From positions 195 through 40,033 of the forward strand of contig NZ_AQWM01000033.1 in NCBI RefSeq assembly GCF_000376105.1: DNA of 39,839 nucleotides, given 5' to 3'. Origin of the DNA: Asticcacaulis benevestitus DSM 16100 = ATCC BAA-896. GTDB taxonomy: Bacteria; Pseudomonadota; Alphaproteobacteria; Caulobacterales; Caulobacteraceae. Shown here piece after piece: positions 1-39,839 of this stretch; position 1 is the first letter of the stretch; every line of letters begins with the position of its first letter. Made by a program: the position numbers and the translations under genes. The notes beneath the pieces were generated by a model. It ran no database searches. It was not told the origin of the DNA and was given only the letters and a program-made list of their open reading frames with translations.

Positions 1-2
1 TG

Positions 3-698
3 GCGGAGGCGATTGCAGCCACCGGCAAGCCGGTCGTCGTGTTGCTCAAGCATGGCCGTGCCCTGGCGCTGACGGGCGCGGTAAAGGACGCACCGGCCAT
101 CCTCGCCACCTGGTTCCTTGGCTCGGAAGAAGGCAACGCCATCGCCGATATCGTCTTTGGCGATTACGCGCCGCAGGGCCGTTTGCCGGTCAGCTTCCCG
201 CAGGCGTCAGGCCAGGAGCCCTTCTATTACAGCCACCGCATCACTGGCCGTCCGCAGATCAGCGAAGACAAGAACTTCAAGGCGCGTTACCGCGAAGTGA
301 CCAATGACGCGCTCTATCCCTTCGGCCACGGCCTTGGCTATTCGAGCGTGGCCTATGGCGTGACCACCGTTTCGGCCACGACCCTGAGCATGACCGGCAC
401 GATCAAGGTCAGCGCCACGGTCACCAATACCGGCGCGCGCCGTCTGCACGAGGTGGCGCAGCTCTATATCCACGACAAGGTGGCCAGTCTGGTCCAGCCG
501 ATCCGGCTGCTGAAGGGCTTCCAGCACCTCGATCTCGAACCGGGCCAGAGCGCCACGGTCGAGTTCACCCTGACGCCGGCGGAACTGGCTTTTGTGCACC
601 CGAACCTGAAACCCATGGCGGAAGCCGGCAAGTTCGACGTATGGATCGCCCCTTCAGCGATAGGCGGCACGGCGGCCACGTTCGAGCTTATGGCTTAA
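3..698 (+). CDS. GH3 beta-glucosidase, C-terminal part (5' end outside window)
   Basis: This is the last 231 codons of a glycoside hydrolase family 3 enzyme; the frame is open from base 3. It aligns closely along its whole length with the C-terminal third of the complete GH3 protein at 5827-8112. Shared landmarks are TGKPVV, HGRALAL, TWFLGSE, SGQEPFYY, YPFGHGLGY and VAQLYI. The visible part covers the end of the second alpha/beta domain and the C-terminal fibronectin-III-like domain; the nucleophile-bearing barrel lies upstream, out of view. GH3 enzymes release terminal beta-linked glucose or xylose from oligosaccharides, probably in the periplasm here. Two GH3 paralogues therefore flank the halogenase and TonB receptor genes. 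Family is certain; substrate (glucose or xylose) is not. Confidence 0.95.
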   Translation, partial: AEAIAATGKPVVVLLKHGRALALTGAVKDAPAILATWFLGSEEGNAIADIVFGDYAPQGRLPVSFPQASGQEPFYYSHRITGRPQISEDKNFKARYREVTNDALYPFGHGLGYSSVAYGVTTVSATTLSMTGTIKVSATVTNTGARRLHEVAQLYIHDKVASLVQPIRLLKGFQHLDLEPGQSATVEFTLTPAELAFVHPNLKPMAEAGKFDVWIAPSAIGGTAATFELMA

Positions 699-715
699 AT
701 CAAGGAAAGGGTGGT

Positions 716-861
716 CCACAGATTACAAAGATTAACACAGATTTTTGGTGCTTGGGTCGCCAATACGGATTCCCTAACCCATACGGTAGCCCGTCAGGTC
801 AGGTCAGGTCAGGTCAGGGCGCCGACGCGCATCAATCTGTGTTAGTCTGTGTAATCTGTGG
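716..861. repeat. Inverted-repeat element with 28-bp arms (MITE-like)
   Basis: Arms at 716-743 and 834-861 are inverted copies matching at 26 of 28 positions. Each arm is itself built from loose repeats of an ACAGATTA-like unit. The 90 bp between them hold a tandem pentamer. The element fills most of the gap between the GH3 gene and the halogenase gene and ends 27 bp before the halogenase ATG. It could be a small non-autonomous mobile element, a structured RNA or a transcription-stop hairpin. No target-site duplication was established. Confidence 0.75.
793..817. repeat. Tandem pentamer (GTCAG)5
   Basis: Five perfect head-to-tail copies of GTCAG lie inside the loop of the 716-861 inverted repeat. 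Short perfect tandem repeats of this kind can change copy number by slippage. It is non-coding, so a change would alter only the spacing of the two arms. Confidence 0.9.
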
Positions 862-888
862 TTTCCCTTTTATCACTGCGGGGCACAC

Positions 889-2397
889 ATGACCAATCCA
901 GCTATCAGCAGCATCACCATCGTCGGCGGCGGCACGGCGGGCTGGATGACGGCGGCGCTTTTATCCAAGCTGCTGATGGGGCGCTACGCCATCACCCTGA
1001 TCGAATCCGAGGAGATCGGCACGATTGGGGTCGGGGAGGCGACCATTCCCGCCATCAAGATTTTCAACGACATGATGGAGATCGACGAGGCGGAGTTTCT
1101 CAAGGCGACTCAGGGCACCTTCAAACTCGGCATCGAATTCGTCGACTGGCGCGAGAAGGGCCATAGCTATATCCACGGTTTCGGCAAGATCGGCGTCGAT
1201 CGGCTATGGCTGCACACCCACCAGTTCTGGCTCAAGATGTTCCCGAAGGGCGGCTTCCGTGACTTCGATTCTTATTCGATGTGCACCGCCGCCGCGCGCA
1301 AAGGCAGGTTCGCCCCGCCGGATGCGCGTCGCGGACCGCCGATGAGCGATCTCGACTATGCCTACCATTTCGACGCCTCGCTCTATGCCCGTTATCTGCG
1401 GAGCTTGAGCGAAAAGCGCGGCGTCAAACGCATCGAAGGCCGCATCACCGATGTGGTGCTCAAGGCCGAAAGTGGTTTTATCGATAAGGTCGTGTTGCAA
1501 AGCGGGCAGGCTATAGGTGGCGATCTGTTCATCGACTGCTCCGGCATGCGCGGCCTGTTGATCGGTGACGCGCTCGGCGTCGGTTACCAAGACTGGAGCC
1601 AGTGGCTTTTGTGCGACCGCGCCTATGCGGTGCCTTCAGCCAATCCAACGCAGATTACGCCCTATGTCACGTGCACGACGCGCGACGCCGGCTGGCAATG
1701 GCGCATTCCGTTGCAGCACCGCACCGGCAATGGCTATGTCCATTCCAGCGCCTATACCAGCGATCAGCAGGCTGTCGATACCCTGATGAGCACGCTGGGC
1801 GGTCCGGCGCTGGGCGATCCCCGGCTGATCAAATTCCGGCCGGGCAAGCGCCACCAGACATGGGAGAAGAACTGCGTCGCCATTGGGTTATCGGCGGGCT
1901 TTCTGGAGCCGCTGGAATCGACCAGCATCCACCTGATCCAGACCGGCCTGCTGCGCCTGCTGTCGCTGTTTCCGGGCCAGGGCTTCCATGCCGCCGATAT
2001 CCGGGAATACAACACCTACAGCGACGATGAGTACCGCGATATCCGTGACTTCATCATCGCGCACTATAAGATCACCCGCCGTGATGACACGCCTTTCTGG
2101 GCCTATGTCAAACACATGGAGGTGCCGGAGACGCTGCAGCGCAAGATCGACCTTTTCCAATCGTCAGCGCGGATCTTCAAGCGCGGCGCCTTTGAGTTGT
2201 TCCGCGAGGAAAGCTGGGTGCAGGTGCTGCTGGGGCAAGGGATGTGGCCGGACTACGATCCCAATGTCGATATGATGACGGAAGCCGATATCGCCGGTTA
2301 TCTTCACGATATTGAGGCGGTGATCGGTGAGCATACCGATGCCATGCCGCGGCATGAAGACTACATCAACCGCTATTGCAAGGCCGCCAGTCTATGA
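889..2397 (+). CDS. Flavin-dependent tryptophan-halogenase family protein
   Basis: The 502-residue protein belongs to the tryptophan halogenase family (PrnA/RebH-like). The N-terminal FAD-binding motif GGGTAG is at residues 13-18. A lysine at residue 79 in GTFKLGI matches the catalytic K79 of PrnA. The halogenase signature W-x-W-x-I-P is at 269-274, and FLEPLEST (337-345) carries the conserved Glu-Ser pair that binds the substrate indole in PrnA. All motifs expected of an active enzyme are present. Family members oxidise chloride or bromide with FADH2, which needs a separate flavin reductase; none is seen here. The gene sits between GH3 and TonB-receptor genes, an arrangement known for this family in Caulobacterales and Xanthomonadales, where the substrate is unknown. 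The ATG at 889 has only a weak ribosome site. Family certain; substrate unassigned. Confidence 0.93.
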   Translation: MTNPAISSITIVGGGTAGWMTAALLSKLLMGRYAITLIESEEIGTIGVGEATIPAIKIFNDMMEIDEAEFLKATQGTFKLGIEFVDWREKGHSYIHGFGKIGVDRLWLHTHQFWLKMFPKGGFRDFDSYSMCTAAARKGRFAPPDARRGPPMSDLDYAYHFDASLYARYLRSLSEKRGVKRIEGRITDVVLKAESGFIDKVVLQSGQAIGGDLFIDCSGMRGLLIGDALGVGYQDWSQWLLCDRAYAVPSANPTQITPYVTCTTRDAGWQWRIPLQHRTGNGYVHSSAYTSDQQAVDTLMSTLGGPALGDPRLIKFRPGKRHQTWEKNCVAIGLSAGFLEPLESTSIHLIQTGLLRLLSLFPGQGFHAADIREYNTYSDDEYRDIRDFIIAHYKITRRDDTPFWAYVKHMEVPETLQRKIDLFQSSARIFKRGAFELFREESWVQVLLGQGMWPDYDPNVDMMTEADIAGYLHDIEAVIGEHTDAMPRHEDYINRYCKAASL

Positions 2398-2404
2398 AAA
2401 AAGG

Positions 2405-2436
2405 CCCGCCAGCCGGGGGAGAAGCAGGCTGGCGGG
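2405..2436 (+). terminator. Hairpin after the halogenase gene
   Basis: A perfect 10-bp GC-rich stem (2405-2414 with 2427-2436) and a 12-nt loop begin 8 bp after the stop codon. The 3' side is followed only by a short T run (GTTTAAAA), so termination may be partial. A run of A precedes the stem, which could serve as a U-tract for transcripts on the other strand. Confidence 0.65.
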
Positions 2437-2476
2437 GCAGGTTTAAAATGCCAATCGGGTGACATTTCGGCGTTAC

Positions 2477-2523
2477 TGTAAGCGTTTGCAATTTGATTGA
2501 CAAGGTAAATGTAAGCGTTTACG
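2477..2523. promoter_or_regulatory. Pair of LacI-family operator-like palindromes
   Basis: Two near-identical sites, TGTAAGCGTTTGCA (2477-2490) and TGTAAGCGTTTACG (2510-2523), fit the LacI/CcpA-type operator pattern TGNAANCGNTTNCA. Their centres are 33 bp apart, three helical turns, so two dimers or one tetramer could bind one face of the DNA. The second site overlaps the predicted promoter at 2497-2525. They lie about 280-330 bp upstream of the TonB receptor ATG. LacI-family repressors commonly control sugar-uptake receptors in this group; no LacI gene is in the window. Confidence 0.7.
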
Positions 2524-2525
2524 CT
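2497..2525 (+). promoter_or_regulatory. Predicted sigma-70 promoter for the TonB receptor
   Basis: TTGACA (2497-2502) matches the -35 consensus perfectly. A 17-bp spacer separates it from TACGCT (2520-2525), a modest -10. Transcription would start near 2532 and leave a leader of roughly 270 nt before the receptor ATG. Overlap with the downstream operator suggests steric repression. Confidence 0.5.
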
Positions 2526-2804
2526 CGCCTGAAATCCGGAGAGTTTTGCCCGTTGCGCCGCCTGTACGTCGCCCTTTGAATGGCGAGGGCTGCATTGCAT
2601 ATGGCTGACGCTTCATAACATTTGGGAGAAGAATGCGACCGGTCTTTCTGGCTTAGCCAAGCCATCCGCCTCGATCGGCCCATAGCCACTCCAACACAAC
2701 AGGTCAGGAAAGCCCACCTGACTTAATAAGCGCAAACCTCAAGTCAAAGACGGGGTATTGTGCCGATCTAAGCACGAACACACATAGTGGGAGGATGACA
2801 CATA

Positions 2805-5717
2805 ATGAAGCACACAACGAAATTCAGGTTGGTCCTGGGCGCATCCATTTTCGCGCTGACAGCGACCCTGGGGAACACGGCCTTTGCCGCCGACACCTCG
2901 ACCGTTCAGGGCCACGTCGCCTCGGCGCAGGCCGGTGCGGTCGTCACCGCGGTTGACGTCAATACCGGCGCCCGCACCTCCGGCACGGTGCGCGCCGATG
3001 GCAGCTATGTCATCGTGGGGCTGCGCCCCGGCAACTACAAGATCACGGTGGGCTCGGCCACCGAGGACGTCACGCTTGCGGTTGGCGAAACCACCACGCT
3101 CGATCTCGATGCCGCCGCCGTGGCCGCAGCCCCCGAAGCCACCACCACGGTGACCGTGCGCGGCCGCCGCAAGGAAGTGCGCACCTCCGAAGTGGCGACC
3201 AGCGTGTCGCAGACCCAGATCAACAGCCTGCCGCAGAATGGCCGCAACTTCCTGAACTTCGCCGCCCTCGCGCCGGGTGTGTCGGTTTCGCCCGACGCCG
3301 AGAACAAGCAGTTCCGCGCCGGCGCTGTTTCGGCCAATCAGGTCAATGTGTTTATCGACGGCCAGAGCCAGAAGAATCAGGTGCTGCAAGGCGGCGCGGC
3401 CGGGCAGGATAGCTCGCGCGGCAATCCGTTCCCGCAACTGGCGATTCAGGAATTCAAGGTCTCGACCCAGAACTTCAAGGCCGAATTCGAGCAGGCCGGC
3501 ACCGCCATCATTTCGGCCGTCACCAAGACCGGCGGCAATGATTTCCACGGCAGCGCCTTTGTGACCTATCAATCCAAGGATATGATCGGCCAGCCCTATT
3601 ACCAGCGCAGCCAGCCCAAGGGTGACTATCAGAACACTGAATATGGCGCTGATATCGGCGGCCCGATCATCAAGGATGTGTTGCACTTCTACGCGGTGTA
3701 TGAACACCGCAAGGATCAGCGTCCGACGGATTCTGTCAACATTACCCTCCCCGGTTTTTCAGGTGAAAATGGCGTTTATGCCAAGGATTTCAAGGAAGAC
3801 CTTTATTTCGGCAAATTGACCTGGACGCCGAATGAGATGAACACGGTCGATTTTTCCGTTCAGGATCGTGAAGAAGACGATGTGCGCGGGTTTGGCGGCA
3901 CGACGGCCTATACCCAAGGCGATACGCTGGACCAGTATATCCGTCAGGGCCTGATTTCGTGGAAATATCGTGAGGAGAACATCCTCAATGAAATGACCCT
4001 GGAATATCAGACCTATCACTGGCTCCAGTCGCCGCTTTCCGATTCCCCCGGCATCACCCTGGTGAACAGCCCCACCGATTTTGGCGTGGTCGCCCAGATT
4101 GGCGGCGCCACCTATTCGCAGGAAAAGGCGCAGGAAAACGTCACTTTCCGTAACAACATGACTTTTTCCGGTCTGGAATGGCATGGCCAGCACGTCGTCA
4201 AGGCAGGTGTCAAGCTAGCGCTTTATAACTATATCGCCACAGAAGCCGATCACTTCAATCCCGAATACATGTATGTCGCCAGCGACTATACCTATGGCGC
4301 TTCGGACAATGTCCCGGTGCGGGTGGTCGTTGCCGATGGCGACCCCCGTGTTACGGGAAAGAATACCCAGTGGGGTCTGTTTATTCAGGATGACTGGACG
4401 GTCAATACGCACCTGAGCCTCAATCTCGGCCTGCGCTGGGATTACGAAACCAACATGCTCAACGACAAGTTCGTCACCGATCCGGGCGTGGCGGCAGCGC
4501 TGCGCGGTTGGGCCAATTTCAAGGCTGCCGGGTTTAATCCGGAAGACTACATCAGCAATGGTGGTAATCGTGAGGCCTTCAAGGGCGCCTTCGCCCCGCG
4601 TCTTGGCTTCTCTTACGATCTGAACGGCGACCGCGATATCGTCTTCTTCGGTGGCTATGGCCGCTACTATGACCGAACCATTTATGACAACGCCCAACTG
4701 GAGACGCGTCGCACGCAAATCCATGTCGTGACGCTCAATGTCAATCCGGAAGGTACGGTCGATACCAACCCGAACGACAACACCATTAGCTGGAACCCGG
4801 CCTATGCCACCGACAAGACAGCCCTGATCGCCGCAGCGAAAGCGACTGGTCAGAAGGGGGAAATCTACGCCCTGAACAACGACACCAAGGTGCCTTATTC
4901 CGATCAGTTCAATATTGGTGTGCGCAAGCAATTTGGAGCGATTGCCACCAGCCTCACCCTGGCGGATATCCAGTCCAAGGACCTGTTCAGCTATGTGCTG
5001 GGCAATCGTTTGCCTGATGGTACATGGTGCGCTTACGGACCACAGTATTCCTGCGCACCTTGGGGATCTGGCCTGCCGGGTTATGGCAACTTCGTCATAT
5101 CGAACAATGATGCGGAGGCCCACTATCAGGCCATCTATTTGACTGTGGACAAGCCCTATACCCGCTCATCGCACTACGGCTATAGCGGGACCCTGACCCT
5201 GACCAATGCCGATGCGATCGGTCAGAGCGATCGCTACGGCTTCGACTACGCCACACCGAGGGATACTGGCTGGCATGCTGCCGAGGGCGTGGATAAATGG
5301 CGCTTCGTCGGCACTGGCATCGTCGATGGTCCTTGGGATACGCAAGTTTCGGCCTTCGTCACCTTGGCATCCGGCGGGGCGTTTCAATATATTGACGCCA
5401 GCGGTCCTGCTGTTCGGTTCATACCGGGCGGGGTCTATCCGAAAGACGATATCGCCTATCAGAACGTCGATCTGCGCCTCTCTAAGGACTTCGAACTGCC
5501 AAGCGGCCAGACCATCACGCTGGAAGGGCAGGTCTATAACGTGTTCGACTCGGTCAACCGTGTCTATTCCGGCTGGGGCGGCGGCCTGAAGTGTAATCCA
5601 ACCGATACAGGGTGTATCGCTGATCGCAATGGCAGCCAGGGGCCAACACGCGCCGGCGACAACAACACGACCGGCTCCGCCCGCTCGTATCAGGTCGGCC
5701 TGCGCTACAAATGGTAA
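2805..5717 (+). CDS. TonB-dependent receptor with N-terminal carboxypeptidase-regulatory-like domain
   Basis: This 970-residue outer-membrane receptor starts with a clear signal peptide (cleavage near AFA-AD, residue 28). A carboxypeptidase-regulatory-like beta-sandwich follows at about 30-105, with the typical pattern of small domains repeating VxA and GSYVI. The plug domain starts near 115 (TVTVRGRRKE, then QINSLPQNGRNFLN) and carries FIDGQSQ; the remainder is the 22-strand barrel, ending in aromatic YKW as expected for a BAM-inserted barrel. The domain order is Oar-like. Receptors of this kind import oligosaccharides using TonB energy. Position between two glycosidase genes and downstream of LacI-type sites supports a sugar ligand. 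A GGAGG lies 12 bp before the ATG. It is followed by a strong terminator. Confidence 0.95.
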   Translation: MKHTTKFRLVLGASIFALTATLGNTAFAADTSTVQGHVASAQAGAVVTAVDVNTGARTSGTVRADGSYVIVGLRPGNYKITVGSATEDVTLAVGETTTLDLDAAAVAAAPEATTTVTVRGRRKEVRTSEVATSVSQTQINSLPQNGRNFLNFAALAPGVSVSPDAENKQFRAGAVSANQVNVFIDGQSQKNQVLQGGAAGQDSSRGNPFPQLAIQEFKVSTQNFKAEFEQAGTAIISAVTKTGGNDFHGSAFVTYQSKDMIGQPYYQRSQPKGDYQNTEYGADIGGPIIKDVLHFYAVYEHRKDQRPTDSVNITLPGFSGENGVYAKDFKEDLYFGKLTWTPNEMNTVDFSVQDREEDDVRGFGGTTAYTQGDTLDQYIRQGLISWKYREENILNEMTLEYQTYHWLQSPLSDSPGITLVNSPTDFGVVAQIGGATYSQEKAQENVTFRNNMTFSGLEWHGQHVVKAGVKLALYNYIATEADHFNPEYMYVASDYTYGASDNVPVRVVVADGDPRVTGKNTQWGLFIQDDWTVNTHLSLNLGLRWDYETNMLNDKFVTDPGVAAALRGWANFKAAGFNPEDYISNGGNREAFKGAFAPRLGFSYDLNGDRDIVFFGGYGRYYDRTIYDNAQLETRRTQIHVVTLNVNPEGTVDTNPNDNTISWNPAYATDKTALIAAAKATGQKGEIYALNNDTKVPYSDQFNIGVRKQFGAIATSLTLADIQSKDLFSYVLGNRLPDGTWCAYGPQYSCAPWGSGLPGYGNFVISNNDAEAHYQAIYLTVDKPYTRSSHYGYSGTLTLTNADAIGQSDRYGFDYATPRDTGWHAAEGVDKWRFVGTGIVDGPWDTQVSAFVTLASGGAFQYIDASGPAVRFIPGGVYPKDDIAYQNVDLRLSKDFELPSGQTITLEGQVYNVFDSVNRVYSGWGGGLKCNPTDTGCIADRNGSQGPTRAGDNNTTGSARSYQVGLRYKW

Positions 5718-5771
5718 TGTGATCTGACGGGGCTCTAATGTTTCTGGGGCCTCCTTGATTGCCCAACTGAC

Positions 5772-5803
5772 GGGGGAGAGCGTTTTCGTTTTCCCCCTTT
5801 TTT
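5772..5803 (+). terminator. Rho-independent terminator after the TonB receptor
   Basis: An 11-bp stem (5772-5782 with 5787-5797, including two G-T pairs) closes on a TTTT loop and is followed by six T. This is a textbook intrinsic terminator, 55 bp after the receptor stop and 24 bp before the GH3 ATG, so the GH3 gene either needs its own promoter or depends on read-through. Confidence 0.9.
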
Positions 5804-5826
5804 GTCTGAATTTTCGAGTTTCCTTC

Positions 5827-8112
5827 ATGTCCAATCCCCATGCTTCGCACACCCTGTCACGCCGCACCTTCTTCAAGGGCACCGCGTCCGGACTGGCCAT
5901 GGCGGGCGTGGCATCGGGCTTTTCGCCGGCTTTCGCGGCGCCCAAAGACGCCTTTATCGAAAACCTGATCGCCAAGATGTCGCTGGAGGAAAAGGCCGGA
6001 CAACTGAGCCTCTACAGTGATCCGGTGCGCACCGAGGCGGCCACGTTCAATCCCGCCGTCGCCAGTGTGCCCAAGGAAAAGATGCTGGCCGATATCGCGC
6101 AAGGGCGCATCACGGGCCTGTTCAATGGCATGGGCGTTGCGCTCGGCCGCGAACTGCAACAGGCGGCGGTCGAGCGGTCGCCGCACGGTATCCCTCTGAT
6201 CTTCGCCGCCGATATCATTCACGGCATGAAGACCATCTTCCCCATTCCCATGGCCGAGGCGGCGAGCTTCGATCCGGAGCTTTCACGCCGCACCAACCGC
6301 GCCGCGGCGCTGGAAGCGACCGCCTGCGGCCTGCACTGGACCTTCTCGCCGGCGGTTGATGTGGTGCATGATCAGCGCTGGGGCCGCACCGCCGAGGCGG
6401 CGGGCGAAGACCCCTATCTGGCGGTGCAGTTCGCCCGCGCCCGCGTCAAGGGCTTTCAGGGCAATGACCTCAAGGCCGAGGACTCGCTGCTGGCCTGCCT
6501 CAAGCACTTCGCCGCCTATGGCGCGGTCGAAGGCGGCATGGATTACAACACGGTCGAGATTTCGGACGCCGCGCTCTACCAGACCCATCTGCCGTCCTTC
6601 GCGGCGGGGATCGAGGCCGGCGCGATCACCATCATGAGCGCCTTCAACGACATTGGTGGCGTGCCCTCGACGGGCAATCGCCGCCTGCTGACCGATATCC
6701 TGCGCGGCCAAATGGGGTTCGGCGGCTTTGTTGTCTCGGACTTCACCTCGGAAGAGGAATTGATCGCGCACGGTTTCGCCGCCGATGGCGCCGACGCGGC
6801 GAAAAAGGCGCTATTGGCCGGCTGCGATATGTCGATGCAGAGCGGCATCTATATGAAATACCTGCCCGATCTGGTGCGCGACAAACAGGTGCCGCTGGCG
6901 GTACTCGATGAGGCGGTGCGGCGGGTTCTGCGTGTCAAGAAGGCCATCGGCCTGTTCGAGAATCCGTACCGTTCGCTCGATCTCAAACGCGAGCAGACGC
7001 AACTGCGCTTACCCGAAACCGTGGCCCTGGCGCGCGAAGCCGCGCGACGCGCGTGCGTGCTGCTGAAGAATGACGGCGATGTGCTGCCGCTGAAAAAGGC
7101 CGGTCAGAAGATCGCCCTGATCGGGCCGCTGGCCTCCGACCTCAATCAGGTCAATGGTTATTGGGTGGTCTGGCCCGATACGCGCCAGAGCGTGACGCTG
7201 GAGATGGCGATGCGCGAGATCGTCACTCCGGCCAACCTGACCGTGGTGCGTGGATCGGATATCGACGCGCCGATCGCTGGCGGCATCGAGGCCGCGGCCA
7301 AGGCGGCGCAAGCGGCGGATATCGTGGTGATGTGCATCGGCGAAGGTCAGGAGATGTCGGGCGAGGCACAATCGCGCACCGAGATCACCGTGCCGGTGGC
7401 CCAACAGGCTCTGGCCGAGGCCGTGGCCGCCACGGGTAAGCCGGTGGTGATTGTGCTCAGCCATGGCCGGGCGCTGGCGCTGGCAGGCGCGGTACGTGAC
7501 GCTTCGGCCATCCTTTGCACCTGGTTCCTCGGTTCGGAAGCAGGGCATGGCGTCGCCGATCTTTTGTTCGGCGATCACAGCCCGTCGGGGCGTCTGCCGT
7601 GCAGCTTCCCGCAGAAATCGGGGCAGGAGCCCTTCTACTACAACCATCGCACCACGGGGCGGCCTCAGATCGGTGACGATGCCAATTATCGCGCACGCTA
7701 CCGGGATGCCAGTTTTGAGCCGCTCTATCCGTTTGGTCATGGCCTCGGCTACGGCAAGATCAGCTATGGCGCGACTCTGCTCAGTCAGCCGGCGCTCGAC
7801 TGGAAAGGCCGGGTGAGTGTATCGGCCACCGTCACCAACGACGGCAAGCGGCCGGTGCACGAGGTGGCGCAGCTCTATATCCGCGACCGCGTCGCCTCGG
7901 TTACCCAGCCGATACGTTCGCTGAAAGGCTTCCGCCATGTCGATCTCGCCGCCGGAGACAGCCAGACCGTGACCTTTGAACTGACGCGCGCCGACCTGGC
8001 CTTTGTCGGGCTCGATCTGAAATGGCAGGCCGAGCCGGGCGACTTCGATATCTGGATCGCGCCGTCTTCCAGTACGGGGACGCCGGCGCGCCTGAATCTT
8101 AAAGGCATCTGA
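5827..8112 (+). CDS. GH3 family beta-glucosidase/beta-xylosidase, Tat-exported
   Basis: The protein has 761 residues from the ATG at 5827. I prefer this start to an upstream TTG at 5755 because it places a Tat signal, SRRTFFKG (11-18), followed by a hydrophobic stretch ending SPAFA, at the N-terminus. The catalytic barrel has the GH3 landmarks LKHFAAYG (225-232) and the nucleophile Asp305 in VVSDF. The second domain and a C-terminal fibronectin-III-like domain follow, with PFGHGLGY and VAQLYI. It would remove terminal beta-glucosyl or beta-xylosyl residues from oligosaccharides in the periplasm. It is a clear paralogue of the partial GH3 at the window start. BglX is the nearest well-known relative in architecture; substrate is not settled by sequence alone. 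Confidence 0.95.
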   Translation: MSNPHASHTLSRRTFFKGTASGLAMAGVASGFSPAFAAPKDAFIENLIAKMSLEEKAGQLSLYSDPVRTEAATFNPAVASVPKEKMLADIAQGRITGLFNGMGVALGRELQQAAVERSPHGIPLIFAADIIHGMKTIFPIPMAEAASFDPELSRRTNRAAALEATACGLHWTFSPAVDVVHDQRWGRTAEAAGEDPYLAVQFARARVKGFQGNDLKAEDSLLACLKHFAAYGAVEGGMDYNTVEISDAALYQTHLPSFAAGIEAGAITIMSAFNDIGGVPSTGNRRLLTDILRGQMGFGGFVVSDFTSEEELIAHGFAADGADAAKKALLAGCDMSMQSGIYMKYLPDLVRDKQVPLAVLDEAVRRVLRVKKAIGLFENPYRSLDLKREQTQLRLPETVALAREAARRACVLLKNDGDVLPLKKAGQKIALIGPLASDLNQVNGYWVVWPDTRQSVTLEMAMREIVTPANLTVVRGSDIDAPIAGGIEAAAKAAQAADIVVMCIGEGQEMSGEAQSRTEITVPVAQQALAEAVAATGKPVVIVLSHGRALALAGAVRDASAILCTWFLGSEAGHGVADLLFGDHSPSGRLPCSFPQKSGQEPFYYNHRTTGRPQIGDDANYRARYRDASFEPLYPFGHGLGYGKISYGATLLSQPALDWKGRVSVSATVTNDGKRPVHEVAQLYIRDRVASVTQPIRSLKGFRHVDLAAGDSQTVTFELTRADLAFVGLDLKWQAEPGDFDIWIAPSSSTGTPARLNLKGI

Positions 8113-8165
8113 CCCTCAAGGGTGTTTGACACGGCGTTCATCTGGCTTAAGGTCCGGAAATCTTG

Positions 8166-8222
8166 CCAGCGAAAATACATGAAACCAGGGAAAATACATG
8201 AAACCAGGGAAAATACATGAAA
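8166..8222 (+). repeat. Three tandem 19-bp copies, each a ribosome site plus ATG
   Basis: The unit CCAGGGAAAATACATGAAA occurs three times head to tail (8166-8184 with one mismatch, 8185-8203, 8204-8222). Each copy carries an ATG, at 8179, 8198 and 8217; copies 2 and 3 have an AGGG ribosome site in front, weakened to AGCG in copy 1. Because 19 is not a multiple of three, the three ATGs fall in three different frames; only the third opens the GH43 gene. The first ATG gives a 13-codon leader whose TGA overlaps the GH43 ATG (ATGA), which could allow translational coupling. Confidence 0.95.
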
Positions 8223-9254
8223 AAAGTGGCGCTCGTATTCGGCCTGTTGCTCGGCAGCGCTATGGCGGCGCAGGCCGGTAATCCCATTGTGCCCGGCTGG
8301 TATGCCGATCCGGAAATCCGTATCTTTGACGGCCAATACTGGATTTTCCCGACCCTGTCCGCCGAGGATACGCCGCCTGCGGTGTCGCCCACATTCAGCG
8401 AAAAGCAACTCAAGCTTCGCGCCAATCCGAAGATCTGGTCCCCCTTCCTCAAGCAGACCTATATGGACGCCTTTTCCTCAGACGATCTGGTGCACTGGCA
8501 AAAGCATGATCATGTCCTTGATGTGAAGGATGTGAGCTGGGCGGCCTTTGCGCTGTGGGCGCCCTCCGCTATCGAGAAGGACGGCAAGTATTATCTCTTC
8601 TTCGGTGCCAACGATGTCCATGCCGGAGAACTGGGCGGCATCGGCGTGGCGGTGGCGGATCACCCGCAAGGCCCCTTCCATGACGCTCTGGGGCATCCGC
8701 TGGTCGGCGAGATCCATAATGGCGCCCAGCCGATCGACCAGATGATCTTCCGCGACGATGACGGCCAGTATTACATGTATTACGGTGGCTGGAAGCACTG
8801 CAATGTCGTCAAGCTGGCGCCGGACCTGAAAAGCGTGGTGCCGTTTCCCGATGGCGAAACCTACAAGGAAATCACGCCTGACCCTGATTATGTCGAGGGC
8901 TCGTTCATGATCAAGCGCAAGGGTGTATATTACCTGATGTGGTCGGAAGGCGAATGGACCGGCCCCGACTATTCGGTGGCCTACGCCACGGCCACCTCGC
9001 CCTTCGGCCCCTTCACATCGCAGGGTAAAATTCTCCAGCAGGATGAAACCATTGCACGCGGCGCCGGCCATCATTCGGTGGTCAATATCCCGGGCACTGA
9101 CGACTGGTACATCGTCTATCACCGCCGCCCGCTCGATACGAACGACGGCAATCATCGCGAAATGGCTATTGATCGCATGACCTTCGGCGCCCGAGGCCTG
9201 ATCGAGCCGGTGAAGATGACGCGCGAAGGCGTGACGCCGCGCCCGTTACGCTAG
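8217..9254 (+). CDS. GH43 family glycoside hydrolase
   Basis: The 345-residue enzyme begins with a Sec signal peptide (cleavage near AQA-GN, residue 20). A five-bladed beta-propeller follows with the three GH43 carboxylates: base Asp31 in YADPEI, pKa-modulating Asp174 in IDQMIF, and acid Glu227 in YVEGSF. GH43 enzymes act on alpha-L-arabinofuranosyl or beta-D-xylosyl linkages in arabinan and arabinoxylan. No carbohydrate-binding module is attached. It lies 104 bp after the GH3 gene and may share its transcript; its start is the third ATG of a triplicated 19-bp unit. The gene ends facing the minus-strand GH127 gene across a hairpin. Confidence 0.93.
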   Translation: MKKVALVFGLLLGSAMAAQAGNPIVPGWYADPEIRIFDGQYWIFPTLSAEDTPPAVSPTFSEKQLKLRANPKIWSPFLKQTYMDAFSSDDLVHWQKHDHVLDVKDVSWAAFALWAPSAIEKDGKYYLFFGANDVHAGELGGIGVAVADHPQGPFHDALGHPLVGEIHNGAQPIDQMIFRDDDGQYYMYYGGWKHCNVVKLAPDLKSVVPFPDGETYKEITPDPDYVEGSFMIKRKGVYYLMWSEGEWTGPDYSVAYATATSPFGPFTSQGKILQQDETIARGAGHHSVVNIPGTDDWYIVYHRRPLDTNDGNHREMAIDRMTFGARGLIEPVKMTREGVTPRPLR

Positions 9255-9283
9255 GACGGATCGACATCGGTGGGTTCTTATTT

Positions 9284-9312
9284 CCCCTCTCCCTGCCTAG
9301 CGGGGAGAGGGG
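9284..9312. terminator. Hairpin between convergent GH43 and GH127 genes
   Basis: A perfect 10-bp stem (9284-9293 with 9303-9312) and a 9-nt loop lie in the 79-bp gap between two converging genes. It is followed by TTTAAAAT on the plus side. It probably stops transcription from the plus side; evidence for the minus side is weaker because no T run follows there. Confidence 0.65.
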
Positions 9313-9333
9313 TTTAAAATTAGATCACCAGCC

Positions 9334-11682
9334 CTAAACCGCTGTACCGCCCGCTTTCAGGATGCGGCACTCATAGACCGTCGTCCATTGCCATTTGTTG
9401 TCCGGCACATCGAAGCGCACGCGCACGCTGCTTTTCCCCTTGGTCAGGGCTTCCGGCAGGGCATAGGTCTTGACCTGGAGCGCTGAGGTCGGCGCGCCTT
9501 CGAGCTTTTCGATGGCGAACGGCTGGCCGTCGATCAGGATGCGGATGTCGCGTTTGCGATCGGCGCCGTTATAGGTGACGTAAAGCGTCTGTGGCCCCGG
9601 CTGGACGCGCATGTCGAACTGGAAATAGCCATTGACCATGCGGCCGCGCGTATTGATGTGGGTGATGACACTGGTGGCGTCGGTGCCGTCGAAATTGTGA
9701 TCCTTTTCCGGCTGCTGTTCGCCAAGCCGGATGACATCGACCGTGCGGGCTTCCATGTCCGCTTTCGCGCGTGCTTCCTCGCGGTAGGCGGCCTCCGCCA
9801 CCGGCCATTCCGCCACGCCGAAGCGGCGGAAATAGACGGCGGTGCGGTTGTGGTGCTGATCGAAATAGGGACGCAAGATGAGGGGGGCAGGATAGCCTTT
9901 GTCGCCGGGGGTAAAGCTCTGGGCCGCGCCTTCTAGCGCCGGCCGCAGGATATCGCGCTCGCTGTCGGCGATGATCACCGGATCGATGCCGCTCCAAGGC
10001 GCGCTGACCGGGCCGAGATCGGCGGCCAGCACCAGCGGGCCGTTGAGGAAGGCGATCAGGTTGGCGTCATCCGGCATGGCCTCGCTGCGGATCGTCATCG
10101 GCAGTTTCAGGGTGAGGCTGTCGCCGGCTTTCAGGCCATCGAGCAGCAGATAGCCGCTTTTAGGCGCGGCCGTCATCGCCACACCGTTACGCGTCAGCAC
10201 CGGTGCGGCGCACCAGTCCGGCACGCGAAGCCCCAGGCCCACCGGCTTTTTCGCTGTGCCGGAGACGCGCAGGCGCACGGTGTCTTCATAGGGGAAGGCG
10301 GTCTCCATATCGATCTTCACGCCCTGATCCGCCGCATCGAGCGTCGAGGCATAATAGAGATTGATCAGGATACGGTCGCCTTGTTTCCAGTAGATGCTCT
10401 CGCCGTGCTTGGCATGACTTTCCATGCCGGAGCCGACACAGCACCAGAAGTCGTTGTCCGGCGTCGAATGCTTGCGGCCATAGCCCGAGGCCAGGGGCGA
10501 AAAATAGGACACCATGCCGGTGGCCGGGTCCTGCTGAGACATGATGTGGTTGAGGTGGGCGCGCTCAAAGAAGTCGAAATAGCGCTTGTCGCCGCTCCAG
10601 CCATAGAGATGGCGGCTCAGTTTCAGCATGTTGTAGGTGTTGCAGGCCTCGCAGGTCTGCTGACCCAGGCGGTTGGCCAGCTTGCGTGGCTCGCCAAAGT
10701 GCTCGAAATTGGAATTGCCGCCGATGACATAGGAGTGGTCCCTGGTCACCGTTTCCCAGAAGAACATGGCCGCCTTGGCGTGCTTAGGTTCGCCGGTCAG
10801 TTCGTAGAGACGCGCCAGACCGATGACCTTGGGAATCTGGGTGTTGGCGTGCTTGCCGGCCAGTTCATCGCGGCCCTCGGTGATCGGATCGAGCACGGCC
10901 TTGTGGCGGATGCGCTCGGCCAGTTTCAGCCAGCGTTTGTCCTGCGTGCGGCCGTAAAGTTCGGCGTAGGCGTCGTTAATGCCGCCGTGTTCGGCCATCA
11001 GGACGGTCTGGATCTGATCGTCGCTTAGAGTCTCGAAAATGGTGCCGAGATAATCCGCCAGCCCGATCGCCACCTTCAAGGCGTCGGCATTGCCGCACAG
11101 GGCATGGGTATCGAGCACGCCGGCGAACACCTTGTGGTAGGTGTAGATCGGCACCCAGCCGCCGTTGAGATCGAAACCGGCGGTACGGATATCGCCCTTG
11201 CGCAGTTCCTCATAGATAATCTTGCCGTCAACCGTCTTGCCGCCCCGGTCAACCGTCGTGCCGCCGGCATAGCCGTCTTCGTTCTTGGCCTGAATGACGA
11301 GCAGGGCGGAGATGATGTAGTCGGCGCGCTGTTTCAGGGCCACATCACCGGTCTGGGCGTACATCAGGGAACAGGCGCTCATATAGTGGCCGAGGCTGTG
11401 GCCGGCGATGCCGCGCGCTTCCCAGCCGCCATAGACCTCGCCCTTGGTCGGCAAGCCGGCGAAGAGATAGAAATTGTGCAGCAGGCGGTCGGGTTCAAGC
11501 GCCAGCAGGTAGCTCTTGTTGGCCTCGACGGCGGTCTCGAAGATCGAGGCTTTCAGCCGCACCGCGGTCAGTGGAAACGGCGTAACCTGAGCGCTCTTGC
11601 TTTGCGCCTGTGCCTTGATCGCACCTAAAGCACCAAGCGCTGTGCCGGCGGCGATGGCCTGACGACGTGACAAACGAACCAT
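9334..11682 (-). CDS. GH127/GH146-type beta-L-arabinofuranosidase, Tat-exported
   Basis: The 782-residue protein starts with a Tat signal (LSRRQAIAAG, then AIKAQAQ). An alpha/alpha-barrel follows. Residues matching the zinc-cysteine centre of HypBA1 are visible: Glu345 and Cys347 in CEACNTYN, and the Cys414-Cys415 pair in FWCCVG, where the first cysteine is the expected nucleophile. These enzymes release L-arabinose from beta-L-arabinofuranosides of plant cell-wall glycans. The long C-terminal region (from about 650) looks like beta-rich accessory domains, a length more typical of GH146 than of the shorter GH127 type. It has its own promoter and reads divergently from metN. An operator-like palindrome lies just upstream of that promoter. 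Confidence 0.92.
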   Translation of the reverse strand: MVRLSRRQAIAAGTALGALGAIKAQAQSKSAQVTPFPLTAVRLKASIFETAVEANKSYLLALEPDRLLHNFYLFAGLPTKGEVYGGWEARGIAGHSLGHYMSACSLMYAQTGDVALKQRADYIISALLVIQAKNEDGYAGGTTVDRGGKTVDGKIIYEELRKGDIRTAGFDLNGGWVPIYTYHKVFAGVLDTHALCGNADALKVAIGLADYLGTIFETLSDDQIQTVLMAEHGGINDAYAELYGRTQDKRWLKLAERIRHKAVLDPITEGRDELAGKHANTQIPKVIGLARLYELTGEPKHAKAAMFFWETVTRDHSYVIGGNSNFEHFGEPRKLANRLGQQTCEACNTYNMLKLSRHLYGWSGDKRYFDFFERAHLNHIMSQQDPATGMVSYFSPLASGYGRKHSTPDNDFWCCVGSGMESHAKHGESIYWKQGDRILINLYYASTLDAADQGVKIDMETAFPYEDTVRLRVSGTAKKPVGLGLRVPDWCAAPVLTRNGVAMTAAPKSGYLLLDGLKAGDSLTLKLPMTIRSEAMPDDANLIAFLNGPLVLAADLGPVSAPWSGIDPVIIADSERDILRPALEGAAQSFTPGDKGYPAPLILRPYFDQHHNRTAVYFRRFGVAEWPVAEAAYREEARAKADMEARTVDVIRLGEQQPEKDHNFDGTDATSVITHINTRGRMVNGYFQFDMRVQPGPQTLYVTYNGADRKRDIRILIDGQPFAIEKLEGAPTSALQVKTYALPEALTKGKSSVRVRFDVPDNKWQWTTVYECRILKAGGTAV

Positions 11683-11713
11683 GATCTCATCCCGATATTG
11701 TTTTTATGCGCGC

Positions 11714-11741
11714 AGCATAGACGGCGCTCAGGTCCGGTCAA
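11714..11741 (-). promoter_or_regulatory. Predicted promoter for the GH127 gene
   Basis: On the minus strand, TTGACC (11741-11736) and TATGCT (11719-11714) are separated by 16 bp. Transcription would start near 11707, about 25 nt before the ATG at 11682. Confidence 0.55.
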
Positions 11742-11745
11742 GTCT

Positions 11746-11758
11746 ATTGTCTGACATT
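11746..11758. promoter_or_regulatory. Palindrome TTGTCTGACAT, possible GntR-type operator
   Basis: The core GTCTGAC with flanking T-rich/A-rich halves resembles the T-N-G-T-N3-A-C-N-A pattern of FadR-subfamily GntR regulators, though one outer base deviates. It sits directly upstream of the GH127 -35 box. It resembles the perfect site at 22516-22528 upstream of the receptor next to the GntR gene. Suggestive only. Confidence 0.35.
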
Positions 11759-11838
11759 TAAAGGCGGTTTCAAAAGTCGCTTTACCTCGCGGGGCCGGAT
11801 CGCTAAACCCAACCGTCCAAGTTTTCTTTAGGTGTGCC

Positions 11839-12837
11839 TTGTCTCTGATCCGGTTCAATGATGTTTCCAAGCGGTTTGCCCTGAAGGGGCGGACGCAGGA
11901 TGCCCTGTCAGGCGTCTCGCTCGGCATCGCGCGCGGTGAGGTGTTCGGGATTATCGGCCCGTCGGGTTCAGGTAAGTCGACCCTGGTGCGCCTGATCAAC
12001 CGGCTGGAGACGCCGACGCGCGGCACGGTCGAGGTCAATGGCGTCGATATCGGCAAGCTGAAAGCGGCGCAATTGTCGGCGGTGCGTCACAAGCTCGGCA
12101 TGATCTTCCAGGCGTTCGGGCTGCTGTCATCGAAAACCGCTCGCCAAAACGTGCTGTTCGCCCTGAAGCTGGCCCAAAAAAGCCTGACCGACGCCGACCA
12201 TCAGCGCGTCGATGATCTGCTGGCGCGGGTGGGCTTAAGCGATCACGCCGACAAGTACCCGTCGCAGCTTTCCGGCGGCCAGAAGCAGCGCGTCGCCATT
12301 GCCCGCGCCCTGGCCAACGCGCCGGATATCCTGTTGTGCGACGAACCGACCAGCGCGCTCGATCCCGAGGCGACGCAGGGCGTGCTGGACCTGCTGGCCG
12401 AACTCAACCGCGATCTTGGCCTGACCGTCGTCATCGTGACGCACGAAATGGACGTGGTGCGCCAGATCTGCGACTGCGTCGCCGTGCTCGAAGAGGGCCG
12501 GCTCGCTGAGGTCGGGACCGTGGCGCAGGTGCTGTTCGATCCGGTCAGCGATGCGGCGCGCGCGCTTGGCAAACATCTTCTGCCGCATGCGCCGGCGATC
12601 TCCGGCGCGGCCGATACCCGCCTGCGCCTGACCTATTTCGGTGAGGTGGTGACGGGCGATGCCCTGAGCGCCGCCACGCAAGGCGCCGATGTCCGTTTCA
12701 GCATTCTGGCCGGGCAGGTCTCCGAGCTGAAATCCGTGCCCTATGGTCACCTGATCGTCGATATCACCGGCGCGGATCGCGCCCTGGTGATCGAGCGCCT
12801 GCAAACGCGCGGTGTGCGCGTGGAGGCACTGATATGA
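11839..12837 (+). CDS. metN: Methionine-type ABC importer, ATP-binding subunit MetN
   Basis: This 332-residue protein has an ABC ATPase domain with Walker [10 protein letters not shown] (40-48), Q-loop MIFQAFGLL, signature LSGGQKQR, Walker [14 protein letters not shown] and the switch histidine in [10 protein letters not shown]-terminal NIL domain of about 75 residues marks it as MetN: NIL binds methionine and inhibits transport when the cell is replete. The start is TTG at 11839 with AGGTG a few bases upstream; no in-frame ATG fits better. Its last four bases overlap the metI start (ATGA), so the two are translationally coupled. It energises import of D/L-methionine or, in some relatives, short peptides. 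Confidence 0.93.
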
Positions 12838-13508
12838 GTGATTTTCTGCAATTTTTCAGCCATATAGACGGTGGTGAAATCGCGCTGGCGAGCTGGGAAA
12901 CCGTCGCCATGCTGCTGGGCTCTCTGGTTTTGAGCGTTATCCTCGGTCTGCCGGTCGGGGTATGGCTGTCGGTGACCTCGCCGACCGGCCTGGCGCCTAA
13001 CCGCTTCACCTATGGCGTACTCAGCCTGATCGTCAATGTGTTGCGCTCGATCCCGTTTGTCATCCTGTTCATCCTGCTTATTCCGGTGACCCTGGCCCTG
13101 GTCGGCACCTCTTTGGGCGTCCGTGGCGCCATTCCGCCGCTCGTTCTGGGTGCGGCGCCCTTTTTCGCGCGTCTGGTCGAAACCGCCCTGCGCGAGGTCG
13201 AGCACGCCGTGGTCGAGGCGACGCAGGCCTTAGGGGCCAGCAAGCGCCAGATCATCGTCCATACCCTGCTGCCCGAAGCCATGCCCGGCCTGATCGCCGC
13301 CATCACCATGACCGCCATCGCGCTGGTGTCCTATACCGCCATGGCCGGCGTGGTCGGGGCCGGTGGCCTGGGCGATCTGGCCGTGCGTTATGGCTATCAA
13401 AGATTCCAGACCGATGTCATGGTGGTCACGGTCGCGCTGATCGTGGTGCTCGTGCAGGGGCTGCAAATGTTGGGAGATGCGCTGGTGGCGCGTTTCCATA
13501 GGAAATAA
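12834..13508 (+). CDS. metI: Methionine-type ABC importer, permease subunit MetI
   Basis: The 224-residue integral membrane protein has about five transmembrane segments. The cytoplasmic EAA loop is visible near residues 125-150 ([10 protein letters not shown], then LLPEAMPGL) and docks onto MetN. Length and motif fit MetI. It starts within the metN stop codon and is followed after 76 bp by metQ. Confidence 0.93.
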
Positions 13509-13509
13509 A

Positions 13510-13565
13510 GCGCATCCCCAAAAGTGGTGTGAAACGTCGATCGCACCTTTTGGGATAAGATGCGC
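13510..13565. repeat. Dispersed palindrome between metI and metQ
   Basis: The ends GCGCATC (13510-13516) and GATGCGC (13559-13565) pair perfectly, and internal CCCAAAAGTG faces CACCTTTTGGG with a small offset. Hairpins of this AAAAGTGG/CCACTTTT style are scattered through alphaproteobacterial intergenic regions as REP-like units. Here it may protect the upstream metNI message or reduce read-through into metQ. Confidence 0.65.
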
Positions 13566-13584
13566 GTCAAAAAAGGAGAAAACT

Positions 13585-14379
13585 ATGCTGTCTCGTCGTC
13601 TGTTCGTGCTGTCGGCCCTGGCGGTTTCGGCCTGCGCCAAACCCGCTGCGAAAGCCGATGTCCTGACCGTGGCCGCTACCGCAGTGCCGCACGCTGAAAT
13701 CCTGAAGGCGGTGCAGCCCGATCTGGCCGCCAAGGGCATCGATATGCAGATCAAGGTGTTCAACGATTACGTCCAGCCCAATATGCAGGTTGAGCAAAAG
13801 CTGATCGACGCCAACTATTTCCAGACCCTGCCGTATCTTGAGGCCTTCAATTCCGAGCACGGCACCCATCTTCTGCCGATCGTGGGCGTCCATGTCGAGC
13901 CGTTTGGCGCCTATTCGCGCAAGGTCAAGGCCATCGCCGACCTGAAAAATGGCGCGGTCATCGCCCTGCCGAACGACCCGACCAATACCGGCCGCGCCCT
14001 CATCCTGCTTCACAAGCACGGCCTGATCACGCTGAAAGACCCCAACGATATTGCCGCTACGCCGAAGGATATCGTCGCCAATCCGAAGAACTTCGTCTTC
14101 AAGGAACTGGAATCGCCGTCGTTGCCGCGCGTGCTGGGCGAGGTCGATATGGCGCTGATCAACACCAACTACGCGCTCGACGCCAAGCTCGATCCGCAGA
14201 AGGATGCCCTGATCATCGAAGGGCCGGACAGCCCCTATCTCAACTATCTCGTCGCCCGTCCGGACAACAAGGACGACGCCCGCATCACGGCGCTGGCCGA
14301 GGCCCTGACGTCGCAAAAGGTGCGTGATTTCATCGCCAGCACTTATCACGGAGCGGTTATCGCCGCCAAGGGAGCCTGA
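13585..14379 (+). CDS. metQ: MetQ-type substrate-binding lipoprotein
   Basis: The protein has 264 residues from the ATG at 13585, which has AAGGAGA 5-6 bases upstream; a longer in-frame reading from 13477 lacks such a site and would bury the signal peptide. The N-terminus carries a lipobox (VSAC, cysteine near residue 17), so it is anchored as a lipoprotein. The mature part is a NlpA/MetQ-family binding protein, with landmarks TVAATAVPHAEIL, YFQTLPYLEAFN, PNDPTNTGRAL and LINTNYALDA. It delivers methionine (or a related ligand) to MetNI. A peptidase gene begins 2 bp after its stop. Confidence 0.92.
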   Translation: MLSRRLFVLSALAVSACAKPAAKADVLTVAATAVPHAEILKAVQPDLAAKGIDMQIKVFNDYVQPNMQVEQKLIDANYFQTLPYLEAFNSEHGTHLLPIVGVHVEPFGAYSRKVKAIADLKNGAVIALPNDPTNTGRALILLHKHGLITLKDPNDIAATPKDIVANPKNFVFKELESPSLPRVLGEVDMALINTNYALDAKLDPQKDALIIEGPDSPYLNYLVARPDNKDDARITALAEALTSQKVRDFIASTYHGAVIAAKGA

Positions 14380-14381
14380 TC

Positions 14382-15506
14382 ATGGCCATCAGCATCACGT
14401 CCCATTTCGATGGGGGTAATATCGAGGTTCTGAACGGCGAGGGCGCCAGTTGGGATCTGGCGATACGGCCGGATAACGGTTCGCACTATTATCAGTGGTT
14501 CCATTTCCGCGTTGATGGCGCCGCCGGCGTGCCCCTGGAGCTGCGCCTCACCAATGCCGGCGGCTCGGCCTATACCGGCGGCTGGGAAAACTACCGTGCG
14601 CGCGTCAGCAGCGATCATGCCGACTGGCTCCAGACCGAAACCGCTTACGCCGATGGCGTGCTGACCATCCGCCACACGCCCCCGACCGACACGGTCTGGT
14701 TCGCCTATTTCGCACCGTTTCAAAGCGAGCGTCACCGCGCCTTCGTGGCCGAAATCGCCGCCAAAGAAGGCGTGTCGCACACCGTGCTTGGCCATACGCT
14801 CGATGGCCGCGACCTCGATCTTTTCACCCTCGGCACGGGCATGAAGCGCGTCTGGCTCTATGCCCGTCAGCATCCCGGCGAGACCATGGCCGAATGGTGG
14901 ATGGAGGGCGCCATCGCCTTCCTGACCGGCGATGATCCCGTGGCGGTGAAACTGCGCGAGGCCGCCACCTTTTACATCGTGCCCAATATGAACCCCGATG
15001 GCAGCGCGCGTGGCCATCTGCGCACCAATGCGGTGGGCACCGATCTCAACCGCGAATGGGCGGAGCCCACGCCGGAGCGCAGCCCCGAAATTCTCTATGT
15101 GCTCAAGGCTATGGACGCCAGCGGCGTCGATTTCGCCATCGATGTACACGGCGATGAGGCTATCCCCCACGTCTTTATGGCGGGTTTTGAGGGCACGCCG
15201 TCGTGGACCGAAGCGCGCGGCGCGCTCTACGCTTCATATCTCGACCGCCTGAAAGCCCGCACGCCCGATTTCCAGACGACCTATGGCTACGGTATTCCCG
15301 GCCCCGGCGCGGCCAATCTGAAGGTCTCGACCAATGCCGTGGCCGAGCGATTCAACGCCATCGCCATGACGCTGGAAATGCCGTTCAAGGATCACGACGA
15401 TGCGCCCGACAGCTTACGCGGCTGGTCGATCGAACGTTCGCGGGCGCTGGGTGTATCGTGCCTCGTCGCGCTGGCCGATATCATCGAAATTTTGCCGCGA
15501 ACGTGA
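14382..15506 (+). CDS. M14-family zinc carboxypeptidase (cytosolic CCP-like)
   Basis: The 374-residue protein has an N-terminal beta-sandwich (about 1-110) followed by an M14 peptidase domain, the domain pair of cytosolic carboxypeptidases (Nna1/AGBL type, subfamily M14B/D). Zinc ligands are His164 and Glu167 in QHPGET and His256 in DVHGDE. Substrate-anchoring residues are in NPDG and LNREW (222-226), and the catalytic Glu lies near residue 333 in TLEMPF. No signal peptide is present, so it acts in the cytoplasm. It starts 2 bp after metQ and very probably belongs to the metNIQ operon. That context suggests trimming of imported methionine-containing peptides or derivatives; this is inference. 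Confidence 0.9.
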   Translation: MAISITSHFDGGNIEVLNGEGASWDLAIRPDNGSHYYQWFHFRVDGAAGVPLELRLTNAGGSAYTGGWENYRARVSSDHADWLQTETAYADGVLTIRHTPPTDTVWFAYFAPFQSERHRAFVAEIAAKEGVSHTVLGHTLDGRDLDLFTLGTGMKRVWLYARQHPGETMAEWWMEGAIAFLTGDDPVAVKLREAATFYIVPNMNPDGSARGHLRTNAVGTDLNREWAEPTPERSPEILYVLKAMDASGVDFAIDVHGDEAIPHVFMAGFEGTPSWTEARGALYASYLDRLKARTPDFQTTYGYGIPGPGAANLKVSTNAVAERFNAIAMTLEMPFKDHDDAPDSLRGWSIERSRALGVSCLVALADIIEILPRT

Positions 15507-15592
15507 TCGACCGTGTTCGGCGGGCATGGCGAACCACATGGCTTTTTAATGCGTTTTTTCTCATATTTTATGGACAAAATATGGAGGAAACC

Positions 15593-15883
15593 ATGCAACT
15601 TTCAGCTTCAAGTCAGTGTGAAAATCTCGCCGTAGGAACCACTTTTTGCGTTCAGGGCGGCAGACTTCACCGCGGTGATCGTCTTCAGTTGACGCTTGAG
15701 AACCGTAATATCGAGGCAGTGGTAGAGCGCTTCGACATCACCGGGCTCTATCTGGATATCAAGGGTACGCGCGCGACCTGCCGTCCGTGGGAAAATGGCG
15801 ATCAGTTCCTGATGCGGTGCCGGGGAACCAGTTCGAGCTGGACCGTCGACTCGGTCGAGGCGCATGAGATGACGGCGGCCTGA
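15593..15883 (+). CDS. Small protein of unknown function
   Basis: A 96-residue protein begins at the ATG at 15593, with GGAGG 6-7 bases upstream, which decides the start. It has no signal peptide or membrane segment and contains four cysteines spread through the chain. The body looks like a short beta-rich domain (alternating hydrophobic runs LQLTLENRNIEAVVERF and LYLDIKG). I do not recognise a family. It lies 86 bp after the M14 peptidase and before the XRE regulator, on the same strand, with AT-rich sequence in front that may hold its own promoter. Confidence 0.75.
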   Translation: MQLSASSQCENLAVGTTFCVQGGRLHRGDRLQLTLENRNIEAVVERFDITGLYLDIKGTRATCRPWENGDQFLMRCRGTSSSWTVDSVEAHEMTAA

Positions 15884-16061
15884 TTCGTCTTATTATCAGT
15901 GGCGAGGTACTGGATTTCGACATTTAAAGGCTGTAAGTTCAAAAAAGAAACTCACAGCGTGTTATGAGTGAAGATCCAATCGCCTGAAGCGTGCGTATGC
16001 TTGCTTAAGTCTCGCGGCGTGTTGATGGGTATCGCGACGAACCAGAGTAAGGCTAAAGCGT

Positions 16062-16493
16062 ATGTCAACTGAAGTAAAAGATATCAACCCCGTCGATCTC
16101 CATGTCGGCATGCGGGTGCGGTCCCGGCGCAAGTCCCTCGGCCTGACGCAGGAAGCGCTGGCCAAGTCGATCGGCCTGACCTTCCAGCAGGTGCAGAAAT
16201 ATGAGCGCGGCGCCAACCGCATCAGCGCGTCCAAGCTGTATGAAATGGCGCTCTTCCTGAAAGTGCCGGTGAGCTACTTTTACGAAGGCTTTGTACCCGG
16301 CAGCAACGGCGAGCCCTTCATGGAATCGGCATCGGAACGCTCGGTCCATGATTTCCTGGCCACCGGTGAGGGTATCGAACTGGCCGAGGCCTTTCCGCGC
16401 ATCAAGGGGGCCCTCCGCCGCCGCAAGATCCTCGAACTGGTGCGGGCTATGAGCGTTGACGCAGACGATGCGCCGGTGCGTGAGCGCCACTAA
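16062..16493 (+). CDS. XRE-family helix-turn-helix regulator
   Basis: The 143-residue protein carries an HTH_3 domain at about 15-70: VRSRRKSLGLTQEALAKSIG is the first half, and FQQVQKYERGANRISASKLY contains the recognition helix. The C-terminal 70 residues are helical and charged. Very similar single-domain regulators are abundant in alphaproteobacteria. It is monocistronic and its target is unknown; neighbouring DUF2171 and small-protein genes are possible targets. Confidence 0.9.
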   Translation: MSTEVKDINPVDLHVGMRVRSRRKSLGLTQEALAKSIGLTFQQVQKYERGANRISASKLYEMALFLKVPVSYFYEGFVPGSNGEPFMESASERSVHDFLATGEGIELAEAFPRIKGALRRRKILELVRAMSVDADDAPVRERH

Positions 16494-16559
16494 AGGCGTT
16501 TTCACGGCACCGGCTCATGACGTGCGCTAAGGCATCAGAATGTCGTTTGACGCCGCATG

Positions 16560-16817
16560 TCAGACACCATCGCCGTCTTCTTCTTCCTCAAGCGTCACAG
16601 CGACATCGGCATTGGCCGACAGCCGCACCTGATCGCCTTCTATATCGGCGACAAGCCCGAGGTCGATAAAGTGGTGATGGCCCTTGTGCGCGTTGCTTTC
16701 CACCTCAAGTTTTTTAAGCTTGATGCGATGGCCTTCAACGCGGTCCACCGTGCCAACATGAACGCCATCGGCGCCGATAACGTCCGCATGTTCCTGAATA
16801 TCTGCTGCATCTACCAT
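16560..16817 (-). CDS. DUF2171 family protein
   Basis: An 85-residue acidic protein with the DUF2171/PRC-barrel-like pattern: IQEHADVIGADGVHVGTVDRVEG, then IKLKK and HHHFIDLGLVADIEGD. I chose the ATG at 16817 because AGGAG lies 6 bases before it; an ATG two codons earlier abuts that site. The reading on the opposite strand of the same stretch is a shadow. Function is unknown. It is probably cytoplasmic, and the family is often linked with stress or storage regulons. It ends in an acidic tail (EEEEDGD). Confidence 0.85.
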   Translation of the reverse strand: MVDAADIQEHADVIGADGVHVGTVDRVEGHRIKLKKLEVESNAHKGHHHFIDLGLVADIEGDQVRLSANADVAVTLEEEEDGDGV

Positions 16818-16927
16818 GGTCATCTCCTGAAACTTTGATCGGCCGTGCCAGACACGCCGCCGTTTCAGTCATGCGCTGCCGGCTTGTAAAATAACAATGT
16901 GGCGGCTGTTTCGGCAGCTTTGTTTCC

Positions 16928-18277
16928 TTACCGGAACGCCCGGATATCAATCCTGTAGCGGTTGAGCTTGTCGTAAAAGGTTTTGCGCGGCAGCTTGAGG
17001 CGCTTCATGGCTTCCGCCGCACGGCCCTGACAGCCGGCCAGTGTTTCGCGCAGCAGGGCGGCCTCGAAGGCGGCGACACGCGCTGACAAGCCCTGATCGC
17101 CATCGAAGGAATCCGGCTCGGCCGCTGTGGCCACCTCAAGCCCCAGCGCGTAGCGTTCGGCATATTGTTCAAGTTCGCGCACATTGCCCGGCCAGTCGTG
17201 CGCCTGCAGATAGCGGCTGAGCTGCGCGGTCAGGGGCGGGGCGGGGCGCTTCAGGCGGGCGGACGCAGCGACAAGACCATGCTGGAACAGCAAAAGAATG
17301 TCGTCCTTGCGGTTTCTCAGCGGCGGCACCTTGAGGGTCACGCCGCTCAGGCGGTAATACAGGTCGGCCCGGAAGGCGCCGGCCTCCACCGCCTGGCTGA
17401 GATCGCTGCGGCTTGAGGCGATGATGCGCAACTCGACCGGCCTCGGTTCATCGGCGCCCAGAACCCACAGTTCGCGCGCCTCGACGACGCGCAGCAACTT
17501 GGCCTGGAGCGGCAGGCTCAGGCCTTCGATATCATCGAGAAAGAGCGTGCCCTTCTGCGCCTTTTCAATCTTGCCCACACTGCGGCGTGACAAGGGCGCG
17601 CCAGCTTCGAGCCGCGCGCCGGAGTCGACGCCGAAGAGCTCGGCGGCGAAGATCGAATCCGGCATCACCGCGCAATTGACCTGAATGAAGGGCTTGTGCC
17701 GGCGATCGCTCTGGCGATGGATGGTGCGCGCCACCCGTTCCTTGCCGACCCCGGTTTCGCCCGCGATCAGGATATCGACATCGGCCGCGGCGATCTGCGC
17801 GATCGTCTGGCGCAGGTGCTGCATGACGGCGCTCTCACCCAAGAGGCGGTCCTCATCATCTCCGGTAGCCGTATAGAGCGCGCGGAGCTGGCGGTTTTCC
17901 AGGATCAGACGGCGCGCTTCAAGAGCGCGGCGCAGGGCCGCGCTCAGCGTATCCATGGCGAACGGCTTAGTGAGGAAGTCGTAGGCGCCATCCTTCAACG
18001 CCCTGACGGCCATCGGCACATCCCCATGCCCGGTCATCAGCACGACCGGAATGGTGTCGTCGATGGCCTGAATACGTTTGAAGACCTCGAAACCGTCCAT
18101 GCCGGGCATCCGCACATCTGTCACCACGACGCCGGCGAAATCAGGCGTGATGCCTTTCAGCGCCTCGTGTCCGCCGGCGAAAGACCGGAGGGTGAAGCCG
18201 GCCAGTTCGAGCCCCTGCACGTGTGCGGCGCGCAGATCGTCGTCGTCGTCGATAAACAGGATCGTGGCGGCGGTCAT
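16928..18277 (-). CDS. dctD: DctD-like NtrC-family response regulator with altered GAFTGA
   Basis: The 449-residue protein has a receiver domain with phospho-acceptor Asp54 (TDVRMPG), an AAA+ domain with Walker A GETGVGKE (173-180), and a Fis-type helix-turn-helix (about 405-445). It pairs with the sensor kinase encoded just upstream (ATGA overlap), and dctA is divergent, so DctD is the natural assignment. Two features are odd. Where sigma-54 activators carry GAFTGA, this protein reads GARLEA (220-225). The Walker B segment reads LFLDDI, with Asp in place of the usual Glu. Arginine-finger region FRADLYYRL is intact. The protein may have lost sigma-54 activation and act as a conventional regulator. 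Confidence 0.9.
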   Translation of the reverse strand: MTAATILFIDDDDDLRAAHVQGLELAGFTLRSFAGGHEALKGITPDFAGVVVTDVRMPGMDGFEVFKRIQAIDDTIPVVLMTGHGDVPMAVRALKDGAYDFLTKPFAMDTLSAALRRALEARRLILENRQLRALYTATGDDEDRLLGESAVMQHLRQTIAQIAAADVDILIAGETGVGKERVARTIHRQSDRRHKPFIQVNCAVMPDSIFAAELFGVDSGARLEAGAPLSRRSVGKIEKAQKGTLFLDDIEGLSLPLQAKLLRVVEARELWVLGADEPRPVELRIIASSRSDLSQAVEAGAFRADLYYRLSGVTLKVPPLRNRKDDILLLFQHGLVAASARLKRPAPPLTAQLSRYLQAHDWPGNVRELEQYAERYALGLEVATAAEPDSFDGDQGLSARVAAFEAALLRETLAGCQGRAAEAMKRLKLPRKTFYDKLNRYRIDIRAFR

Positions 18278-19974
18278 GGCGAAACCTTGCGCAGCGAAAC
18301 GATAAAGCGCGCGCCTTGCGCCACGTCGCTATCGGCCATCAGCTCGCCGCCGAAATCGGAGACGATGTCGCGGGCGATGACGAGGCCCAGCCCCAGACCC
18401 TTGGGTTTGGTGGTCTTGAAAGGGATGAACAGCGCCTTCCTAATGGTTTCCGGCAGGCCGGGGCCATTGTCCTCGATGATCAGGCGCAGGGTGTCGCCCT
18501 GATCCTCAAGGCGCAGGATAACGGTTGGGCTGGCGACGCTCTCAACTGCTTCAAAGGCGTTCTGCAACAGGTTGACGAGCACCTGCTCCAGCCGCACGCG
18601 CTCGCCCCAGACCTTAAGACCCGCGTCGATTTTGGGGCGCTGAAAGCGGACCTTGTGCGATTTAAGCCGGCTGTGCGTGAGCAGGATCGAGCCCTCGACC
18701 GCCTCGCTGACAGAGGTGGGTTCGCTTTCGCCCGTGGCCTTGCGCGAGAAGGCGCGCAACTCGCCGGTGATATGACCGATGCGCTCGCTCATGCGCACGA
18801 TCGTCTCCAGATTCGTCTGGATGGCGGCCGGTTTCAGACCGCTCAGGGCGTTATCGGCCAGAACCCGGATGGTCGCCAGCGGCTGGTTGATTTCGTGCGC
18901 CACGCCGGCGGTGATCTGGCCGAGCTGCGCCAGCTTGTTGGCCTGAACCAGATCGGCCTGCAGCTCGTTAAGCCGCGTCTGGGCGTTGCGCCGTTCCTCG
19001 ATCTCTTCGGACAGCTTGTCATTGGCATAGCGCAGCGCGTGGGTGCGATCGCCGACATCGCGCTCCAGACGCGTCAGATAGGCCTGATCGGACTGCGCCT
19101 TGAGACGCAGGTTTTCGCGTCGTCGCCAGGCCCACAGAACCGTACCCGCCAGCAAGACTTCAACGAGCAGCAGAATCGCCGCCGCCGCCAGACCGGCCTG
19201 ACGGGCCGCTTCGGCAGGGCGATAGAGGTGAAGCTGCCAGCCGGTCATGCCCTTGACGTCGAGCGCGAGACTGATCTGATCAGGGGGGGCGGCCGGCGGG
19301 CTTTTGAACCGCCAGTTGTCCTGCGCGGTGATGATGACCAGATGGCGGTTATCGGTCACGAAGGCCGTATCCTTGAGGCGGGCCCAGTCGGATTCGAGGC
19401 TATCGAACTCCAGCTTGACCACGACGACGCCGATCAGGCGGCCCTCCGTCACGACGCTGTGCGACAGGAACAGGCCGGGACGGTGGCTGACCGTGCCCAT
19501 GGCGAATTCGGCCGCCTCGGTCTGGCGGACGGCATCGCTGAAATATCGGCGAAAGCCGTAGGCCGAGCCGACAAAGCTTTCAGGCCGGTTCCAGTTGCTG
19601 GCGGCGACGGCGACGCCGTGTCGGTCGAGCAGATAGATGACGGCGCCATGGGTTTCGTGACGCAGGCTCTCCAGCTTGGCCGAGATAAGATCAAGACCCG
19701 AGCGTGTCGGCTGTTTCAGGGCGGCTTTCACGTCACTGTCAGAGGCCAGGACCGCCGGGACAGCGCGTTGTTTGTCAATCTCGCTTTGCAGCGCTGAGGC
19801 GCGCAGTTGCGCCGATGTCCGGACGTCCTGAGTCAGGCCATCAAGCGCACGATCATAGGCGATGTGATAGGCTGCGACGACCAGGGCGAGCCCAATAAGG
19901 ACGCTAAGGCTCAAGAGCGCAAGCGTGCGGCGTGACAAACGGAGCAAGGCCTTAACGAGAGTCGGCGGTTCCAT
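18274..19974 (-). CDS. dctB: DctB-like C4-dicarboxylate sensor histidine kinase
   Basis: The protein has 566 residues from the ATG at 19974, which has GGAG 9 bases upstream; a longer frame reading reaches 20163 but lacks family-like sequence there. Transmembrane helix 1 is at about 18-38, a periplasmic double-Cache sensor domain fills 40-258, and helix 2 is at 260-283. A coiled-coil (290-345) leads to the dimerisation domain with His360 in AGVAHEINQPLA and a HATPase domain ending near 566 (EDNGPGLP, GLGLGLVIARDI). DctB senses periplasmic C4-dicarboxylates and phosphorylates DctD. It overlaps dctD by 4 bp. Confidence 0.92.
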   Translation of the reverse strand: MEPPTLVKALLRLSRRTLALLSLSVLIGLALVVAAYHIAYDRALDGLTQDVRTSAQLRASALQSEIDKQRAVPAVLASDSDVKAALKQPTRSGLDLISAKLESLRHETHGAVIYLLDRHGVAVAASNWNRPESFVGSAYGFRRYFSDAVRQTEAAEFAMGTVSHRPGLFLSHSVVTEGRLIGVVVVKLEFDSLESDWARLKDTAFVTDNRHLVIITAQDNWRFKSPPAAPPDQISLALDVKGMTGWQLHLYRPAEAARQAGLAAAAILLLVEVLLAGTVLWAWRRRENLRLKAQSDQAYLTRLERDVGDRTHALRYANDKLSEEIEERRNAQTRLNELQADLVQANKLAQLGQITAGVAHEINQPLATIRVLADNALSGLKPAAIQTNLETIVRMSERIGHITGELRAFSRKATGESEPTSVSEAVEGSILLTHSRLKSHKVRFQRPKIDAGLKVWGERVRLEQVLVNLLQNAFEAVESVASPTVILRLEDQGDTLRLIIEDNGPGLPETIRKALFIPFKTTKPKGLGLGLVIARDIVSDFGGELMADSDVAQGARFIVSLRKVSP

Positions 19975-19989
19975 GGTCGAGATCTCCGA

Positions 19990-20040
19990 TGTGTGAAAAT
20001 CCACACAAATAAGCCATGCCTGTGTGTGGATATCAATACA
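19990..20040. promoter_or_regulatory. Two phased 18-bp dyads between dctB and dctA
   Basis: Site 1, TGTGTGAAAATCCACACA (19990-20007), has perfect 6-bp arms. Site 2, TGTGTGGATATCAATACA (20023-20040), keeps the left arm and half of the right arm. Their centres are 33 bp apart, three helical turns. They lie about 200-250 bp upstream of dctA and just upstream of the dctB ATG. Placement and tandem phasing are as expected for DctD upstream activating sites. No convincing -24/-12 sigma-54 promoter was found between them and dctA. Confidence 0.6.
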
Positions 20041-20236
20041 AATTTTCGCGCGCCATTGGCCGATATCGCAATTTTTCAAATAAAAACAAATACCTATGCG
20101 TGGCGAAATTTTCCGTTGTTTGAGGCGGGTGTTGCCGCGAAGATCGAAGGTCAGAGGCGTCATCAGAAAAGCGCCAGGGCGAGGAAACGCGGCATCATCC
20201 TTTTAAGGGCTTGCCGCTCAGCAACAGGAGACAGGC

Positions 20237-21607
20237 ATGGCCTACAGTTCATCCGTACCGGCGCCCGAAGAGGCGGCCAAGAAGGGCAAGTGGTACAGCC
20301 ACCTCTATCTTCAGGTGATCATCGCCATCACTGCCGGCGCCCTGATCGGGCATTTTTATCCGCAGACCGGCGAGGCGCTGAAACCGCTTGGCGATGGCTT
20401 CATCAAGCTGGTGAAGATGATCATCTCGCCGGTGATCTTCCTGACCATCGTGACCGGCATCGCCGGCATGGGCAGCTTGAAAGGTGTCGGCAATGTCACC
20501 TGGAAAGCCTTCGCCTATTTCTTCACCTTCTCGACCCTGGCCCTGATCATTGGCCTCATCGTTGCCAATGTGGTGCAGCCGGGCCACGGCATGAATATCG
20601 ATCCCGCCACCCTGCACAACGAAAAGGTGGCCGAATATGCCGCCAAGGCGCATGAGAGCACGATCACCGGCTTCCTGATGGGGATTATTCCGGACACCTT
20701 CGTCTCGGCCTTTACCCAGGGCAATATCCTTCAGGTGCTTTTCATCGCTATCCTCTTCGGCATCTCGCTGATCCTGATCGGCGAGAAGGCCAAGCCGATC
20801 GTCAGCTTGCTCGAATCGGTCAGCCAGGCGATCTTCCGCATGGTGAATATCCTGATGAAGGTCGCCCCCATCGGTGCCTTTGGTGCCTTCGCCTTCACCA
20901 TCGGTAAATATGGCATTGCCTCGGTCGTGAACCTGGCGGCGCTTGTCGGCACCTTTTACTTTACCTCGGCCCTGTTCGTGGTCGTGGTGCTGGGCGCCGT
21001 CGCCGCCTTCAATGGCTTCTCGATCTTCAAGCTGATCGCCTACCTCAAGGCCGAACTGCTGCTGGTGCTCGGCACCTCGTCGTCGGAATCAGCCCTGCCC
21101 AGCCTGATGGAAAAAATGGAAAAGGCCGGCTGCGCCCGTCCGGTCGTGGGCCTGGTCGTGCCGACCGGCTATTCCTTCAATCTCGACGGCACCAATATCT
21201 ATATGACCCTGGCGGCCCTCTTCATCGCCCAGGCCACCAACATCCACCTGACACTTGAGCAACAGTTGCTGCTGCTTTCGGTGGCCATGTTGTCGTCCAA
21301 GGGCGCCGCGGGCGTCACCGGCGCCGGCTTCATCACGCTGGCCGCCACCTTGTCGGTCGTCCCCACCGTGCCGGTGGCCGGCATGGCGATCATCCTGGGC
21401 GTTGACCGCTTCATGTCGGAATGTCGCTCGATCACCAACTTCATCGGCAACGCCGTCGCCACGGTTGTCGTCAGCCGCTGGGAGAAGGCCGTTGATATGG
21501 ACGTCTTCAAGGCGGCGCTCAATGGTAAGCCACGCGCCATTGCCCCGGTTACTCAGGTCACCACCCTCACGCCGGGCCTTCAGGCCGGTGAGCAGAGCGC
21601 GGACTAG
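20237..21607 (+). CDS. dctA: C4-dicarboxylate:cation symporter DctA
   Basis: The 456-residue protein is a dicarboxylate/amino acid:cation symporter. It shows the family signature [10 protein letters not shown] (serine-rich re-entrant loop), [12 protein letters not shown] and the C-terminal [15 protein letters not shown]. There are about eight membrane helices plus two re-entrant loops. It imports succinate, fumarate and malate. CAGGAG lies 7 bases before the ATG. It is divergent from dctBD and followed by a terminator, then by a porin gene that may share its function. Confidence 0.95.
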
Positions 21608-21629
21608 TCCGGCCCGCCTCTGAAACTTA

Positions 21630-21670
21630 AAGCCCCGCCGATTTCGCCACATTTCCGGTGGGGCTTCTTT
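21630..21670 (+). terminator. Intrinsic terminator after dctA
   Basis: A 10-bp stem (21630-21639 with 21657-21666, one G-T pair) is followed by CTTTCC. It starts 23 bp after the dctA stop and 42 bp before the porin ATG. Confidence 0.75.
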
Positions 21671-21707
21671 CCTTAAAAAACATAAACCTGCACCCCACGG
21701 AGACGAC

Positions 21708-22415
21708 ATGTCGTACACCGAAGCCTTTCGCCTGCCCGCCCTTATGGCCGTCACCCTCCTTGCCGTAGCCGCCGTACCGTCCCATGCCGAAGCGCTACAG
21801 CCCAAGCTCTCCGGCCAGATCACCTTTCTGTCGGACGGGATCTATCGCGGCGTCAGCCAGACCGATGGTCAGGCGCAATATATCGCTGGCGCGCAACTCG
21901 CCTATGGCAATGTCTTCGTTGGCACCCTGTTCAAGTCCATGCGCGATCCGTCCACGGGCGTCGATAATCAGGTTCAGGCGCTGATCGGTTACAAGACGGC
22001 TATCAAGGGCTACGATGTCACGGCCCGCGCCATCTACAAGCAGTATAACGGCACCAAACCGGGCGTCGATAACGACTTCATGGAATACGAGGTCAATGTG
22101 TCTCACAAGCTGGCGGCCATGACCACGGCGCGCCTGACCCTGGCCTACAGCCCTGATAATTACGGCAAGGCGAAGGAGGCCACCTATTCCGAGATCGTGC
22201 TCGAACAAAAGATCCGGCCGAACTTCAGCGTTCAGGCCGGCACCGGCTTCCGCCACAATGCCGGCAGCGTCGATTACAGCACGGCCCTGCTGGGCGCGAC
22301 CTACACGACCAAGCACAAGCAAAGCCTGTCTCTCACCTATACGCACACCGATCGGGCTGAGCTTGGCGACAAGTATGGTGACAGCCTGTTCGTGACGCTG
22401 TCACAAAAGTACTGA
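21708..22415 (+). CDS. TorF-family putative porin
   Basis: The 235-residue protein has a signal peptide (cleavage near SHA-EA, residue 27) and then a beta-barrel-like mature part of the Gcw_chp/TIGR02001 type, with the typical opening SGQITFLSDGIYRGVSQTDG and repeating amphipathic strands. The C-terminus ends in aromatic Tyr (LSQKY), as outer-membrane barrels do. Members often sit beside transporters and two-component systems and are thought to let small solutes cross the outer membrane. Next to dctA, passage of C4-dicarboxylates is likely but inferred. Confidence 0.88.
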   Translation: MSYTEAFRLPALMAVTLLAVAAVPSHAEALQPKLSGQITFLSDGIYRGVSQTDGQAQYIAGAQLAYGNVFVGTLFKSMRDPSTGVDNQVQALIGYKTAIKGYDVTARAIYKQYNGTKPGVDNDFMEYEVNVSHKLAAMTTARLTLAYSPDNYGKAKEATYSEIVLEQKIRPNFSVQAGTGFRHNAGSVDYSTALLGATYTTKHKQSLSLTYTHTDRAELGDKYGDSLFVTLSQKY

Positions 22416-22515
22416 GCCTGAAAGCGACATTCTGACTGGTCAAGGGCGGGCGCTCGCCACCCACTGTCCGCAGATCGCGCGTCTTAACAATCTATGAGGG
22501 AGGTTTTGCGTGCTC

Positions 22516-22528
22516 TTGGTCAGACCAA
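22516..22528. promoter_or_regulatory. Perfect palindrome TTGGTCAGACCAA, candidate FadR-type GntR operator
   Basis: The site is TTGGT-CAG-ACCAA, a perfect 5-bp dyad with a 3-bp centre, fitting the T-N-G-T-N3-A-C-N-A operator pattern of FadR-subfamily regulators. It lies in the 538-bp gap upstream of the TonB receptor, whose next gene encodes such a regulator. Confidence 0.6.
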
Positions 22529-22568
22529 CAGGTAAAAAGTAGTACAATAAAGTGTTTCAGTATTTAGG

Positions 22569-22757
22569 CCTTACCAATATCAAGGCCGGCCGTTAATGAG
22601 GTATCTAAAGGTCATTTGGTGATTTGTAATATTTTATCCAGTGTAATCAATATTCAAAGGCGTTTTCGGATATGTAATTCTTTCCGTTGCCCTTTAATGG
22701 CTGCATCGAAGCCTTTCGGTGTTGCATAAATGTAGCTCGCCTTATCAATTGGTAAGG
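22569..22757. repeat. Inverted CCTTACCAAT copies in the receptor leader
   Basis: CCTTACCAAT occurs on the plus strand at 22569-22578 and as its reverse complement at 22748-22757. The second copy is half of a near-perfect 18-bp dyad (22740-22757, one mismatched pair, centre AATT). Function unknown; binding of a second regulator is possible. Confidence 0.5.
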
Positions 22758-22798
22758 CCAACTTGACGTAACGCCAATTCACCTTCTAGTTATGTGCC

Positions 22799-22821
22799 TA
22801 TACGCAAGTCTATTGCGTATA
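22799..22821. promoter_or_regulatory. 23-bp palindrome upstream of the second TonB receptor
   Basis: Perfect 9-bp arms TATACGCAA (22799-22807) and TTGCGTATA (22813-22821) flank a 5-bp centre, 133 bp before the receptor ATG. A possible -35 TTGACG lies at 22763-22768. The symmetry and position suggest an operator or a structured leader. The remaining gap (22416-22953) is AT-rich with no gene. Confidence 0.55.
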
Positions 22822-22953
22822 TGCCTGCGCTTTTGGCGGCCCATTGTCCGATAGTTTTCGGGGAGAGGCGGCACGCGACACAGAGACCGGATGAGACCGG
22901 CGGCCTTTGTGTCTGCGCTGCAGGTATGAATACATAAAAAAAGAGGGAACATT

Positions 22954-25917
22954 ATGGACTATTCAACAACACATCGTGGTGCGCGTTTTCGTGCGTTTTT
23001 GACAGGGGCGACCTTTCTGGCCGGTCTGGCCGTATGGCCTGCCTGCGCCCAATCATCGGGACAGGAGGCAGCGGCGGCGACGCCGGCGGATGACACCGTT
23101 GTGATCATCACGGGCTATCGCGGCTCGCTGCAAAGCGCCACCAAGGCCAAGAAAAACGCCACCAATTTTACGGAAACGATCTTTTCGGAAGATATCGGCA
23201 AGTTCCCTGACCTGAACATGGCTGAAGCCTTGCAACGTGTGCCGGGCATGATCGTGCAGCGCGACGCCTTTACGGGCGATGGCACCCAAATCGTTGTGCG
23301 CGCCCTGCCTTCCAATTTCACCCAGGTGACCATGAACGGCAACCGGATCGCCATGGCGACCGACAACGGCATATCGGGTTCGAGCTCGACCAATCGGCAG
23401 GTCGATCTCGACTCCTTCCCGACAGGCCTTTTCAACCGGGTTGACGTCTCCAAGACGCCCAGCGCCAGTGAGCTTGAGGGCGGCGTGGCCGGAACCGTGA
23501 ACCTGCAGAACGTGCGGCCGTTCGACCGTAAGGGCGAACATGGCGCGCTGGCGATCCAGGAAAGCTATGGCGTCAATTCGGAGAAGTTCTCGCCGCGTAT
23601 AACGGGCGTATGGTCCAAAACGTGGGATAAGTTCGGCGTGCTGGCCGGCATTTCGATGAGCGAAAAGAAGCTGTACACATCCGGCTATGAAACGCTTGGT
23701 TTCGGCGATCCCAACTTCAACAACTATTGCGGCGCGTGCGACCCTGCCGTGACCAAGGATGCGTCCGGCAATTTCATCAATCCGGAAGGCTCTAACCAGT
23801 GGGCCTGGAGCAATACGGTCTATCCTTACACCGGCAACGGCCTGACGCCGGGCACTCTGACGGAAGCGGACCTGCTCGCTTTAAATCCGGGCATGACGGA
23901 AGCAACGATGAAGGGCGCCAAGATGCCGCGCCTTGGCCGTGCCTCCCTGCTTGACGGTACGTCGAAAACGAAGGTCGGCCTCATCGCCCTGGAGTATCGG
24001 GCAAGTGAGACGCTGAAATTCAACCTCGATATCCTCGGCGGCGGTGGTGACCGTGACGCGGAACGCACCAATATGATGCTGACCTTCCGCAGCACCGGCC
24101 CCGGCGATGATTATAATGGCGGCATGATCCCTCTGAACATGAAGGTCGACCAGAATGATATTGTGACATCGGCCACGCTTGCCAATTCGAACTTCTTCAT
24201 GGAATCCAACTTCTACCGCGACAAAAACGCCTATTGGAGCGCCAAGGGCAGTTTTGAATGGTTGTTTGGAAATAGCTGGAAGCTGGATGGTGAAATGGCG
24301 TTCATGCGTTCGACCTACGAACGTAATGTGACCTTCTTGAAATACCGCACGCCTTTTCAATCTAATGTTACCGCTACCTATGAAAATGTTGAAGGTAATG
24401 ACGTCCCGACCATTACGTCCAATGTCAATCTGAATGATCCGACCATTGGCTGGCGCACCTTTGTCGGCCAGACCATCATGCAGCGTGACAAGCGCAATGC
24501 GGTCACCAAGGCGCTGCACCTGGATCTCAGCAAGGAGTTGGGCGATTGGACGTTCAAGGGTGGCTACGCCTATGATAATTACCAACGCAATATCAATGTC
24601 ATAGACTTGTCGCAGGCCTTGAAGGACGCCTATGCGGCGGCCATACCGGAATCGGATGTGTCCCAGTATCTGACGCCGATGACACGCTCCATCTATTCGG
24701 GCGATGTGTCCGGGGGTGGCTTCAACAAGTGGGTCTTCCCTAATTTTGACAAGATTTCAAAAGCCGTTGGCTATGACTCTTTGATCAATGGGAAGGGCAC
24801 CACCTCTACAGGCGGTTCCTATAATGGGGCCGGCGCGGCTACGATCCAGGAAACGATCACGGGCGCCTATGCCATGACAGCCTATAACGGACAGCTCTTC
24901 TCCTATCCGGTCAGATCCAATTTCGGCGCACGCTTTGTGTCGACGGATCAGAAGGTAACGGCGCCTTCGGTCATTGGCGGCAATATTGTCTATCTGAGCA
25001 CCAACGCCAGCTATGAAGACGTCCTGCCTTCGTTCAACTTTGTCACCAATGTAACGGACAGCGTCAACCTGCGCTTTGCCGCTTCCAAAACCATGACCCG
25101 GGCGAATCCTGCGCTGCTGACCTCGTCGCTTAGCCTTGATACCACCGCGTCTTCCGGAAATACGGGCAACCCGAACCTGAAGCCGTTCTACTCGAACAAT
25201 TTCGATATCGGGGGTGAGTACTACACAGGAAAGACGGGCTATATCGGCCTGACCTTCTTTAAGAAGGACATCCAGAACTTCACCTTCAATAAGGTGAACT
25301 CTGTGCCCTTTTCCTCTTTAGGTGTTGATTATTCAACCCTGAATGAAAATCAGCAGCAGGGACTGGCCCTCAATGCCGGCGTCACCTGGGCAGCTGCTCT
25401 GGCCAATCCGTCTCTGGTGTCGGGCGCGAACGTTAACATGACGCAACCGACCAACCTGACAGAGATTATGAAACTCACAGGTCAGGAAATGATTTGGGTT
25501 CAGCCCCTGGATAACCTGGTTGAAGGGCTTGGCTTTACCACCAACTACACGCACTTCAGCGTAACACCGGCTAAATATGCTTTCGGTATCCCGGACTACA
25601 CCTATAATCTGACCGGTTACTATGAGCATGGCGGCTTCTCTGCGCACCTCAGCTATGTGAAGGTCAGCGAAGTCGTTACCGGGGCGCCGCTGCAGGCCAA
25701 TAATATTATCCTGGCCGCCAATAATGAAGCGCGTCACCAGATCGATCTGTCGGCGTCCTATAAATTCAAGGCTTTTGGCATCGAGCAGAGCATTACGCTC
25801 GATGCGACCAACCTCGATAATCAAGGCTTCAAGAGCTACTATACCTATACCAATATGACGACGGGTTTCCAAAGTCCGGGGCAAACCATCCTGATTGGCT
25901 GGCGCGCTCAATACTAG
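22954..25917 (+). CDS. TonB-dependent receptor (Xanthomonas/Caulobacter type)
   Basis: The 987-residue outer-membrane receptor has a signal peptide (cleavage near ACA-QS, residue 33), a TonB-box-like VVIITGYRGSL, and a plug with the family wording SEDIGKFPDLNMAEALQRVPG, then RALPSNFTQVTMNGNRI and VDLDSFPTGLFNRVDVSKTPSASELEGGVAGTVNL. The barrel ends in aromatic Tyr. This is the long TonB-receptor subfamily typical of Caulobacterales and Xanthomonadales, usually linked to complex sugars. It is followed by a strong terminator and a GntR regulator gene, with xylan/xyloglucan enzymes beyond. It lacks the extra N-terminal domain of the receptor at 2805. Confidence 0.95.
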   Translation: MDYSTTHRGARFRAFLTGATFLAGLAVWPACAQSSGQEAAAATPADDTVVIITGYRGSLQSATKAKKNATNFTETIFSEDIGKFPDLNMAEALQRVPGMIVQRDAFTGDGTQIVVRALPSNFTQVTMNGNRIAMATDNGISGSSSTNRQVDLDSFPTGLFNRVDVSKTPSASELEGGVAGTVNLQNVRPFDRKGEHGALAIQESYGVNSEKFSPRITGVWSKTWDKFGVLAGISMSEKKLYTSGYETLGFGDPNFNNYCGACDPAVTKDASGNFINPEGSNQWAWSNTVYPYTGNGLTPGTLTEADLLALNPGMTEATMKGAKMPRLGRASLLDGTSKTKVGLIALEYRASETLKFNLDILGGGGDRDAERTNMMLTFRSTGPGDDYNGGMIPLNMKVDQNDIVTSATLANSNFFMESNFYRDKNAYWSAKGSFEWLFGNSWKLDGEMAFMRSTYERNVTFLKYRTPFQSNVTATYENVEGNDVPTITSNVNLNDPTIGWRTFVGQTIMQRDKRNAVTKALHLDLSKELGDWTFKGGYAYDNYQRNINVIDLSQALKDAYAAAIPESDVSQYLTPMTRSIYSGDVSGGGFNKWVFPNFDKISKAVGYDSLINGKGTTSTGGSYNGAGAATIQETITGAYAMTAYNGQLFSYPVRSNFGARFVSTDQKVTAPSVIGGNIVYLSTNASYEDVLPSFNFVTNVTDSVNLRFAASKTMTRANPALLTSSLSLDTTASSGNTGNPNLKPFYSNNFDIGGEYYTGKTGYIGLTFFKKDIQNFTFNKVNSVPFSSLGVDYSTLNENQQQGLALNAGVTWAAALANPSLVSGANVNMTQPTNLTEIMKLTGQEMIWVQPLDNLVEGLGFTTNYTHFSVTPAKYAFGIPDYTYNLTGYYEHGGFSAHLSYVKVSEVVTGAPLQANNIILAANNEARHQIDLSASYKFKAFGIEQSITLDATNLDNQGFKSYYTYTNMTTGFQSPGQTILIGWRAQY

Positions 25918-25935
25918 AACGCTCTAAACGCTTGC

Positions 25936-25977
25936 GCCGGGCCTACCCCCTACCTCAAGGGGCAGGTCCGGCGTTTT
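25936..25977 (+). terminator. Intrinsic terminator after the second TonB receptor
   Basis: A long stem (25936-25949 with 25959-25972, one G-T pair and one mismatch) is followed by G and TTTT, 19 bp after the receptor stop. A clear terminator that separates the receptor from the regulator gene. Confidence 0.85.
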
Positions 25978-25987
25978 GTCATGGGCC

Positions 25988-26015
25988 AGGGCGTTGCAAA
26001 CAGGGCGTTGCAAAT
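25988..26015 (+). repeat. Tandem 14-bp direct repeat upstream of the GntR gene
   Basis: Two adjacent copies of AGGGCGTTGCAAA plus one base (25988-26001 and 26002-26015) differ only at the last base. They begin just after the receptor terminator and lie 21-48 bp upstream of the predicted GntR promoter -35 box, a usual place for an activator. Confidence 0.8.
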
Positions 26016-26035
26016 TGGAGCCGGCTCGATATGGC

Positions 26036-26065
26036 TTGAAACCCGCAACAGAACTATTCTACACT
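26036..26065 (+). promoter_or_regulatory. Predicted promoter of the GntR regulator
   Basis: TTGAAA (26036-26041), an 18-bp spacer and TACACT (26060-26065) give a good sigma-70 match. The expected start site, near 26072, lies downstream of the ATG at 26067, which supports use of the ATG at 26100 instead. Confidence 0.55.
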
Positions 26066-26099
26066 GATGACCGTATCTGGCTTCGCCGGACGGAGGAAG

Positions 26100-26891
26100 A
26101 TGAACGTGTCGGCAGGCCAGGCCCCTAACAGACTTTACCGAAATGTTGCCGATCAGATTGTCGCCATGATTAAGGACGGCACTTTTTCCGCGACGGGCAA
26201 GCTGCCGCCGGAGCGCGATCTGGCAGACTCCCTGGGTGTGAGCCGGCCCACCATTCGAGAGGCCATGATCGCCCTTGAAATTCTCAACATCGTCGAAATC
26301 CGTGATCGCTCCGGCATCTACGTCGTTCAGGGACAGGCCCGTGAGGGCAAGCTGTCCGAGGGCATGGATCTGCCGACGGACGATCTGAGCGTAGGCGCTT
26401 TTGAGCTGGTTGAAGCCCGTATCCTTATCGAGGGCGATGCGGCCGGTCTTGCGGCGGAAGCGGCCTCTGCCGATGATGTCGACACTCTGAACGACTATGT
26501 GCTTCACATGGAATCGACCGACCCTGACGTTTGCGAAACGGCGGATCGGAATTTCCATATCCACATCGCCTCCATGACGCACAATGGCGCGCTGATCGCG
26601 GCCATAGAGTTGCTGTGGGATTTGCGCAAAAAATCTCCCCTTGCCACCCAGATCATGTCCCGGGCGCGCGGGGGAGGGCTTGGCGCCCGCATTCTTGAAC
26701 ACAAAAACATCATCAGCGCGCTCAAGGCGCGTAATCCATCCGCTGCCCGTCAGGCCATGCGCGAGCATCTGGAGGGGGTGCGGGAATACCTGCTCGATGC
26801 GACAGAGACGGCGGAAATAGAAGCGCTCAAAAGGCAGCTCAAGCAAAAAAGGCAGACGGTCTTGAGCCGAACCAAGATCATAGTGCCCTAG
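26100..26891 (+). CDS. GntR-family regulator, FadR subfamily (FCD domain)
   Basis: The protein has 263 residues from the ATG at 26100, which has GGAGGA 2-7 bases upstream. The winged helix-turn-helix (about 8-75) includes LPPERDLADSLGVSRPTIREAM. The FCD ligand-binding domain (about 95-235) shows the expected acidic and histidine ligands in VEARILIEGDAAGLA, FHIHIA, LEHKNIISAL and MREHLEGV, consistent with a metal-bound pocket for a sugar acid. Such proteins often repress uronate or sugar-acid genes until the ligand binds. Position between a TonB receptor and glycosidases, and the TTGGT-N3-ACCAA site upstream of the receptor, suggest local control. Ligand not known. Confidence 0.92.
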   Translation: MNVSAGQAPNRLYRNVADQIVAMIKDGTFSATGKLPPERDLADSLGVSRPTIREAMIALEILNIVEIRDRSGIYVVQGQAREGKLSEGMDLPTDDLSVGAFELVEARILIEGDAAGLAAEAASADDVDTLNDYVLHMESTDPDVCETADRNFHIHIASMTHNGALIAAIELLWDLRKKSPLATQIMSRARGGGLGARILEHKNIISALKARNPSAARQAMREHLEGVREYLLDATETAEIEALKRQLKQKRQTVLSRTKIIVP

Positions 26892-26922
26892 CTAGTCTGG
26901 GCATTTTGCCTTAGAGCCCGTG

Positions 26923-27123
26923 CTATGAAACCGGTCTGTTGTCGGGCGGGCCGAAGTCGCTGTCGGGCAGTCTCGCGCCACTGACGATAATCTTTTGAAC
27001 GACCAGCCCCGGGTCCACCATGCTCACGCGCAGGACATGCTGACCGGCATGGTCGAGATGAAAAGCGCTGGTCAGGTATCGGGTCGCGGTCGATTTTAAG
27101 AAAAGCCTGCGACTTTGTTCCAT
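26923..27123 (-). pseudogene. C-terminal remnant of a GH115-like alpha-glucuronidase
   Basis: The 66-codon reading resembles the extreme C-terminus of GH115 xylan alpha-1,2-glucuronidases: TRYLTSAFHL, then GQHVLRVSMVDPG, VVQKIIVSG and a closing GPPDN. In full enzymes this stretch ends a beta-sandwich domain of a protein of roughly 900 residues; nothing of the rest is found here. The fragment is in the same frame as the upstream GH31 gene, whose TAG stop is only 14 codons before its ATG. It looks like the leftover of a deleted gene, though translation by coupling to GH31 cannot be excluded. Confidence 0.55.
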
Positions 27124-27165
27124 AGGTCGTCTGCCTGAATCGTCCGGCGGCCCAACCCTCAGGCG

Positions 27166-30099
27166 CTATGGCCTGAAGGAGAGGGTTTCCGCCTTGCCGC
27201 TATATACAATCGTTTTTGACGGGGCCGCCGGTTCGCCGCCGGTTGCGTTGCCGGGGGCGGCGATGACGATGTTCAGGGTTCGCGAGGTGACCAGCCCCGG
27301 ATAGGTGCCCTTGCGTGCGCCGATCGAGAGAGTTTGCGCCTTGTCATTCCACGTCAGATCATAGGTCGCGTACTGGCCCTTTTCATAGTTGTACGTTTCG
27401 TTGTCGTCTTCGTAGAGGGTGAAGGTCGCGTCTGCGCCGGGATAAACGCGGATTTCATAAGGGGCGTCGGGCTTCTCGGTGGCGTATTGCTGAACCGGTC
27501 CCATCGGAACAATCGAGCCCGCCTTGACGTAGAGCGGGATGATATCCAGCGGCGCCTCGCGGGTGACGGTCTGGCCGCCGTCGAGACGGGCGTTGGTATA
27601 GAAGTCATACCAGCCGGTCCCCTGCGGCAGATAGGTGGCGACCTTGAAATCGAGGCCTTTGTGAGCGGAAGCCAGCGCCTTGATCTGGCTTGGCGTGCGC
27701 CAGGCGAGGCGCAGGCTGCGTTCTGAGCCACCCTGGTAATATTCGATCTTGAGGGGAACCCTTTCGCCCGCCTTGAGCGTGACCTTTGCGCTCTTGTAGC
27801 GTTTGGCGCCATTGTTCCAGTCTTCAATGACCTTTTCACCCTTCAGGAACAGGCGGAAGCCGTCATCGCCTTCCACCCCGATTTCATAGTCACCGTCTTC
27901 AGGCGCTACAAGTTCGCCTTCCCAGCGCGCGGAGAAGTGGTCGAGCCCATCGAGGCCTGCAGGCGGTTGCGCCAAAGGCGGCCCCGGCCATTTCAGGTCG
28001 AGCGTCGCATCCACCGTCTTGCCCTTGGGGGTTTCAAAGTTCTCGCCGGCAAAATACTGCCCTTCCAGTCCCGCCTGACCGGCTTTGGTGCGCAGGGCGC
28101 TCGAAGGTATAGTCTCCGCCGGCGGATTCTGGATGTGATACATCGGGCGCGTGACCGGATGAACGAGCAGCGACCCGCCAAACATGAAGGCGTCATTGAT
28201 GGCATAGGTCGTCTTGTCTGCGGGGAAGTCCATCGGCAGGGCCCGCATCAGGGTATAGCCGTCGGAGGTCACCTTCCAACTCAGGCTGTAAATATAGGGC
28301 AGCAGGCGGTAGCGCAGGTTCACACTCTTGAGAAGCGAGCCGTACATCTCCGGATCAAGATCCTTAAAGATATAGGGTTCGCGCTCAATGCTGGTGCCAT
28401 GAACCCGGAAGATCGGGTTGAAGGCGCCGAACTGGAACCAGCGGGCGAAAAGCTCACGATAGGCCGGATTTTGTTCGCCGCCGGGAAACTCGGTGACGAA
28501 GAAGCCACCGGTATCCTGCGACCAGTAGGGATTGCCGGTAATGGTGACATTGGTGCCGCCATTGATCTGCTCGCCGAAGGTCTTCCAGTTGGCGAAAATA
28601 TCGCCCGACCACGAGGCCGCGCCGGTGCGTTGCGCCCCCGCCCATGCCGAGCGTGTCAGGGTGAAAACGCGCTTGTCGCTGGTGGCGCGCTGGCCGTCAT
28701 AGGTGCCTTGCGTCGTCATCAGGGTATAGGGATTGAGATAGCGCGTGAAATCACCGAGCGCATTCTTGCCCAGGCTCTTGATATCGCGGATGTTATCGTC
28801 CGGATCCCACGCCGCCGTGCCGACCTCCACCTCGGTGCCGTCCATCCACAGCGCGTCGACGCCCTTGTCGAGCAGGCCCTGCTTTATGTACTTGAAATAG
28901 ATCTGCCGGCCGAGCGGGCTATAGGCGTCATAAACGCGCGCGTGTTTCGAGATCCAGTGCAGCGGTTCGAAACGCAGGCCATGAGAATCCAGTTCCTTAC
29001 CGAGTTCGGTGTCGTTGCCGACCGACGGCCAGATCGAAATCATCAGTTTCAGATGTTCGTCGTGCAGCGTCCTGATCATGCCTTCCGGATCGGGATAGCG
29101 CTCCTTGTTCCAAATCATACCGCTCCAGGTGCCGTCGGTGTCGCTGCCCCAGTATTGCCAGTCCTGAACGATGTAATCGAGCGGGAATTGCTTTTCGCGG
29201 AAGGTGCGGGCCACCTCCAGCAGGCGGTCTTGCGTCTTGTAGCGCTCCTTGCTCATGAACAGGCCAAACGCCTGTTTGGGATACATCGGCGCCTCGCCCG
29301 TCAGGTGACGATATGACTTGACCACGTTGTCGATGCTGTCGCCACCCATGAAGTAGTAATCGACGCCGCCCGGCGCGCTCTCGGCCCAGAGCGTGGCGCC
29401 TTCGGCATTGTCCTTGAACGTCATCTTGGAATAGGTATCCCAGAGGATGCCGTATTTTTCAGACGAGACCATGACCGGAATGACGATGCCGGTATTGGTC
29501 TGGACCAGCAGGATATCTTTGTTGCGACGGTTGAGCTCACCCTCGTCGATGAAGCCAAAGCCGAATATGCCCTCGTCGGGTTTAAGCGTGAAGGTATTTT
29601 GCGCCTCATAGGTCGGCGCGCCGGAGATGTCGACCGGTTTGAGGTTTTCCGGGGCCTTGGCGCGTTCGCGGGTATAGACCTTGCCGGTGGCATCCTTGAA
29701 GGTGAGGGCGCCCGAAGATTTATCGACGACGATGGTCAGTTTTTCCGAAACGATACTGAGCTCGGTCGGTGTTTCCCTGATGTCAAAGGCCACGGCTGTC
29801 GGCTTGTCGACGACGACGATGCTCGGCGCGGTCCAGTAGTTTTTGCCCAGGTTCGCATTGATGCGCACGGTCTGCGGGCCATAGAAGATGATGTTCTTGG
29901 TGATGCCGTCATGGGTGATCTGCACGCCGTCTGCGAGGCGGGTAAAGGACAGGCCGGCCTTAACGGGCGCTTCCACCTTCAAAAGGTGGCCATTCGCATC
30001 GAGGCCGGTCGGCGCCGCAGCGCCCGCCATAGCCGGCAAAAGCGCCAGAAACGACACGCATGTCGTTAGGAGAAGCGTCTTTGTAGGCAGATATTTCAT
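27166..30099 (-). CDS. GH31 glycosidase with PA14 insert (alpha-xylosidase-like)
   Basis: The protein has 977 residues from the ATG at 30099, chosen over an upstream start at 30201 because it begins directly with a signal peptide (cleavage near AGA-AA, about residue 28) and has AGGG upstream. Domains run: N-terminal beta-sandwich; (beta/alpha)8 barrel with nucleophile Asp420 in ALWMDGTE and acid/base Asp500 in WSGDIF; a PA14 domain near 680-810 (GLEGQYFAG, then EDGDYEIGVEGDDG); and C-terminal beta domains. A PA14 insert in this family is known from CjXyl31A, an alpha-xylosidase acting on xyloglucan oligosaccharides. Exported alpha-xylosidase is the best call; alpha-glucosidase is the alternative. 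Confidence 0.9.
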   Translation of the reverse strand: MKYLPTKTLLLTTCVSFLALLPAMAGAAAPTGLDANGHLLKVEAPVKAGLSFTRLADGVQITHDGITKNIIFYGPQTVRINANLGKNYWTAPSIVVVDKPTAVAFDIRETPTELSIVSEKLTIVVDKSSGALTFKDATGKVYTRERAKAPENLKPVDISGAPTYEAQNTFTLKPDEGIFGFGFIDEGELNRRNKDILLVQTNTGIVIPVMVSSEKYGILWDTYSKMTFKDNAEGATLWAESAPGGVDYYFMGGDSIDNVVKSYRHLTGEAPMYPKQAFGLFMSKERYKTQDRLLEVARTFREKQFPLDYIVQDWQYWGSDTDGTWSGMIWNKERYPDPEGMIRTLHDEHLKLMISIWPSVGNDTELGKELDSHGLRFEPLHWISKHARVYDAYSPLGRQIYFKYIKQGLLDKGVDALWMDGTEVEVGTAAWDPDDNIRDIKSLGKNALGDFTRYLNPYTLMTTQGTYDGQRATSDKRVFTLTRSAWAGAQRTGAASWSGDIFANWKTFGEQINGGTNVTITGNPYWSQDTGGFFVTEFPGGEQNPAYRELFARWFQFGAFNPIFRVHGTSIEREPYIFKDLDPEMYGSLLKSVNLRYRLLPYIYSLSWKVTSDGYTLMRALPMDFPADKTTYAINDAFMFGGSLLVHPVTRPMYHIQNPPAETIPSSALRTKAGQAGLEGQYFAGENFETPKGKTVDATLDLKWPGPPLAQPPAGLDGLDHFSARWEGELVAPEDGDYEIGVEGDDGFRLFLKGEKVIEDWNNGAKRYKSAKVTLKAGERVPLKIEYYQGGSERSLRLAWRTPSQIKALASAHKGLDFKVATYLPQGTGWYDFYTNARLDGGQTVTREAPLDIIPLYVKAGSIVPMGPVQQYATEKPDAPYEIRVYPGADATFTLYEDDNETYNYEKGQYATYDLTWNDKAQTLSIGARKGTYPGLVTSRTLNIVIAAPGNATGGEPAAPSKTIVYSGKAETLSFRP

Positions 30100-30495
30100 C
30101 CGGCATTTACCCTTTTTTGCGGCTCGCCTGCTGTCAGCCGATCTCATGCTGCCAGACCAACGCAAGCCTTGTAAGATGGAGAGTATCCTCTGCACGCACA
30201 TGGCTGCATCTTGATTGAGGCGAAGTCCTGTTTGTTTCCTTTAGACCGCGTCTTTAAGCGCGCCTGACATGCTTTCACTCTACAATTTCATTGGAACAGA
30301 TCTGGGAGCTGGCATGCATTGTCGCCAGATCAACCTGAAGCTTCGCAAGGTGTGAGCGGTATCAATTTATCGCCGGGTTGGAATAAGTCAATCGCTTATG
30401 GCCGCGAAAGACACGTAAGAATTGCCTTATATTTAAAAATAGTTTTTATTAGAGGCAGCCGGCGCAAGACTCGGCGCTTTATCAGGGAGCCTCCA
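30100..30495. promoter_or_regulatory. Divergent control region between GH31 and GH43-CBM6 genes
   Basis: This 396-bp gap must hold both promoters. On the minus strand, TTGGTCTGGCA (30160-30150), about 55 bp before the GH31 ATG, keeps one half of the TTGGT-N3-ACCAA site seen at 22516. I see no clear consensus promoter boxes, no LacI-type site and no RNA gene here. CAGGGA (30483-30488) is the ribosome site of the GH43 gene. Confidence 0.35.
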
Positions 30496-31890
30496 ATGTC
30501 TGTGCGCAGCTTAATGTATGCGGGTTTATTCGCTGTGGCCGCCTTATGCGCTGCACCCTCGTCCTTCGCGGAAAACCCGATCATCCAAACGAATTTCACC
30601 GCCGATCCGGCGCCTCTTGTGCACGATGGCGTGGTCTATCTCTACACCAGCCACGATGAAGATGACGCCAACGGCTTCAAGATGCTGGACTGGCGGCTTT
30701 ATGCCTCCACGGATATGGTCAACTGGACCGACAAGGGCGTTGTGGCATCGCTGAAGACCTTCCCGTGGGCCGTACAGGACAATGACGCCTGGGCGCCGCA
30801 GGTGGTGGAGCGCGACGGCAAGTTTTACATGTACGTCCCCATCAGCGTTGCCGGATGGCCGAAGAATGTGATCGCCGTGGCGGTCGCCGATAAACCGGAA
30901 GGGCCCTTCCGCGATGCGCTCGGCAAGCCTTTGATCGATAAGGCGGAGGGCTATTTTGACCCTACCGTCTGGGTCGATGATGACGGCCAGGCCTATCTGT
31001 ACTGGGGCAATCCGAACCTTTGGTACGTCAAGCTCGACAAGGACATGGTCTCCTATTCCGGAAAGATCGAGAAAGTCGCTTCCAAGCCGGCCAACTACCA
31101 GGAAGGCCCCTGGTTTTATAAGCATAAATCGAAATATTACCTGGCCTATGCCTCGACCTGCTGCCCCGAAGGCATCGGCTACGTCATGAGCGACAAGCCC
31201 ACCGGACCGTGGACCTACAACGGCGATATCATGGCCGGCAATCCGGGGGCGACCGGCAACCATCCCGGCATCATTGACTACAAGGGCAAATCCTACGTGT
31301 TCGGCTTCAATTATCGCCTGAATTTTGCCGAAACGCCGATCCATCACGAGCGGCGATCGGTTACCGCTACGGAACTCACCTACAATCCCGATGGCACGAT
31401 TCAGCTCCTGCCGTGGTGGGATGGTGTCGGCGCCAAACAACTGCATACGCTATCTCCTTATGAGCGGGTCGAAGCCGAAACGATTGCCTGGACGTCCAAA
31501 GTCAAAAGAGACAGGGATCGTCCGATCGACTGGGCGCCGGGCGTCAAAACCGCCAAAAGCGACAAGGTGGGCATGTATCTCACGCGTATCACCGACCTGA
31601 CCTATACCAAGGTCAATGGCGTTGACTTCGGACAGGCGGGCGCCTCGACGTTCACGGCCAATCTGGCCAGCGGTGGCAAGGGCGGGGTGATCGAACTGCG
31701 TCTGGATTCGGTCGATGGCCCGCAGATCGGTCGCTTGACCGTCACCCCGACCGCCGGCTGGGATGACTGGCAAACCCAGACGACCCCCGTATCCAATGCC
31801 ATGGGCACGCATGACCTGTTCCTTGTCTTTAAAGGCGAAGGCGACGCGCCGCTATTCAATCTCGACTCTTGGCGCTTTTCGAAGCCTTAA
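30496..31890 (+). CDS. GH43 glycosidase with C-terminal CBM6
   Basis: The protein has 464 residues from the ATG at 30496, with CAGGGA 7 bases upstream; the upstream in-frame reading from 30319 is AT-rich, lacks a ribosome site and hides the signal peptide (cleavage near SFA-EN, residue 25). The GH43 propeller carries base Asp37 (ADPAPL), modulating Asp155 (FDPTVW) and acid Glu203 (YQEGPW). A carbohydrate-binding module of family 6 spans about 330-464 (VEAETIAW at its start, then VIELRLDS and FNLDSWRF at its end). This pairing is common in arabinoxylan arabinofuranohydrolases and xylosidases. It acts outside the cytoplasm. Confidence 0.93.
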   Translation: MSVRSLMYAGLFAVAALCAAPSSFAENPIIQTNFTADPAPLVHDGVVYLYTSHDEDDANGFKMLDWRLYASTDMVNWTDKGVVASLKTFPWAVQDNDAWAPQVVERDGKFYMYVPISVAGWPKNVIAVAVADKPEGPFRDALGKPLIDKAEGYFDPTVWVDDDGQAYLYWGNPNLWYVKLDKDMVSYSGKIEKVASKPANYQEGPWFYKHKSKYYLAYASTCCPEGIGYVMSDKPTGPWTYNGDIMAGNPGATGNHPGIIDYKGKSYVFGFNYRLNFAETPIHHERRSVTATELTYNPDGTIQLLPWWDGVGAKQLHTLSPYERVEAETIAWTSKVKRDRDRPIDWAPGVKTAKSDKVGMYLTRITDLTYTKVNGVDFGQAGASTFTANLASGGKGGVIELRLDSVDGPQIGRLTVTPTAGWDDWQTQTTPVSNAMGTHDLFLVFKGEGDAPLFNLDSWRFSKP

Positions 31891-32184
31891 AGGCGAGGGC
31901 AGGCTTAAGCGTCGGGCTGGCGCTCCGGCTGGGCGTTTTATATGCGGTAATTATATTTGCTTGTAAATTCGCAAACAGGTTGGGTGAGGCAAAACCAAGG
32001 GGGTGGTAACCAGCACCCGCATGGCTGATATCGGGCAATTTGCTGTGAATTGGCCAGGTCGCCATGAAGCCAGAAAAGTTCGCCGGTATGCGACCCGCAG
32101 GCGTTACAAGGCTTGTGGTGCAATTGTTATATATGGTAGTGGCTCTTAAATAAGATATCTGCAAGAAAAGTAAAGTTATACCCT
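31891..32184. other. Intergenic gap with no recognised gene
   Basis: The 294 bp between the GH43-CBM6 and dehydrogenase genes are AT-richer than their neighbours. I see short readings on both strands with no family features, no strong terminator and no clear promoter. AAAG lies shortly before the dehydrogenase ATG, a weak ribosome site. Confidence 0.6.
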
Positions 32185-33195
32185 ATGAAAGCCATTGTCT
32201 GCGACAAACCTTTTTCTCTTGGCATCGAAGACAGGCCCGCACCTGTACGCAAGGCCGGCGAGGCCATGATCCGTATCCGCCGCGTCGGGCTCTGCGGCAC
32301 GGACTATCATATTTTTTCGGGCAACCAGCCCTTTCTCGCCTATCCGCGCATCATGGGGCATGAACTGGCCGGTGAGGTCGCCGAAGTTGATGAAGGCTCG
32401 TCGCTGCACATCGGGCAACTGGTTACGATCAATCCTTACCTGCCGTGTGGCGTCTGCGTAGCCTGCCGCAAAGAAAAGCCGAACTGCTGCGTCAACATAA
32501 AGGTGCTCGGCGTTCATATTGACGGCGGCATGACCGAATTCATCTGCGTGCCGGCCGATGCGGTGATCCCGGTGGAGGGGCTGTCTCCGGATCAGGCCGC
32601 CATGGTGGAATTTCTGTCGGTGGGGGCTCATGCCGTGCGTCGCGGTCAGGTGAGCAAGGCCGACAGAGCGCTTGTTGTGGGGGCCGGACCGATTGGTGTG
32701 GGCGTCGCCTTGTTTTGCAAATTTGCCGGCGCCGAGGTCAGCCTGATCGACACCAGCGCCGAGCGTCTGGCCTATGCGCGCGATAAGGTGGGCCTGGAGC
32801 ACGTGCAGCAGGTCGGGGAAGATCTCGACGCCTTCCTCACCGAGCGCTCCAACGGGGAATATTTTGACGTTGTGTTTGACGCGACCGGCAATGGCAAGGC
32901 CATCGAAAAAGGGTTCGCCTATGTCGCGCACGGCGGACGCTACGTTCTTGTGAGCGTGGTCAAGGACACCATTTCTTTCTCCGATCCGGAATTCCACAAG
33001 CGTGAAGCGACGCTGCTGGGCAGCCGTAACGCGACCCGCGAAGATTTTGAGTATGTCATCAGCAAGCTGCGGTCCGGCGCCATCCCCAGCGAGATGCTCC
33101 AGACCCACAACTTCGATCTGATGGAGACGCCGACACGGATCAAGGAACTGATCGCCAATCAGGGTTCGGTCCTCAAGGCGATAGCTACGTTTTGA
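32185..33195 (+). CDS. Zinc-dependent medium-chain dehydrogenase (sugar alcohol/sugar acid type)
   Basis: The 336-residue cytoplasmic enzyme has catalytic zinc ligands Cys37 (GLCGTD), His59 and Glu60 (GHE), and structural zinc cysteines 88, 91, 94 and 102. The Rossmann domain has VGAGPIGVG and an acidic residue in LIDTS that favours NAD over NADP. It resembles L-gulonate/L-galactonate 5-dehydrogenase (YjjN) and RspB-type proteins more than alcohol dehydrogenases. In this sugar cluster it probably oxidises a sugar acid or polyol derived from hemicellulose. Substrate is inferred. Confidence 0.88.
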   Translation: MKAIVCDKPFSLGIEDRPAPVRKAGEAMIRIRRVGLCGTDYHIFSGNQPFLAYPRIMGHELAGEVAEVDEGSSLHIGQLVTINPYLPCGVCVACRKEKPNCCVNIKVLGVHIDGGMTEFICVPADAVIPVEGLSPDQAAMVEFLSVGAHAVRRGQVSKADRALVVGAGPIGVGVALFCKFAGAEVSLIDTSAERLAYARDKVGLEHVQQVGEDLDAFLTERSNGEYFDVVFDATGNGKAIEKGFAYVAHGGRYVLVSVVKDTISFSDPEFHKREATLLGSRNATREDFEYVISKLRSGAIPSEMLQTHNFDLMETPTRIKELIANQGSVLKAIATF

Positions 33196-33196
33196 T

Positions 33197-33240
33197 GGCC
33201 TGACACGCCCCTTTGCGGCTTTGCGGGGGTGTTGACGGCC
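33197..33240. terminator. Hairpin between converging dehydrogenase and esterase genes
   Basis: ACAC-G-CCCC (33203-33211) pairs with GGGG-GTGT (33225-33232) apart from one bulged G, and outer GGCC sequences (33197-33200, 33237-33240) can close it. No T run follows. A second inverted repeat, GGCGGCGG (33266-33273) with CCGCCGCC (33305-33312), lies beyond. Confidence 0.5.
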
Positions 33241-33335
33241 AGGAATCGACCACGTGCGGTGCCAAGGCGGCGGCTCCCTCTGAGCCAAGGCCTGGCGTGC
33301 CTTACCGCCGCCGGTTCAAAGAGCTCTGAGACACC

Positions 33336-34919
33336 CTATCGATGCATATATAAAATGGGCTCTACCGCCTGATACCGGCGCTGCTCGGGGAAGGGGGCAC
33401 TGTACGATTTTACGTCGATGATCTGTCGTTGAATCTTGTCCGCATCGGGCGATGCCTTGCTCCATACGGGCAAGCCGGCGCCATTGGGGTTGCCCGTCTT
33501 GATGAAGTTGGCAAAATAGCCGCTCATGACCGCCGAGACTTTTCGATCTTCATCTGTCCAGGCGTAGAGCGGATTGGCGTCCAGGTTGCCCAGTGCATAT
33601 TCAATCTCGGCACTGTGCACCGCGCCCCATTGCGGCGGGGTGTCGGATGCGTCCGTGACAAAGCGCGGGCGTACACGACTATAGTAGTAATAGTAGGTCG
33701 GGGCGCCCGTCTGGCGCTGCAGGTCGAACCATGTCCAGGTTGGCAAGCCAAGGAAATTATCGCTCGCAACCGCTGTGGCGGCAGGTAAAACCTCTGCATC
33801 CGTAGCGGCAGGATAAAGGGCGAAGACTGTATCTGCCTTATCGCCAAGCACCCGCTTGAGGCCGGCGCGATAATTGGCAACTGTTGGCGTGGTCTCGCCA
33901 ATGACAGCCGATGCGGCGGCTTCCTGTGAGTTCGAGCCGAGCAGAAGCGGGACATGCGCCGCCTTGCCGTTCTTGAAAGTCACCTCGGGGGCTTCGGTGA
34001 GGAAATAGCCGTCGATAACAACATTAAATCGCGTGCCCTGAGCCTTGCCTTGTGCGGCCAATAACGTGTCTGCCGGAAGGGCGCGCAGCTCAGCCAGGGT
34101 AGGGGCCTTGATGCTGGCGGCAAAAGCGGCGCCCTCTTTTTCGGCATCGGCCTGCACAGGCGGCCCCCATTTTTGCATGAAAGCCCCGCTCTCACCGATG
34201 GCACCGGCAATCTGGTCCCGCGACAGAGGCGAAGCCATCAAGGCGCTGACGGACATCGAGCCCGCGGACTCACCGCCGATCGTTATATGATCCGGGTCCC
34301 CGCCAAAGGCCGCAATGTTGCGTTTTACCCAGGCGATGGCCGAGGCCTGATCCAATAAACCGTAGTTGCCCGAAGCGTGATGGGGCGACGCTGCGCTGAG
34401 TTCGGGATGAGACAAGAAACCAAACACACCGAGCCGATAGTTGAGCGTCACAACGACGATGCCGCGCTTGGCCAGAGCCGCCCCGTCATAGCGTTTTTCG
34501 GAGCTGTCGCCGGCCTTGAAGCCGCCGCCATAAATATAGACCAGGACAGGCAACTTGCCTTTGGGCTTGCCGTCAAGGTGCGCAGGCGTCCAGACGTTCA
34601 GATAGAGGCAGTCTTCGCTCGGTGCCGGCGACCTGAACATCATGTCCGAATAAAGCGGCTGCTGCATACACCGTGGCCCAAAGTCCTTCGCCGCCCGAAC
34701 GCCCGACCAGGGGGCAACGGGTTGTGGTTCTTGCCAGCGCAAATCCCCCACAGGTGGCGCGGCAAAGGGGATGCCTCGAAATATCTGTATAGAGGGTTCA
34801 GTCCCGTCTTTCGCGCCTTGCAGCTTGCCGGACTCTGTCGACACAACCGGATCGACAGCCGCGTTCGCCATCGTTGCTATAAACCCAAGTAATAAGATTA
34901 CCCCAACGCTTGATCGCAT
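33336..34919 (-). CDS. Type-B carboxylesterase, exported
   Basis: The protein has 527 residues from the ATG at 34919, which has AAGGA 8 bases upstream and opens a signal peptide (cleavage near ANA-AV, residue 20); a longer frame from 35006 has neither. The alpha/beta-hydrolase fold is of the type-B class: oxyanion hole GGGF (131-134), nucleophile Ser218 in GGESAGS, and the catalytic His in AVHSAEI near residue 440. Type-B esterases hydrolyse carboxylic esters. Near hemicellulases it may remove acetyl or feruloyl groups from xylan, but family relatives are diverse and this is inference. Confidence 0.9.
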   Translation of the reverse strand: MRSSVGVILLLGFIATMANAAVDPVVSTESGKLQGAKDGTEPSIQIFRGIPFAAPPVGDLRWQEPQPVAPWSGVRAAKDFGPRCMQQPLYSDMMFRSPAPSEDCLYLNVWTPAHLDGKPKGKLPVLVYIYGGGFKAGDSSEKRYDGAALAKRGIVVVTLNYRLGVFGFLSHPELSAASPHHASGNYGLLDQASAIAWVKRNIAAFGGDPDHITIGGESAGSMSVSALMASPLSRDQIAGAIGESGAFMQKWGPPVQADAEKEGAAFAASIKAPTLAELRALPADTLLAAQGKAQGTRFNVVIDGYFLTEAPEVTFKNGKAAHVPLLLGSNSQEAAASAVIGETTPTVANYRAGLKRVLGDKADTVFALYPAATDAEVLPAATAVASDNFLGLPTWTWFDLQRQTGAPTYYYYYSRVRPRFVTDASDTPPQWGAVHSAEIEYALGNLDANPLYAWTDEDRKVSAVMSGYFANFIKTGNPNGAGLPVWSKASPDADKIQRQIIDVKSYSAPFPEQRRYQAVEPILYMHR

Positions 34920-35129
34920 GACATCATCCTTCCCTAAACGAGCTGCGTCCGTCGAATTGAGTCGCTTCAGCTGTCTCATCTTCCGATTATGCCGAGAGGC
35001 TAACACGAGACAGGGCGGAAATCCGTCTCCAATTTCATTACATAAAGGTTATTTGAAATGCCCGGCATATGGATCGCAGGCCACCTATCCGGACATTCGC
35101 CGTTGCGTTCGTCATTATCACCGCGTTCT

Positions 35130-36356
35130 CTACCGCGCCACGAGGGGAGCTCTGGCCTCAGCAGTTCCGGCCTTCAAGAGGGCAACGAAATCCGGCAGAG
35201 GGCACATATGTTGGGGACCTTGCTTGCATGCGTTCATGGTCAATGACTTCCAGGTGGCATGATCGCGGGCGGCCCGGATATCATCGGCGCTCTGACTGCG
35301 GTAGTAGACCCTGACGAAGGCCCGCCCCTGCGCATCGCGGATCAGGGCAAGCACAAGCGCACCGCCCGGCGAGGGATCATTCACCGCAAAACCGGGCGCT
35401 TCTACCGTAACCCCCAGTAAGGCGGCCAGGGCCGCAACATTTGTGTCGTGGCCGACCAGCATGTCGAAATCCGGCGCGTCCGGACGGCTGAAGTCATCGA
35501 TGATGCGCCGTGCGGTCGGTTCGGTCTGAAACGCCATCATATAGGGCGGGCGCGAGAAGACGTCGAACAGGGCAGCATGGACTTCACCAACCGTTTTCAG
35601 TGTCGCCGGATTGGCACGGCCCCAGCCAACCTCTTTCAGCGGGAAGCCTTCGAGATACTCCAGCATCAGCACCTCGGCTGTGCCTGACGCATCGCGAACC
35701 GGCCCTTCGAACACCAGGCCGCGATTATCAGCCGTCACGGCAAGGCGAGGCGCTCGCTGCGGGCTACATGGACTGGCGCCACAATCCAGGACATGTTCAA
35801 GCTGTCCGAGCGTGGCGTCATGGCGCTGCACCAGGACGGGCATGCCGCCGGTATAGGCATTAATGCTGGTGACGGCGCGCTGGGCATCGAACCAGGGCGG
35901 AGGCGCGCGGGTCGGCTCGAACAAAGGGTCAATCTGATCTTCGGGCAAATGACCGACATGAAGCGCACATCCGGGCGCCAGGCCCTGCACATAGGCCTGC
36001 CCGGTGGCGATGGTGCGCGGGGACGTATTGGTCCAGACGATCGTTTTGGCCAGGTCTGGGCAGGCCTTTGCAGGCAGAATACCCCGTGCCGAAAGCCAGG
36101 CGCGATCGACGTTTCCGAGCGCCTTCAGGGCCTCGGCGCCGTGGGGCGTTATGGTCTCGGGCGGGACGCTCCAGACAGGCCAGGGGGCGCCGGTTTGGGT
36201 ATCCAGTGGCGCTTCGCCCGTAATGGGAGAACGCACGCCATGGCGCATCAGCATGACGACGCGTTCAACCTTTGTGGGCTGCGCGGAGGCCTGGATGGCA
36301 AGCAGACAAGCTCCGGAAAAAGTGAGAGCGAAACGAAGCCAGTGTTTAAGGGTCAT
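35130..36356 (-). CDS. Histidine acid phosphatase (AppA/Agp-like)
   Basis: The 408-residue protein has a signal peptide (cleavage near ASA-QP, residue 26) and is a branch-2 histidine phosphatase. The phosphate-binding RHGVRSP is at 38-44 with nucleophile His39, and the proton-donor pair His303-Asp304 lies in GHDTNV. Bacterial members are periplasmic phytases or glucose-1-phosphatases that supply phosphate or sugar. An IS element lies 80-100 bp upstream, which may have displaced or replaced its promoter. Confidence 0.92.
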   Translation of the reverse strand: MTLKHWLRFALTFSGACLLAIQASAQPTKVERVVMLMRHGVRSPITGEAPLDTQTGAPWPVWSVPPETITPHGAEALKALGNVDRAWLSARGILPAKACPDLAKTIVWTNTSPRTIATGQAYVQGLAPGCALHVGHLPEDQIDPLFEPTRAPPPWFDAQRAVTSINAYTGGMPVLVQRHDATLGQLEHVLDCGASPCSPQRAPRLAVTADNRGLVFEGPVRDASGTAEVLMLEYLEGFPLKEVGWGRANPATLKTVGEVHAALFDVFSRPPYMMAFQTEPTARRIIDDFSRPDAPDFDMLVGHDTNVAALAALLGVTVEAPGFAVNDPSPGGALVLALIRDAQGRAFVRVYYRSQSADDIRAARDHATWKSLTMNACKQGPQHMCPLPDFVALLKAGTAEARAPLVAR

Positions 36357-36439
36357 GGAAACTCTTCTGTGGTTGCCGTCCGTAGTGCAAGAAGAATCTG
36401 AACTAAATTTGCGAGTGATCGAGTGCGGTCTTCTGTAAG

Positions 36440-36640
36440 GCCTTTAAGTGCGGTATTTCAGAAACCGCTGGCCGGTATGGTGATCTGCGGACCAGGTCCA
36501 AATCTAATTTTCGAGCTTGATGCTCATAGAGCTTTACTGGTTTTCCTGATCCAGATCTGTTCGATCTTTTCGCCCATTCGGGTCATCGCCTTCTTTCACC
36601 CTCCCTTAGCCGACGCCAGGCAGATTTCGCATCACATGGA
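36440..36640 (-). ncRNA. Candidate bridge-RNA segment downstream of the transposase
   Basis: In IS1111-type elements the RNA that pairs with target and donor DNA is encoded in the non-coding end after the transposase. Here the 200 nt past the stop, read on the minus strand, hold several short hairpins: GAGCT with AGCTC (plus-strand 36513-36532 region), GGACC with GGTCC (36490-36500), and GCGGT with ACCGC (36450-36468). Location and structure fit; loops pairing to the flanks were not proven. Confidence 0.4.
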
Positions 36641-37672
36641 TCATGATGCCGCCACCTGGGCCGGAACTCGATACTCCTCATTTTTTGTCAGCAAGGCCCA
36701 GATTGTTCGGGCCATCTTGTTTGCCAAGGCGATTGCCACAAGCATCCGCGGCTTTCGCGCCATCATCCGCGCCAGCCAAGACCCCTCTGGAACCGACTTA
36801 CGTCCCAACCAGTTCAGGCGCGACATCGCGCCGATTATGAGTAGCCTGCGGATATCGGACTGTCCGGCCTTGGAAATTTTGCCGAGCCTTTCCTTTCCGC
36901 CGGAGGAGAACTGGCGTGGGACAAGGCCGAGCCAAGCTGAGAAGTCGCGACCGCACTCAAAGCTTTCCATAGGCGGGGCAAAGGCTTCGACGGCCAAGGC
37001 CGTCAAAGGGCCGACGCCAGGAATGGTCTGCAAACGCCGCGCCACGTCAGTTTCTTCAGCCAGTGCCTTGATCTTGTGAGTTCGTGCATCAATGCGCGCC
37101 GTTTTTTCAGCGATCTGTTTCAGTAGGTCCTGACATTCTTCGCGCATCAAATCGGGCAGGTCACTGTTCGGCTCATTCAGGATTTCTTCGATCCGGTTGA
37201 TCTGATGTATCCCCTGCGGAACCACGTGGCCGTACTCATAAAGGCAGGCCCTAACGGCGTTGACCAGTTCGGTGCGCTGATGCACAAGCCGCTCACGCGC
37301 CCGAAACAAAATGCCCCGGCTTTGCTGCTCTGGGGACTTCGGCTCGACGAAGCGCATTTCCGGCCGTTGTGCCGCGATCACGATGGCCTCAGCGTCCGCC
37401 GCATCATTTTTCTGACGTTTTAAAAACGGCTTTACGTACTGCGGTGCGATCAGCCTCACCTCGTGGCCGAGCCGGACCATCTCACGGGCCCAGTAATGCG
37501 CACTGCCGCAAGCCTCCATCACTACAACCGCCGGAGCCTTGCCCGTCATGAACTTCAAAAAACCATCCCTGGAAAGCTTCTTCTTGAACCGAACATCACC
37601 CGTCATTGAGGCGCCATGCAGTTGAAAAACAGACTTTGCCAAATCTACGCCAATCATTGTATCTTTCGTCAC
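36641..37672 (-). CDS. IS110/IS1111-family DEDD transposase
   Basis: The protein has 343 residues from a GTG at 37672, with AAAGGA 8 bases upstream; longer readings exist but lack a ribosome site. The N-terminal RuvC-like domain carries the DEDD catalytic residues Asp10 (GVDLAK), Glu53 (VMEACGS), Asp90 and Asp93 (RQKNDAADAE). A coiled region follows, then the C-terminal Transposase_20 domain with IPGVGPLTA and the serine-bearing segment near GQSDIRRLLIIGAM. No frameshift or stop disrupts it, so the element may be active. Confidence 0.93.
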   Translation of the reverse strand: MTKDTMIGVDLAKSVFQLHGASMTGDVRFKKKLSRDGFLKFMTGKAPAVVVMEACGSAHYWAREMVRLGHEVRLIAPQYVKPFLKRQKNDAADAEAIVIAAQRPEMRFVEPKSPEQQSRGILFRARERLVHQRTELVNAVRACLYEYGHVVPQGIHQINRIEEILNEPNSDLPDLMREECQDLLKQIAEKTARIDARTHKIKALAEETDVARRLQTIPGVGPLTALAVEAFAPPMESFECGRDFSAWLGLVPRQFSSGGKERLGKISKAGQSDIRRLLIIGAMSRLNWLGRKSVPEGSWLARMMARKPRMLVAIALANKMARTIWALLTKNEEYRVPAQVAAS

Positions 37673-37710
37673 GGTTGCCGTCCTTTCCGCTAAGTGGCCT
37701 ATAACACCAC

Positions 37711-38186
37711 TATTTTGGCACATTGCGATGCCGTCTGGGAGGGGCGGCAACCACCCCATCTATTTTGGTTGTGACGTGGCTTCCAGCGGAAGCCTTGTCG
37801 CCTCCCAATTCGCTCGAAGCTGGCGCACTGGCGACACGTATTTCGGAATGAGCGTGGTGAAGATGCCCAATGGAAGGCAAGCTGGTCATGACGAACATGT
37901 TGGCTCGTGGTGCCCCTTCAAACCCTCGTCATAACGTGTCTGTTTGAAGGTTTCGTGACCTCCGACTCATCGTCTGTCGGTCGTCGGTCGCGCGCCTTGC
38001 CGAACTGAATCTTGCCCAACGTTTTTTGAGCTTGAACAAGCTGAAAGCTTTTGATTGTCCGATTTGTTTGCCGACAGCCTTCATATCTGTGACGTGACGG
38101 TCTATAAGGCCGCTAAATGTCTTGATGATTGCAGCCTTCTTTGGCGCAGAAACGCATTTGCCTTTAGTCTTTGATAGTATTGAAAA
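37711..38186. other. Non-coding accessory stretch beside the IS element
   Basis: No convincing gene is seen. A perfect hairpin with 7-bp arms GGCTTCC and GGAAGCC lies at 37778-37794, and GGGG/CCCC arms lie at 37741-37757. Base composition falls to AT-rich from about 38000. Readings of 60-90 codons on either strand show no family features. Confidence 0.5.
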
Positions 38187-38255
38187 ATGAATAAAAAGCA
38201 GGCGCATAGATTCAGTGTTGCACCCATGATGGACTGGACAGCATCTTCAATATAA
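38187..38255 (+). pseudogene. dusA: dusA 5' fragment, probable integration (att) site
   Basis: The ATG at 38187 opens a 22-codon reading whose residues 7-18, HRFSVAPMMDWT, are the highly conserved start of tRNA-dihydrouridine synthase A. The match ends just after the ACA codon; the expected DRHCR continuation is replaced by unrelated codons and a stop. The 5' end of dusA is a known target of a family of tyrosine integrases carried by prophages and islands, with the core at this ATGATGGACTGGAC position. This is therefore best read as one end of an integrated or decayed element. The rest of dusA is not in the window. Confidence 0.75.
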
Positions 38256-38340
38256 TCAAATAGTTGCGAGAGCGTGGGTGCAAAACGGGTGCACTCTGAA
38301 ATAGTAAGTGCGCGAATTTTAACGTAATTTGACTGCACCC
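38219..38340. repeat. Four GGGTGCA motifs around the dusA fragment
   Basis: GGGTGCA occurs at 38276-38282 and 38287-38293 on the plus strand, and at 38219-38225 and 38334-38340 on the minus strand. The middle pair is spaced 11 bp, one helical turn. One copy lies within the dusA fragment itself. The arrangement resembles integrase or excisionase arm-binding sites. Confidence 0.65.
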
Positions 38341-38640
38341 GCCTACCGATTTGTGCGGTAATATTATGCCATGCCGCGCGAATTTGCGCTGATACTGCCT
38401 GAAGGAACTAAACCACCTTCCACATTAGTTCACAACTATACACTACAAGGGCTGTGCATGCCTTAAGTTCGCATTCGCGCCCAATCCGACATGGAACGTT
38501 GCAATAGCAGTTTGACAGGCCTTGCCCAAAAGCAGCCGACATGCTGCATGCGTCGCAATAACGTGAAACGGAAAACTCCGTCGAACAGCATACGGTTGAT
38601 CGAAATGACAAGACGGTAACTTGACAAGCAGACCCACGAG

Positions 38641-38656
38641 TACGAAGTCTTTCGTA
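38641..38656. promoter_or_regulatory. Palindrome TACGAA-N4-TTCGTA before the disrupted hydrolase
   Basis: Perfect 6-bp arms lie 17 bp upstream of the ATG at 38673, just before its GGAGG ribosome site. It could be an operator or a small RNA hairpin controlling the former gene. Confidence 0.4.
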
Positions 38657-38672
38657 TTTGTTGGAGGCAGAC

Positions 38673-39003
38673 ATGATCTTGATTTCCAGGCGCAACTTTA
38701 TAACATTGGCCTCCGCTGCAACTGTGCCCCCGTCAATCGCTCAAGCTGACCCTGTATCCGCTACGGAAGTCACATTGGCGGAACTGCCACTTCACGACGG
38801 CAGCATCCTGCGTTACAGCCTGGCAGAAGTCGTGGCGGCGTCGGGTATCCCCGCAATCAGCTTTGCCACCATTTCGCGTTATGACATCGCAAGTGCCAAG
38901 TGCTATGGTCTAACAGCTGTAGTTGAGACGGCAAAGGTCACCGTGCGCCGACTGATGTCGCACCCTGCCGGACTGAGCGCGCACGGCTTTCCTGGCTATG
39001 CTT
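38673..39003 (+). pseudogene. Disrupted exported serine hydrolase (class C beta-lactamase family)
   Basis: The ATG at 38673 has GGAGG 6 bases upstream and opens a Tat-like signal (SRRNFITLASA, ending IAQA). The start of a beta-lactamase/serine-hydrolase domain follows (GIPAISFATISRYDIASAKCYGL), and then the sequence jumps to a later part of the same fold (KVTVRRLMSHPAGLSAHGFPGYA). The stretch between, which should carry the catalytic S-x-x-K, is missing, and family likeness stops at about 39003 although the frame stays open to 39152. An internal deletion plus a 3' loss make the product inactive. Confidence 0.7.
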
Positions 39004-39141
39004 TCAAAGCGTCCGACCGTGCCGCAGAATCCCGACGATCGCGCCGCCCACCCGTTCGGCATAGGCGCTGGCCTCGCCCTGCTGACCGTGCTGGCCCCAT
39101 CCCTAGCGCTTCGCGCACCGCACCGGCCTGGGCGCTTCGAC
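38998..39141 (+). pseudogene. C-terminal fragment of an unidentified protein, in frame with the GntR gene
   Basis: From 38998 a reading with one hydrophobic segment (IGAGLALLTVLAPSLALRA) and an arginine-rich tail runs without a stop into the GntR regulator frame. It looks like the end of a membrane protein joined to the broken hydrolase by deletion. Family not recognised. Confidence 0.4.
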
Positions 39142-39839
39142 ATGAAAAGTAAAATCCCTGCAAACTCAACGGAAAGCACTGCATCCAGTTTGGCAAATAT
39201 TGTAGGTCGATTGGGGAAGGACGAACAGACGCCTCTATATCTCCAGGTGCAAAGGATATTACGGGAGGCCATCAATAACCGCCTCCTCGATCAGAACGAG
39301 GTGATACCGACTGAGCGCGACTTGGCTAAAGCTCTCGACGTTTCCCGAATTACTATCCGAAAGGCTATAGACGGCTTGGTAACGGAAGGCCTTCTATCAC
39401 GCCGTCATGGTGCCAGAACCTTTGTCGCGATGCCGGTCGGAAACAGCTCCTTGAAACTGACCTCGTTCACCGAAGATATGATTTCGCGCGGACGCAAGCC
39501 CCATTCGGAATGGATATCCAAGGCACAAGGTAAGGTCACGCCAGACGAAGCGATCTATCTCGGTTTGTCGCCTGATACGATGGTCTATCGCTTTAGACGC
39601 GTTCGCTTTGCTGACGAAAAGGCCGTGGCGCTCGAATATACAACACTACTGCGCTGCTGTTTGCCATCGCTGGAATGCGTCACGAACTCGGTGTATGAAG
39701 CACTCGGTAAGATAGGGCAGCGCCCGGTGCGAGCCCTTCAACGTATGCGTGCTGTTAACTTTACCTGTGAGCAGGCCGATCGGTTGGGCGCTCAGCTGGG
39801 AGATGCGGGATTTTTTATAGAGCGTCTGGGATTTCTTCA
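39142..39839 (+). CDS. GntR-family regulator, HutC/NagR subfamily (3' end outside window)
   Basis: The first 232 codons are present and open to the window end. A winged helix-turn-helix (about 25-95) reads TPLYLQVQRILREAI, then PTERDLAKALDVSRITIRKAIDGL and LLSRRHGARTF. The UTRA ligand domain starts near 105 (LTSFTEDMISRGRKPHSEW, then FRRVRFADEKAVALEYT). Proteins of this type control N-acetylglucosamine or histidine/sugar genes by binding a phosphosugar or related ligand. The ATG at 39142 leaves about 20 residues before the family core; its ribosome site is weak. Its targets would lie beyond the window. Confidence 0.9.
   Translation, partial: MKSKIPANSTESTASSLANIVGRLGKDEQTPLYLQVQRILREAINNRLLDQNEVIPTERDLAKALDVSRITIRKAIDGLVTEGLLSRRHGARTFVAMPVGNSSLKLTSFTEDMISRGRKPHSEWISKAQGKVTPDEAIYLGLSPDTMVYRFRRVRFADEKAVALEYTTLLRCCLPSLECVTNSVYEALGKIGQRPVRALQRMRAVNFTCEQADRLGAQLGDAGFFIERLGFL

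Follow-up and report, generated by a model that had tools for sequence, protein, structure and literature searches.

A displaced dusA start in Asticcacaulis benevestitus, probably grafted by an older island and cut off by a younger one

Near the right end of a 39,839-nucleotide stretch of the Asticcacaulis benevestitus genome (hereafter the window; G000:C33:195-40033, reaching the end of contig C33 on its right), the conserved beginning of dusA, a tRNA-modifying gene, appears and breaks off, which raises the question whether this fragment marks the attachment site of a mobile island, on which side such an island would lie, and whose dusA start was left behind. The displaced 5′ end (38187..38239, + strand) encodes MNKKQAHRFSVAPMMDW(T), that is, 17 complete codons plus two bases of an eighteenth, before the DNA departs from dusA, and translation of 38187-38255 on the same strand gives MNKKQAHRFSVAPMMDWTASSI*. 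We read it as the attL side, the chromosomal half of an attachment site whose 15-base core ATGATGGACTGGACA (38226..38240, + strand; C33:38420-38434) has no other exact copy in the genome and a single copy with one mismatch, at C4:216669-216683, inside an intact dusA. At up to two mismatches the core has 16 matches in the genome (a reversed control pattern has two). Leader included, the fragment is 89.7% identical to the intact gene over 78 bp (window 38163-38239) and is therefore not a chance likeness; translation, core, and this alignment together confirm the dusA 5′ fragment claimed in the original prediction. The further claim that the gene is cut after the ACA codon stands insofar as the fragment does leave dusA there, but identity to the uninterrupted dusA of the nearest relative, G022, ends at 38239 with TGGAC, a base short of completing that codon. 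That the whole arrangement arose from a chance match or a misassembled contig piece is hard to credit: C33 and C4 are indeed separate contigs, both broken in repeats, but the longer pattern GTNGCNCCNATGATGGAYTGG matches exactly two places in the genome at up to two mismatches (the fragment and the C4 dusA; reversed control, zero), and the fragment lies ~1.6 kb inside its contig, with a flank that agrees with G022.

Pfam Dus matches occur at three places in the genome, of which the one on C4 bears the core. The protein encoded there, the copy of the three that was scanned against NCBIfam, is DusA (489.2 bits versus a cut-off of 269), and its gene body (C4:215700-216683, − strand) is intact. Just upstream and divergent from it, adjoining the dusA 5′ end at 162 bases from the core, lies the gene of a 374-aa tyrosine integrase (C4:216846-217967, + strand; PF00589, 79.5 bits). 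Among the 327 phage records matching this integrase, those of the Burkholderia phages DC1 and BcepMigl and that of mEp460_4F5 show 36-38% identity over 87-92% in pairwise comparison, and DC1, BcepMigl, and mEp460 are named carriers of dusA-associated integrases in the parts of PMC4482086 drawn on here. The original prediction called for a full dusA and a dusA-type integrase within about 100 kb of the fragment, and for a second core; all three are present on C4, a contig separate from that of the fragment. A profile search for the directionality factor PF11112 gave no match in G000, and 14 control genomes were equally silent.

On which side the island lies, a point that the original prediction had left undecided, emerges from comparison with G022. 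The C4 DusA protein, searched against G000 and sixty relatives, found matches in 61 of 61 genomes (weak ones in G032 and G058), and G022, the nearest relative with 97% DusA identity, has an uninterrupted site: DNA resembling the fragment and the bases preceding it continues straight into dusA, with no island between. The G022 dusA start aligns with window 38057-38239 at 89.1%, the C4 dusA body and its downstream DNA match the same locus at 93.0% over 2071 bp, and G022 holds in one piece what G000 splits between two contigs. The leader and core of the fragment are 87.9% identical to the bases immediately before the G022 dusA body, and over the next 125 bp the fragment side matches G022 at 77.7% versus 49.3% for the C4 arm. 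Farther out, the left flank (9332..33271) consists of six blocks collinear with the DNA upstream of the uninterrupted dusA (92-95.5%), with ~10 kb near window 31930 that is extra in G022; the six blocks do not include a piece of 50 bases at 7933-7981 (90% to G022). The two genomes differ over 33271-38057, where G000 encodes a carboxylesterase, a histidine phosphatase, and the IS110 transposase described below, and the G022 counterpart has a 751-aa frame that by eye is S9 peptidase-like. The 100 kb region examined upstream from dusA in G022 contains no match to window positions 38240..39839. Since the DNA preceding dusA in G022 is the DNA left of the fragment, the DNA right of it is inserted, and on this sequence comparison the island lies to the right, from ~38240 to the contig end; it would finish at C4, presumably as one continuous island between C33 and C4. 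The expectation that the right end of the window borders a mobile element is thus borne out, and the attachment-site reading, which the intact dusA, the adjoining integrase, and the second core support, holds because G022, with both flanks joined, lacks an island between the fragment-like DNA and dusA.

The portion of the island on C33, its distal end (38240..39839), runs to the contig end. By eye, the bases after the displaced core (A GCATC...) look alike in G000, G018, and G011, as expected for the ends of related islands. They are followed by a 164-aa frame (38658..39152, + strand), unnamed island cargo without a Pfam or NCBIfam match, and by a GntR/UTRA regulator gene (39142..39837, + strand) that is truncated by the contig end within a repeat common to C19, C61, and C68. 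By eye the 164-aa frame had been taken for a broken serine hydrolase, an assignment that we rejected: Pfam and NCBIfam returned nothing, and the match to a beta-lactamase-family protein on C61 is weak (E 0.10). The repeat (39553-39839) also opens C19 and C61 at ~99% over 287 bp and matches C68 at 96%, and it is here that the assembly breaks. The end of C4 runs into another repeat, common to C43 and C23. The assembly does not join C33 to C4, the Pfam content of 20 frames scanned at repeat-bounded contig ends did not decide which path joins C33 to its island neighbors, and the extent of the island is not given by the assembly.

Other features that had been taken to signal the element turned out differently. 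The IS element noted at the right end of the window is an IS110-family transposase gene (36641..37759, − strand; NF033542, 307.9 bits versus a cut-off of 140) with an open 372-aa frame, and it lies left of the fragment. An AT-rich dip does exist, with 45% GC in 38000-38499, but it is local, the other 500-base windows from 32000 on having 54-63%. As for the supposedly broken genes, nothing shows them to be broken: the frame at 38658-39152 matched no family, and the GntR gene runs off the end of the contig. A promoter and terminator scan of 37900-38700 gave one promoter-like site (shuffle mean, 0.9) and zero terminators (shuffle mean, 0.9). Toward the left of the window, a tryptophan-halogenase-family gene (889-2397) precedes a run of carbohydrate-use genes (2805-31890; GH3, GH43 twice, GH127, GH31, and TonB receptors), and those from 9332 on, which G022 also has upstream of dusA, could be old island cargo.

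What, then, is the displaced start itself? Our preferred reading, to which we assign a probability of roughly 85%, is that it is the left scar of an island in dusA and was itself the graft of an older island of the same family. It looks like such a displaced graft rather than the native dusA start because its leader is AT-rich and of island type and because ~100 bp to the left there is the ruin of an integrase gene. This ruin (37966..38126, − strand) comprises two pieces matching the C4 integrase, 38126-38022 (residues 58-92, 71%, tblastn E 2.6e-10) and 38031-37966 (residues 157-178, 59%, tblastn E 0.017); it is short (35 + 22 residues), and a whole-genome search recovered the piece with residues 58-92 independently (E 6.7e-9). 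A search with the G018 integrase showed that G022 retains a shorter piece, of 32 residues (E 4.3e-6).

The leader of the fragment (38163..38186, + strand) resembles the one that the C4 island supplied to dusA and has 37% GC, within the 31-47% of the other nine leaders with an upstream integrase or ruin. All 10 such leaders together average 36.8% GC (31-47), versus 53.0% (28-79) for 30 leaders without an integrase, a set that leaves out the dusA leaders of G035, G036, G051, G052, and G057; the difference is significant with the fragment left out (Mann-Whitney p 2.6e-4), and 10 of the 30 integrase-free leaders have ≤45% GC. We also scored likeness to island leaders for 44 leaders by shuffling two-base blocks, with p values that are uncorrected for number and rough, shared ancestry and coding constraint near the start codon remaining in the test. 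The fragment scored 33, whereas the shuffles averaged 1.7 (p 0.001, the lowest value that the test can give). Among the displaced starts of other genomes, those of G036 and G051 (p 0.001) are alike to island leaders, that of G030 is intermediate (p 0.008), and no marked likeness was seen for those of G011, G015, G016, G018, and G035 (p 0.09-0.39). Low values were also obtained for G033 (0.001), G029 (0.005), and G027 (0.009), and the integrase-linked leaders of G015 and G016 resemble only each other (p 0.006-0.008). The displaced start of G018 has 35% GC with neither ruin nor leader likeness, so that low GC alone is no proof of a graft. G036 repeats the layout of G000, with an integrase ruin 99 bp from its displaced core.

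These observations bear on a simpler account, in which the fragment would be the native dusA start, displaced by the sole island that ever entered. Such a plain single insertion is how published members of the family are usually arranged (in the parts of PMC4482086 used here), and the displaced starts of G015, G016, and G035 do look native (60-79% GC, unlike island leaders), but both the ruin in G000, with its shorter piece in G022, and the AT-rich, island-type leader speak against it here, and the leader likeness would have to be explained by convergence or by the island capturing the lineage's own leader; we regard it as unlikely. Against the older graft, on the other hand, counts that a native start displaced by the older island did not turn up: neither the window nor 100 kb of G022 contains a further DusA start motif at up to three substitutions.

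The history that we propose on the two-island reading would run as follows. An older island, with an integrase of the same family, would have replaced the dusA start (graft 1) before G000 and G022 split and would then have decayed, its integrase being left as the ruin. The C4 tyrosine integrase would have recombined the core of a circular younger island with the chromosomal core, at TGGAC within the codons MMDWT. The younger island would in this way have cut off graft 1 at TGGAC, leaving it at its far end as the fragment, and put its own leader and 17 codons (graft 2) before the dusA body now on C4; this leader presumably drives dusA. The order of events, like integration and excision, is suggested by the sequence comparison. 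The leader codons in G022 do not share the frame of the dusA body, which is open from its MMDWT start; hence the older graft does not form an intact start in that genome. Alternatively, the two islands may have stood side by side at the same time, the older one losing most of its DNA and the fragment being the junction of a decayed tandem array. A tandem of two dusA islands is reported from Vibrio in the parts of PMC8409611 consulted, but G022 has the older leader and the ruin without the younger island, from which it follows that either the older island came first or the younger one left G022; loss of the younger island from G022 by precise excision would give the same difference between the two genomes. 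We find this version somewhat doubtful; it overlaps with the preferred reading, from which it differs in timing alone, and its odds are not additional.

The fragment is not a fixture of the lineage: a second core (degenerate core, ≤1 mismatch) occurs in 8 of 61 genomes, whereas conservation in all relatives would have argued against an attachment site. It lies on another contig in G000 and G015 and, in G016, G018, G030, G035, G036, and G051, on the same contig and strand upstream, 11.7 to 153.7 kb off (distances by subtraction; 153.7 kb in G018). An integrase relative adjoins dusA in seven of the eight, G035 having no integrase match, and G011 has a degenerate core copy 2.3 kb upstream. A ruin ~100 bp left of the displaced start was found in two of nine cases, G000 and G036. 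In G052 an integrase relative (57%) lies beside dusA on C6, with no second core at ≤1 mismatch; the sole candidate is a 2-mismatch match ~43 kb upstream. The dusA of G018 (C1:2199470-2200457) is divided between two frames that overlap (residues 1-146 and 143-327). Within the genus (25 genomes, G000-G024), a long integrase frame lies beside dusA in four (G000, G015, G016, G018) and a ruined one in three (G011, G020, G022); five more (G003, G009, G019, G021, G023) have an island-like leader (p 0.001) without an integrase beside dusA, and 13 have neither at that p value. Genes within 9 kb upstream of dusA, compared by simple longest-frame gene calls, are common only to small sets among 23 relatives (such as G002/G013 and G012/G017), and a downstream aspartyl-protease-like gene was found in 17 of the 25 same-genus genomes and not found in six, the loci of G001 and G018 not covering it; the upstream side of dusA is therefore the variable one. 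When 84,980 named species genomes were scanned with the integrase, 14 loci matched; identity is 58-87% in six, which come from Asticcacaulis, Phenylobacterium (twice), Brevundimonas, Palleronia, and Hyphomonas, all alphaproteobacterial genera. In G004, contig C84 carries an 87% integrase and an island-type dusA leader ending inside the core, the dusA of that genome being on C72; the break in the core is either a misassembly or a rearranged end.

Taken together, one gene start was probably replaced twice by related islands, and both grafts can still be read in the sequence, as can one integrase ruin. Whether the dusA start is, throughout this genus, an exchangeable part that islands have repeatedly replaced, with grafts outliving the islands that brought them, seems to us an even bet. 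If grafts do outlive islands, dusA would keep in its first bases a record of past occupation, even in genomes that have no integrase left. Were this general, displaced dusA starts and island-type leaders could serve to count past insertions in island-free genomes, and one could ask whether dusA expression persists through each exchange.

Islands specific to dusA, with their dusA-associated integrases, were described by Farrugia et al. 2015 (PMC4482086). In the parts of that paper drawn on here, the integrases recombine a conserved site in the dusA 5′ end, the islands supply a new 5′ end while the old one remains at the far end, excision is shown by PCR, a prtN/rdfN homologue is given for 60 of 94 islands, and Caulobacter and Phenylobacterium islands are named. 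Here, too, a tyrosine integrase lies beside the dusA 5′ end at a conserved attachment site, whose two direct repeats, one in dusA (C4) and one as the displaced start (C33), probably bound the same island, and here, too, the new 5′ end appears to come from the island and the old one to have stayed at the far end. Unlike in those islands as described there, the 5′ end left behind appears to be the graft of an earlier island, with a ruined integrase alongside. No description of displaced dusA grafts was recognized in the literature examined (titles, abstract openings, and parts of PMC4482086 and PMC8409611). Another close parallel is the pair of tandem islands IEVpaBan1a/IEVpaBan1b at one dusA in Vibrio (PMC8409611); the covered parts of that paper also report, for a Vibrio island, that a new promoter was supplied and the reading frame restored. 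The presence of two islands at a single dusA would be common to both cases, but the second Vibrio element still encodes two predicted integrases, whereas the older island here would be reduced to a ~160 bp integrase ruin and a graft. The island thus belongs to the known dusA-island family, to which the apparent serial replacement of the dusA start adds a twist.
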